DNA of 64,000 nt from Isoetes taiwanensis (lineage: Eukaryota; Streptophyta; Lycopodiopsida; Isoetales; Isoetaceae). Both the position numbers and the translations under genes were made by a program. Positions within the stretch are counted from its first letter, which is position 1, and each line of letters starts with the position of its first letter. Under the pieces are notes generated by a model. That model saw only the letters and a program-made list of their open reading frames with translations, did no database searches and was not told the DNA's origin. Below, piece by piece: positions 1 through 64,000 of the stretch. Location of the stretch: positions 23,514 to 87,513 of the forward strand of contig JAJEKV010000807.1 in the NCBI GenBank assembly GCA_021234155.1, given 5' to 3'.

Positions 1-20
1 GAAAACAGACCCAAAGGACA

Positions 21-46
21 CACAACCACCCCAAAACTGGGTCCAC
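21..46 (+). repeat. Left terminal inverted repeat of A1
   Basis: These 26 bp match the reverse complement of 11425-11450 and of 24614-24639 at 23 of 26 positions. They are preceded by ACA at 18-20. Confidence 0.65.
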
Positions 47-59
47 ATGTTGTTTTTCA

Positions 60-800
60 GTGTCTTTTTTGCAAAAAAACAACACCAAAAAACTACGTGT
101 AGACTTTTGTCCGATTTTGCTAGAAACTACGTGTAGTTTTTAGCCAAACTTTTATACGTGTAGTTTTTTTTTGTAAAAACTCTACGCGTAGAATTTTATT
201 AAAATTATCTACACGTAGGAATTACATATGTTTCTACATGTTGTTTTTGTAGAGTAGCTGTAGTTTTCAGGTGTTGCTTTCCTGAAGAATATACATGTGG
301 TTCTTAATAGAACCTAAAAATACACATGTTGTTTTTAACTGTTATTTTGCAGAAAAAACAACACTAAAATCTACGATATAAATTTTGTCCGACTTTGCTA
401 GAAACTGCGTAGTTTTCTAGTTTTTCTTTTTAACTATATTGTTTTCAAGTGTTGGTTTCTTGAAGAATATACATGTGGTTCTTAATAAAACCTAAAAATA
501 CACATGTTGTTTTGAACTGTTATTTTGCGGAAAAAACAACACTAAAAAACTACATATAGAATTTTGTCCGACTTTGCTAGAAACTACACGTAGTTTTCTA
601 GTTTTTCTTTTTAACTATATTGTTTTCAAGTGTTGGTTTCCTTGAAAAACTGATATGTGGTTTTAAGAAGAAAAATGTGGTTTTCAATAATAGGTGTTGT
701 TTTCGAGTATTGTTTTACATAAAATCCACATGTGCTTTTTAAAAAAAAAAACATTTATCAAGTGTTGTTTTTTCAATACAAGACATGGTTTTTGAAAAAA
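60..800 (+). repeat. Left subterminal repeats of A1
   Basis: The stretch is AT-rich and built from dispersed short motifs such as ACTACGTGTAG, ACATGTGGTT and TTGTTTTCAAGTGTTG. A segment containing CTTGAAGAATATACATGTGG occurs near 280 and again near 460. Short degenerate subterminal repeats of this kind are typical binding regions for CACTA transposases. No coding signal is seen. Confidence 0.55.
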
Positions 801-2890
801 AAAACAATATGTTGAGAAATTATTATTTTAATCAATGAAGGTTATTGTTGTTTTACAGCAAGTGCTATTTGCATTTGGTTAAAGCATCATTCTGGTTTAG
901 CATATTTCATAGCTCTTTTTGCATTTTTTATTGAGGTCGTTGATTTTGGGCATAATCCATCTCATATTTCCCATGAATAAGTCAATGGTGCAAAACCTTC
1001 ATTAAGCATAACAAAATGGAGATGTCCTACAAAAATAAGCCTAAATCTGTTCAAACAAGCAACGACAGAAAAAAAAACCTGCACAGATTTCCATTTTTTG
1101 TTCAATGATTTCACAACTTTTCATAGAAGGCTGCCCCCCTCCACAGCCATGGAAAACCCTGCAAGAATCCAGAAATCCCTAGTAAGCATATCTTCTTGCC
1201 TTCTGGCTTCTGCACAGAGCTTGTGGGCTATTAAAGAGGGGGATCCGGTACCCAATCTCCAAATAAACCATGGGAAGAACCAACAGGTAAATCATTTAGA
1301 AAATCATTTAGGAAACAGAGGCTGGACCCTGAGCAATAAAATCGTTACTGCAAACATCCCTAAGACGCCTTGCATCTTTGAAGCCATGAAAGTACTAGTA
1401 TTTTACCTAATTCCTCAAATCTCGTGGCAGAGCAACAAGGGAAAGTCCTTACCAGTCATGATCTGCTGCAACAAGAGAGAAGCTTTGGGTGGCCATACTT
1501 CAAAACTGCACCTTTGCTACACCAGGTTAAATAGCAACAATCAGGATTCAGGAAGTCCGTCAATCATCGTGCTCAATCAGAGCAACATGCAGCAGTCATC
1601 AGATCAACATGCAGCAGCTAAGCTGCTCTTCCAGCCACAGATTTCCACCGCAGATCTTTGCATTGCAACGGGCTGCCGCCGCCTCCGTCCTAAGCCCTTA
1701 AACCCTAAACATTTCTGCCTATTCTTCCGTGCAGATAAGAGTATGCAAGGAGAAGTTGGATCTTTCTACAAACTTAACCTGTAAGCAGAGCCCCTCTTCC
1801 TGGCCACTGCCTTTGCGGATCATACAAAAGGGAAATCGAAAACTTTGCGGATCTGAACTGCTTTGCGGATCTTCCTTTGCATATCATACAAACTGCGTTT
1901 GGAAATAGAGAGCTTTGGCATTGAAAATAGAAATCAGAAGCAGGATCGTACAAACTGCCTTTGAAAATATAGAGATCAGAAGCGGGAAAGAAGGGAAAAA
2001 CGCCAATGCAAATCTCTGGCCAATAGAATCACAGGACATGGATCGTAATCAGAACCGCACATCTCGGGCATTGGATGGACGTAAATGTTACTAATTTTAA
2101 ATGCTCCTTAAGGGGGCAACCTCTACTTAAATGCTTTAATTTTGTTCAAGCTAATAACTTAAATATACTCTATAAGTTAATTTTATGGGTGCCTTTAAAA
2201 TGGAGGTTAATTTTGTTCAACCTCCTGCATTAGATGGAATGCATAAGGCCGGTTTACCATTAGATGGAATGCATAAGGCAGGTTTAGCATCTGAGAAAAT
2301 TCTAACTTCTAAAATGTTTATTCTACGAGGTAGCCAAGAATTGTTCTAGACAAAAGAGAAAAAGCCTTTGCAAAGTGAACTAATTTGCACAACCTTTAAT
2401 ATTGCACTCTAAGTGACTAAGTTACAACAAAAAGGTATATCATGTAGATGTTGGTGACCATTTCTTCCAATCATGAGCTAAATTCCATCTGGCCCAGCCT
2501 ACTGCAAATGCAATTACCTTGTTTGTTGCAGGTATACATACCTTCACTTTCTAGAGCAGCTTTCATCTCTCCAAATGTGTGTGGTGGAATTGTTCCAAAA
2601 TACTTTGCAGCATATTTTTTTAAATTTCACCATTCAGCTCTACGATTTTTGTGCTCTAAATCATGCCGTATAATTATCGAGCACCGTATATAGTGACCAC
2701 CGTCACGTCATCCCATGCCCCCGTCCATGATGCCAATAATGCATTGTTGTGACTCTAGTGGCCATGCTTTAAAATCCCCAATACCTCTATCTAGTTGTCG
2801 TTGTATGTTATGTTCTACCAGACTTTTCATATAAGCTACTGAGTATTTGCCTTATTTTGTATAGAAACTCTAAAATTCCTACCGGATTTT
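801..2890. other. A1 interior, no recognised gene
   Basis: I recognise no gene. A 228-codon open frame at 1098-1784 (+) has no recognisable domain, and a TTAAACCCTAAAC motif inside it at about 1698 suggests instead an antisense 5' UTR of a captured gene. A 30-bp tandem duplication lies at 2229-2288. On the minus strand, 2626-2542 reads as a short exon-like open frame (KYAAKYFGTIPPHTFGEMK) ending in a GTATGT donor, with a stop just upstream. I could not name the protein. It may be a captured exon. Confidence 0.35.
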
Positions 2891-2929
2891 TTACCAGCAA
2901 ACGAAAACTCCAAACGGAAAATAAAGAGT

Positions 2930-3660
2930 CCTAGTGGCATGTTTGAGCCATTTGTTACGTTTGAGCCTATGTGACATGTTTGAGCCGCGTGTCCAGTTTG
3001 AGGCACGTGTCATGTCTGAGCCTAGGGGCATCTTTGACCAACATGTGACGTTTGAGCCTATGTGGCATGTTTGAGCCACATGTCATGTGTGAGCCAAGGT
3101 GGCATGTTCTAGCCTAGGAGCATGTTTGAGCCTAGGGGCACAACATTTCAACCATCAATAGAACATATGAAATTATATATTTCATCCTTAAAAATTAAAA
3201 ACCATTTAAAAGAGCATTTTTTTGACCCTAGTGGCATGTTTGAGTCTAGGGGCATGTTTGAGCCACATGTCATGTTTGAGCCTAGGTGGCATTTTGAGCC
3301 TAGGTGGCATGTTTGACCCTAGGGGCAATGCTTGAGCCTATGTGGCATGTTCGAGCCTATGTGGCACATTTGAGGCGAGGTGTTTGAGTCTATGGCATGT
3401 TTGACCCTAGGGGCAATGCTTGGGCCTGGGTGGCATGTTTGAGCCTATGTGGCACATTTGAGCCATGTTTTGAGCCAAGGTGGCATGCTTGGGATTAGGT
3501 GTCATGGTTTAGCCTAGTGGCATGTTTGATACTATGTGGCATGTTTGAGCTAAGGTTGCATGTTTGAGCCTATGTGGCATGTTCGAGTCCAGTTTGAGCC
3601 ATGTGTCATGTCTGAGCCAAGGTGGCATGTCTGAGTTAAGGTGGCATGTTGGAGACCACC
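2930..3660 (+). repeat. GGCATGTTTGAGCC satellite block 1
   Basis: Many imperfect copies of a roughly 20-bp unit with the core GTGGCATGTTTGAGCC, followed by variable TAGG, ATGT or AAGG. The ~105 bp at 3126-3230 are mostly unrelated AT-rich sequence. The same unit recurs in the blocks at 5290-5690, 6065-6262, 8396-8895 and 32840-35000. Confidence 0.8.
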
Positions 3661-3709
3661 TCGATGCAAAAGATGTAGGGTTCACGTTATGGGCTGCTCC
3701 CCTTGCCAC

Positions 3710-4000
3710 AAGTGGCCAGTATTTGATGGCGCATGTTGTTACCCTTGTGGCACCAACAAACAGCATGGAAAAGATTATGTGGCACTCCAAGTGGTGACTT
3801 AGGCATGCCAAGTAAGCAAAGTCAAGTTTTGATTAGGCCAAAAATGAAAAGATGTCCATTTTTTATCTTTTAATTGGGTGATGTTGGCAAACTTTGGGTG
3901 ACACGGCTAGATGGTGGTGACGTGGACATGATGACTAGGACTTTTTGCAAGAAATACGACAACCTTTGGAATTTTTGGTAGAGGAGTTTGGCAAGGGATA
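3710..4000 (+). repeat. Direct repeat, copy 1 (partner 4925-5170)
   Basis: Segments such as ATGTGGCACTCC, GCCAAGTAAGCAA and GTGGACATGATGAC occur in the same order here and at 4925-5170. The copies are diverged. No coding signal is seen. Confidence 0.6.
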
Positions 4001-4059
4001 GAATAGAGGGATCTTGAAGAACTTAAAGCGCTGACACCCTTCCCCAAGTCGAACCATGC

Positions 4060-4800
4060 CAAGACTTTGCACGACTGCCTCACCAGAGGGGAGAGGCCAG
4101 ACCCCAGGAGACAGACCTCAAAAAGGTTGCCGAGGCAGCCTTTCCTGCCAGCGCTCCTCCGGGAGGCCATATGCAAGTGCCCCCCTCCTGGAGCTTGGTT
4201 TCCCTATCCGACCGTTGAATCCGCTATTCAAGTAACCTGCTTCGAGCGGGTTCAAAAAAATCCAAGATCGGTCCAGGAGAACTTATCAAACCGCGAAGCG
4301 TCCTGCTGTCGACCGTGTAGAAACCCAAGTGTTTTGTCGTTCGAGCAGTACAAAGGCTCCGGAATGGAGATTCGACTTCGCCATGTCGTCCGGAATGACG
4401 TAATTACCCTAGGGACCAAGTTACATGGTCATTGTTTGCAACAAAAGAGGCACGAACACGCGACATGGCATTCTTCCGCAGCCACCTTCTAGGCCAATTG
4501 ACTATGAACGTGTTGGACATGAGCTACTTTGGCGCTTCTTGGAGAAGGGGTGGTCTTCTGCCCATGAAACTTGGTCCCCAGGGTAATGTCGACGTTCTGA
4601 GTCCTTTGGCAGAGCCAGTTCACAGTTCTGAAGTGGAAGAGTTGCCCATCCATGGCCAGGGGCCTTCGAAAGAGGACCTTTGGGGCGAACTGCTTCCGGA
4701 AGGTTTTAAGGGTCCGTCTTCTGGCGTGAACATCCTCCCTCTACGTGATGACATTATGCAAGATCCTAGTCGAATCTGACTAGGATATGGCCTCAGAAGC
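4060..4800 (+). repeat. Module M, forward copy in A1
   Basis: A roughly 700-bp non-satellite module whose recognisable pieces include CCCAAGTGTTTTGTCGTTCG, AATTACCCTAGGGACCAAG and TTGGACATGAGCTACTTTGG. Related copies lie at 29850-30350 and 30820-31460 (same strand) and at 7400-8395 and 32165-32850 (opposite strand). Open frames here are short and not conserved between copies, so I do not call a gene. Confidence 0.7.
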
Positions 4801-4924
4801 GTGGACCAAGTGTTTGTAAACGCGGAGAAACGCGAAGAAGAAGAAGAATAGGGGAAGCATCAAAATAGGGGACTTATACTATTACAATATTTCTCTCACA
4901 ACTTTATAAACCCAAATGCTTCTA

Positions 4925-5170
4925 GTGCCATGGAGTTGAGCAAACGTTGACATGGAATATGATGATGTGGCACTCCATGTGGTGACATGCCATGCCAAGT
5001 AAGCAAGGCCAACAAGAAACCAAGTACAACCTTGGTTCTTCATGGGGTGGTGTGGTGTGTTTGTGTGACATGGCAAGATATGGATGATGTGGACATGATG
5101 ACCAAGTATTTTTTTCAAGAAACAGGACAACTTTTAACGTTTCATAAAGGAATTGGCAAGGGAATTTAGG
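4925..5170 (+). repeat. Direct repeat, copy 2 (partner 3710-4000)
   Basis: Same order of short matches as at 3710-4000. The flanking stretches 4801-4924 and 5171-5289 show nothing recognisable. Confidence 0.55.
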
Positions 5171-5289
5171 GGGCACTAAAAAAGCCTAGTATCTTACTAA
5201 AAAAAAACCTTTTTTCCAAAAAAATTGGCCTAGCCATTTTCAATGTTTAGTCGTGAAATCGTATTTCATCCTTAAAGAAAAATAAAATC

Positions 5290-5690
5290 TTTTGAAATAG
5301 CCTAGTGGCATGTTTGAGCCTACCCTAGTGACATGTTTGAGCCACGTGTCATGTTTGAGCATATGTGGCATGTTTGAGCCTAGGGCATGTTTGACCCTAG
5401 GGGCAATGCTTGAGCCAAGGTGGCACTTTTGAGCCTAGGTGGCATGTCTGAGCCTATGTGGCATGAGGTGGCATGTTTGAGCCTATATGGCATCTTTGAT
5501 GCCTCTATGGCATGTTTGAACCAAGGTAGCATGTTTGAACCACGTGGCATGTTCGAGACATGTGTCCAAGGTGGCATGTTTGAGCCTAGGGACACAACAT
5601 TTCAACCAATCATATGGCATGTTTGAACCAAGGTAGCATGTTTGAACCATGTGGCATGTTTGAGCCACGTGTCATGTTTGGCATGCTAGA
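5290..5690 (+). repeat. GGCATGTTTGAGCC satellite block 2
   Basis: Imperfect tandem copies of the same roughly 20-bp unit as block 1, in the same orientation. It contains an exact local reuse of CATGTTTGAACCAAGGTAGC. Confidence 0.75.
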
Positions 5691-6064
5691 CGTTGATGCC
5701 CCACGTGGTCCGGGAGTACCACGTTGGGGTTAGAACGATCCAGATCACTTAAGGTGATCAATCTATACAAGAAAATTTGGGTAGGATAGCTCAAAAGTTC
5801 ATATGTTCATATCTTTCCCATTTCCAGAAAATGGTAGCCGTACTCAAATCGAGGTGGCATGCAGAGATAAATTGATTCTTGAGTGTTGATTGCTCACACT
5901 GATAGAGAAAAGTTGTTGGGAAGCAATGGTGAAAACCTTGGCCAATTCTGAGCTCAGATCTGCGAGAAATTCGAGTTCAAAGTCGGGTCAAAATTTGGTC
6001 AATGAAACTCAAACTGCAAACAGTGATCAGAAATGAGGATTTTGAGTTGCCAATGGAGGTTTTG
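5691..6064. other. Unannotated spacer
   Basis: About 370 bp between satellite blocks. I see no repeat unit, coding frame or element end in it. Confidence 0.4.
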
Positions 6065-6262
6065 ACAAACATGCCACACGGGCTCCAACATGCCACCTAG
6101 GCTCCCACATGCCAAGGTGACTCAAACATGCCACGTGGGCTCCCAACATGCCACCTAGGCTCGAACATGCCAAGGTGGCTCAAACATGCCACGTGGGCTC
6201 CCGACATGCCACCTAGGCTCCAACATGCCAAGGTGGCTCAAGCATGCCACCTAGGCTCCAAC
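6065..6262 (-). repeat. GGCATGTTTGAGCC satellite block 3, inverted
   Basis: The same unit in the opposite orientation, read here as CCAACATGCCACCTAGGCTC alternating with AACATGCCAAGGTGGCTC. Confidence 0.75.
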
Positions 6263-6329
6263 ATGCTCTCTCTCTCTCTCCCTCCCTCCCTCCCTCCCTC
6301 CCTCCCTCCCTCTATGTCTCTCTCTCTGA
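6263..6329 (+). repeat. (CT)n/(CCCT)n microsatellite
   Basis: CTCTCT runs flank roughly nine CCCT repeats. It abuts the end of satellite block 3. Confidence 0.9.
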
Positions 6330-6419
6330 CTGGGTCTGATAGAAGTGTTGGCACCCTCCCCAAGTCAAACAAGGCCAGGACTTTGCGCGGCTGCCTCACG
6401 AGATGTTTATGTTTCAGAG

Positions 6420-7400
6420 GCCAAAATGTGGTTGTTTTTATAGATAACTAGGTACATCATTTCTAAACGGGCATGCAGAGCTATGGAAACTGAAATAACA
6501 GAGTTTGGATCTATCGGCCATCCCAAATGATCCCAAACAATCTTGCTACTGCAAAAGGCGCTCTTGACTTCTAATTGCCACTTTGGGAGGAGGACAAATC
6601 CAAATACCATTAAATGGGTTCAGTATTGCTTCATGTCTTCAACTGCAATTTTTGGACCATGTGCCAAGTGCAAACAATCAAAACTCGACCTCCATAACAT
6701 AGACCCTACAATAACCTAGCAACACATAGGATTCACGTTTCGGAGGCCGAAACGTGGTTGTTTTTATAGATAACTAGGCGCACCATTTCTGAACATGCAT
6801 GCAGAGCTATGGCAACTGAAATAACAGAGTTTGGATCTATCGGCCGTCCCAAACGATCCCAAACAATCTTGCTACTGCAAAAGGCGCTCTTGACTTCTAA
6901 TTGCCACACTGGGCAGAGGACAAATCTGAATCTCATTCTGTCAGTTTTTATTGCTTTGTGTCTTCAACTGCAGCTTCTGGACCATGTACCAAGTGCAAAC
7001 GATCAAAACTCGACCTCCATAACATAAACCCTACAATAACCTAGCAACACATAGGGTTCATGTCTCGGAGGCCGAAACATGGTTGTTTTTATAGATAACT
7101 AGGCGCACCATTTTTGAACATGCATGCAGAGCTATGGCAACTAAAATAACAGAGTTTGGATCTTTCAGCCATCCCGAACGATCCCAAACAATCTTGCTAC
7201 TGCAAAAGGTGCTCTTGACTTCTAATTACCATACTGGGAGGACGATAAATCCAAACTCCATTCTGTCAGTTTCTATTGCTTCGCATTTTCAATTGCAGCT
7301 TCTCGACCATGTCCCAAGTGCAACCGACCAAAACTCGGCCTCCATAATGTAAACCCTTCAGTAACCTAGCAACACACATGGTTTACGTTTTGGAGGCCAT
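6420..7400 (+). repeat. Threefold ~325-bp tandem repeat (module N)
   Basis: Three consecutive copies (about 6420-6740, 6741-7065, 7066-7400) each contain ACAGAGTTTGGATCT, CAAACAATCTTGCTACTGCA, CTTGACTTCTAATT and a segment of the type CCTACAATAACCTAGCAACA. Inverted relatives occur at 30350-30800 and 31460-31900, and a same-strand relative at 31910-32165. The partly open 60-80-codon frames are not consistently conserved. Confidence 0.8.
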
Positions 7401-8395
7401 ATCCTAGTCAGATTCGACTAAGATCTTGCACAATGTCATTCCGTAGAGGGAGGGTGTTGATGCCAGAAGATGGACTCTTAAAACCGTCTGGAAGCAGTTC
7501 GCCCCAACCAAGGAATAAATTACTACTCCTATATTTTAGTGTAGCCAAAATAGGTTTAGCTAAACTACCTTCAAATTGGAGCTAGAAGTTCCTAACACTT
7601 GGCTAAACTAAATGGTTTTTCTCCATCACAGTTTCTTGCTTTTGGCTAAACTTTCACAAAATGAAAAGGCGAATATTAGCCATCACGCTATAGTAATTTA
7701 AAAAAGTCCAAGCATTTTGGCAAAGACATTGAATTGATTGTAAACACATAAATCAAGACACAAACATACATGAACATGTTCAAAAACCAAAAAAAAAAAG
7801 GGGGACAACATTGTTCCTTTTCCTCTAATGCTTCAATTTTGTACTTGGAACAAGAAAGAAAGTGGAAAAAAGAGAAAGGAAAATATAAACCTTAAAGTTG
7901 AATTTCGGGCTAATCTATCCATTTTTCCAAGCCCATTATATCTTAGGTTTAGCTAATCGATGTCCTGATGGATATGTCTGGAGGTAAAGGTTTGGCTATT
8001 CAATCTAAAAACTCACTTTGGCGGCGAAAAAATTGGGCTAAAATTTTCTTTTTTATGGGCATTTTTTCCATTTACTTTAGCCGTTTTTCTTGGCAAAATC
8101 GCTATAAAATAGCCATTTGGCTAACCTTAGCCGTTATTTTATTCCATGGCCCCAACGATCCTCTCCCGAAGGCCCCTGGCCAAGGACGGGCAACTGTCCC
8201 ACTTCAAAACTGTGAACTGACTCTGCCAATGGACTCAGAACATCGGCATTACCCTTTGGACCAAGTTTCGTGGGCAAAAGACCACCCCTTCTCTAAGAAG
8301 CGCCAAAGTAGCTCATGTCTAACATGTTTGTACTCAATTAGCCTAGGAGGTGGTTGCGGAATAATGCCACGTCGCGCGTTCGTGTCTCTTTCATT
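7400..8395 (-). repeat. Module M, reverse copy, split by an insertion
   Basis: Reading the minus strand, 8395-8149 and 7508-7400 correspond to 4490-4800. The two halves become contiguous when 7509-8148 and one copy of GCCCCAAC are removed, which matches the uninterrupted sequence near 4680. Confidence 0.75.
7509..8148. mobile_element. hAT-like non-autonomous element (640 bp)
   Basis: It is flanked by an 8-bp direct duplication GCCCCAAC (7501-7508 and 8149-8156). The left end is CAAGGAATAAAT and the right end, in reverse complement, is CATGGAATAAAA, a short imperfect terminal inverted repeat. The empty site is visible in the related module near 4680. An 8-bp target duplication and short inverted ends fit the hAT superfamily. 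The AT-rich interior encodes no transposase. A 164-codon frame starting inside it at 7968 runs out into the host repeat and is not a gene. Confidence 0.75.
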
Positions 8396-8895
8396 GGAGC
8401 CTAGTGGAGAGCCTAGTGGCATTTTGGAGCGTGTTGGAGCCTGGTGGCATTTTGGAGCCTAGATGGCATGTTTGAACCACCTTGGCATGTTGGACCCTAG
8501 GTGGCACATTGGAGCTTGCATGGCATTTTGAAGCCTAGGTGGCATGTTTGAGCCACCTTGGCATGTTGGAGCCTAGGTGGCATGTTGGAGCCCACATGGC
8601 ATATTTGAGCCACCTTGGCATATTTGAGCCTAGGTGGCATGTTGGAGCCCACGGCATGTTTGAGCCACCTTGGCATGTTGGAGCCTAGGTGGCATGTTGG
8701 AGCCACGTTGGCATGTTGGAGCCTAGGTGGCATGTAGGAGCCCGAATGGCATGTTTGAGCCACCTTTTCATATTTGAGCCACCTTGGGATGTTTGAGCCT
8801 AGGTGGCATGATGGTGCCTAGGTGGCATGCTTGAGCCACCTTGGCATGTTGGAGATTAGGTGGCATGGAGCCCATGTGGCATGTTTGAGCGACCT
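8396..8895 (+). repeat. GGCATGTTTGAGCC satellite block 4
   Basis: Tandem units alternating GGAGCCTAGGTGGCATG and GAGCCACCTTGGCATGTTGG, giving a longer period of about 45 bp made of two half-units. Confidence 0.8.
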
Positions 8896-9556
8896 TGGAT
8901 CTACCGTTGAAGGCATTTTTCATGAATGTACAACAATATGTTACATTCCCAAATTTAAGCACACAAACAATATTCCAGCTGGTAGTGCTCTGCTTAAAAA
9001 TAGCCTCAAAAAAACCTCAAAAAAAAACATACTTCCTTAAGAAATAACTACTTAAAAACTACACCTAGTTATAAACCACACCATTTCAGAAAACCACACT
9101 TTTTTAAAGAATAGCCACTTAAAAACTATACCTACTTATAAACCACACCTCAAAAAACCATACTTACTTTAAAAAATAGCTACTTAAAAACTACACCTAG
9201 TTATATAAGCCACACCTCAAAAAAACTATACCCCAGGGGGTGCACCTCTATATATGGAGTCATCTTAAGAACTTCCAAATAAGACAATGAAGTCTTCTTG
9301 GCGCTGCATTAAGAAGATCAAGCCAGAAACTGCCAGAAACCCTGAATTAGTTGTTTTGTTTGAAGAAAGCAATGATTCCACTTTCACCTTGCAAGGAATT
9401 TGCTGCAAATGACTTCAAAATCGAGTAAGAAACTGAGTGGTGGTGAGATAATGCAATTTGGTGATCAAGTTCTTGAGTTGTTCTTGAGCTCCCTTGTTGC
9501 CAAATAAGAACATGAAGCCGACTACATCAACCACAAATGTGCAAACGGTTAGCTCC

Positions 9557-9650
9557 TTCTCAAATCCACCACTCGAAATACCCAAATCGACCACCTATGG
9601 GTTCTCAAATCCACCACTCGAAAAACCCAAATCGACCACCTACGGGTTCT
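9557..9650 (+). repeat. 45-bp tandem repeat
   Basis: Two near-identical 45-bp units begin TTCTCAAATCCACCACTCGA at 9557 and 9602. A third copy starts at 9647 and stops after a few bases. Confidence 0.85.
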
Positions 9651-10194
9651 CTGGTTCCCGCCTTTGCTCCCTTACGTCCAAAGTTGGAAATTGAATAGTG
9701 GAGGCGTATAACCTCCACGCCTTCCATTGACGCCGGTCGCCACGCCACACCCTTAAAAAAACCCTAAACGTTCACTCAGTTGGTACACGTGACCATTGGG
9801 TGAACCCCCCTTGAACTATACTTCCTTAAAAAATAGCTTCTTAAAAAGTACACCTAGTTATAAACTACACCACTTCATAAAACCATACTTCATTACACCC
9901 ACTTATAAACCACACTTCAAAAAATCATACTTCTTTAAAAAACATCTATATTAAAACTACGACTACTTTTAAAAAACAACATGTATGGGGTCCCATAAAC
10001 GTATAAATATGGGGTCCGCGTTAGCTCAAACCTATAATACTAGCTAAGAATGGAAAGTAATTCCCCGCCCCCTCGGAACTAAATCAAGCTTAATTAAATA
10101 ATACATCATTAGGCGGTCGAGGAGCTTTGTGAAACATCAAATTTCATCTAAAATATACTATTCAATCAAATGTTATAACTAAAATTGTAATAGA

Positions 10195-10520
10195 GCCTAG
10201 AAAAGCACCATCTGACTATTAGTCTGATGCAATATCTGACGAATAGTCTGACGCAAAATCTGATGATATATCGACGATTTTCGGCCATTATTTCGACGCA
10301 AATTCGGACGCTTTTCCGGACGATGATATATATTTGGCGTATATTCTGACGATTAATGTGACGCTTAACCTGACGAAGGCTTCTGACGATTTATGTGACG
10401 ATATGTCTGACGTAGTATTGTCAGGAAAAGCATCAAAATAGTAATCGTCGAGACGTTAAATTCGACCTCGCATGCGTCGAGGCAAAATCTCTCTAGACAG
10501 TCTAACGATTTTTCTGACAA
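10195..10520 (+). repeat. CTGACG motif cluster
   Basis: Closely spaced variants of YTGACG(A/C) occur through a 330-bp stretch, often as CTGACGCAAAATCTGATGAT. The collinear stretch 23410-23730 has the same cluster. It may be a protein-binding array for the transposase; that is inference. Confidence 0.6.
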
Positions 10521-11424
10521 AAAATGCTCATTCTCTTGTAGTGGTTGGATCTAACCGTTGAAGTTATTTTTCACGAATGTAAAACAATACGATACATTCC
10601 CAAAGTTGAGCACACAAACAATATTCCAGGTGGTGGTGCTTTGCTTAAGAAAGAGCCTCAAAAAGACCATACTTCCTTAAGAAATAGCTGCCTAAAAACT
10701 ACGCCACTTCAGAAAACCACACTTCTGTAAAAAACAACCACTTAAAAACTACACCTACTTAAAAACCACACCTCAAAAAAACATACTTACTTTAAAAAAT
10801 AGCTACGTAAAAACTATACCTAGTTATATAAACCACACCAAAAAACATCATATTTCCTTAAAAATAGCTTCTTAAACACTACACCTAGTTATAAACTACA
10901 CCACTTCAGAAAACCATACTTCATTAAAAAACAGCCACTTAAAAACTACACCCGCTTATAAACCACACTTCAAAAAACCATACTTCTTTAAAAAACAGCT
11001 ATTTAAAAACTACACCCACTTATAAACGACACCTCAAAAAACAACACCTCGATTAAAAAAAATCATACCACTTCAGAAAACCATACTTCCTTAAAAACAA
11101 CCACTTAAAAACTATACCTCCTTATAAACCACACTTCAAAAAACTATACTTCCATAAAAAACGACTACTTAAAAACTACACCTAGTTATAAACTACACCT
11201 CAAAAAACAATACCTTCTTAAAAACAACACCCCCTCAAAAAAATAAGCAACACTTCTTTTAAAAAAATGACACCTCAAAAAAAGACCACACCTTCAAAAA
11301 AAAAAAACTATAGATCCATTAAAAAAACTACACCGCCTCCTTAATAAACCACACCTCCACATAACCACATGTAGATTTTTTGGAACAATGACATGTGGTC
11401 TTTTTGTTACTGTTGTTTTTAGGT

Positions 11425-11450
11425 GTGGACCCAGAATTGGGGTGGTAGTG
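11425..11450 (-). repeat. Right terminal inverted repeat of A1
   Basis: It ends GGGGTGGTAGTG, the reverse complement of CACTACCACCCC. The next bases, TGA, do not match the ACA in front of the left end. Confidence 0.65.
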
Positions 11451-11457
11451 TGAAAAT

Positions 11458-11820
11458 GTGAGCATGCTTCAATTCTACAATTACCGGCTGGCAATCAGGA
11501 GATTAGATTGCAACCCACTGCTTTGTGCAGGCAAGCTAACACAACAATTCGATAGGGACATCTGCATACACCAAAAGGGTGGCGGCCTGAAGAAAATACC
11601 AATCACAAACCCAAACCTTGATCCCTTGGTTTATCCCATTCTCTTCCCTTTGGTGACCAATTTTGGAGGATAGGAATCAAGAAAGCAGAAACATCTTCCA
11701 CATCAACGTCTTCAAGGAAACATGAAAATATGAGCATGCTTCAATTCTACAATTACCGGCTGGCAATCAGAAGATTAGATTGCAACCCACCGCTTTTTGT
11801 GGGGCAAGCTAACACAACAA
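11458..11820 (+). repeat. Partial tandem duplication of the Rep 5' segment
   Basis: About 95 bp starting GAGCATGCTTCAATTCTACA at 11458 are repeated from 11731 with a few substitutions. The copies diverge after CTAACACAACAATTC. The second copy continues into the rest of the Rep region. Confidence 0.8.
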
Positions 11821-13575
11821 TTCATTGTTGATGTCTACTCGAGTGGAGGCAAATGAACTAAACTGGATTAAGCAAAACCAAAGGAAGTTGCGGGTCGAAG
11901 TTGTACCAAGGCCTTATTGACTACATAGACCACGAGGAGCAAAGCAAAGAGGCTTAAGATCCGGCAAGCTGGTCATCCTGCCCTCCTCACACACTGGCAG
12001 CCCGAGGGCAATGGAACAAAACTATCAGGATTCAATGGCCTTGATCCGAAGATTTGGCAAAGCCGATCTCTTTGTAACATTTACATCCAACCCAAATTGG
12101 ATAGAGATTAGACACAACACGCTTCTGGACAACAGCGCGCCGATGATAGGCCAGATTTGGTTGTACAGCGTATTCCACACAAAGCTCAAAGAGTTCTTTC
12201 ATGATCTCTTCGAAAATGATATCTTGGGCAAGGTGAAGGCGCACACTTACACTATATAGAGTTCCAAAAGCGAGGCTTGCCGCCTTTGCCACCTTCTCAT
12301 GATTCTCGAGCAACAAGACAAGATCCGGGATAGCGGCGCCATTGATGGCATCCGAGTCGCGGAGGTACCAGGCCCGAGAAAACCCCAAACTGCGAGATCG
12401 TCATCAAGCATATGGTCCACGGCCGCGCGGGGCCCTCAACCCAAACGCACCTTTGCATGCAAGCCAAGGAAGGCAGCCCAATAAAGGAATGCACAAAGGG
12501 ATATCCAAAGACATTTAATGACAATACCAAAGTCGGTGGTGCAAATGGCTACCCAGAGTGAGAAAGGCGGGATCTGGGCCACTTCATGAGGGGCAACACG
12601 CCTATTGACAACGGATGGATAGTTCCCCATAATCGATGGTATTCGCTTGAAAAATACGGCACATATCAATGTAGAGCGGTGTTTCAGCGTTGGGAGCATA
12701 AAGTATATCTACAAGTATATCCACAAAGGGCATGATCGAGCATCTATCAAGGTCCTTTAGAGAACCGAACCGGGGAATCAACATCCACATTCAATTGGGA
12801 CGAGGTGGAGCAATACCTTGATACGAGATCGTCTCTGCGGTGAGAAGCCATGTGGAGGTTATATGGGTACATGATGCATGGCAATTCCACACGATTACCA
12901 CAGACTACTGTTCATCGCCAAACAACCAAGGCGTGTATTATCAAGAAGGCCAAGAAAGACAAGCCATCGAGCGGCGGATGCAAAAAGCAAACAATCTTTG
13001 ACCGCATGGTTTGAGCTCAACAAACGACCGGTACCGCGTGAATACACTTACCCGCGAAATCCCCAAAGACTACATTTTGGCGCGCGGGGCGTCACGAAAA
13101 AGAGGAAGGGAAAGTTCAAGCTCATCACACGGATGTACAATGTGAGCCCTAAGGATGGTGACCGCTATTACCTTCGTCTTCTGTTGCTACATATCAAGGG
13201 TGCGACCAGCTTCGAAGACATGCGCACCGTCAATGGAAAACTATGTTCAACTTACAAAGAAGGCGCCAAAGAGCTCGAAACTTTTTGGAAGGCGATGCCG
13301 AGAGGGGAGAAGACACTTTCGAAGATGCGAGCAACTTTCGGATGCCAAAGCGGCTTCGTAAACATTCGCATTCATTTGCCGTACAATGACCCACAAGATC
13401 CAATGCGGCTATGGGAGCTCTTCAAGGATAGCCTGACAGAAGATTACCGACAACAGATGCCACAAGAGCAAGCTTACAACAATGCACTAAAAGACATTGA
13501 CGAAATTTTCCAGATGAGCGGCTGCACATGTCAGCAAACCACAACTAGACATTCTAGGCAACTTCCCAAATGAAC
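11731..13575 (+). pseudogene. Helitron Rep (replication initiator) region, broken
   Basis: In living Helitrons this region nicks and joins single-stranded DNA during rolling-circle transposition. Recognisable family segments appear in order but in changing frames: a piece around 11950-12110 ending in MEQNYQDSMALIRRFGKADL, then VHGRAGP and CTKGYPKTFNDNT (12410-12530), then a DEVEQYLDTRSS piece near 12800, then a long frame at 12878-13573 with LTAWFELNK, RMYNVSPKDGDRYYLRLLLL and GATSFEDMRTVNG. Stops and frame changes separate the pieces. The catalytic HUH and Tyr motifs cannot be confirmed because the middle is scrambled. It abuts the helicase remnant in the same orientation. Confidence 0.8.
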
Positions 13576-13598
13576 AGAACTTCGATGCAGAAAAGGAA

Positions 13599-15040
13599 TT
13601 GAAAGAGGGACAGGAAAACTACGGCAAGCTCAACAGGGAGCAAAAGCACATAGCCGACATTATCCTTGAGGCAATCAGCCAACATCAAGCCCCATGTATC
13701 AATGTGGACGGCCCAGGAGGCACGGGCAAGACTTTCCTCTTCAACAGCCTGATCAGTATACTAAGAGGATATGGTGTTGGTGTTGTATCAGTGGCTTGGA
13801 CAGGCATTGCCAGCCTCCTCTTGAAGGGAGCACAAACAGTCCATTCGACGTTCAAGTTACCACTCAACCTGACACAAGAGGCAACCTCCGCACTGCGTGC
13901 AACAAGCCAACAAGCAGAGGTACTTAGAAAGGCAAGCATCATGGTATGGGACGAAATGGGAATGACGCACACGCATGCACTCACCCCCCGTCGGCAGGGC
14001 TTTTACGCGAGATCGCCCCGGGGATGACGGGCCGTTGGAGGAATGATAATGCTCACCGTGGCGACTTTAAAAGCAGATTTGCTGTGGTCAAACGTGCAAC
14101 AAGGGCAGAAGTCATCTCGAAGTGTGTCAAGCGGAACCCACTGTGGACTAACTTCAGGACCCACAAGCTGACACAAAATATGCGGGTGGGAAAAGACGAA
14201 CAAATCTTCTCAAATTGGCTGCTACGTCTCGGTAACGGGGAACGGATGCATAATGAGCCAGGGCTCGACCGCGACTTGGTTGAGATACCCGAAGAATGTG
14301 TGGTGGAAGACGACTTGATTGACAGCATCTTCGGCAAGGAAATAACGGAGGCAAATGTGCACATGTTGTATGACAAAGCCATCCTGGCACCAAAGAATGA
14401 AGACACGCTGAAGATCAACGATAAGGTCCTCTTAAGGTTGAATGGACAACTCCATATATATACGAGCGTAGACACCATCATTGCAGAAGGCGAAGATGCT
14501 ACAAGGGACTTCCCAATCGAGTTCATCAACCACCTAACCCCTTCCGGCATGCCACCGCATAAGCTGCACATCAAAGACGGAGCCATCATCATCCTACTCA
14601 GAAACATGAACCCGAAGGCCGGTCTCTGCAATGGCACCCGCCTTCGCGTCATCAAAGCGCACCCAAGAATCATAGATGCAGAGATAATCACAGGCACCTA
14701 CAAAGGAACATGGGTCCTCATACCAAGGATAACCCTAGAGCCATCAGACAGTGACCTCCTCCCCTTCAAAGCGAAAGGCGGTTCCCGCGGCGACTTCGCA
14801 TTCTCGATGACAATCAACAAGTTGCAAGGCCAGTCCATGACCTTCGTTGGCATCTACCTACCAACGCCAGTTTTCACACATGGCCAGCTCTATGTCGCAT
14901 TCTCAAGGTGCACCACACAACACGGAGTGAAGGTATATATTCAAGATACCTCAAGACAAGGAATGCTGCTAAAAAACAATAGGAGGTTCACACCTAATGT
15001 AGTCTACAAAGAGATTCTACGAGATGAAATAGACGCTTAA
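13599..15040 (+). pseudogene. Helitron Pif1-type helicase region, frameshifted
   Basis: In Helitrons this domain unwinds DNA 5' to 3' during transposition. A first frame (13599-14027) carries LNREQKHIAD, the Walker A motif GPGGTGKT at codons 38-45 (13710-13733) and the Walker B-like MVWDEMG. The reading then shifts between about 13985 and 14060. A second frame (to 15040) carries GDFKSRFAVVKRATRAEV, LTQNMRV, GLCNGTRLRVI, FAFSMTINKLQGQS and HGQLYVAFSRC, the usual C-terminal helicase motifs. The second Met at 13946 is out of frame with the Walker part, so neither piece encodes a full helicase. The C-terminal half is long and open, so decay is fairly recent or incomplete. Confidence 0.85.
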
Positions 15041-15203
15041 TTTCTACAGATCTCTTCGTTTCTATTACACTGGACACCATTACTATGTAAAGAAGAATTT
15101 TTCCACAATAATAAAAATGTCACATTCATTATGCTTCATTATATTACATTTATGACAAAGAGTTTGAGCTGAATAGGTTATCCTTCACACATGTTTCAAC
15201 TTA

Positions 15204-15220
15204 TGCCCAGCAACGCTGGG
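15204..15220 (+). terminator. Helitron 3' hairpin of the Rep/helicase element
   Basis: GCCCAGCAACGCTGGGC is a 7-bp stem with a 3-base loop. It is the rolling-circle termination-type hairpin expected 10-15 bases before a Helitron CTRR end. The expected CTAG end is missing here because the next Helitron begins 10 bases later. Confidence 0.8.
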
Positions 15221-15230
15221 CACTATCTTA

Positions 15231-17463
15231 TCTTATATTATAATGTTATAGCGTAAGTATGTCATGAATGAAACCCTAATTTGGACGGTTGAGATCATCC
15301 AATTGCATTCGGAGGCCGAGATTTATCGCACGACTTTCCACCATTATGATTGGCCATGCTCTAATGTCTGAAGAGGAAAGGGAAAAGGGAGGAGAAAAGG
15401 GCAAAGTGAAAGGCAAAAAAGCACGGGTAAAAGGGAAAGAAAGAAAGAGAAAAAGGAAAGCGAAAAGAGCACGAAAAAGGGAAAGGAAAATAAAGCAAAA
15501 AATGACACTACGAAAAGTAGAAGATGGAAAGGATGGGAAGTTGAAAAGGGGATGAGGAAAAGGGTAGAGAGGAGGGAAGGGAAAAGGAAAAGGGAAAAGG
15601 AAAGAAAAGGGAAAGGGCAAGGCAAAAAGAAAGGGGGGAGGAGGAGGGAGGAAAAGGAACACTGGAAAGGGGGAGAGGAAAAAGGTGGGGAAAGGAGGAA
15701 AAGGAGGAGAAAAGGGCAAAGCTTAAAGGAAAAAAGGCCAATTAAAAAGGAAAAGGAAATGGAAAAGAGCACAAAAAAGAGAAAGGAAAAGAAAGAGAGA
15801 AAATAAAGGAAAAAGGACACTATGAAAAGGAGAAGAGGGAAAGGGTGAGCACAGGAGTAAAAGGGAAGGGAAAAAGGGGATGAGGAAAAAGGGTAGAGAG
15901 AAGGAAGGAAAAGAAAAAAAAAAAGGGAAAAGGGAAAGGGAAAGGGAAAAAAAAGGGAGAGGAGGAGGGAGTTAAAAGGGACAAGTGGGAAAGGGGGAAG
16001 AGGAGGAAAAGGGTGGGGAAAAGGAGAAAAAGGAAGGGAAAAGGACCGAAAAAAAAGGAAAGAAAAAGGGAGGGAAGAAGGGATGGAAAGGGAAAAAGCG
16101 AGGGAGGGGGCAAAAGGGAAAAAAAGGGCATGGGGAAAGAGGAAGAGAAAAGAAGGAGAGAAGAGAAAAAAAAATAAAGAGAGAAAGGAGGGAGGAAAGG
16201 GAAAAGGAAAAAGAAAAGAACAAAGGAGGGAGGAAAGGAAAAAAAAACTACGAGAAAAAGGGAAGAGGGAAATGGTGGGCAAAAGGGAAAAGAGGGAAGA
16301 GAAATAAAGGGAAGGGAAAAAGACATGAGAAAAAGAAAGGAAAAAGGAAAGAAAAAAAAAAAAGGAGGCGAAGAGAGAAAAATGGAAGGGAAAAAGGGCC
16401 AAAAAAAAGGAAGAGGAAAAAGGGCGGGAGAGGAGGAAAAGGGAAGGGAAAAAGGCCATTGGTAAAAGGGAAGGGGGAAAGGGAAGCGAAGGGGATGGAA
16501 TGAGAGAAAGGGAAAATAAAATAAGGTAAAAGAAAAAAGGAAATGTGAAAAGGGGAGGGGAAAAAGGGGAAGGGGGGAGATAAAAAAAGGAAAAGCAAGG
16601 AGGGGAAATGGAAAAGGCAAACGTGAAAAAAGTGGAAGCAAATGGAAAAATGCAAAAGGGAAAAAACGAGGGGTAAAATGTGAAAATAGAAAAGGAAGGT
16701 GAACAAAAAAGAAGAGCAAAATAGAAAAAGAAAAAAGAGAAGGAAAAAGGGGGGGAGGGAGGAGGAAAAGGTGAAGAAAGGGGAAAGGAGGAGCGAAAAA
16801 AGAGCATGAAAAATAGAAGAGAAAAGGGACATGGCGAAAAAGGGGAAGAGGGAAAAGGGTGAGGAAAAGGGAAAACCGAAGAAAAATGGACATGGAAAAA
16901 GGAAAGGAAAAGAGGGAAAAAAAAAAAAAGGAGGGCGAAAAAAAAGAAGGGAAAAGGGCACTAGAAAAAGGGAAGATGGAAGGGTTGGGCAAAGGAGGAA
17001 AAGGGAAGGGAAAAAGGGGAAAAAAGGGGGAGAAGGAGAGGAAAAGGGAAAAGAAAGGGGAATGAAAAAGGAAAACTTAGAAAAGAAGGGCACGAGGAAG
17101 GAAAAGGGGAAGAGGGGGGAAAGGGCACATGGAAAGGGAAAAAGGGCAACCACAAATTGGAGAAAAGGGAAGGGGAAAATAGAAAAGGAAAAATGGGGAA
17201 GCAGAAATAGAAAAGAGAAATAGAGGAAATGGAATAATGGAAAAAGAAAAAGGTAAATTGAAAAATGTAAAAAGGGAAAAGGGGCAAGGGGAAAATAGAA
17301 AAAAAAATAGTAGATAAAGGCAAAAGGAAAAGGGAAAAGGTGCAAAATATGGTTGAATGCTCTTGATTATCCAATTTTAAAAACACGAATCCATTTAACA
17401 ATTGCTCCAGTATATCATTCACAGTTTCTAGCTATGCCCAGCAACGCTGGGCACCTTAACTAG
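15231..17463 (+). mobile_element. Polypurine non-autonomous Helitron H1
   Basis: It starts TCTTATATTATAATG after an A and ends with hairpin GCCCAGCAACGCTGGGC (17436-17452) followed by CACCTTAACTAG, with T next. TC start, hairpin, CTAG end and insertion between A and T define a Helitron. After a ~130-bp 5' segment the body (about 15360-17340) is almost pure A and G on the plus strand, in irregular AAAGGGAA and GGAGGA blocks. It has no gene. Very long minus-strand frames here are composition artefacts. Its closest relative is H6 at 60655. Confidence 0.85.
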
Positions 17464-17475
17464 TATCTTATATTA

Positions 17476-19356
17476 TCTTATATTATAAAGTTTTAGCGTA
17501 TGTCTTGCATCAAACCCTAATTTAGATAGTTGAGATCGTCTGATTGCATTTGAAGGCCGAGATTTATCGCACAACTTCCCACCACCATGATTGGCCATGC
17601 TCTGATCTCTTAAGAGGAAAGGGAAAATGGCGAGAGAAAAGGCAAAGTGGGAGGCAAAAAGGCACGGTAAAAAGGGAAAGACGGAGAAGGAAAAAGGAAA
17701 GGGAAAAGAGCACGAAAAAGGGAAAGAAAAAGAAAGGGAGAAAAAGGAAGGAAAAAAAGACACTATGAAAAGGAAAAGGGGGAAAGGGTGAGGACAGAAT
17801 AAGGGAAAAGAAAAGGGGAAGGGAGGAAAAGGAAGAAAAAAGGGGCAACGGAAAAAATGTGAAGACGAAAAGGGTGACGGAAGGGAAAAAGGGGAAGATA
17901 AGAATGGTGGAGAGGGAAAAAAGGGCATGGAAAAATAGAAAGGGAAGGAAAAAGGAAAAAGGAGGCGAAAAAGGGAAAAGGGCATGAGGAAAAGGGAGAG
18001 GGAAATGAGAGAGGAAGGAGAAAGTGGCATGAGAAGAGGAAAAGGGTGAGGAAAAGGAAAAAAAGAAAGGGAAAAAGAGATGGAAAAAGGGAAAAGGAAA
18101 AAGCGAAAAGCAAAAAGAGAACAGAAAACATGCAATAGGAAAAGAGGAAAAGGGAAAAGGAGGAAAAAGGGCATGTGAAAAAGGTGGAAAAAATGGAATG
18201 GAAAAATGTATGGGAAAATGGAAAGGAAAAGAGAGAAGGAAAAAAAAGGGTGGAAAGGAAAGCGGAAAAGGGCATGGAAAAAGAGAAAAGGATGAAAAAA
18301 AGAAGGAAAAGGAAAAAGGAAATGGGAGGCGAAAAGGGAAAGGGGAAAGAAAAAAGAACACGAGGAATAAGGAGGGAAAATGGAAAAGAGGAAGGGAAAA
18401 AGGGCACGGAAAAAACTGGAAGAGGGAAAGGGTGAGGAAAGGGTAAAAATAAAGGGAAAAAGAGCATGGGGAAAGGGAAAAGAAAAAGAAAAAAGGGGAA
18501 TAGGGACGGGAAAAAGGGGAAGAGGGTAAGGAAAGGCGGAAGAAAAGGCAAGTAAAAAAAAGTGGAAAAAAGGGAATGGAAAAATACATGGGAAAAAGGG
18601 AAAAGGAAAAAGGAAAGAGAAAGGGAAAGGGAAAGGGAAAGGGAAAGGGAAAGGGAAAAGGAAAGGGGGAAGGAAAGAGGAAAAGGGCCGCAGAGGAAAA
18701 ATGGAAAGGGTGGGGAAATGATGAAAAAAGAAGGAAAGGGAAAAGGAAAAAGGGAGGCGGAAAGGGGGGAAGGAAAGGAAAAAAGACATGAGAAAAAAGA
18801 AAGAAGAAAATGGGAAAAAAGAGACATGAGATAAAGAAGAAGAGGGTGAGGAGAGGAAGAAAAACATAAAAAAAAGGTGGGGAAAAGGGAATGCAAAAAG
18901 GGCATGAGAAAAGGGAAGGGAAAAGAGAAAAGCAAAAGGAATGGGAAAAGGAAAGGGAAAAAAGATCATGAGAAAAATGGGAAGGGTGGAGAAAGGTGAA
19001 AAGGGAAGGAAAAAAACCGTCAAAAAAAGGGAAAGGGAAAGGGAAAAATGAGAAGGAGAAAAGGAAGAAAAAGAGGAGGGAGAAGAGGGTAAAAAAAAAG
19101 AGAGAGAAGGAGAAAAGTAAATGTGCAGGGAAAATAAGAAAAGGGAAAAAAGAAAGTGTGTAAGAAAATGAGGAAAAAAGGATATGCAGGATAGAGCAAA
19201 GGGAAGGTTATCAAATGCACAAAAACCTCTTATAGCCTAGCAATGATGGACTTGGTTTCTATTATATTAGATGTATAAAAATGAGTCTGAGCTGAATAGG
19301 TTTCCATCCACAAATGTTCCCAACATTTGCCCAGCAACGCTGGGCACCATTACTAG
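17476..19356 (+). mobile_element. Polypurine non-autonomous Helitron H2
   Basis: It starts TCTTATATTATAAAG (a start 10 bp earlier is possible) only 12 bp after the end of H1, in the same orientation. It ends with the hairpin at 19329-19345 and CACCATTACTAG, then T. The body (about 17610-19190) is polypurine on the plus strand. The 3' segment with GAGTCTGAGCTGAATAGG matches that of the Rep/helicase element. H7 at 62866 is a second copy. Confidence 0.85.
18612..18662 (+). repeat. (GGGAAA)n microsatellite
   Basis: A run of about seven GGGAAA units inside H2. A similar run sits in H6 near 61345-61378. Confidence 0.85.
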
Positions 19357-21385
19357 TTATAATGTTATAGCGTAAGTATGTCATGAATGAAACCCTAATT
19401 TGGATGGTTGAGATCATCCGATTGCATTCGGAGGTCGAGATTTATCGCACGACTTCCCTCCACCATGATTGGCCATGCTCTAATGTCTGAAGAGGAAAGG
19501 GAAAAGGAAAAGGGAGGAGAAAATGGCAAAGTGAAAGGCAAAAAAGGCACGGAAAAAAGGAAAAGAAAGAAAGGAAAAAGGAAAGCGAAAAAGCACCTAA
19601 AAAAGGGAAGGGAAAATAAAAGAAAAAAGGACACTATGAAAAGGAGAAGATGGAAAGGATGAGGATAGGAGTAAAAGGGAAGTTGAAAAGGGGATGAGGA
19701 AAAGGGTAGAGAAAAGGGAAGGGAAAAGGAAAAAGGAAAAGGAAAGAAAAGGGAAAGGGAAAGGAAAAGGTAAAAGAAAGGGGGAGGAGGAGGGAGTGAA
19801 AAGGAACACTGGGAAAGGGGAAGAGTAAAAAGGTGGGGAAAGGAGGAAAAGGGAGGAGATAAAGGCAAAGTGAAAGGAAAAAAAGGCACGGATAAAAGGG
19901 AAAAGGAAATAGAAAATAGCACAAAAAAAGAGAAAGGAAAAGTAAGAGAAAAAATAAAGGAAAAAATGACATTATGAAAAGGAGAAGAGGGAAAGGGTGA
20001 GGACAGGAGTAAAAGGGAAGGGAAAAAGGGGATGACGAAAAGGATAGAGAGAAGGGAAGGGAAAAGGAAAAGGGAAAAGGAAAGAAAAATGGAAAGGGAA
20101 AAAGAGGAGAGGAGGAGGGAGCGAAAAGGGACAGTGGGAAAGGGGGAGAGAAAAAAGGTGGGGAAAGGAGAAAAAAGGAAGGGAAAACGGACACAAAGAA
20201 AAAGGAAAGAGAAAAAGGGAGGAGAGATGGGATGGAAAGGGTAAAAGAAAAAAAAGCGAGGGAGGGCAAAAAAGGGAAAAAGGGCATGGGGAAAAGAGGA
20301 AGAGCAAAGAAGGAGAGAAGCGGAAAAAAGGAAGAGAAAGGAGGGAGGAAAGGGGAAAGGGAAAAAGAAAAGAACAAATGAGGGAGGAAAGGGAAAGAAA
20401 AAGACTACGAAAAGGGAAGAGGGAAAGGGTGGGCAAAGGAAGGAATAAATTGTAATTTGTTAAAAAGGGGAAGAGAAATAAAGGGAAGGGAAAAAAAGAC
20501 ATGAGAAAAAGAAAGGGAAAAAAGAAATAAAAAGGAGGCGGAAGAGAGAAAAATGGAAGGGAAAAAGGGCACGAAAAAAAGCAGAATAGAGAAAGGGTCG
20601 GGAGAGGAGGAAAAGGGAAGGGAAAAAGGCCATTGGTAAAGGGGAAAGGTGAAAGGGAAGTGAAGGGGATGGAATTGGAGAAAAGGAAAATAAAAATAAG
20701 GTAAAATGAAAAAGGAATGTGAAAAGGAGGGATAGAAAAAAGGAAAAGCAAGGAGGTTGAAAATGGAAAAGGCAAACGCGGAAAAAAAGTGGAAGCAAAT
20801 GGAAAAGGCAAAAGGGAAAAAACGGAGGTAAAGTGGAAAATAGAAAGGGAGGTGAATAAAAAGGAAGAGCAAAATAGAAAAGAAAAAAGAGAAGGAAAAA
20901 AAGGAAAAAGGAGGGGAGGAAGAAAAAAGGTGAAGAAAGGGGAAAAGAGGAAAAAAAAAAAGAGCATGAAAAAAATAGAAGAGAAAAGGGACATGGCAAA
21001 AAAGGGAAGAGGGAAAGGGTGAGGAAAGGGGAAAACCGAAGGAAAAATGGATATGGAAAAAGGGAAAGGGAAAGAGGGAAAAGAAAAAAAGAAGGGAAAA
21101 AAAGGAAGGGAAAAGGGCACTAGAAAAAAGGAAGATCAAGGGTTTGGGCAAAAGAGGAAAAGGGAAGGGAAAAAGGGAAAAAAAGAAAAGGTGGGGAGAA
21201 GAAAAGGGAAAAGGGAAAAGGAAAGGGGAAAGCAGAAAGGATACTCGAGTGCACAAAAACCTCTTATAGCCCAGCAACATTGAGCTTAATTTCTATTATC
21301 TAAGATTTATGAAAAGTGAGCTGAACATGTTTCCCTCCAGACAAGTTCCCAACTTATGCCCAGCAACGCTGGGCACCATTACTAG
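19357..21385 (+). mobile_element. Polypurine non-autonomous Helitron H3, 5' clipped
   Basis: Directly after the CTAG of H2 the sequence reads TTATAATGTTATAGCG, so this copy joins without the first bases TCTTATA. The end is complete: hairpin at 21358-21374 and CACCATTACTAG at 21374-21385, then T. The body (about 19490-21245) is polypurine. Both the 5' segment and the end resemble H1 and H2. Confidence 0.8.
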
Positions 21386-21790
21386 TAATGTTTTAATGTA
21401 AGTCTGTAGTGCATCGCGTTGGGCGGTTGAGATTTAACCTAAAAGATGGACGGCCCAGATAGCCTACGGTTTCTTTTCGCCTTTTTGGCTCCGGCGATAG
21501 GAAGAGGCTGTCGGATTCCTTTAGAAAGAGGCCGTAGTAGAGCTTCAGGGTTTCATTTGAGCATATTAGAGCCTGTCATTCCGGTGGTTTGGTGTTGACC
21601 ACAGATTCAAATTTCCTTATGTTTCTATCTTTCTTCCGTGGTTTTGTTATTCATTTGATTCTGCATGAAAGCGGAAAAACACAAGTACATATGGCTGCAA
21701 CCAAAATTGCCTCTTCTTACAGGAAACCGAGCAAATCCATTGTCTGCCATAGCCAAAGTACCAATCAAAAGGGGCAGCACCAGGTATTTT
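21386..21790 (+). mobile_element. 5' remnant of a further Helitron with exon-like sequence (H4)
   Basis: The first 40 bp (TAATGTTTTAATGTAAGTCT, then a GGGCGGTTGAGATTT segment) resemble the 5' segment of H1-H3, again without the TC start. The body is not polypurine. Near its end CTTCTTACAG is followed by about 61 bp and then CACCAG/GTATTTT, which looks like an internal exon of a captured gene; I cannot name it. A CACTA-like end at 21791 cuts the element. Confidence 0.5.
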
Positions 21791-24639
21791 CACTACCACC
21801 CCAAAACTAGGTCCAATAGTTTCAATTGGGGCACCCACTGATTCGACCGACTGGTTCGGTTTCCATATAGGGGTATTGGCCGATCATTAATCGCTCCTGT
21901 TAACACCTGCATTAATATCTCGGCCTCCCTTATTTGCAAATAGAAACCTAAGGTTGCATTACGACAAAGGCAAGAAATGTAAGCAGAAGCAGATGAAATC
22001 GGATATCGGGAAAAGGGTTGTCAGGTGATTTGGTGATGCCGCCAACAGAGTGTTTCTTTGTTCTATTTTATGGTGAAAATCTTCATCTCTTAAGAACCGC
22101 AGCCATGGCCATAACTTTCTTGAGCATCCTAGCCTTGCCAGAAAGCATAGCCATAGCAGAACGAAATGGGTCTAGATATGGCAGCTATAGCTTCAGGCGA
22201 CTGAGCTATGGTGGAAAAGAGGCAGATGTCAAAGTTTTGTCTTGATTCACCATCTGCAGTGGTCCTGTTTGCATCTCACAAATTACCTGTGGGAGCCCAT
22301 ACATGCCATGCTTTTCTACAGTTGCAGGATTATGTAAATTCGGCCTCTCCAGGCAAACCATAAGACCCAGCGAGTATCCATAGTACAGGCAACTAACCCT
22401 GCACGAATCTAAAACTTCAAGCAATTAAAATATTACCCAACTCTTTTGCAAGAGCTCGAATTAGAGATAACAAGAATTAGATAGAGCATGATTACAGAAC
22501 CTCTTTTTGTGAAATGCTAGGAACACAGCAGATACGCACTTGAATCAAACAAAAGAATTCCATGATCCATTCAAACGCCTTGTATTTCGCTTCTATGCAT
22601 ACCCGCCACATAGCTACTCCGACCATATAGCTGTAAATCCGGTCTGCATATCCACAAATCCGTCACTACTCCACCGCCCTTGCTCTGTTGTAGACAAAAA
22701 CATACCCAAAAATGCTGCCGCCATAGCCACTCACGAAGATCAAGAATATGAATGAAGAGAATCGAGAAACAGAAGGGAAAGAGGAGGGGAGAGAAGGCAC
22801 AGAACATGGCGGCAAGGCAAAAACAAAATGGCGGGGATTTTGATCTTGCCCCCTATTCTCGGCCGTGCAAAATCAAAATGGTGGGGATCACGATTTGCCC
22901 CTTTAATCTCAGCCGTTACTTTCAGAGCCAATAAGGTGAAAGGATGAGGATCTCAATCTGAGCCATTTATCCCATATTCACCCCAGCCGTTGAATACAAT
23001 ATTGCTTTATCACAAGTGAAAATTATTATTTTCAATTCCTCACCATATATTTTATTTATCTGCTCCTTTTTACTCAATATATACTGATAGGCTTTGAAAT
23101 ATTGGCAATGCTTTGTTGTTGCGACATCATCATCTATCTAAAGCCTATAGGTCATTAGCAAGGTCTATCTAAAGACCCCAACCAAAGGTTGAATGACCCA
23201 CCCAACTGGGAAAGATGTCGCCCTTCGTTTGCAGTTACCGGAGATAGACATGATTAGAAGGGATGCAGGGAGATAGAAGCGACCCAAAACAACACAATGC
23301 GGGGATCAATCTTGGATGTTAATAGCGGTCGTTAAACTAAGGCCAAATGGATCGTCAAATTTCATCTAAAATATATTGTTCAATCAAATGTTATAACTAA
23401 AATTGTAATAGCGCCTAGAAAAACACTATCTGACGATTAGGCTGATGCAATATCTGGCGAATAGTCTGACGCAAAATCTGATGATATATGAGTAATTTTC
23501 TGACGATTATTCTGACGCAAATTCTGACGCTGAACCTGACACAAATTCTGACGCAAATTCTGACGCTTAACCTGACGAAGGCTTCTGACGATTTATGTGA
23601 CGATATGTCTGACGTAGTATCGTCAGGAAAAGCATCAAAATAGTAATCGTCGATGCGTTAATTCGGCTTTATACGTCGGGCAAAAATCTCTCTAGAAGCG
23701 ATCGGCGATTTTTTTCGACAAAAATGCTCATTCTCTTGTAGTGGTTGGATCTAACCATTGAAGTTATTTTTCGCGAATGTAAAACAATACGATACATTCC
23801 CAAAGTTGAGCAACAAACAATATTCTAGGTGGTGGTGCTTTGCTTAAGAAATAGCCTCAAAAAACCATACTTCCTTAAGAAATAGCTGCGTAAAAACGAC
23901 GCCGCCGTAAAACCACACTACGTAAAAACAGCCACTTAAAAACTACACCTACTTAAAAACCATACCTCAAAAAACCATACTTACTTTAAAAAATAGCTAC
24001 ATAAAAACTATACCTAGTTATATAAACCACACCAAAAAAAATCATATTTCCTTAAAAATAGCTTCTTAAATACTACACCTAGTTATAAACTACACCACTT
24101 CAGAAAACCATACTTCATTAAAAAAAAGACCACTTAAAAAACTACACCGCTTATAAACCACACTTCAAAAACCGTACTTCTAAAAAAAAAACAGCTATTT
24201 AAAAACTACACCCACTTATAAACGACACCTCAAAAAACAACACCTCGATTAAAAAAATCATACCACTTCAGAAAACCATGCTTCCTTAAAAAACAACCAA
24301 TACCTCCTTATAAACCACAGTTCAAAAAACTATACTTCCATAAAAAAAACGACTACTTAAAAACTACACCTAGTTATAAACTACACCTCAAAAACAACAC
24401 CTTCTTAAAACAACACCCCCCTCAAAAAAATAAGCAACACTTCTTTTAAAAAAAAATGACACCTCAAAAAAAAGACCACACCTTCAAAAAAAAAAACTAT
24501 AGCTCCATAAAAAAAACTACTTTGCCTCCTTAATAAACCACATCTCCACATAACCACATGTAAATTTTTTGGAACAACGACATGTGGTCTTTTTGTTACT
24601 GTTGTTTTTAGGTGTGGACCCAGAATTGGGGTGGTAGTG
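21791..24639. mobile_element. CACTA-like non-autonomous piece (A2)
   Basis: The left end CACTACCACCCCAAAACTAG and right end GGGGTGGTAGTG form an inverted repeat of about 24 bp. The right 1.3 kb (23350-24639) is collinear with the right end of A1, including the CTGACG cluster (23410-23730) and the ACTACACC subterminal repeats. The 3-bp flanks TTT and ACA do not match each other, while ACA matches the left flank of A1. So this may be an internal part of a 24.6-kb composite rather than a separate insertion. Confidence 0.55.
22200..22930 (-). other. Possible captured gene fragment in A2
   Basis: Read on the minus strand, this stretch begins with a moderately GC-rich promoter-like area and ATG codons near 22807 and 22716. 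It has a short open frame at 22424-22206 with ATVEKHGMYGLPQ just before CCCACAG/GTAATT, an exon-donor look. I do not recognise the protein. Gene-fragment capture is common in CACTA elements, but nothing here proves function. Confidence 0.3.
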
Positions 24640-25155
24640 ACATTGACAGTGTTGGCTTTCTAGCCCATCACATTCGATGGGCATCCTTTGTTCCCACCAT
24701 CAAGTGGTGTGTCAAATCAATCTTTTGCAACCATGTCTTCATGAAATTTCCTCGCAAAGAATCCCGCTATGGATGCCGCAAAAGCCAAGCGCAATGAGTG
24801 CAATAATTCTTTTTGCATATGATGACCTCCGAACTCTTGCTTTCCTAAGCCGGGGAAGAAGAAGGCAAATCAATACCGTTGCAAATGTCACGGAAAATTT
24901 ATATTCTGGATCGTCCGAATATTGGCACGAAAGGAGAGATCCAAAATCGAACTAAGATTTTTGCCTGTGGGCTCTTGAAGTCGACCTTTCAAAATATAGC
25001 CACCTAGGAATCGGGCGTTGTCCGACAATTCTACCCGATTCGTAATAACCGCAATGAAAACTTTTCTAAAGCATCTCAAGCCGCGGGATTAATTTAACGG
25101 CTAAGATCTTGCGCACAGATTATCCCAAAACTCCTTTATTACTATATATAGATAG
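24640..25155. other. Spacer, nothing recognised
   Basis: It lies between the CACTA end and the isolated array-segment copy. Open frames are short (62-92 codons), overlap on both strands and carry no motif I know. Confidence 0.35.
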
Positions 25156-25207
25156 ATGATCCGTTGTTCTATTACATTTGGCCCTATGCCATGGAACAAT
25201 GCAATTT

Positions 25208-25899
25208 CTATGCCACTAGCAAAGGCCGCATCCTTCTTGCCCTCCTCTCCTCGCGTTCGTATTCGCTCTGCTTCACATCCCATCCTCCTCTCTGGATCTT
25301 GGCGTTCACCTCTTCTAGTGTCCCTTTCCACTTCGACTTTCAAAGTCCCTAATCTTTGGCTCCTCTCCATTCCCTCCTGCCATCTCTCTCCCCGGCACTA
25401 GCTCCTCTCCATCCTCTCTGGTCATTTTCTCTCTGCGCTTTGGTGTCGACAATCATGTCATAACCCAAATGCTCCCCACGTTCCCTATCTTCCCTTCTTG
25501 AGAGCTGATCAATCTCATAGTGCTCCTCTATCTTCTCTTCGTGGCAAAACATCAAGATTGTCTTCTTGCCTCCCATGTTCATATCTTCTCCTCGTCTCCA
25601 TTGCATCTCCAAAATGTTTCTCGCCTCGTTGGCTCTCCCTGGATGCGATTGAACCAAACTCTCGAGATCAGTGCCCTCCTCGGTTTGTTCGCGTGCGGGG
25701 ATTCCCTCGGCGAGGGGCGAGACCTTTCCAGACACACCAACGACGAGTCAGACTCTAATGCCTCGCGGCCTCTCAATACCAACACATCGGAAGAAGAAAC
25801 TGGAACCAAGAGGGTGGCGAACATGGCTGCAAGCAATGCGAGAAACAATGCCATCTGACTCATCTTGTCGCTACCAAGCACGTCATGGCAATAGGCCAT
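25208..25899 (-). pseudogene. Isolated copy of the array secreted-protein gene, broken
   Basis: From 25156 to 25983 this segment matches the array at 42230-43095 and its counterparts, without the other half of the 1.75-kb unit. The minus-strand frame starts at 25899 with MAYCHDVLGSDKMSQMALF, has the same hydrophobic leader, then loses the charged-protein frame after about codon 60 through small indels. An 18-bp stretch present in the array copies near 42640 is also missing. It lies 15-16 kb upstream of the array and is more diverged than the units are from one another. Confidence 0.7.
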
Positions 25900-25983
25900 T
25901 ATATGGACACCAATTGCGGTTTAGATTAGCATGCAAATGATGATGCTCACATAGGTATACCATGCAAGTGTGCACCATGCACT

Positions 25984-27540
25984 CGAGCATCCACACACAA
26001 GGCTCCCAAAAGTAAACTACTATATTTAACTACTACTAATTCATCCAAAAACCATGATATATGCAGTTTTTTATACACGAATTTATTTGATAGAAGAAAA
26101 CCACATGTCATAGTGGTTTGTTGAAAAAATAATCTTGGTTCGTTACATGATTATTTATGCTGGTTTTTAATGTTATAATGGCTTGTTAAAACTAGTGATG
26201 GTTTATGTGATAGTTTTATGTATACTATATTAATTCATTAAAACTAGTAACGGTTTGGTAAAATCACTTTATAATCATGGCATGGTTTGGCGGCTAGTTC
26301 TATTATGTCCATCTTAAGGGATATGACATGGTTATGTATTGCCACATGGATTTGGTGACATAATTGATTTATTGTGTGGTATAGGTGGAATGAATAATAA
26401 GTAGTCCCATAACAACTCACTGAGTTGATTGTTGATTGCACCTCATAGTGAGGACTCAACCAAAATTATTTTCAACCTTAGCACCTCTTTATGCCTCTCT
26501 CAACTTAATCATTCTTCTTTTGTATTGTATTATATCCTACTCATTCTCATATGCCACTTCATCAAGAAATTATGTATAATATTCACAATGTACATTCTCC
26601 ATTTTTATCATTTTTGGGTTGCGCGAAGGGCATACCCTAGAAATGGTTGTGAGGGCCTAGAATATCTGCAGAGTATTATGAATAGACGGAATAGATTGTC
26701 AGACAAGCTGGAAGATCTACAGAATATGTTAAATGAACGTACTGAGATAAGAGCTGGAAGATCTACAGAAAAAAGATATCGTTTCTGCATTACCTTCTAT
26801 ATTGAGTTGCATCAAATATCCTCTGAAGACGCAGACTTCATGGCTTCAATCGAGTGGATCCATTCTGGCTACTATAGGCATAAAAAAACTTCCCCTTTTC
26901 CATTTATTACAGGCTTCTAGTTCCGGATTTCTCCCTCAACACAGAAATGATTTGTAAGTATAGTGTGGCCTGTGCAGAAAGCGGCAAGTGCAGATAACTA
27001 AAAGCAAAGCAGCGACAATGCGTTGATTTGAGAAAGGGTCTTTGACTTCAACTTGCTGCAGATAAGAACTCAACTTGTAGATGATTGATTCGACAGACCA
27101 GAGGAAGACTCTGCATATAATCGGGAGATTCTAGAAGCAAGGCAATCTATAAGATAAAGCGGAGAAGAGAAGATAATAACTGGTTTATCCTGGGTTCAAA
27201 TTCCATATTCTAAGGCTTTGAATTTTATCATTCAGCCTTGAATCTTTTTGGCAAAGGACGTCATTGCTAATCCAAATCTGTTAATCGATCATCAGGGAAT
27301 TGCCTTTTGACATCAAATGACGTTTTCCTTCGTTTCAACGAATAGAAGGAAAACGAGGTTCTAGAAATACGGAGGCAGTTGGCAGTTAGCGGTTAGTTAG
27401 TTCTTTGCCCTATTTATGTGCTTTTCCGTCATGTTCTCGCTCACCAGCTCTCTTGGTGCATCTCCTTTCCGCTTCTTCCTTCTCCCTACGGTTTGGCCCA
27501 CCCCCCCACCCTTTGCAAACTAACACTTTGTTGGAGGCCT
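25984..27540. other. AT-rich spacer with one unrecognised open frame
   Basis: 25984-26420 is AT-rich, with variants of TGGTTTGTTAAAACTAG. A 163-codon plus-strand frame at 26429-26920 has a leucine/isoleucine-rich first half, then a more protein-like part (EGLEYLQSIMNRRNRLSDKL) with a local reuse of GCTGGAAGATCTACAGA. It may be a captured or host exon; no family is recognised. 26930-27540 shows nothing further. Confidence 0.3.
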
Positions 27541-27690
27541 TGTGCCTAGTTTGAGGCCTAGTTCCTGGTTGGGACCTTTGTGCCTGGTTGAGGCCGGTGT
27601 GCCTTGTTGGGGCCTTTGTGCCTGGTTGAGGCCGGTGTACCTAGTGGAAGGCTTGGTGCCTAGTTGGAAGCCTTGGCTGGATGGCCTTGG
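27541..27690 (+). repeat. GCCTGGTTGAGGCC short repeats
   Basis: A 38-bp period is exact over about 25 bp (CCTTTGTGCCTGGTTGAGGC at 27575 and 27613) and is surrounded by looser TTGTGCCTAGTT variants. Confidence 0.75.
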
Positions 27691-28550
27691 TGGCCTTTGG
27701 TTTGTCTTTTTGTGTATGCAGGGTTTAGCGTGGCTGTTTGGAGGAGGGCTTGGGATTCAGAGCACAAGATGAAGATCAATAGAGAAGACAATTCAAACAT
27801 GTTTCGTCTTTGGCAATTTCTTTGGTGTAATGTATTTTCACCCAATAAGGCTAGTCAGCATGAGGGTACAAGATCTATTATGTTTTTGGACCTAGCATCG
27901 GTTAGTGATCCCATTATTGTCAGGGTTTTTCCTCGAAAACCCGAAAGGGCGAGGTTTTTTAATCCCGGCCATAATGGTTTCACTAGCTTGCTATCTGTAT
28001 GTACTTGTTTTGGTTATGAAGGAGATGCCCACGAGCATCCCATTACCCGTAGTATTTCTAGAAACTGGTGAAAATGGTCGGAATCTGATCATAATAGAGA
28101 AGAGACAATACTTGCGTAAAGTACAAAAAGGGTATTTTGATTTACCCTAAATATTAAGGCATTTTTACAATTAGAGAGGGGCAATTTTATAATTTTCCCT
28201 TAAAAAAAAATGCAGGCAATTGGTTTTCGAAATTGGGGTTAGGGTTCAAGACGGCAAATGATTTTCGAACTGGGTTTAGGGTTCAGAACAGCATGGCGCC
28301 GGAGATAGGCCGTGAACAGTCTTGATGCAATGGCGGATCCTCACCCACCACCGGTATGTTGTATTTGGTTGGAATCTGCTAATTAGGTTGCTCGTCTTTG
28401 GGGCACATGCAAGGAGCAGAGCAAGGTTTGGCAGTCCCACTCTTGGAATGGTTACAAATGCAACGAAGTGCAATCAAGCTCCCAAGTGATTACGTTCCAA
28501 CGAATGAGACAAGGATGGAGATCTGATGCCTGCAGGAGATTATCCTTGGG
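27691..28550 (+). other. Possible host transcript 5' part, unidentified
   Basis: I see no recognisable protein. At 28321-28346 an ATG frame (MADPHPPP) runs into GTATGT. Further on, an open stretch ends near 28550 at TTGGG/GTAAGTTG, a good plant donor. Past the transposon that follows, TTTGCAG/GGTATT at about 37096 could be the matching acceptor. The reading looks like untranslated or non-coding exons. Confidence 0.3.
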
Positions 28551-28763
28551 GTAAGTTGATAATCTCATCACACTCACCCCGGTTTTTGGTCCACTGTTGA
28601 AAACATCAGTTTTGGTAGGTCTACATGTCCTGTTTTCAAAGAATCCTACATGTGGATTCGTGGAGGTATGGTTTTGTTCGATAATGGTGTTCTTTTTTCA
28701 GTGGACTAAAACATCCACTGTTGTTTTGTAGTTTCTTCTATTGTGACATGTCATTTTATAATA

Positions 28764-29100
28764 CAATCCACTGTAGGAAAGAATACATGAATTACGACAT
28801 GTGTAATACTTCTATTATCACATGTCTTTATAGAAGTAGGAAAGAATACTTGATTATCTACATGTCGTATGCTTCCATGTCACATGTCTTTATAGTAGTA
28901 GGACAGAGTACTTTATTTGCTAAGGCATTGTAGGAAAGAATACATGAATTACGACATGTGTCATACTTATATTGTCACATGTCTTTATAGAAGTAGGAAA
29001 GAATACTTGATTTCTACATGTCCTATCCTTCCATATCACGGGTCTTTATAGTGGTAGGTAGATAGAGTACTTGATTTGCTACATGTGCACGATTTGTTTT
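28764..29100 (+). repeat. ~165-bp subterminal direct repeat of A3
   Basis: Two copies (about 28764-28927 and 28928-29095) share AGGAAAGAATACATGAATTA, CACATGTCTTTATAGAAGTA and GTACTT(T/G)ATTTGCTA. Confidence 0.75.
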
Positions 29101-29199
29101 GACGTGCACGATCACATGTCCTTATACTAGTATTCCATGTAAGACAAGTTACTTCAACTACTTCAATTACTTAACACCTATTTTTTGCATAACAAAACC

Positions 29200-29660
29200 A
29201 TCAAGAATTTGATTTTGTATTCCTTGAGAGAGTGCAGGGACCGCTGCAACAAATCCCTAAGCATTAATGTCATAGGACATTTAAAATCCTAACAATATCC
29301 TAACATTTTGATATTGTTAGAGAAAGACCATTAAACCACGCCCATAATAAAACCATTAAGAATTGTGAGATGTATTTTTTATGGAGGATAGGACCATTGC
29401 AACAAATCCCCAAGCATTAAAATGGCAAGACCATGCAATATCCTAACATTATTCCCCATTTTGGATATCGTTAGTGGAACACCATTAAAACCGATTCCTA
29501 CATCTTGGTATAATTTAGACCATTAAGAATTTGAGATGTAATTGTTTATGGGGAATAGGACCATTGCAACAAATCCCCAAGCATTATAAAATGGCAAGAC
29601 TATGCAATATCCTAACATTATCCCCCATTTTGGATATCATTAGTGGAACACCATTAAACC
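29200..29660 (+). repeat. Threefold ~155-bp repeat in A3
   Basis: Three diverged units contain ACCATTAAGAATT, GCAACAAATCCCCAAGCATT and ATCCTAACATTA. No coding signal is seen. Confidence 0.75.
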
Positions 29661-29849
29661 ATCCCTACATCTAGTTGGTACTAAGGTTCGCTATAGACAA
29701 TCCAATAGTTATCCACGCCATCCAATGGTTTTAATTGTATCTAATTTATCTTATCTAATGGTTCTTTCTAAGAATGCAATGGTTCTTTTGAAAACAAGAT
29801 AACTTATTGCACTTAGATTTGCACTAAGAACATATCAAACCGCAAAAGT

Positions 29850-30350
29850 GTCCGCAAAAGTGCGTAGAAACCCAAGTGTTTTGTTGTTCTGGGCAAGAAA
29901 AAGACTCGAATGGAGATTTGACTTGCCATATTGTCCTAAACAAATAAATTACCCTAGGGACCAAGCTACACGGCCATTTTTGCAACAAAAAGAAACACAA
30001 ACCCTCTACATGGCAGATTCTCGCGACCTCCGCTAAGGCCAATTCACTACGAACGTGTTGGGCATGAGCTACTTTGGCGCTGGCCCCGAGCAGGGGGTGG
30101 TCTTCCGCCCACGAAACTTGGTCTCCGTGGTAATGTCGATGTTTCGAAGTCCGTTAGCGTAGTCGATCCACAGTTCCGAGGTAGGAGAGTTGCCCGTCCG
30201 CGTGGCCAAGGACCTTCCGAGAGGACCTTTGGGTCGAATCGCTTCGAAGGTTTTTAGGGCTCCGCCTTCCTCGCATCAACGCCCTCCCCACTACCTCATG
30301 ACATTATGCAAGCTCCGGTCCAATCGGCTGGTATATTCCAAAACATAAAC
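29850..30350 (+). repeat. Module M, partial copy in A3
   Basis: Shares GAAACCCAAGTGTTTTGTTG, TTACCCTAGGGACCAAG and ATGAGCTACTTTGGCGC with 4320-4800. The left third of the module is missing. Confidence 0.7.
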
Positions 30351-30810
30351 CCTATGCCTTGCCGTGTTATTGTAGGGTTTACGTTATGGAGGTCGGGCTT
30401 TGGTCCGCTGCACTTGGGACATGGTCGAGCAAGCCGCGTTTGAAAAACACGAGGCAAGAGAAATTGCAAGAATGGGGTTTGGATTTATTCTCCTCCTAGT
30501 TTTAAAATTAAAAATGTAGAGCGCCTTATGCATTTAGCAAAATTGTTTGGGGTCACTCGGATTGGCTTAATAGATCGAAACTGTTATTTCAGTTCTCATG
30601 GCTCCCCATGCATGTTTAGAAATGGTCCACCTAGTTATCAAAGAAGTCGACCCGCGTTTTGGCCTCCAAAACGTAAACCCCGCGTTGCTAGGTTATTGTA
30701 GGGTTTACATTATGGAGGTCGAAGTTTTATTGAGTTGCACTTGAGACATGGTCTAGAAGCCGCAGCTTGAAAACAAGAAGCAATAGAACCCATTTAAATG
30801 GGGTTTGGAT
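30350..30810 (-). repeat. Module N copies in A3
   Basis: GGGTTTACGTTATGGAGGTC and TTGTTTGGG segments match the 6420-7400 tandem repeat in reverse complement. Confidence 0.65.
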
Positions 30811-30819
30811 TTACCGAGG

Positions 30820-31460
30820 CAGCTTTCCTACCGGGCTCCTCCGGGAGGCCAAATGCCAATGCCTCCCTTCCCCGAGCCCGTTTCCCTATCCGGACGATTG
30901 AATTCTCCATTCAAGTAACTTGCTTCGGAAAGGGTTCAAACAAATTCAAGATCCGTCCGAGAGAACATATCAAACGCATAAAAGTGTCCCGCATGCGGCC
31001 GTGTAGAAACCCAAGTGTTTTGTCGCTCGGGCAGTACAAAAGGCTCTGAATGGAGATTTGACCGCCATATCATCCTAAAACGGCAAAAATTACCCTAGAG
31101 ACCAAGTTACACGGTCATTTTTGCAGCAAAAAAAGAAGCAACCCTCTAAATGGCAAGATTCTCGCACCCTCCGCTTAAGGCCAATTCACTACCTAACGTG
31201 TTGGACATGAGCTACTTTGGCTTTCCTGGGAGCAGGGTGGTCTTCGCCCCGAAACTTGGTCTCAGTGGTAATGTCAATCAATGCGATTCGTGGTGGGAGA
31301 GTTGCCCCTCCGTGGGGCGGGGACCTTCCAGGAGAGGACATTTTGGGTCGAACCGCCTCGAAGATTTTAGGGCTCCATCTTTCCGCATCAATGCCCTCCC
31401 ACTACCTCATGACATTGTGCAAGATCCTGGTCCAACTCGCTGGGGTATGGCCTCCAAAAA
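30820..31460 (+). repeat. Module M, fuller copy in A3
   Basis: Collinear with 4130-4800, from CCGGGCTCCTCCGGGAGGCC to GCAAGATCCTGGTCC. It has an inverted partner at 32165-32850. Confidence 0.75.
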
Positions 31461-32165
31461 CGTGAAACCCTGTGCCTTGCCAGTGTTATTGTAGGGTTTA
31501 CGCTATGGAGGTCGGGCTTTGGTCCGTTGGGGACATGGTCGAGCAAAGGTAGCGCTTGAAAACACGAGGCAAAGAGAAACTGCCGCTTAATGGGGTTTGG
31601 ATTTAATCTCCTCCTAGTTTTGCAATTAAAAGTCTAGAGCCTTATGCAAGAGCAAAATTGTTTGGGATCACTCGGGTTGGCCAATAGATCGAAACTCGTT
31701 ATTTCCGAGTTCTCATGGCTCCCCATGCATGTTTAGAAATGGTTCACGAAGTTATCAAAGAATTCGACCACCCGCGTTTGGGCTCCAAAACGTAAACCCT
31801 GTGTGTTGCTAGGTTATTGTAGGGTTTACGTTATGGAGGTCGAGTTTTATTCAGTTGCACTTGAGACATGGTCGAAGTCGCAGCTTGAAAACAAGAAGCA
31901 ATAGAAACCTAATTTAAAATGGGGTTTGGATTTACCCTCCTCCCAGTGTCGCAATTAGAAGTCAAGAACACATTTTGTAGTAGCAATTTTTTTTGGAATG
32001 ATTCGGGATCGCCAATAGATCCAAACTCTGTTATTTCAGTTGCCATGGCTCCGCATACATGTTTGAAAAAGGTACACCAGGTCCCAAGTGCAACTGACCA
32101 CGTTTTGGCCTCCATAACGTAAACCCTACAATAACCTGGCAAGGCACAGGGTTTACGTTTTGGAG
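31460..32165. repeat. Module N copies flanking the centre of a palindromic arrangement
   Basis: 31460-31900 holds N in the same orientation as 30350-30810. 31910-32165 holds N in the opposite orientation, that of 6420-7400. Their meeting point near 31905 is the axis between the module M copies on either side. Confidence 0.65.
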
Positions 32166-32850
32166 GCCATACCCTAGCCAGATTGGACCAGGATCTTGCA
32201 CAATGTCATGAGGTAGTGGGAGGGCGTTGACGCCAGAAGATGGAGCCCTAAAACCTTCCAGAAGCAGTTCGACCCAAAATGTCCTCTCTGGAAGGTCCCT
32301 GGCCACGGATGGGCAACTCTCCCACCCCGGAACTATGATCTGACTCTGCCAACGAACTCAAACATCGACATTACCCAGAGACCAAGTTTCAGGGGCGTAA
32401 GACCACCCCCCCCCAGAAGCCAAAGTAGCTCATGTCCAACACGCTCATAGTGAATTGGCCTTAGCTTAAGGGTGCGTAACACCGCCATGTAGAGGGTTCA
32501 TGCTTCTTTTGCTGCAAAAAATGACCGTGTAACTTGGTCCCTAGGGTAATTTCGCTGTTTCGGACGATATGGCGAAGTCAAATCTCCATTCCGGAGCCTT
32601 TGTACTGCCCAAACGACAAAGCACGTGGCTTTCTACATGGTCGACTGCAGGACACTTTGCGGTTTGATATGTTCTCTCGGACAGATCTTGAATTTTTTTG
32701 ATACTTGAAGAGTGGATTCAAAGGTCGGATGGGAACCTGGCTCCGGGAAGGAGGCATTGGCATTTGCCCTCCCTGAGGAGCACTAGTAGGAAAGCCCCGC
32801 CCCTGCAACCTTTGTGATGTCCGCCTCCCGGGTCCGCCACCCAGGCTCCA
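32165..32850 (-). repeat. Module M, reverse copy in A3
   Basis: Reverse complement of 30820-31460, with the ATGAGCTACTTTGG segment at about 32430. It leads directly into the satellite, as the reverse copy in A1 does at 8395. Confidence 0.75.
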
Positions 32851-34035
32851 ACGTGCCACCTAGGGCTCCAACATCCACCTAGGCTCCAACATGCCACCTA
32901 GGGTTCGGTGTGCCAAGGTGGCTCAAATATGCCACCTAGGCTCCAACATGCCAATGAGGCTCCAACATGCCACCTAGGCTCCAACATGCCACGTGGGCTC
33001 CAACATGCCACCTAGCATGCCACCTAGCCTCCAACATGCCACGGAGCTCCAACATGCCACATAGGCTCCAACATGCCAAGTTGGCTCCAATGTGCCACCT
33101 AAGCTCAAGCATGCAAGGTGGCTCAAATATGCCACCTAGGCTCCAACATGCCACCAAGGCTTTAACATGCCACTTAGGGTTCCAACATGCCACCTAGGCT
33201 CCAACTTAGCATGCCACCTAGGGTTCCACCTAGGCCCAACATGCCAAGGTGGCTCCAACATGCCACCTAGGCTCAAGCGCTGCCAAGGTGGCTCAAACAT
33301 GCCACCTAGGCTCAACATGCCACGAGGCTCCAACATGCCATCTAGGCTCCAACTTGCCAACCACGCCCAACATGCCACGGGCTCCAACATGCCACCTAGC
33401 ATGCCACCAAGGCTCCAACATGCCACCAAGGCTTCAACATGCCACGAGGCTCCAACATGCCACCTAGGCTCCAACATGCCTCGTGAGCTCTCTAGCATGC
33501 CACCTAGGCTCCAACGTGCCACCCAGGGTTCCAACATGCCAAGGTGGCTCCAACATGCCACCTAGGCTCAAACATGCCACCTAGGGTCCAACATGCCATG
33601 TAGGCTCCAACATGCCAACTAGGCTCCAACATGCCACCCATCGGACATGCCATGGGCTCCAACATGCCACCTAGCATGCCACATAGGCTCCAACATTGCC
33701 ACCTAGGCTCCAACATGCCACCGAGTCCAACATGCCAAGTTGGCTCCAACGCATGCCACCTAGGTCCAACATGCCAAGGTGGCTCACAACATGCCACCTA
33801 GGTTTAAAATGCCAAGTTGGCTCAAACATGCCACCTAGGCTCCAACATGCCACCGCGGGCTCAACATGCCAAGGTGGCTCAAACATGCCACCTAGGCTCC
33901 AACATGACAAGGTGGCTCAAACATGCCACCTGGAAGCTCAACATGCCACCTAGGTCCAACATGCCAAGGTTGGCTTCAACATGCCAAGTTGGCTTCAACA
34001 TGCCACCTAGGCTCCACCATGCCATGTCACCACTT
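32840..34035 (-). repeat. GGCATGTT satellite, left arm
   Basis: About fifty tandem units of the type CTCCAACATGCCACCTAGG, with variants using AAGGTGGCTC. All are in one orientation, opposite to the block at 34060-35000. Confidence 0.85.
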
Positions 34036-34059
34036 GGAGTGCCTAGGTGAGGCAGCTCC

Positions 34060-35000
34060 GAGCCACCTTGGCATGTTGAAGCCTAGGTGGCATGTTGGAG
34101 CCCGCATGGGATGTTGGAGCCTAGGTGGGCGGTAACATGTTGGAGCATGCTGGCATGTTTGAGCCACCTTAGCATGTTGGAGCCCACATGGCATGTTGGA
34201 GTCCACGTGGCATGTTTGAGCCACACCTTGGCATGTTGGAGCCTAGGTGGCATGTTGGAGCCAACTTTGGCATGTTTGAACCACCTTCAGATGCCTCGAG
34301 CCACCTTGGCATGTTGGAGCATAGGTGGCATGTTGGAGCCCAAGTGGCATGTTTAAAAGGTGGCATGTTGGAGTCTAGGTGGCATGTTGGAGCCCATGTG
34401 GCATGTTTGAGACACCTTGGCATGTTTGAGCCCACGTGGCATGTTTGAGCCAACGAGGTGGCATGTTGGAGCCCATGTGGAATGTTTGAGCCACTTAGGC
34501 ATGTTGGAGTCTAGGTGGCATGTTGGAGCCAACGTGGCATGTTTGAGACACCTTGGTATGATTGAGCCTAGGTGGCATGTTTGAGCCACCTTGGCATGTT
34601 GGATCCTAGGTGGCATGTTTGAGCCACCCCGCCATGTTGGAGCCCACATGGAATGTTTGAGCCAACTAATGGCATGTTGCAAGCCCATGTGGCATGTTTG
34701 AGCCACCTTGGCATGTTGGAGCCTAGGTGGCATGTTTGAGCCACCTTGGAATGTTGGAGCCCGCGTGGCATTTTGAAGCCTAGGTGGCATGCTTGAGCCA
34801 CCTTGGCATGTTTGACCCTATGTGGCATGTTGGAGCCTAGGTGGCATGTTTCAGCCACCTTGGCATGTGGAGCCTAGGTGGCATGGTAGAGCCCACGTGG
34901 CATGCGCGAACCACCTTGGCATGTTGGAGCCCGCGATGGCATGTTAGATCCTCAGATGGCATGTTAGAGCCCACATGACATGCCGGAGCCAAACAACCGG
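34060..35000 (+). repeat. GGCATGTT satellite, right arm
   Basis: The same unit inverted, read as GCCTAGGTGGCATGTTGGAG alternating with GAGCCACCTTGGCATG. The two arms meet around 34036-34060 near CACTTGGAGTGCCTAGGTGA, so a transcript through both could fold into a long imperfect hairpin. Confidence 0.85.
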
Positions 35001-36000
35001 GCATGAATCATGATGGATCCTAGGGGGCACAACGCTTGAACCATAAAATGAACATATGAATTAAACCATTAAAAAAAATATTTCATATAACCAAGATGGA
35101 CGACTAAGATCTTGATCCCCATCCTATTATATTATTGGCCCTTAGAACCACTACCGTGGATTCACGATGATATCAACGGCCGGGATATTGATCCGGTCCT
35201 CTCCTTTCATTGGCTCTAGCAGCCCCGGGATTAATGGCCCCTGTATTTTTCATTTCCCTCCATTATGGCGATGGTGGGGCTTTTTGCCAGATATTTTTTC
35301 ATTCCCTCCCTTAGCTATGACGATGCCGGAGCTCCTCCGGTTATGGCTTGCGACTTCGATTTATGGTTCCAAGTTATGGTTTGTTATGGTGAGGAGGAGC
35401 AGAGGTTATGATCCCCCCGCCGCAGAAAGATCTCTCGCCAGATCCGCATTTTTCTCAGAAGTGATCTTTCTTTCAAAGATCTTTCGCCAAATCCATAGCA
35501 AAGATCTCGCCGATCCGCGATCGCTTCAGAGTAGCATCTTTCTTTCAAGATCTTTCGGCCGTGATCCGTAGCAAAGATCTCTACTGAGATCCGTAGTAGG
35601 CGCTTTTGTAGGTTACATGCAAAGCAAGGGAGAAATAATCAGGTCTGCTTTTGTTTGAACTCTATTTGCTGCTTTCTACTTCGGTGAAATGAAAGCTGCT
35701 ATTTTGTTTCTCAGATTTCTCTTTTTTCTTCATATTTTGCTTTCCCTGCATTTTCTCCTTTAGGGACCGCTCTATTATCAAATGAGTTAGGGTTTGAAGC
35801 GGCTAGGGCGCAAATGATTAGCCCGCAAAAGAACACATGAGGTCCACTCAAGCTTTTCATCTTCTTTGATTTTTTTTTCCAGATAAATCACAAAGATGAC
35901 TCATTTCTTTGATTTTTTCTCGAGATAGGAATTGCTGCTGGTGCTCGTGTTTTTGCCTTGACTTGATGATATGCTGCTTTCCTACCAAAGCAGTAGTTTT
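35001..36000. other. A3 interior, no recognised gene
   Basis: Short local repeats around AGATCTCTCGCCAGATCCGC and CAAAGATCTTTCGCC occupy 35420-35610. The rest is T-rich and intron-like. A 134-codon frame at 35167-35571 overlaps these repeats and has no known motif. Confidence 0.4.
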
Positions 36001-36359
36001 TCTCCCTTCAAAACCTTCACTATTTGTACATGCATCTTATTTCCAGTTTATGGCATCTTATTTTGTTGATACAGCAGTTAAGCTATGATATGATTAATGG
36101 AAATAAAATCATTCATTTCTTCAACTTCAGTTGTACAGTTTATGGTTTATTGTCTAAATTTTGTGTGTTCATCTTTTCCATCCAATCTCATGGTTGTAAT
36201 GACACATTTATTTGCTGACAATGATCTATCAATCAAAAGATAAAACAAAAGATAAAATAAAATAACTTTGATAGGGAAGCACTTACAATTAATGATTCAA
36301 ACCAAACGACAATAAATTACAATGCCAAACGACAATAAACTACAATATGATCCTATTGT

Positions 36360-37027
36360 TTTTTAATTGTGGTATATATTAGTTTTTTATTTGAATGTAT
36401 GCCACGTGCCAATATATGATTAGTTAGAAGTTATATTAGAAACAACACCTTGTTTTTTCTATATGTGCTAATAATGTTTTTATTTGAAAAAGTAAGCCAC
36501 GTGTCGATACTTGATTAGTTAAAATACCATTTTATTATTTATAAAATATGCCACGCCAATATTTCATTAGTTAAAGGCAATTGAAAACAACACCTTGTTT
36601 TTTCTATATGTTATTATAATAATTTTTACATGTCCGTAATTTAGAAAAACAATACTTAATAGCATAAAAAACAACATCAAGGTTTCAAAAACACACGTGG
36701 TACTTTGTTAAATAACATGTAACTATTTTTAAAAACAATCTTACTTTCATGTTGTAATTTAGCTTTCCACATATGGTAATATGAAGACCTACATATGTAA
36801 TTTTGAAGATAAACAACGCATGGTTCTATTAAAAAAAAAACAAATGAAAAAAAAACACACGTTGATAAAAAATCACAAAAACCATGTCAATTTTTTCTAC
36901 GCGTGGATTTTTCTGCCAAAAAACCACTGTCTCTTTGTGCAAATTCGGATAAACAGGCCACGTGGACTTTTGGGGCCATTTTGGTGTTGTTTTTGGCATA
37001 AAACAACACTTCCGTACAACTAAAAAA
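36360..37027 (+). repeat. Right subterminal repeats of A3
   Basis: GAAAACAACACCTTGTTTTT and TATGCCACG-type segments recur at 36400-36620. From 36640 short AAAACAACA and CACGTGG motifs lead into the inverted repeat at 37028-37058. Confidence 0.6.
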
Positions 37028-37058
37028 CAACTGTGGACCAAAATTCGGGGTCAGTGTG

Positions 37059-38768
37059 CATGATTCGCTTCTAAATACAATCATGATTTGCAGGGTATTT
37101 GTAAGCACACAGTAAGGCATTGGTGAACTATGAGTGACTCTGATGCTTTATTTGGCACTGGAGTCTAGATTTTTTGCTCGTTCTGTTTGTAATATCCTTG
37201 TGGCGCACCTTTTCCAAACTTCATATAAGGAAGAATCAGATAGGGAATTGCATCACAGTAACATGCCATCATGCAAGAGATAAGCCACTATATTTGCAAG
37301 TTATTGTTATATCCATGTCTTCTGTTATACATGGTTTGGCCAGTTTTCTTTACATTTAATTTTGTAGCAGTTATTTTGAAAGCATATATCACTCGAATCT
37401 AGAATATGGATCACCGCATTTGCTTCATGTCTCATGAAACTGTCCTTGAAGGTGTAATCAAGTATTTAGCATCTGTGACGCATTTCATTTTTTTGTATAT
37501 GACAGGCCAGTCCACTGTAACTTGACACAGCAATGGAAGCTTGCGCAGGAACATATGCTGGCTACGGCAAAACTCTGCTTCAATTTTTCTTCTCAACATG
37601 TTGCTCCATGATTTTGGCAGGTCATTTTTATTTTTGCTTGCTCTCTTTTGTGATTACGCATGCCCTGGATATGTGTTTTGCAATCACAGGCTTAGGATTT
37701 TGAAGACCTCAAGGTCGATGGCTTGGCAATCCACCTGGATTTACTATGCTTCTTTTTTTCACTCCTTTGCAGATTTAAATATTAGACGATCTTGGTCGCT
37801 GCTCCAACAACCTTCTATCTATGCATTTTCCACGTTCTCCTTCTTGCCACACTAAGCTTTCGAAGCGCTAAATTGCAATGCTTTACCATATGAGAAACTT
37901 GGAATCCTGATGGTATGAACTTATTCATGGCATTCGAGTTCAAGGTAGCATCTTAACTCCCCCGCCGTACGTAAACATAATTCCGTGTACAACAACCGCT
38001 ATTCGCCCTCTCAGAATTTCATTTAGAAAAGTAATGGTTCCCGGCTTATATGTCTTCTTCTATGTGCTCTTCCATCCAAATTTTGTAAAAATGTGAGTTG
38101 TGTATTAGAATCTAATTATGGCTTTCTGAATGCAAGCAAGTGCATTGAATCAATAAGAATAATGTTCTTATAGTTCTTGTGGATTCTTGTGGAAATGGTA
38201 TTTTGGAGTTCTTTAAATGTTTCAAATTTTTACGCTTTTATTACAGATCCGTATGCATAAATGGTTGTAAAATCAGCCTCAGGTATTTGACTATGTTGTT
38301 GGTACTTCTCAGAAAGTATGTTTTACAAACAGAGGGATTTGGTCTCCTGAAAGCCATGTTGCCAGTGTGTGCTCCAATTATGATTGCGGTGTGCAAAAAG
38401 TTATGTACGGCTTATAATATTTTCTTATTATCTTGTTTACACGCAGGGATATCCTCCGGTATATGGCATAGCGCAATATTCCATGGGTAGGACAAGCTTT
38501 AAGCAAATTCTAGGTTTTTGGCACATCTAGAACATCTAGAACTTGGGAGTTTTTGCTTCGATGGCTCTTTCCCCTTTGGCATATTCCTCTGTTGGTATGA
38601 ATTCTGACTATCAGCTCTTTCAGCACACAAAATTGTTCTTCAACAAATAGCTAATATAAAGTTTATGCAAAAAAAAGTTTCTTTAGTGGTTATCTCAATC
38701 CAAAATGTTAACTTCTTTGAAGAATTGGAAAATACTAGGGTTCAAATCCCTAGATCTACATTCATATA
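37059..38768. other. Spacer, nothing recognised
   Basis: It is T-rich and intron- or UTR-like, with TTTGCAG/G at about 37096 and several short frames on the plus strand (up to 104 codons). I recognise no protein in any frame. Confidence 0.35.
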
Positions 38769-40641
38769 TCTTATATTATAATGTTATACCGTAATTCTTG
38801 GATTGGATCAAGCCCTAATTTGAATGTTTGAGATCATCTGAGTGCATCCAAAGGCCGAGATTTATTGCACGACTTATCATCACCATGATTGGTCGTACTT
38901 TGATCTCTTAAGGGGAAAGGGTAAAGGGAAAAGGGGGGAAAGGAAAAGGGAAGAGACAAGAGAGAATGTCAAGGGCGAAAAGGCATGGGAAAGGGAGAAA
39001 AGCAAAGGGAAAAGGGATAAGAGAAGAGAAAAAGGCATGAAAAAATGAAAAGGGAAAGAAGAAAGAAAAGGGAAGGGGGAAAAGGTACCTGGAGAAAGGG
39101 CACGAGGGAAAAGGGAAGAGATAAAGTGGTAAAGGAAAGAGGAAAGGGCACGGAAAAAAAGGAAGAAGGAAAGATTGAAGTAAGGGGAAAAGGGAGGAGA
39201 AAAAAAGCATGGAAAAAGGGAAGAAAAAAAGGGCATGGGAAAAGGGAGAAGAGCGTTGAAGAAAGAGGAAAAAGGAAGGGAAAAATGGCATAGGAAAAGG
39301 AAAAGGAAAAGGAAAAGGACAAGAGAGAGGGAAATGGAGGGAAAAAAGTGCAGCGAGAAAAAGGGGAAGAGTAAAAGGTTGGAAAAATGAGGAAGAGGGA
39401 AGGGAAAAGGGAGAACAAGAAAAGGATGGGGATAAGGGAAGAAATAAGGGAAAGTGAGAAGAAAGAAAAAGGAAAGGGAAAAGGGGGAAAGGGAACCTAA
39501 AAAAAAGGCATGAGAAAAAGGGAAATAGGTAAACAAGAAAAGGGAAGGGGAAAAGGGCATGAGATAAAAGGGAAGAGGAAAATGGCGAAGAAATAGAAAA
39601 AAGAAAAGGAAAAAAAAGGGGGAAGAGAGAAAGGGTGGGAAAAGGAGAAAAATGAGTATAGGAAAATAAGAAAAGAAAACAAATGTGGAAAGGCATGGGA
39701 AAAGAGAAAAGGGAAACAGGGCACGAGGAAAGGATCGGGAAAGGATGAAAACAGGAAAAAAATCCATTAGGAAAGGGAAAAGGGAAGGGAAGCGGGGGAG
39801 CGAGGGAAAAGGGGAAGAAAACATGGGAAAAGGAAAAGAGAAAAGAAAAAGGAAGGGGGAAAAGAAGAAAAAATCGCACGGGAAAAAGAGAAGTGGGAAA
39901 AGGAGGAAAAGGAAAGCACAGGAAAAATAGAAAGAAGAAAGGGGTGGAAAAAAAGGGAAGGGAAAAAGGGCGTAAGAGAAGAGAAATGGAAAAGAAAAAA
40001 GGAGGGAAAAGGGAAAAAGGGGGAGAGGGTACGGGAAAAAGGAAAAGAGGAAAATAGGAAAAGGGAAGAGAAAAAGGGAACATAGAAAAAGGGAAGGGAG
40101 AAAGGGTGAGGAGATGGGAAAAGGGAAGGTAAAAAGGGCATGAAAAACGGGAGGGGAAAAGAAAAGGGGGAGGAGAAAAGGGGACCCAAAAAAAAGGAAG
40201 AGCGAAAAGGTTGGAAATGGAGGAAAAGATATAAGGAAAATAGGCATGGAAAAAAGCGAAAGACTAAAAGATTGAGGAAAAGGGAAGGCATGGAAAAAGG
40301 GTGGGGAAAAGAGAAGGCATGGAAAAAGGTGAAGGGAAAGGGAGAAGGGCATGGAAAAAGGAGAAGAAGGAAAGGGTGGGGAAAGGAGGAAAAGGAAAGG
40401 GAAAAAGGTTATCGGAAAACGGAAAGAGGGAAAGGAAGGAAAGGGGTGGGGAAACAAGGAAACATATGCGAAAAAACGGGAAAAAACTGAAAAGAAAAAG
40501 AAAAGTGTATAGAAAATAAGAAAAAGTGAAATACGGGATAGAGCAAAAGGGAAAGGGAAAGGTATAGGGCTTTTCTCACTACAGCCAAAAACATTTATAG
40601 GCTCTCAACTTACGCCCAGCAACGCTGGGTACCATTACTAG
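38769..40641 (+). mobile_element. Solitary polypurine non-autonomous Helitron H5
   Basis: It starts TCTTATATTATAATG after CATATA and ends with hairpin GCCCAGCAACGCTGGGT (40614-40630) and ACCATTACTAG, then T. The body (about 38915-40560) is polypurine. It shares the 5' segment with H1-H3 (AGATCATCTGAGTGCAT) and stands alone between unrelated flanks, which fixes the family's natural ends. Confidence 0.9.
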
Positions 40642-41350
40642 TACATTTAGATTGTTATAATAACAATGGTTTGTTAAATTCTGCATTACTTTTGAACAAT
40701 ATCCTAGATGTTTTAATATCAAACTGCATTAGAATCGGAAAATGATGTATAAACCAATATCAATTGACCTAACAAAGCACCAATAAATTTTCAAATTGTG
40801 TATGTTCTATATTTAACAAACCATTACCAATTGCATTGTCCAAGACACCTTGCTTTTAATCGATACAAAATAGGTTTAAGGCGCAAGGCTTTACTATCTT
40901 GATGACAAAACCACCCGTAGTTAGTTAATATTTTGTAATAAGAAGTAAACATTTTCTTGCATGGATCATTTGAAAAAGAGTAGACAACTTCATAAGAAAA
41001 CCACTGTAAGTTGCACGAACAAGTGAAAGCTAAAATTATTAGTGGTTTATGCATCCCCTACCTAATAAATCAAATAAACAAACTACCATGAAAGCTAAAA
41101 TTAATAGTGGTTTATGGCTCCCCTATCTAAAATATAGCAATAAATCAAATAAACAAACTACCATAAAAAATCATGATGGTGAACTCTGAAAATAAACTAG
41201 CAAAACATAACATATACAAGAACCACATTGTATAACTAGTAGTGGTTATTCAACACATTAACCCACTTAGTGATATTAGTTTATGATAGTGGTTTTATGG
41301 AAAAACTATTGTAGAAAACTGATAATGATTATTTTTTGGGGGCCTTGTGA
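40642..41350. other. AT-rich spacer
   Basis: It contains a local duplication (GAAAGCTAAAATTA, AGTGGTTTATG, AATAAATCAAATAAACAAAC near 41025-41165). No coding frame or element end is seen. Confidence 0.5.
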
Positions 41351-42287
41351 CACATGCATGCATTCACTTGCATGGCGCCGGAATGGAGGGGGGGCATGAC
41401 TTGTCTTTGTGCGTTATGCATGTGGAATTAGAGGATGAACCATAAGAGATCACTAAGAGCAAGTCGACCTAATGCAAGCCAACCCTTCCTCGCGTAGCCA
41501 GGGTTTAGAAACACAGTGATCTTGAACCGCACGAGCTAATTCCCAAGGAAATTTACCCAAGTGCCTCTCCGTATTGGGAAAATTACGCGAATGCATCCGA
41601 GGCGAGGTGTTTTGCCATAATGGAAATAACTTTTTTCTGGCTCGCCCGTTTTGCAGATAGAGGAGACTAAGACCTTTACAACGGCAGTAAGGTCATATCA
41701 AACGGAGTTCGGATCTTCGACTTATAGTGTTTTTATCGTTTGTTTTGTGGATAACAAAATTAAAACAACACATCTTTGTGCATTGCAACTCCTTGTTGGT
41801 TCTAGCAAAAAGTAGGGGCATTGTCTACCTCAAACAAAACGTCATGCCAATGTACAAAAATAAGGACCCTCCTTTAAGTTATCGGACCACGAGAACTTCA
41901 ACTGTCCACAAGCACCGGACGTCTTAATGTGGTACATCCAATGATGAAAGATTCCTACTTGTATAAAATGCATGTGCACATTGTAAAGGCAAGATTTCTG
42001 GATCACGAGTTTCATCAATTAGTAATGTTCGCCCAGAGGCGACTTTTAGACCAAATTATGCGGTCCATAATTCAATAGAACTTGTCCTTGTCTACCTTTT
42101 GCAGTCGTGGTAAAATTGGGTTTAAATACAGATAACGTTAAAATTACCATGGAACCGATGCCCAAGAAGCTACTAAACAAAGGACAAATGCGAACCCCAC
42201 TGCATGAGAAAATAAAAAAGTCGTTTTATGTGATCATGATCTGTTGTTCTATTACATTTGGCTCTATGCCATGGAACAATGCAATTT

Positions 42288-43009
42288 CTATGCCACTAGC
42301 AAGGGCCGGATCCTTCTTGCCCTCCTCTCCTCACGTCAGATTCGCCTCTCCCTTCTCTCGTCGGCCTTCACGCCCCATCCTCCTCTCGGATCTTGGCGTC
42401 ACCTCTTCTAGTGTCCCTTTCCACTTCTCGACTTTCAAAGTCCCTAGTAATCGCTCCTCTCCATTCCCTCCCGCCATCTCTCTCCCAAAGACTAGCTCCC
42501 TCTCCATCCCTCTGGTCATTTCTCTCTCTGTGCCTAGTGTCGACAATCATGTCATAACCCAAATGCTCCCCACGTTCCCTATCTTCCCTTCTTGAGAGCT
42601 GATCAATCTCATAGTGCTCCTCATTTCTTTGCCTGACTCTATCTTCTCTTCGTGGCAAAACATCAAGATTGTCTTCTTGCCTCCCATGTTCATATCTTCT
42701 CCTCGTCTCCATTGCATCTCCAAAATGTCTCTCGCCTCGTTGGCTCTCCCTGGATGCGATTGAACCAAACTCTCGAGATCGAGTACCCTCCTCAGTTTGT
42801 TCACGTCTACGGGATTCCCTCGACAGGGGACGAGACCTTTCCAGACCACCAACGACGAAGTCGGACTCTAATGCCCCGCCTCTCAATACCAACACATCGG
42901 AAGAAAGAACTGGAACCAAGAGGGTGGCGAACATGGCTGCAAGCAATGCGAGAAACAATGCCATCTGGCTCATCTTGTCGCTACCAAGCACGTCATGGCA
43001 ATAGGCCAT
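42288..43009 (-). pseudogene. Array gene copy U1, frameshifted near the C-terminus
   Basis: The minus-strand frame starts at 43009 with the same leader as U3 and stays open for 213 codons to 42368. A short indel near 42395 then diverts the last part, giving REEDGA at the end instead of the 241-codon form. Smaller differences in the middle (GGALESDFVVGG) show compensating indels. Whether it still yields a product is unknown; the leader and the first charged half are present. Confidence 0.55.
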
Positions 43010-43539
43010 TATATGGACACCAATTGCGGTTTATATTAGCATGCAAATGATGATGCTCACATAGGTATACCATGCAAGTGTGCACCATGCACTCGAGCAT
43101 CCACATGCATGCATTCACTTGCATGGGCCGAATGGAGGGGGGCACGACTTGTCTTTTGTGCGTTATGCATGTAGAATTAGAGGATGAACCATAAGAGATC
43201 ACTAAGAGCAAGCCGACCTAATGCAAGCCAACCGATCTTGAACCGCACGAGCTAATTCCCAAGGAAATTTACCCAATTGCCTCTCCATATTGGGAAAATT
43301 ACGCGAATGCATTCGAGGCGAGGTGTTTTGCCATAATGGAAATAACTTTTTTCTGGCTCATAAAATGAGAAAATTTCGCCATTTTGCAGATAGAGGAGAC
43401 TAAGACCTTTTCAACGGCAGTAAGGTCATATCAAACGGAGTTCGGATCTTCGACTTATAGTGTTTTTATCCTTTGTTTCGTGGATAACAAAATTAAAACA
43501 ACACATCTTTGTGCATTGCAACTCCTTGTTGGTTCTAGC

Positions 43540-44092
43540 CAATGTTGTTAAAAAACCCGTTTTTTATTTTTAAAGTACCTCTATAAAAATCTTCACGTTT
43601 TTTAAAGGATTTTTATGATTTGGTATGGCCAAAAAACAAAATTGCACATTCTTTGCACAGTTTCATTGGACATATTTACTACCAAAACATGGCATGCCAT
43701 CAAGTAAATCAGAAACTTATGCTGCTACTAGAAACTATTAAGTTCAAGTACAAAGATATCATAGCTATTTTGCCATGCAACTTTTAAGAAAGTTCATAAA
43801 AAACATTATTATAGAGGTTAAGATATATAAGAATTCTATATAGAAAGATAAATAAGTTCAAGAATATCATATATTTGGATAAAAAAAATCACAATCTAAG
43901 GATTTTTAAGGATTTTTAAGGATTTTTAAAGATTTTTAAGGATTTTTAAAGATTTTTAAGGATTTTAAAGATTTTTAACGTATTTTATATAAAATACGTT
44001 TTAAAGATTTTTTCCAAAAATTTTAAAAATCTTCAAAAAATCTTAAAAAACGTTTTTTAAACGTACGGATTTTGACGTACTTAACAACATTG
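43540..44092. mobile_element. hAT-like MITE (553 bp) in unit U2
   Basis: It is flanked by the 8-bp duplication GTTCTAGC (43532-43539 and 44093-44100); the other units show the empty site TTGGTTCTAGCAAAAAG. The ends CAATGTTGTTAA and TTAACAACATTG form a perfect 12-bp inverted repeat, a common hAT MITE form. The inner sequence carries tandem GGATTTTTAA units (about 43895-43975) and the palindrome CGTATTTTATATAAAATACG. There is no coding capacity. Confidence 0.9.
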
Positions 44093-44583
44093 GTTCTAGC
44101 AAAAAGTAGGGGCATTGTCTACCTCAAACAAAACGTCACGCCAATGTACAAAAATAAGGACCCTCCTTTAAGTTATCGGACCACGAGAACTTCAATTGTC
44201 CACAAGCACCGGACGTCTTAATGTGGTACATCCAATGATGAAAGATTCCTACTTGTATAAAATGCATGTGCACATTGTAAAGGCAAGATTTCTGGATCAC
44301 GAGTTTCATCAATTAGTAATGTTCGTCCAGAGACGACTTTTAGACCAAATTACTGGTCCATAATTCAATAGAACTTGTCCTTGTCTACCTTTTTGCGGTC
44401 GTGGTAAAATTGGGTTTAAATCTGAGGATAACGTTAAAATTACCATGGAACCGATGCCCAAGAAGCTACTAAACAAAGGACAAATCACGAACCCCACCGC
44501 ATGAGAAAATAAAAAGTAGTTTTATGTGATCATGATCTGTTGTTCTATTACATTTGGCTCTATGCCATGGAACAATGCAATTT

Positions 44584-45313
44584 CTATGCCACTAGCAAGG
44601 GCGGATCCTTCTTGCCCTCCTCTCCTCGCGTTCAGATTCGGGCTCTCCCTTCTCTCGGCTTCGGGCTTCACGCCCCATCCTCCTCCGGATCTTGGCGTTC
44701 ACCTCTTCTAGTGTCCCTTTCCACTTCTCGACTTTCAAAGTCCCTAGTACTGGCTCCTCTCCATTCCCTCCCCGCCATCTCTCTCCCAAAGACTACCTCC
44801 TCTCCATCCTCTCTGGTCATTTCTCTCTCTGCACCTAGTGTCGACAATCATGTCATAACCCAAATGCTCCCCACGTTCCCTATCTTCCCTTCTTGAGAGC
44901 TGATCAATCTCATAGTGCTCCTCATTTCTTTGCCTGACTCTATCTTCTCTTCGTGGCAAAACATCAAGATTGTCTTCTTGCCTCCCATGTTCATATCTTC
45001 TCCTCGTCTCCATTGCATCTCCAAAATGTCTCTCGCCTCGTTGGCTCTCCCTGGATGCGATTGAACCAAACTCTCGAGATCGAGTACCCTCCTCAGTTTG
45101 TTCACGTCTGCGGGATTCCCTCGACAGGGGACGAGACCTTTCCAGACACACCAACGACGAGTCAGACTCTAATGCCTCGCGGCCTCTCAATACCAACACA
45201 TCGGAAGAAGAAACTGGAACCAAGAGGGTGGCGAACATGGCTGCAAGCAATGCGAGAAACAATGCCATCTGGCTCATCTTGTCGCTACCAAGCACGTCAT
45301 GGCAATAGGCCAT
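44584..45313 (-). pseudogene. Array gene copy U2, frameshifted
   Basis: The minus-strand frame from 45313 matches the U3 protein through the leader and the central RREDR repeats, then shifts near 44790 and ends at 44744 after 189 codons (ending GEGMERSQY). The remaining charged tail is readable in another frame (44789-44592). The MITE in the same unit lies to the left of the gene, outside it. Confidence 0.6.
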
Positions 45314-46311
45314 TATATGGACACCAATTGCTGTTTATATTAGCATGCAAATGATGATGCTCACATAGGTATACCATGCAAGTGTGCACCATGCACTCGA
45401 GCATCCACACATGCATGCATTCACTTGCATGGCGCCGGAATGGAGGGGGGGCACGACTTGTCTTTGTGCGTTATGCATGTAGAATTAGAGGATGAACCAT
45501 AAGAGATCACTAAGAGCAAGCTGACCTAATGCAAGCCAACCGATCTTGAACCGCACGAGCTAATTCCCAAGGAAATTTACCCAATTGCCTCTCCATATTG
45601 GGAAAATTACGCGAATGCATTCGAGGCGAGGTGTTTTGCCATAATGGAAATAACTTTTTTCTGGCTCATAAAATGAGAAAATTTCGCCATTTTGCAGATA
45701 GAGGAGACTAAGACCTTTTCAACGGCAGTAAGGTCATATCAAACGGAGTTCGGATCTTCGACTTATAGTGTTTTTATCGTTTGTTTCGTGGATAACAAAA
45801 TTAAAACAACACATCTTTGTGCATTGCAACTCCTTGTTGGTTCTAGCAAAAAGTAGGGGCATTGTCTACCTCAAACAAAACGTCACGCCAATGTACAAAA
45901 ATAAGGACCCTCCTTTAAGTTATCGGACCACGAGAACTTCAACTGTCCACAAGCGCCGGACGTCTTAATGTGGTACATCTAATGATGAAAGATTCCTACT
46001 TGTATAAAATGCATGTGCACTTCTGGATCACGAGTTTCATCAATTAGTAATGTTCGTCCAGAGATGACTTTTAGACCAAATTACTGGTCCATAATTCAAT
46101 AGAACTTTTCCTTGTCTACCTTTTGCAGTCGTGGTAAAATTGGGTTTAAATCCAGATAACGTTAAAATTACCATGGAACCGATGCGCAAGAAGCTACTAA
46201 ACAAAGGACAAATGCGAACCCCACTGCATGAGAAAATAAAGAAGTCGTTTTATGTGATCATGATCCGTTGTTCTATTACATTTGGCTCTATGCCATGGAA
46301 CAACGCAATTT

Positions 46312-47037
46312 CTATGCCACTAGCAAGGGCCGGATCCTTCTTGCCCTCCTCTCCTCGCGTTCGTATTCGCTCTCCCTTCTCTCGTCGGCTTCACGTCCCA
46401 TCCTCCTCTCTGGATCTTGGCGTTCACCTCTTCTAGTGTCCCTTTCCACTTCTCGACTTTCAAAGTCCCTAGTACTGGCTCCTCTCCATTCCCTCCTGCC
46501 ATCTCTCTCCCCAGCACTAGCTCCTCTCCATCCTCTCTGGTCATTTCTCTCTCTGCACCTAGTGTCGACAATCATGTCATAACCCAAATGCTCCCCACGT
46601 TCCCTATCTTCCCTTCTTGAGAGCTGATCAATCTCATAGTGCTCCTCATTTCTTTGCCTGACTCTATCTTCTCTTCGTGGCAAAACATCAAGATTGTCTT
46701 CTTGCCTCCCATGTTCATATCTTCTCCTCGTCTCCATTGCATCTCCAAAATGTCTCTCGCCTCGTTGGCTCTCCCTGGATGCGATTGAACCAAACTCTCG
46801 AGATCGAGTACCCTCCTCAGTTTGTTCACGTCTGCGGGATTCCCTCGACAGGGGACGAGACCTTTCCAGACACACCAACGACGAGTCAGACTCTAATGCC
46901 TCGCGGCCTCTCAATACCAACACATCGGAAGAAGAAACTGGAACCAAGAGGGTGGCGAACATGGCTGCAAGCAATGCGAGAAACAATGCCATCTGGCTCA
47001 TCTTGTCGCTACCAAGCACGTCATGGCAATAGGCCAT
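46312..47037 (-). CDS. Predicted secreted Arg/Glu-rich protein, array copy U3 (intact)
   Basis: Function unknown; I recognise no family. The 241-codon frame begins MAYCHDVLGSDKMSQMALF. Residues 17-34 form a hydrophobic stretch (ALFLALLAAMFATLLVPV) followed by SSSD, a good signal peptide if translation starts at Met13 or Met16; from Met1 the leader is unusually long. The mature part is extremely charged (Arg, Glu, Asp), with RREDR at about 121-125 and 141-145 and few cysteines (C56, C161). It could be a secreted or vacuolar protein, or the first exon of a longer gene, since another frame stays open past its stop. The same region also has a plus-strand 133-codon frame, but that has no leader or domain. 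An identical design recurs in U6. Confidence 0.5.
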   Translation of the reverse strand: MAYCHDVLGSDKMSQMALFLALLAAMFATLLVPVSSSDVLVLRGREALESDSSLVCLERSRPLSRESRRREQTEEGTRSREFGSIASRESQRGERHFGDAMETRRRYEHGRQEDNLDVLPRREDRVRQRNEEHYEIDQLSRREDRERGEHLGYDMIVDTRCRERNDQRGWRGASAGERDGRREWRGASTRDFESREVERDTRRGERQDPERRMGREADERRESEYEREERRARRIRPLLVA

Positions 47038-47133
47038 TATATGGACACCAATTGCGGTTTAGATTAGCATGCAAATGATGATGCTCACACAGGTATACCA
47101 CGCAAGTGTGCACCATGCACTCGAGCATCCACA

Positions 47134-47142
47134 CATGCATGC
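47134..47142 (-). promoter_or_regulatory. RY-type CATGCATGC motif upstream of the U3 gene
   Basis: CATGCATGC lies 97 bp upstream of the first ATG of the U3 copy (reading the minus strand), within a cluster of GCATG words. RY elements (CATGCA) are known from seed-specific promoters bound by B3 factors. Here it is only a motif match; no clear TATA box is placed. Confidence 0.3.
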
Positions 47143-47703
47143 ATTCACTTGCATGGCGCCGGAATGGAGGGGGGACACGACTTGTCTTTGTCCGTTATGC
47201 ATGTGGAATTAGAGGATGAACCATAAGAGATCACTAAGAGCAAGCCGACCTAATGCAAGCCAACCGATCTTGAACCGCACGAGCTAATTCCCAAGGAAAT
47301 TTACCCAATTGCCTCTCCGTATTGGGAAAATTACGCGAATGCATTCGAGGCGAGGTGTTTTGCCATAATGGAAATAACATTTTTCTGGCTCATAAAATGA
47401 GAAAATTTCACCGTTTTGCAGATAGAGGAGACTAAGACCTTTTCAACGGCAATAAGGTCATATCAAACGGAGTTCGGATCTTCGACTTATAGTGTTTTTA
47501 TCGTTTGTTTCGTGGATAACAAAATTAAAACAACACATCTTTGTGCATTGCAACTCCTTGTTGGTTCTAGCAAAAAGTAGGGGCATTATCTACCTCAAAC
47601 AAAACGTCATGCCAATGTACAAAAATAAGGACCCTCCTTTAAGTTATCGGACCACGAGAACTTCAACTGTCCACAAGCGCCGGACGTCTTAATGTGGTAC
47701 ATC

Positions 47704-48157
47704 TGTTGGGATAGCAATCCTATATAATGGGTCATGCCTTAACCATATGGGTTGCTTAAAGGCCGAAAAACATTGTCTTCATGGGTTAAGTGTTTTAAGT
47801 CAATGGTTCAACAGATAGACATAAGAAAATAAGGATCGGGCCAGGTGCAATGATCAAATTAGAAAGATCGATTATAGGAGGTACGATTCTGGGATTAACC
47901 GAGTTGAGCAAAAAGAGAAGGTTGGGCAGATGATCTGATGCAGACGGCAGACCGATTGATGCCGGAATTGGCTTGAACGATCAAATCGAAGTTGGGTATA
48001 TGGTCCTTCGAAAATATACTGTTCATAACATGTAAAGTGACTTCTTATGTTAAACCGACCATTGGAGAAGGAAAAATAACTTTGCTTAAACGTGGTTGAC
48101 ATTTCGTAATAGATATTTGTGAACTTGTTAAGGCTATTGATTAAGAATTCTCTAACA
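47704..48157 (+). repeat. 5' LTR
   Basis: 454 bp, starting TGTTGGGATAGC and ending TTCTCTAACA. TATATAATGG at 47721 is a possible TATA element. Confidence 0.95.
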
Positions 48158-48158
48158 G

Positions 48159-48170
48159 TGGTATCAGAGC
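48159..48170 (+). other. Primer-binding site
   Basis: TGGTATCAGAGC, one base after the 5' LTR, is complementary to the 3' end of plant initiator Met-tRNA. It primes minus-strand synthesis. Confidence 0.92.
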
Positions 48171-48177
48171 TGGCATA

Positions 48178-51100
48178 ATGTCAACCCGATTTGGAGCAAC
48201 TCTTCTGAACTCCATAGATGTATTTAAAGGAAAAGAAGGTTTTCAGACATGGAAAGAACAGATGAAGGAAGTGTTGGTGTTTGAAAAACTGTGGAATCTT
48301 ATTGAACCAATGGAGCAGTCTGCAGAAAGTAGTACAGCAGCTCAATCTGGATCAAAGACAACAGGGGATGAAGTATCTAGTAGCTCTACTGGGAAAACTG
48401 TTAAAACTGAAGATGCCGAGCTTCGAGTTACACAAGCTAGAGCTATCATTATGTGCAAGGTAGCACCTAGCATTATAATCAAAATCAGAGGACTCAGTCC
48501 TAAAGAAATGTGGAAATATCTTCTAAAGAACTTCCAGGAAAAGAATTCGTCTCAGATTGATGTTCTTGAGAAAGAATTGAGGATGCTTAAGTATGATGGA
48601 AAGATGGATGTGACAGAGTTATTTGCAAAGTTTGACTTAATTTGTGCGGATCTAGATGCAGCAGGGGAAGGCTTATCTGAAAATGCAAAAATATTGCAAA
48701 TATCCAGGATATTCTCTAATATGGAAACCCTTTCCACGTTGATCAGGACAGTTGCAAAGAACAGAGATGAGGCTGAAAGACTAGCCAGGACTGAAATTGA
48801 GCAGAAGAAGCTTAGGGAGGAGGAAGAAGAAGACACAGCTGAAGTGCTAATAGCTAAAAAAGGTAAGAATAAAGGCGAATACAAAGGTAAGACGGCAAAA
48901 TTTGCAAGTAAAGCTGCTGGACCGTGCTACCTTTGTGGTGAAATTGGACACATTAAGATTAATTGTCCTAATGGTGCGAAAGTTGTGAACTGCTACACTT
49001 GTGGTGGCATAGGCCATTATGCCAGTGAATGTCCGTCTCCCAAAGGTACGAATAAAGGGAGAGGAAGAGGAGGACGTGGCAGAGGAAGGGGCAACTTGCC
49101 CAGAGGAAGAGGTGGTAGAAGAGGTGCTGCTGCGTTTAAAATTACATCTGAAGAAAGTGATAGTGAAGAAGAAGAGAAAGAAGAAGATGAGGAGAGAGAG
49201 GTAAAACCTGCATCTGTGCTTTCTCATTGTGATGGGACTAATAAGTCTAATCATTCCTTTATACTAGATAGTGGAGCAGAAAAAACGATAGTCAGCGATG
49301 CAAGATTGCTGACTGAAAAGGCTGACGTATGTACAAAAAGAGTGAAACTCGGTGATGGAAGATTGCATGATGCAGATGCTGAAGGAATGTTGCAGCTATT
49401 CAATTTAGACGGAAAGCCTGTAAAGTTGAATCATGTACTGTGTGTGCCAGGAATGATTAAAAACTTGGTTTCCATAAGCCAATTGGTTGATCTTGGCTTT
49501 GTCTGTACGTTTGATAAGAATGTTTGTAAAGTGTTGAAAAATAATAAAGTTGAGTTTTTAGCAATTCGAGTGGGAAACTTGTTTGAGTTTTCGAATGACT
49601 ATTGTGTTAATAGTGTTGATGTAGATGAAGGATCAGCAGAGTTGTGGCATGAGCGGTTAGCTCATACTCATCTGAAAAATATAAATGTAATGATAAAGAA
49701 GAATATGCTCAAGGGCAACCTAAGTGAAGGTTGTAGGAGAAAGCTTTGTTATGGGTGTATGCTGGGTAAGCACTCAAGGCTGCCATTTGCAAAGAAAGGA
49801 AGAAGGGCCAAAGATATTTTGGAGATTGTACATTCAGACCTATGCGGACCTATCAACGTACAAGGAAGAACTGGGAAAAGGTATTTTCTCACCTTTGTTG
49901 ATGACTATAGCAGGAGGTGTAAGGTTTATTTGCTAAGAAAGAAAAATGATTGTTTCGATGCATTTAAAGAATTTTTAGCAGAAAGTGAAAGAGAGACGGG
50001 AAAGAAACTGAAATGCCTGAGAAGTGACAGGGGAGGAGAATACATCTCAGGCAGATTTAGAGCTTTTTGCAGATTGCATGGCATTGCAAGACAGTTGACA
50101 TGTCCATATAGTCCACAGCAGAATGGAGTTTCAGAGAGAAAGAATCGTACAATTTTAAACGCTACAAGAGCAATGCTTAAACATTCAGGTCTACCTAATT
50201 TTCTGTGGGAAGAGGTAGTATTAACAGCAGTGTATATCCAAAATAGATTGCCAAGTGCCAGTGTATCTGGAAAGCTTCCCGAAGAGATCTGGAATCCGGA
50301 TAGCAGAATTGATTTTTCTAGATTTAAGGCTTATGGATGCTTGGGCTATATACACGTACCTGAAGAAGTTCGAAAGAAATTAGATGATAGATCACAAGTT
50401 GCTTTCTTAGTAGGTTATGATCCGGAAAGCAAAGCATATAGAATGTTTGAGCCAAACACAAAACGGATCATCATAAGCAGAGATGTGTTATTTGAAGAAT
50501 GCACACTTTATAGAAAGTTTAAAGAAGACCAAAGAAAGGTAACTTATGATGACAAAAACAATCTGAAATCCAATGATAAGGCTGCTGTTTTTGACTATGA
50601 TAGTGACAGCAGTGAAAGGGAAGACAATCATAATGGAAGAAGTCTGCAAGAAGATGTTATGACAGAAAAAAATCAGCAATCACAAAATGATAAAGAGGTG
50701 ATTGAACGTATTGAGAATCCAGTAGTGGAGAAAAGGAAAAGAAAGGGTGAAGCACAAAGATTAATCGAGGACGCAAAACAATATGATGGAAACTATGGCA
50801 GGCTGGTCACTGGAAAGAGCAAAAGGCTGCAAAGAGAAGAGGAAATATTAAATATTTTGGCAGTATTAGGTGATGTACCTCAAACATTTGAGGAGGCTAT
50901 GAACTCTGATAGTAAAACAGAATGGAAACAAGCTATGTTAGCTGAAATGAGATCGTTTGATGAGAATAAAACATATGAGCTTGTACCTAGACCAGAAAAG
51001 AAAAACATAGTAGGATGCAAATGGATATACAGAATCAAAACAGCTCCAGATGGTAAATCCAGAAGATTCAAAGCGAGGCTGGTTGCTCAAGGTTTTTCTC

Positions 51101-52449
51101 AAAGAAAAGGATTTGATTTTGATGAGACATTTGCTCCTATAGTTAAACTGACAAGTATTAGGCTTTTGTTAGCTCTTGCAAATGCAAAGGATCTGAATTT
51201 ACATCACATGGATGTATCCACAGCTTTTTTGAATGCTAATCTAGAGGAGGAGATCTTCATGGATCAAGCTCCGGGTTTTGAAAAAGGTGAAAATTATGTT
51301 TGGAAGTTAAATCGAGCTGTCTATGGTCTGAGACAAGCGCCTAGACAATGGTATAAGTGCATGAATGATTATTTGGAAGCACAAGGTTTTAGCAAGCTTG
51401 AAGCAGATGGCAATCTATATATGTACAAGGATGGAGAAGATTATTGTATAATCGCACTTTACGTTGATGATTGCATCATGGCAGCCACCAATATGCAATG
51501 TATGGAGCATTGCAAACATGTATTGCAGAAGAAATTCAAAATGACTGATCTTAATGAGTTAAGGAGTTTTCTAGGGATGGAAGTTAAAAGAGACAAAGAA
51601 AAAGGCTTACTTTGGTTGTCACAAACTAAAAGTATTCATAGCCTGCTAAAGAAATTTAACATGGCTGATTGCAAGCCTGCAAAGACTCCGATCGTGCCTG
51701 GGCAAAAGATTTGTAAGGACATGTGTCCTAAATCAGAAAAGGAGAGAAAGGAAATGGAAAGGATTCCATATAGAAAACTAATTGGTTGTTTGATTTATTT
51801 AGCAAATGGCTCAAGGCCAGATATAACCTATACAGTAAATATGCTGAGCAGATTCTGCAACAACTATGGAAGAGGGCATTGGACAGCTGCCAAACGAGTA
51901 TTAAAATATCTAAAGGGGACAGTAGATCATGGATTAGTATACAATTCTAAGAATTTAAGCTTAAATGCATTTGCTGACTCAGACTGGGGAGGAGATCTTG
52001 ATACACGGCAATCTACTTCAGGATATGCTATGATGTTAGGTGGAGCGGTTATTGCATGGAAAAGCAAGAAGCAAACTGCCATAGCATTATCCACTGCTGA
52101 AGCAGAATATGCAGCTGCAGCCTTGGCAACAAAGGAAATAATCTGGTTGAGAAGTCTGTTAAATGAATTAGAAGTTAAGCAAAGAGGTCCCACAGTGCTG
52201 TATTGTGATAATATGAGTTGCATTGCGCTCACAAAGAATCCGGTATTGCATGAAAGAACAAAACATGTGGAGTTGCAGATGCATTTTATCAGAAATATTG
52301 TGGAAAGGAAAGTTGTATCAGTTGAATACATTCACACAGATTTTCAGTTAGCTGACATCTTTACAAAACCTTTAAGAGAACACAGGTTTAATGAGCTGAA
52401 GCTAAAGTTAGGTGTTACTGATCTTGCACTTGAAAAAGACACAGGTTAA
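48178..52449 (+). CDS. Copia Gag-Pol polyprotein, intact (1423 aa)
   Basis: Single open frame starting 8 bases after the primer-binding site. Order of domains: Gag (roughly residues 1-245), two CCHC zinc knuckles (C250-C263 CYLCGEIGHIKINC and C272-C285 CYTCGGIGHYASEC), a Gly/Arg-rich linker, aspartic protease with DSGA at 364-367, the pre-integrase zinc finger from H491 (WHERLAHTH and CYGC), integrase with D554, D617, E653 (a D,D35E spacing), reverse transcriptase with YVDD at 1095-1098, and RNase H with ADSDW around 1266-1270 and TAEAEY. All catalytic residues I checked are present. The integrase-before-RT order is diagnostic of copia. Expression of Gag relative to Pol is not explained by a visible frameshift. 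Confidence 0.97.
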   Translation: MSTRFGATLLNSIDVFKGKEGFQTWKEQMKEVLVFEKLWNLIEPMEQSAESSTAAQSGSKTTGDEVSSSSTGKTVKTEDAELRVTQARAIIMCKVAPSIIIKIRGLSPKEMWKYLLKNFQEKNSSQIDVLEKELRMLKYDGKMDVTELFAKFDLICADLDAAGEGLSENAKILQISRIFSNMETLSTLIRTVAKNRDEAERLARTEIEQKKLREEEEEDTAEVLIAKKGKNKGEYKGKTAKFASKAAGPCYLCGEIGHIKINCPNGAKVVNCYTCGGIGHYASECPSPKGTNKGRGRGGRGRGRGNLPRGRGGRRGAAAFKITSEESDSEEEEKEEDEEREVKPASVLSHCDGTNKSNHSFILDSGAEKTIVSDARLLTEKADVCTKRVKLGDGRLHDADAEGMLQLFNLDGKPVKLNHVLCVPGMIKNLVSISQLVDLGFVCTFDKNVCKVLKNNKVEFLAIRVGNLFEFSNDYCVNSVDVDEGSAELWHERLAHTHLKNINVMIKKNMLKGNLSEGCRRKLCYGCMLGKHSRLPFAKKGRRAKDILEIVHSDLCGPINVQGRTGKRYFLTFVDDYSRRCKVYLLRKKNDCFDAFKEFLAESERETGKKLKCLRSDRGGEYISGRFRAFCRLHGIARQLTCPYSPQQNGVSERKNRTILNATRAMLKHSGLPNFLWEEVVLTAVYIQNRLPSASVSGKLPEEIWNPDSRIDFSRFKAYGCLGYIHVPEEVRKKLDDRSQVAFLVGYDPESKAYRMFEPNTKRIIISRDVLFEECTLYRKFKEDQRKVTYDDKNNLKSNDKAAVFDYDSDSSEREDNHNGRSLQEDVMTEKNQQSQNDKEVIERIENPVVEKRKRKGEAQRLIEDAKQYDGNYGRLVTGKSKRLQREEEILNILAVLGDVPQTFEEAMNSDSKTEWKQAMLAEMRSFDENKTYELVPRPEKKNIVGCKWIYRIKTAPDGKSRRFKARLVAQGFSQRKGFDFDETFAPIVKLTSIRLLLALANAKDLNLHHMDVSTAFLNANLEEEIFMDQAPGFEKGENYVWKLNRAVYGLRQAPRQWYKCMNDYLEAQGFSKLEADGNLYMYKDGEDYCIIALYVDDCIMAATNMQCMEHCKHVLQKKFKMTDLNELRSFLGMEVKRDKEKGLLWLSQTKSIHSLLKKFNMADCKPAKTPIVPGQKICKDMCPKSEKERKEMERIPYRKLIGCLIYLANGSRPDITYTVNMLSRFCNNYGRGHWTAAKRVLKYLKGTVDHGLVYNSKNLSLNAFADSDWGGDLDTRQSTSGYAMMLGGAVIAWKSKKQTAIALSTAEAEYAAAALATKEIIWLRSLLNELEVKQRGPTVLYCDNMSCIALTKNPVLHERTKHVELQMHFIRNIVERKVVSVEYIHTDFQLADIFTKPLREHRFNELKLKLGVTDLALEKDTG

Positions 52450-52571
52450 TGGTTAATGGGAGAGCTTCTACAGGTTGATAAGTTTTTCTTAGAAGATTAT
52501 CTTAGAGTGAGCAGAGCTAAATCAGAAATGAGAAAACTGAGCAGAACTAAATCGGAGTTGGCTAAGGCATG

Positions 52572-52580
52572 ATGGGAGAG
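52572..52580 (+). other. Polypurine tract
   Basis: ATGGGAGAG directly before the 3' LTR primes plus-strand synthesis. A second AATGGGAGAG lies just past the stop codon at about 52455. Confidence 0.75.
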
Positions 52581-53034
52581 TGTTGGGATAGCAATCCTAT
52601 ATAATGGGTCATGCCTTAACCATATGGGTTGCTTAAAGGCCGAAAAACATTGTCTTCATGGGTTAAGTGTTTTAAGTCAATGGTTCAACAGATAGACATA
52701 AGAAAATAAGGATCGGGCCAGGTGCAATGATCAAATTAGAAAGATCGATTATAGGAGGTACGATTCTGGGATTAACCGAGTTGAGCAAAAAGAGAAGGTT
52801 GGGCAGATGATCTGATGCAGACGGCAGACCGATTGATGCCGGAATTGGCTTGAACGATCAAATCGAAGTTGGGTATATGGTCCTTCGAAAATATACTGTT
52901 CATAACATGTAAAGTGACTTCTTATGTTAAACCGACCATTGGAGAAGGAAAAATAACTTTGCTTAAACGTGGTTGACATTTCGTAATAGATATTTGTGAA
53001 CTTGTTAAGGCTATTGATTAAGAATTCTCTAACA
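52581..53034 (+). repeat. 3' LTR
   Basis: 454 bp, same length and, by eye, the same sequence as the 5' LTR. Confidence 0.95.
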
Positions 53035-53387
53035 ACATCCAATGATGAAAGATTCCTACTTGTATAAAATGCATGTGCACATTGTAAAGGCAAGATTTCT
53101 AGATCACGAATTTCATCAATTAGTAATGTTCGTCCAGAGATGACTTTTAGACCAAATTACTGGCCCATAATTCAATAGAACTTGTCCTTATCTACCTTTT
53201 GCAGTCGTGGTAAAATTGGGTTTAAATACAGATAACGTTAAAATTACCATGGAACCGATGCCCAAGAAGCTACTAAACAAAGGACAAATGCGAACCCCAC
53301 TGCATGAGAAAATAAAGAAGTCGTTTTATGTGATCATGATCCGTTGTTCTATTACATTTGGCTCTATGCCATGGAACAATGCAATTT

Positions 53388-54111
53388 CTATGCCACTAGC
53401 AAGGGCCGGATCCTTCTTGCCCTCCTCTCCTCGCGTTCGTATTCGCTCTCCCTTCTCTCGTCGGCTTCACGTCCCATCCTCCTCTCTGGATCTTGGCGTT
53501 CACCTCTTCTAGTGTCCCTTTCCACTTCTCGACTTTCAAAGTCCCTAGTACTGGCTCCTCTCCATTCCCTCCTGCCATCTCTCTCCCCAACTAGCTCCTC
53601 TCCATCCTCTCTGGTCATTTCTCTCTCTGCGCCTAGTGTCGACAATCATGTCATAACCCAAATGCTCCCCACGTTCCCTATCTTCCCTTCTTGAGAGCTG
53701 ATCAATCTCATAGTGCTCCTCATTTCTTTGCCTGACTCTATCTTCTCTTCATGGCAAAACATCAAGATTGTCTTCTTGCCTCCCATGTTCATATCTTCTC
53801 CTCGTCTCCATTGCATCTCCAAAATGTCTCTCGCCTCGTTGGCTCTCCCTGGATGCGATTGAACCAAACTCTCGAGATCGAGTACCCTCCTCAGTTTGTT
53901 CACGTCTGCGGGATTCCCTCGACAGGGGACGAGACCTTTCCAGACACACCAACGATGAGTCAGACTCTAATGCCTCGCGGCCTCTCAATACCAACACATC
54001 GGAAGAAGAAACTGGAACCAAGAGGGTGGCGAACATGGCTGCAAGCAATGCGAGAAACAATGCCATCTGGCTCATCTTGTCGCTACCAAGCACGTCATGG
54101 CAATAGGCCAT
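53388..54111 (-). pseudogene. Array gene copy U4, nonsense mutation at codon 121
   Basis: The frame starts at 54111 and matches U3 until codon 120, where CGA (Arg) has become TGA. This is the change expected from deamination of a methylated CpG. Beyond the stop the charged frame resumes. A small deletion near 53588 shortens the distal part. The copia insertion sits to the left, between this gene and the preceding unit, not inside it. Confidence 0.65.
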
Positions 54112-55164
54112 TATATGGACACCAATTGCGGTTTAGATTAGCATGCAAATGATGATGCTCACATAGGTATACCATGCAAGTGTGCACCATGCACTCGAGC
54201 ATCCACACATGCATGCATTCACTTGCATGGCGCCGGAATGGGGGGGGGCACGACTTGTCTTTGTGCGTTATGCATGTGGAATTAGAGGATGAACCATAAG
54301 AGATCACTAAGAGCAAGCCGACCTAATGCAAGCCAACCCTTCCTCGCGTAGCCAGGTTTTAGAAACACAGTGATCTTGAACCGCACGAGCTAATTCCCAA
54401 GGAAATTTACCCAATTGCCTCTCCGTATTGGGAAAATTACGCGAATGCATTTGAGGCGAGGTGTTTTGCCATAATGGAAATAACTTTTTTCTGGCTCATA
54501 AAATGAGAAAATTTCGCCGTTTTGCAGATAGAGGAGACTAAGACCTTTTCAACGGCAGTAAGGTCATATCAAACGGAGTTCGGATCTTCGACTTATAGTG
54601 TTTTTATCGTTTGTTTCTTGGATAACAAAATTAAAACAACACATCTTTGTGCATTGCAACTCCTTGTTGGTTCTAGCAAAAAGTAGGGGCATTGTCTACC
54701 TCAAACAAAACGTCATGCCAATGTACATAAGTTATCGGACCACGAGAACTTCAACTGTCCACAAGCGCCGGACGTCTTAATGGGGTACATCCAATGATGA
54801 AAGATTCCTACTTGTATAAAATGCATGTGCACATTGTAAAGGCAGGATTTCTGGATCACGAGTTTCATCAATTAGTAATGTTCGTCCAGAGACGACTTTT
54901 AGACCAAATTACTGGTCCATAATTCAATAGAACTTGTCCTTGTCTACTTTTTGCAGTCGTGGTAAAATTGGGTTTAAATACAGATAACGTTAAAGTTACC
55001 ATGGAACCGATGCCCAAGAAGCTACTAAACAAAGGACAAATGCTAAACCCCATTTTATGTGATTTTAAAATTACCATGGCATGAGAAAATAAAGAAGTCA
55101 TTTTATGTGATCATGATCCGTTGTTCTATTACATTTGGCTCTATGCCATGGAACAATGCAATTT

Positions 55165-55885
55165 CTATGCCACTAGCAAGGGGCGGATCCTTCTTGCCCC
55201 TCCTCTCCTCGCGTTCAGATTCGCTCTCCTTTTTTCTCGCTTCGGCCACGCCCCATCCTCCTCTTGGATCTTGGCGTTCACCTCTTCTAGTGTCCCTTTC
55301 CACTTTCGACTTTCAAAGTCCCTAGTAATGGCTCCTCTCCATTCCCTCCTCGCCATCTCTCTCCAAAGCACTAGCTCCTCTCCATCCTCTCTGGTCATTT
55401 CTCTCTCTGCGCCTAGTGTCGACAATCATGTCATAACCCAAATGCTCCCCACGTTCCCTATCTTCCCTTCTTGAGAGCTTATCAATCTCATAGTGCTCCT
55501 CATTTCTTTGCCTGACTCTATCTTCTCTTCGTGGCAAAACATCAAGATTGTCTTCTTGCCTCCCATGTTCATATCTTCTCCTCGTCTCCATTGCATCTCC
55601 AAAATGTCTCGCCTCGTTGGCCCCGGATGCGATTGAACCAAACTCTCGAGATCGAGTACCCTCCTCAGTTTGTTCACGTCTGCGGGATTCCCTCGACAGG
55701 GGACGAGACCTTTCCAGACACACCAACGACGAGTCAGACTCTAATGCCTCGCGGCCCATCAATACCAACACATCGGAAGAAGAAACTGGAACCAAGAGGG
55801 TGGCGAACATGGCTGCAAGCAATGCGAGAAACAATGCCATCTGGCTCATCTTGTCGCTACCAAGCACGTCATGGCAATAGGCCAT
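55165..55885 (-). pseudogene. Array gene copy U5, indel-bearing
   Basis: The frame from 55885 is open for 187 codons to 55322. A 6-base loss near 55620 (ASGANEARH instead of ASRESQRGERH) keeps the frame; later indels shift the C-terminal part. The tail is readable in another frame (55425-55165). The signal-peptide segment is unchanged. Confidence 0.55.
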
Positions 55886-56896
55886 TATATGGACACCAAT
55901 TGCGGTTTAGATTAGCATGCAAATGATGATGCTCACATAGGTATACCATGCAAGTGTGCACCATGCACTCGAGCATCCACACATGCATGCATTCACTTGC
56001 ATGGCGCCGGAATGGGGGGGCACGACTTGTCTTTGTGCGTTATGCATGTGGAATTAGAGGATGAACCATAAGAGATCACTAAGAGCAGGCCGACCTAATG
56101 CAAGCCAACCCTTCCTCGCGTAGCCAAGGTTTAGAAACACAGTGATCTTGAACCGCACGAGCTAATTCCCAAGGAAATTTACCCAAGTGCCTCTCCGTAT
56201 TGGGAAAATTACGCGAATGCATCCGAGGCGAGGTGTTTTGCCATAATGGAAATAACTTTTTTCTGGCTCGCCCGTTTTGTAGATAGAGGAGACTAAGACC
56301 TTTTCAACGGCAGTAAGATCATATCAAACGGAGTTCGGATCTTCGACTTATAGTGTTTTTATCGTTTGTTTCGTGGATAACAAAATTAAAACAACACATC
56401 TTTGTGCATTGCAACTCCTTGTTGGTTCTAGCAAAAAGTAGGGGCATTGTCTACCTCAAACAAAACGTCATAAGGACCCTCCTTTAAGTTATCGGACCAC
56501 GAGAACTTCAACTGTCCACAAGCGCCGGACGTCTTAATGTGGTACATCCAATGATGAAAGATTCCTACTTGTATAAAATGCATGTGCACATTGTAAAGGC
56601 AAGATTTCTGGATCACGAGTTTCATCAATTAGTAATGTTCGTCCAGAGATGACTTTTAGACCAAATTACTGGCCCATAATTCAATAGAACTTGTCCTTGT
56701 CTACCTTTTGCAGTCGTGGTAAAATTGGGTTTAAATAAAGATAACGTTAAAATTACCATGGAACCGATGCCCAAGAAGCTACTAAACAAAGGACAAATGC
56801 GAACCCCACTGCATGAGAAAATAAAGAAGTCGTTTTATGTGATCATGATCCGTTGTTCTATTACATTTGGCTCTATGCCATGGAACAATGCAATTT

Positions 56897-57622
56897 CTAT
56901 GCCACTAGCAAGGGCCGGATCCTTCTTGCCCTCCTCTCCTCGCGTTCGTATTCGCTCTCCCTTCTCTCGTCGGCTTCACGTCCCATCCTCCTCTCTGGAT
57001 CTTGGCGTTCACCTATTCTAGTGTCCCTTTCCACTTCTCGACTTTCAAAGTCCCTAGTACTGGCTCCTCTCCATTCCCTCCTTCCATCTCTCTCCCCAGC
57101 ACTAGCTCCTCTCCATCCTCTCTGGTCATTTCTCTCTCTGCGCCTAGTGTCGACAATCATGTCATAACCCAAATGCTCCCCACATTCCCTATCTTCCCTT
57201 CCTGAGAGCTGATCAATCTCATAGTGCTCCTCATTTCTTTGCCTGACTCTATCTTCTCTTCGTGTCAAAACATCAAGATTGTCTTCTTGCCTCCCATGTT
57301 TATATCTTCTCCTCGTCTCCATTGCATCTCCAAAATGTCTCTCGCCTCGTTGGCTGTCCCTGGATGCGATTGAACCAAACTCTCGAGATCGAGTACCCTC
57401 CTCAGTTTGTTCACGTCTGCGGGATTCCCTCGACAGGGGACGAGACCTTTCCAGACACACCAACGACGAGTCAGACTCTAATGCCTCGCGGCCTCTCAAT
57501 ACCAACACATCGGAAGAAGAAACTGGAACCAAGAGGGTGGCGAACATGGCTGCAAGCAATGCGAGAAACAATGCCATCTGGCAGATCTTGTCGCTACCAA
57601 GCACGTCATGGCAATAGGCCAT
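56897..57622 (-). CDS. Predicted secreted Arg/Glu-rich protein, array copy U6 (open)
   Basis: 241 codons, the same length as the U3 copy, with substitutions and no indel. Met13 and Ser14 are changed to Ile and Cys (SDKICQMALF), so translation would have to start at Met1 or Met16. The charged body and both RREDR-type segments are kept (the second reads GREDRECGE). U3 and U6 are the only fully open copies, although they lie 10 kb apart with broken copies between them. A CATGCATGC motif lies upstream at 57719-57727. Function is unknown. Confidence 0.45.
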   Translation of the reverse strand: MAYCHDVLGSDKICQMALFLALLAAMFATLLVPVSSSDVLVLRGREALESDSSLVCLERSRPLSRESRRREQTEEGTRSREFGSIASRDSQRGERHFGDAMETRRRYKHGRQEDNLDVLTRREDRVRQRNEEHYEIDQLSGREDRECGEHLGYDMIVDTRRRERNDQRGWRGASAGERDGRREWRGASTRDFESREVERDTRIGERQDPERRMGREADERRESEYEREERRARRIRPLLVA

Positions 57623-57718
57623 TATATGGACACCAATTGCGGTTTAGATTAGCATGCAAATGATGATGCTCACATAGGTATACCATGCAAGTGTGCACCA
57701 TGCACTCGAGCATCCACA

Positions 57719-57727
57719 CATGCATGC
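57719..57727 (-). promoter_or_regulatory. RY-type CATGCATGC motif upstream of the U6 gene
   Basis: Same motif and spacing as in front of U3. It belongs to the repeated unit and so is not independent evidence. Confidence 0.25.
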
Positions 57728-58652
57728 ATTCACTTGCATGGCGCCGGAATGGAGGGGGGGCACGACTTGTCTTTGTGCGTTATGCATGTAGAATTAGAGG
57801 ATGAACCATAAGAGATCACTAAGAGCAGGCCGACCTAATGCAAGCCAACCCTTCCTCGCAGAGCTGTGGTTTAGAAACACAAATGATCTTGAACCGCGAC
57901 GAAGCTAATTCCCAAGGAAATTTACCCAAGTGCCTCTCCGTATTGGGAAAATTACGAATGCATCCGAGGCGAGGTGTTTTGCCATAATGGAAATAACTTT
58001 TTCCTCGCTCGCCTGCTTTGGTGATAGAGGAGACTAAGACCTTTTCAACGGCAAGAAGATCATATCAAACGGAGTTTGATCTTCGACTTATAGTGTTTTT
58101 ATCGTTTGTTTTCGTGGATAACAAAATTAAAACAACACATCTTTGTGCATTGCAACTCCTTGTTGGTTCTAGCAAAAGTAGGGCATTGTCTACCTCAAAC
58201 AAAACGTCACGCCAATGTACAAAAATAAGGACCCTCCTTTAAGTTATCGGACCACGAGAACTTTCAATCGCCCACAAGCGCCGGACGCCTTAATGTGGTA
58301 CATCCAATGATGAAAGATTCCTACTTGTATAAAATGCATGTGCACATTGTAAAGGCAAGATTTACGGATCACGAAGTTTCATCAATTAGTAATGTTCGTC
58401 CGAGATGACTTATAGACCAAATTATCGCCCATAATTCAATAGAACTTGTCCTTGTCTACCTTTTGCGTCGCGGGTAAAATTGGGTTTAAATACGAGATAA
58501 CGTTAAAATTACCATGGAACCGATGCCCAAGAAGCTACTAAACAAAGGACAAATGCGAACCCCACTGCATGAGAAAATAAAGAAGTCGTTTTATGTGATC
58601 ATGATCCGTTGTTCTATTACATTTGGCTCTATGCCATGGAACAATGCAATTT

Positions 58653-59369
58653 CTATGCCACTAGCAAGGGCCGGATCCTTCTTGCCCTCCTCTCCTCGCG
58701 TTCGTATTCGCTCTCCCTTCTCTCGTCGGCTTCACGTCCCATCCTCCTCTCACGGATCTTGGCGTTCACCTATTCTAGTGTCCCTTTCCACTTCTCGACT
58801 TTCAAAGTCCCTAGTTTTTGGCTCCTCTCCATTCCCTCCGCCATCTCTCTCCCCGGCACTAGCTCCTCTCCATCCCCTCTCTGGTCATTTTCTCTCTGCG
58901 CCTAGTGTCGACAATCATGTCATAACCCAAATGCTCCCCACGTTCCCTATCTTCCCTTCTTGAGAGCTGATCAATCTCATAGTGCTCCTCATTTCTTTGC
59001 CTGACTCTATCTTCTCTTCGTGGCAAAACATCAAGATTGTCTTCTTGCCTCCCATGTTCATATCTTCTCCTCGTCTCCATTGCATCTCCAAAATGTCTCT
59101 CGCCTCGTTGGCTCTCCACGGATGCGATTGAACCAAACTCTCGAGATCGAAAGTACCCTCCTCGGTTTGTTCACGTCTGCGGGATTCCCTCGGCGGGGGG
59201 GCAGACCTTTCAGACACACCAACGACGAAGTCAGACTCTAATGCCTTTGACCTCTCAATACCAACACATCGGAAGAAGAAACTCGGAACCAAGAGGGTGG
59301 CTTAACATGGCTGCAAGCAATGCGAGAAACAATGCCATCCGCTCATCTTGTCGCTACCAAGCACGTCAT
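58653..59369 (-). pseudogene. Array gene copy U7, most degraded
   Basis: The start region is altered (GGTGGCTTAACATGG at 59295 breaks the leader frame) and several single-base indels split the charged region into three frames, for example 59292-58915 and 59119-58859. U7 differs more from the other units than they do from each other. Confidence 0.65.
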
Positions 59370-60304
59370 GGCAATAGGTCATTATATGGACACCAATTGC
59401 GGTTTAGATTAGCATGCAAATGATGATGCTCACATAGGTATACCATGCAAGTGTGCACCATGCACTCGAGCATCCACACATGCATGCATTCACTTGCATG
59501 GCGCCGAGAATGGAGGGGGCACGACTTGTCTTTCCATGCGTTATGCATGTGGAATTAGAGGATGAACCATAAGAGATCACTAAGAGCAAGCCCGACCTAA
59601 TGCAAGCCAACCCTTCCTCGCAGAGCCGGGTTTTAGAAACGGTGATCTTGAACCGCACGAGCTAATTCCCAAGGAAATTTACCCAATTGCCTCTCCGTAT
59701 TGGGAAAATTACGCGAATGCATTCGAGGCGAGGTGTTTTGCCATAATGGAAATAACTTTTTTCTGGCTCATAAAATGAGAAAATTTCGCCGTTTTACAGA
59801 TAGAGGAGACTAAGACCTTTTCAACGGCAATAAGGTCATATCAAACAGAGTTCGGATCTTCGAATTATAGTGTTTTTATCGTTTGTTTCATGGATAACAA
59901 AATTAAAACAACACATCTTTGTGCATTGCAACTCCTTGTTGGTTCTAGCAAAAAGTAGGGGCATTGTCTACCTCAAACAAAACGTCACGCCAATGTACAA
60001 AAATAAGGACCCTCCTTTAAGTTATCGGACCACGACCCACATATATTGGGTTATGTTATTCTATCTGTCAATTCTTGCAGACACTTAATCAATGGCAAAC
60101 AAGGGTTTGAAAGAACATCAATCTCTATGAGTAATCATATGATATTTTATTAGATTATTTGCATATAAGTACATTTTGAAATAGATCTGGTGATATTGTA
60201 GATTTTTTGAAATATATTTGGTGAGATTGTAGATTTGTTTCTGATCATGCAAGGCACCTATGGATATCTAATACCTATCTTTTTGACATTATGATGTGAG
60301 GGCA

Positions 60305-60635
60305 TTTATGGATGCTGATGCGGTTCCTATGGCGTTGGTCGAAAATAGTGGTTTGCAGTCCATTGACACTTTGACGGCTATAAAGGCTCAACAATTGAAG
60401 GTAAAGGAATGTTCTTTATAAGTGATACATATCCGTGAGTTCATTATATTCACCAAAGCTTTTTTATTGGTCCAGGAAAACAACCCATAACATAGATTGC
60501 AACAATATTGGAACAAATGATACGAGGGTACAAAAATGTTTTTGGAACTTTAATTGGTAAAAAGCAGTAGATATTGCTTGCAAGCCAAGTTGTGAAGATT
60601 TTGAAGATTGATGATGTTATTTCACCATCAAGCTT
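60305..60635 (+). pseudogene. CCT5: CCT5 (TCP-1 chaperonin epsilon subunit) C-terminal fragment
   Basis: CCT5 is one subunit of the cytosolic chaperonin that folds actin and tubulin. Exon-like 60305-60400 reads [32 protein letters not shown], close to the known CCT5 C-terminal region. It ends at a GTAAAG donor, with a TCCAG acceptor at 60475. The next exon starts ENNP, then has a stop, IDCNNIGTNDTRVQK, a frameshift, VFGTLIGKKQ, a stop, and ILLASQVVKILKIDDVISPS. Retained introns indicate a genomic duplicate, not a retrocopy. The left side is a truncated array unit (U8); the right side is cut off by Helitron H6. 60036-60304 is probably its preceding intron. Confidence 0.85.
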
Positions 60636-60654
60636 TCAATCTTATATTATCTTA

Positions 60655-62865
60655 TCTTATATTATAATGTTATAGCGTAAGTATGTCATGAATGAAACCC
60701 TAATTTGGACGGTTGAGATCATCCAATTGCATTCGGAGGCCGAGATTTATCGCACGACTTTCCACCATTATGATTGGCCATGCTCTAATGTCTGAAGAGG
60801 AAAGGGAAAAGGGAGGAGAAAAGGGCAAAGTGAAAGGCAAAAAAGCACGGGTAAAAGGGAAAGAAAGAAAGAGAAAAAGGAAAGCGAAAAGAGCACGAAA
60901 AAGGGAAAGGAAAATAAAGCAAAAAATGACACTACGAAAAGTAGAAGATGGAAAGGATGGGAAGTTGAAAAGGGGATGAGGAAAAGGGTAGAGAGGAGGG
61001 AAGGGAAAAGGAAAAGGGAAAAGGAAAGAAAAGGGAAAGGGCAAGGCAAAAGAAAGGGGGAGGAGGAGGGAGTGAAAAGGAACACTGGGAAAGGGGAAGA
61101 GGAAAAAGGTGGGGAAAGGAGGAAAAGGGAGGAGAAAAGGGCAAAAGTTTAAAGGAAAAAAAGGCACGGGTAAAAAGGAAAAGGAAATGGAAAAGAGCAC
61201 AAAAAAGAGAAAGGAAAAGAAAGAGAGAAAATAAAGGAAAAAAGGACACTATGAAAAGGAGAAGAGGGAAAGGGTGAGCACAGGAGTAAAAGGGAAGGGA
61301 AAAAGGGGATGAGGAAAAGGGTAGAGAGAAGGGAAGGGAAAAGAAAAAGGGAAAGGGAAAGGGAAAGGGAAAGGGAAAAAAGGGAGAGGAGGAGGGAGCG
61401 AAAAGGGACAGTGGGAAAGGGGAAGAGGAAAAGGGTGGGGAAAGGAGAAAAAAGGAAGGGAAAAAGGACCCGAAAAAAAAGGAAAGAGAAAAAGGGAGGG
61501 AAGAAGGGATGGAAAGGGAAAAAGCGAGGGGAGGGGCAAAAGGGAAAAAGGGCATGGGGAAAAGAGGAAGAGAAAAGAAGGAGAGAAGAGAAAAAAATAA
61601 AGAGAGAAAGGAGGGAGGAAAGGGGAAAGGGAAAAAGAAAAGAACAAAGGAGGGAGGAAAGGGAAAGAAAAAAACTACGAGAAAAAGGGAAGAGGGAAAT
61701 GGTGGGCAAAGGGAAAAGAGGGAAGAGAAATAAAGGGAAGGGAAAAAAGACATGAGAAAAAGAAAGGAAAAAAGGAAAGAAAAAGGAGGCGGAAGAGAGA
61801 AAAATGGAAGGGAAAAAGGGCACGAAAAAAAGCGGAAGAGGGAAAGGGTCGGGAGAGGAGGAAAAGGGAAGGGAAAAAGGCCATTGGTAAAAGGGAAGGG
61901 GGAAAGGGAAGCGAAGGGGATGGAATGAGAGAAAGGGAAAATAAAATAAGGTAAAAGAAAAAGGAAATGTGAAAAGGGAGGGAAAAAGGGGAAGGGGAGA
62001 TAGAAAAAGGGAAAAGCAAGGAGGGGGGAAATGGAAAAGGCAAACGCGAAAAAGTGGAAGCAAAATGGAAAATGCAAAAGGGAAAAACGAGGGGTAAAAT
62101 GTGAAAATAGAAAAGGAAGGTGAACAAAAAAGAAGAGCAAAATAGAAAAATAAAAAGAGAAGGAAAAAAGGGGAGGGAGAGGAGGGAAAAGGTGAAGAAA
62201 GGGGAAAAAACAGAGTTTTAAAAAGAGCATGAAAAATAGAAGAGAAAAGGGACATGGCTTAAAAAGGGAAGAGGGAAAGGGTGAGGAAAAGGAAAACCAA
62301 GAAAATGGACATGGAAAAGGGAAAGGGAAAGAGGGAAAAGAAAAAAAGGAGGGCTTAAAAAAGAAGGGAAAAGGGCACTAGAAAAGGGAAGATGGAAGGG
62401 TTGGGCAAAGGAGGAAAAGGGAAGGGAAAAGGGAAAAAAAAGGAGAAGGAGAGGGAAAAGGGAAAAGAAAGGGGAATGCGAAAAGGAAAACTTAGAAAGA
62501 AGGGCACGAGGGAAAAGGGGAAGAGGGGGAAAGGGCACATGGAAAGGGAAAAGGGCAAACAAATTGGAGAAAAGGGAAGGGGAAAATAGAAAAGGAAAAT
62601 GGGGAAGGAAATAGAAAAGAGAAATAGAGGAAATGGAATAATGGAAAAGAAAAAGGTAAATTGAAAATGTAAAAAGGAAAAGGGGCAAGGGGAAAATAGA
62701 AAAAAAAATAGTAGATAAAGGCAAAAGGAAAAGGGAAAAGGTGCAAAATATGGTTGAATGCTCTGATTATCCAATTTAAAAAACACCTAATCCATTTAAC
62801 AATTGCTCCAAAGATATCATTCATAGCGAAGGCTAGCCAAAGAACGCCTGGGCAACCTTAACTAG
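60655..62865 (+). mobile_element. Polypurine non-autonomous Helitron H6 (copy of H1)
   Basis: It starts TCTTATATTATAATG and is nearly identical to H1 through the 5' segment and along the polypurine body (about 60790-62740). The end is decayed: the hairpin is unrecognisable (AAAGAACGCCTGGGC), but CCTTAACTAG and the following T are kept. It inserts directly after the CCT5 remnant. Confidence 0.85.
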
Positions 62866-64000
62866 TATTATAAAGTTTTAGCTGCATGTCTTCAATCAAA
62901 CCCTAATTTAGATAGTTGAGATCTGCCTTATTGCATTCGGAAGGCCGAGATTTATCGTGACAACTTCCCACCACCGTGATTGGCCATGCTCGATCTTTAA
63001 GAGGAAAGGGAAAATGGCAGAAAAGGGCAAAAGTGAGAGGCAAAAAGGCACGTAAAAGGGAAAGACTGAGAAGGGAAAAGGAAAGGGAAAAGAGCACGAA
63101 AAAGGGAAAAAGAAAAGAAAGGGAGAAAAAGGAAGAAAAAGGACACTATGAAAAGGAAAAGGGGGAAAAAGGGCGAGGACAGAATAAGGGAAAAGAAAAG
63201 GGGAAGGGAGAAAAGGAAGAAAATAGGGCAACGGGAAAAGGTGAAGACTAAATCCGGGACTTTAAGGGAAAAAAGGGAAGATAAGAATGATGGAGAGAAG
63301 GAAAAAGGGTGGAAAAATAGAAAGGGGAAGGAAGAAGGAAAAAGGAGGCAAAAAGGAAAAAGGGCATGAGGAAAGGGGAGAGGGAAATGAGAGAGGAAGG
63401 AGAAAGTAGCACGAGAAGAGGAAAAAGGGTGAGGAAAGGAAAAAGAAAGGGAAAAAGAGATGGAAAAGGAAAAGGGAAAAGGGAAAAGCGAAAAAGCAAA
63501 AAGCAAAAAGAGAATAGAAACATGGAATAGGAGAAGGGAAGAGGGTGGGAAAAGGAGGAAAAGGGCATGTGAAAAAGGTGGAAAAAAAATGGAATGGAAA
63601 AGGTGCGGAAAATGGAAAGGAAAAGAGAGAAGGAAAAAAAAAAAGGGTGGAAAAGGAAAGAGGAAAAGGGCATGGAAAAGAGAAAATGATGAAAAAAAAG
63701 AAGGAAAAGGGAAAAGGAAATGGGAGGCTTAAAGGGGAAAGGGGAAAGAAAAAGAACACGAGGAATAAGGAGGGAAAAATGGAAAAGAGGAAGGAAAAAG
63801 GGCAATAAAAAACCAGAAGAGGGAAAGGGTGAGGAAAGGTAAAAATAAAGGGAAAAAAGAGCATAGGAAAGGGAAAAAAAGGGGAATAGGATGGGGAAAA
63901 GGGGAAGAGGGTAAGGAAAGGACAAGAAAAGGCAAGGCAAAAAAGTGGAAAAAGGGAATGGAAAATACATGGGAAAAGGAAAAGGAAAAGGAAAGGGTGC
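62866..64000 (+). mobile_element. Polypurine non-autonomous Helitron H7 (copy of H2), runs off the window
   Basis: It begins TATTATAAAGTTTTAGC immediately after H6, without the first TCTTA, and follows H2 in the 5' segment and polypurine body (from about 63000). The 3' end is outside the window. Confidence 0.8.

Follow-up and report, generated by a model that had tools for sequence, protein, structure and literature searches.

Organization of the Helitron array

The window analyzed here, a 64,000-nt stretch of an Isoetes taiwanensis contig (JAJEKV010000807.1), carries a head-to-tail run of five Helitrons, designated E0, H1, H2, H3, and E5, all on one strand (Table 1). This run, proposed in the original prediction, was confirmed by direct reading of the sequence and by script. 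E0 is of the Rep/PIF1-helicase protein type, with its frame broken and its N-terminal part absent; three of the four pieces searched matched Pfam entries (Helitron_like_N, E = 8.6e-27; PIF1, E = 3.7e-32; Pif1_2B, E = 6.3e-18), and the fourth had no Pfam match. Since the remainder of E0 starts beside the end of a CACTA-type element at 11450, its 5′ end is absent, and its 5′ half was not recognized by eye in the approximately 5.9 kb upstream of that CACTA-type end (L002). The flanking elements are presumably CACTA elements, as judged from their TIR.

Hairpins of the sequence GCCCAGCAACGCTGGGC are located at 15205–15221 in E0, 17436–17452 in H1, 19329–19345 in H2, and 21358–21374 in H3. Helitron hairpins lie about 10–12 bp before the 3′ end; in H1, H2, and H3 the hairpin stops 11 bp before the element end. 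The canonical termini, TCTTATATTATAAWG and CTAG, are both present in H1 and H2, while H3 has CTAG and a cut 5′ end, E0 has neither 5′ end nor CTAG, and E5 is cut at both ends, with the first bases missing on one side and the 3′ end on the other. Compared with the commonest terminus, 7 bases are missing from H3 and 10 from E5. It had been predicted that three of the five 5′ ends would be short of a few bases; this holds for H3 and E5, but the 5′ end of E0 is absent entirely and H1 and H2 have complete TC ends. The spacers measure 9 bp from the E0 hairpin to H1 (ACTATCTTA), 12 bp from the CTAG of H1 to H2 (TATCTTATATTA), and 0 bp at both H2/H3 and H3/E5, within 1 bp of the predicted 10, 12, 0, and 0 bp. 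The H1/H2 spacer includes a 10-bp stub, TCTTATATTA, identical to the bases missing from the 5′ end of E5.

Table 1. Features of the Helitron array and its surroundings
Feature	Position	Strand	Description	Basis
E0	11451–15221	+	Autonomous-type Helitron, truncated at 5′ end and with broken frame; pieces of Rep region and PIF1 helicase; hairpin at 3′ end	Pfam
E0/H1 joint	15222–15230	+	ACTATCTTA: remainder of E0 3′ end plus stub-like TATCTTA	Sequence
H1	15231–17463	+	Purine-rich body, coding not recognized; complete A|TCTTATATTATAATG start, CTAG end	5′ profile, alignment, sequence
H1/H2 joint	17464–17475	+	TA plus TCTTATATTA	Sequence, stub search
H2	17476–19356	+	Helitron of other subfamily; complete A|TCTTATATTATAAAG start, CTAG end	5′ profile, alignment
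H3	19357–21385	+	H1-type Helitron; 5′ end begins TTATAATG, first bases displaced; CTAG end	5′ profile, alignment, sequence
E5	21386–21790	+	Older Helitron-like 5′ fragment with displaced first bases, starting at TAATGTTTTAATG; abuts CACTA-type element	Sequence
CACTA-type element	21791–24639		Right of array; TIR CACTACCACCCC	Sequence
Second H1-H2 pair	60640–64000	+	Stub TCTTATATTATCTTA at 60640–60654; H1 from 60655	5′ profile, alignment

By alignment, the members belong to different subfamilies. The sole match between H1 and H2 over 250 columns was the first 265 bp or so (85%); H1 and H3 were 85% alike. The 3′ ends of E0, H2, and H3, with likeness of 0.74–0.75, exceed the 95th percentile for pairs from different loci (0.71), a point against independent insertion. 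E5 was not matched in the 5′-end profile search and is 71% like the sequence of another truncated joint, L027, across 217 columns; it is a weak member of the array.

A close relative of H1 on the contig (93.3%) belongs to the second H1-H2 pair, which continues off the contig end. Between the two pairs, mismatches amounted to 2.1% in H1 (48 of 2274 columns) and 5.0% in H2 (59 of 1175), other H2 copies were 3.0–4.7% different from the H2 of the window, and the joint of the second pair, CTAG|TATTATAAAG, shows its H2 cut within its own 5′ end. With such unequal divergence, other H2 copies in this range, and unlike joints, copying of an H1-H2 dimer as a unit was rejected; the pair was made twice. 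Such pairs recur, since 8 of 41 other matches (query excluded) span a joint of an H1-type 3′ end and a 5′ end, these not each being an established independent event.

Helitron joints in the genome

Exact patterns were searched in the entire 1.66 Gb. The same-strand joint pattern with hairpin occurred 252 times and its reversed control never; all 252 had T after CTAG, and joints with A, C, or G at this position were not found genome-wide. Among the 100 joints listed of these 252, a TC terminus stood at the joint in 37 and an A^T cut inside the canonical terminus was seen in 30 (21 TAAWG, 7 TATTATAAWG, and 2 TTATAAWG); 4 others started with TATATTATAAWG, 7 had a spacer, and 22 were of other kinds. 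The loci fetched for inspection were 19 of the 21 TAAWG joints (leaving out that of the window and an apparent duplicate, C229:98206), 6 of 7 TATTATAAWG, 1 of 2 TTATAAWG (the other being that of the window), and all 4 with TATATTATAAWG; none came from the spacer class or the remaining kinds. The search for CTAG followed by TTATAATG, suggested with the original prediction, was uninformative, with 82 matches (31 + 51) against 116 (65 + 51) for the control.

Complete 5′ ends were preceded by A, in keeping with insertion between A and T, in 1914 cases genome-wide, compared with 116 preceded directly by CTAG (exact joints; 100 listed, 20 fetched), all 116 being same-strand. These counts go part of the way toward the refuting finding named with the original prediction, full TC ends at ordinary sites. 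At an internal A^T site ten bases inside the boundary, 51 joints had the same orientation, some of which may not be Helitron joints because the sequence downstream of 4 of the 19 fetched TAAWG joints (L023, L024, L026, and L027) was not matched by the 5′ profile; another 22 had the opposite orientation, and 3 of these (C948, C1025, and C1058) had the matching other half.

Displaced stubs

The stub TCTTATATTA was found before a complete 5′ end 20 times in the genome, these not all being independent, as L068 and L071, and likewise L063 and L065, have common left flanks. For 6 of the 20 stubs, a same-strand CTAG|TAAWG joint complementing the stub lay no more than 5 kb away (C23, C561, C908, C1012, C1078, and C1098), the chance expectation for such complementarity being about 0.002 as calculated by hand; at L009, L072, and L073, stub and complementary joint lie within one locus. 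With L011 as the seventh, resident bases displaced to the far side of the insert were observed at 7 loci, namely the window and 6 elsewhere. In 15 of the 17 stub loci fetched, the stub was preceded by A. No 3′ end or partner was identified for 13 of the 20; one further locus, L074, was read to the 3′ end, where other sequence follows in place of the complementary half. The stub at L066 sits in an inverted arrangement.

From the side of the joints, a stub was present for 3 of the 19 fetched TAAWG joints (L009, L011, and L019). Twelve of the 19 had no 5′ profile match within 2.7 kb upstream. At L023 and L033 a 5′ end lay upstream but no stub accompanied it, the partners at L033 being of one subfamily (0.93).

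Origin of the array

The array probably arose as separate Helitrons inserted one after another into resident termini, giving a nested stack. A newcomer would insert between A and T in the AT-rich 5′ terminus (TCTTATATTATAAWG) of a resident or a few bases from it or, in the case of E0, near the 3′ terminus. It would carry a complete TC...CTAG unit, and the first bases of the resident would be pushed to its left side, so that the result reads head to tail. As the incoming Helitron would bring the complete TC end, the downstream element at a truncated joint would have been there first and have been cut at A^T within its own 5′ end. Repeated independent insertion, as originally proposed, is thereby supported, but not the CTAG/T target proposed with it: CTAG|T presents G^T instead of A^T. 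Insertion after CTAG was rejected for the truncated joints because the cut end is that of the downstream element. The insertions were presumably carried out by a Rep/helicase transposase, and the AT-richness of the terminus may make it a hot spot.

The order of insertion that we infer for the window meets one conflict. The pieces missing from H3 (TCTTATA) and from E5 (TCTTATATTA) both lie left of H2 once H1 is removed, in the reverse of the order predicted by simple nesting. To avoid this, nesting requires a 3-bp TTA variant at each of the two ends; the original E5 end so predicted, ATCTTATATAATGTTTTAATG, had 0 matches in the search. The conflict over E5 would disappear if unlike elements such as H2 and H3 had already formed a mixed dimer and had moved into E5 together, with H1 arriving separately; the stub immediately left of H2 matches the missing bases of E5, with H2 and H3 in between. 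We consider this unlikely, as the second H1-H2 pair on the contig was not copied as a unit.

Head-to-tail Helitrons have previously been read both as rolling-circle concatemers and as consecutive insertions, and the hundreds of joints in this genome allow the two readings to be distinguished by truncation, displaced stubs, likeness of partners, and orientation. Rolling-circle read-through of the terminator or multimer integration would account for exact CTAG|TC joints being common, with opposite-orientation exact joints numbering 0 among 15 matches, and joints of this type in bats were reportedly proposed as tandem repeats (PMC2267711). Such an origin fits L054, where two full-length copies (1865 and 1856 bp) with 98.9% identity form a dimer flanked by A and T, and read-through may thus also occur in the genome. 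Of the 7 exact joints with comparable 3′ ends (20 fetched), however, only L054 stands out (0.98); the other 6 scored 0.54–0.71, while pairs from different loci had a median of 0.61 and reached 0.71 at the 95th percentile. Truncated 5′ ends with displaced stubs are not products of read-through. For this array, where the members are of different subfamilies and the 5′ ends of H3 and E5 are cut within the terminus, a concatemer origin, also raised in the original prediction, was rejected as very improbable. The testable joints mostly favor insertion into resident 5′ ends. An error or collapse in assembly is hardly credible: the unplaced contig is small (87.5 kb), and aligning its last 3.3 kb with the first copy opened 83 small gaps over 2274 columns, but the same kinds of joint occur on contigs of 20–53 Mb, and at several loci the two halves, stub and joint, fit each other to the base.

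Comparison with known Helitrons

Consecutive head-to-tail insertion of Helitrons has already been published for maize and fungi; the present array is a further case of this, with a large set of joints for testing the mechanism. One published pair is like those described here in having an exact CTAG|TC joint and unlike contents; it was explained by consecutive insertions, and insertion at the A^T of host A and resident 5′ T was considered. That report, in its available part, concerns one pair and describes no truncated 5′ ends or stubs, whereas here there are 252 joints, cuts at A^T, and insertions in either orientation. Fusarium and Metarhizium also have self-inserted and tandem Helitrons (Mob DNA 2016, PMC5148889), and the sections available place a Helitron within the 5′ end of another or 2 bp ahead of it and attribute multiple 5′ termini to self-insertion; these differ in having non-canonical termini and few cases, and for a tandem triplet no choice was made between insertion and rolling circle. 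Maize Helitrons are preferentially inserted near others, nested copies giving multi-terminus elements (BMC Genomics 2011, PMC3288121); the part available does not analyze position or orientation of the joints. Helraiser (Helibat1) has an A^T target, prefers AT-rich surroundings, and forms a precise CTAG-TC circle junction; these data are experimental, from human cells, and the accessible text describes no targeting of resident ends (PMC4778049, PMC5876387). The available part of PMC3789558 contains nothing about tandem copies.

Orientation at the 5′ boundary

Plain insertion does not predict the orientation bias at the exact boundary, where 116 joints are same-strand and 0 opposite, compared with 51 and 22 ten bases inside. 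Tentatively, resident Helitrons might act as landing sites of fixed polarity, the transposase nicking the A^TC boundary and a different incoming Helitron being joined into the nick, which would give both the fixed orientation and the exact CTAG|TC joints. The contrast between the two positions offers a testable clue to how the transposase chooses or makes its target. Instability of perfect palindromes was also considered as the reason why exact joints in opposite orientation are missing; the survival of opposite insertions offset by 10 bp speaks against it.

Helitrons of the array

The array in the window was found to consist of five head-to-tail Helitron pieces, named E0, H1, H2, H3 and E5 from left to right and all on the + strand, as the original prediction had claimed. 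The spacers at the four joints, i.e., where the 3′ end (hairpin or CTAG) of one element abuts the 5′ end of the next, were 9, 12, 0 and 0 bp; the predicted distances of 10, 12, 0 and 0 bp thus agree with these to within 1 bp. E0 gave Pfam matches to Helitron_like_N (E 8.6e-27) and PIF1 (E 3.7e-32) in broken frames, with matches in 3 of the 4 pieces searched. E0 without its 5′ part lies beside the left CACTA-type end, and E5 without its remaining body beside the right one. By eye, about 100 bp of the Rep coding region of E0 was seen twice (11451-11548 and 11722-11820), the two copies being separated by a different portion of the frame.

Features located in the window (/ marks a joint)
Feature	Position	Strand	Remarks
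Helitron array, five pieces	11451-21790	+	from sequence reading
E0, 3′ hairpin	15205-15221	+	CTAG absent after hairpin
H1	15231-17463	+	purine-rich body; hairpin as in E0; CTAG
H2	17476-19356	+	purine-rich body; hairpin as in E0; CTAG
H3	19357-21385	+	purine-rich body; hairpin as in E0; CTAG
E5	21386-21790	+	5′ fragment
CACTA-type ends flanking the array	11426-11450 and 21791-21815		
Tandem-repeat blocks	41350-47700 and 53035-60035		period ~1.7-1.8 kb; copies ~88-98% alike
Second H1-H2 pair	60640 to contig end		same contig; stub TCTTATATTATCTTA, H1, CTAG/TATTATAAAG

The only match longer than 250 columns between H1 and H2 was the first ~265 bp (85%), and H1 and H3 were 85% identical over 1948 columns with 116 mismatches. 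Pairwise likeness of the 3′ ends of E0, H1, H2 and H3 was 0.64-0.75, the yardstick being 2190 between-locus pairs (median 0.61, 95th percentile 0.71). E0, H2 and H3 are related, since their 3′ ends (0.74-0.75) exceed this percentile; they fall far short of the 0.98 of L054, the single near-identical dimer detected. By sequence, the array members are different elements, not one element copied.

The second H1-H2 pair differed from the array pair in both left flank and joint. The two H1 copies had 48 mismatches in 2274 columns and the two H2 copies 59 in 1175, the latter being at least as divergent as other H2 copies (3.0-4.7%). An H1-type element has thus ended up before an H2-type element at least twice. 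With the H1/H2 joint as the query, 8 non-query matches among the best 40 candidates scored covered the entire joint, 2 of them with an H2-type 5′ end after other spacers, CTAG/TA/TC (contig C1032) and CTAG/TC (C977). Alignment of the contig end (60655-64000) to the 15.2-18.6 kb copy required 83 gap openings but showed only 48 mismatches over H1; these many small gaps suggest low consensus quality.

Joints in the genome

A search of the 1.66-Gb genome for hairpin-CTAG/T, 0-30 bases and AAWGTTWTA gave 252 matches, with 0 for the reversed control and 0 when the base after CTAG was not T. The short pattern originally proposed as a test, CTAG followed by TTATAATG, was uninformative alone (82 matches vs 116 in the control). 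The genome contained 5161 matches to the Helitron 3′ end (a few counted twice owing to the variable gap), 1914 complete 5′ ends with an A immediately before them, and 116 exact joints, CTAG/TCTTATATTATAAWGTTWTA. Among 100 joints listed of the 252, 37 had the TC terminus at the joint, 30 had an A^T cut lying inside the canonical terminus, 4 started with TATATTATAAWG, 7 had a spacer, and 22 were of other types. Among the exact joints listed, contigs C1018 and C1076 had several that were tens to hundreds of kb apart, possibly local duplications of Helitron pairs. The sequence CTAG/TTACTAG/TAATG, observed in locus L027 and at G000:C986:17950-17983, looks as if an element had inserted into a Helitron 3′ terminus, the Helitron that was hit itself abutting another 5′ end.

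Displaced bases of resident elements

A newcomer entering a resident Helitron at TCTTATATTA^TAAWG would leave the first ten bases of the resident to its own left as a stub. The stub TCTTATATTA/TCTTATATTATAAWG occurred 20 times in the genome, and CTAG/TAAWGTTWTA joints behind a hairpin-type end 51 times. For six of the 20 stubs (C23, C561, C908, C1012, C1078, and C1098), a same-strand joint of this type lay no more than 5 kb away, with about 0.002 pairs expected by chance (hand estimate). Stub and truncated joint were present together in single fetched loci L009, L072 and L073, and L011, with a slightly different newcomer end, was a seventh case. One stub (L074), read to the newcomer 3′ end, had no resident end after it, and the remaining 13 count neither way. 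Of 17 fetched loci with a stub, 14 showed no 3′ end in the 2.6 kb read; one of these, L065, is the C1012 case, paired via the genome-wide joint matches. The 20 stubs are not all independent, because left flanks are common to L068/L071 and to L063/L065; the L066 stub is located in an inverted arrangement.

Thirty truncated joints were fetched from those listed. At the 19 fetched joints of the TAAWG type, a stub was visible in 3, and the family 5′ end was absent within 2.7 kb upstream in 12. In 4 (L023, L024, L026, and L027) the downstream sequence was unrecognised by the 5′ profile, and some of the 51 joints may therefore not be Helitron joints. L023 and L033 had upstream 5′ ends and no stub; the partners in L033 belong to one subfamily (likeness 0.93), so this locus may represent a dimer that has lost a few bases.

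With H1 set aside, the bases from the E0 hairpin to H2 in the array are AC-TA-TCTTATA-TCTTATATTA; the TCTTATA missing from H3 and the TCTTATATTA missing from E5 are therefore both present there. The order of these displaced pieces is opposite to that of simple E5-H3-H2 nesting. Either the original H3 and E5 ends differed by one TTA, although the E5 end so predicted gave 0 matches when searched, or E5 was entered by H2-H3 together in one step, or the sequence around H1 was rearranged later; we claim no unique order of insertions.

Insertion and read-through

Searching the left side of the internal site for TCTTATATTA and then an inverted 3′ end gave 22 opposite-orientation insertions vs 51 in the same orientation (binomial P 0.0009 against equality, the two patterns being similar and not equally strict); a matching right half was found in 3 opposite cases (C948, C1025, and C1058). 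Occurrence of both orientations is predicted by an A^T target and not by read-through. At the exact boundary, 0 opposite joints were found among 15 matches of a search that detects canonical-5′-end newcomers only, vs 116 same-strand joints. About 8 would be expected (P(0) ~3e-4) by rough scaling with the ratio at the internal site (51 joints, against 5 right halves in this search) and a comparable-hairpin fraction of 0.7 (15 of 20 fetched exact joints).

Joints, A^T cuts, displaced bases, two orientations and unlike partners were all observed. The terminus was 90% A+T over 20 bp vs 61% in the 50 joint loci fetched; because Helitrons prefer AT-rich targets, we infer that it is a hot spot. More speculatively, exact-boundary joints could arise if a resident copy is nicked by the transposase at A^TC and the incoming element is joined into the nick, which would lock orientation. 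In the parts of the literature consulted, one head-to-tail pair in maize is read as consecutive insertions and an A^T supplied by the T of the resident is discussed as a target (PMC2267711), maize Helitrons are described as inserting preferentially near other Helitrons (PMC3288121), A^T targets are reported along with a preference for AT-rich surroundings (PMC4778049), and self-insertion is described, with the origin of a tandem triplet left undecided (PMC5148889). Titles and opening lines of abstracts, with centromeric-Helitron work outside the scope, yielded no paper on the orientation contrast, and absence is not claimed.

Twenty of the 116 exact joints were sampled (first listed match, every third contig, among 100 listed). 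The 3′ ends of both partners were comparable in 7, with likeness of 0.98 in L054 and 0.54-0.71 in the other six. A forward upstream 5′ end was present in 4, unlike in L047, L052 and L053 (0.62-0.69) and alike in L054 (0.97). Judged from these ends, exact joints mostly join unlike pairs. L054 (G000:C1038:6758838-6763238) is a head-to-tail dimer of full-length elements of one subfamily, 1865 and 1856 bp and 98.9% identical, with an exact CTAG/TC joint and target A...T; among the joints examined, it is the strongest candidate for genuine read-through by rolling-circle replication.
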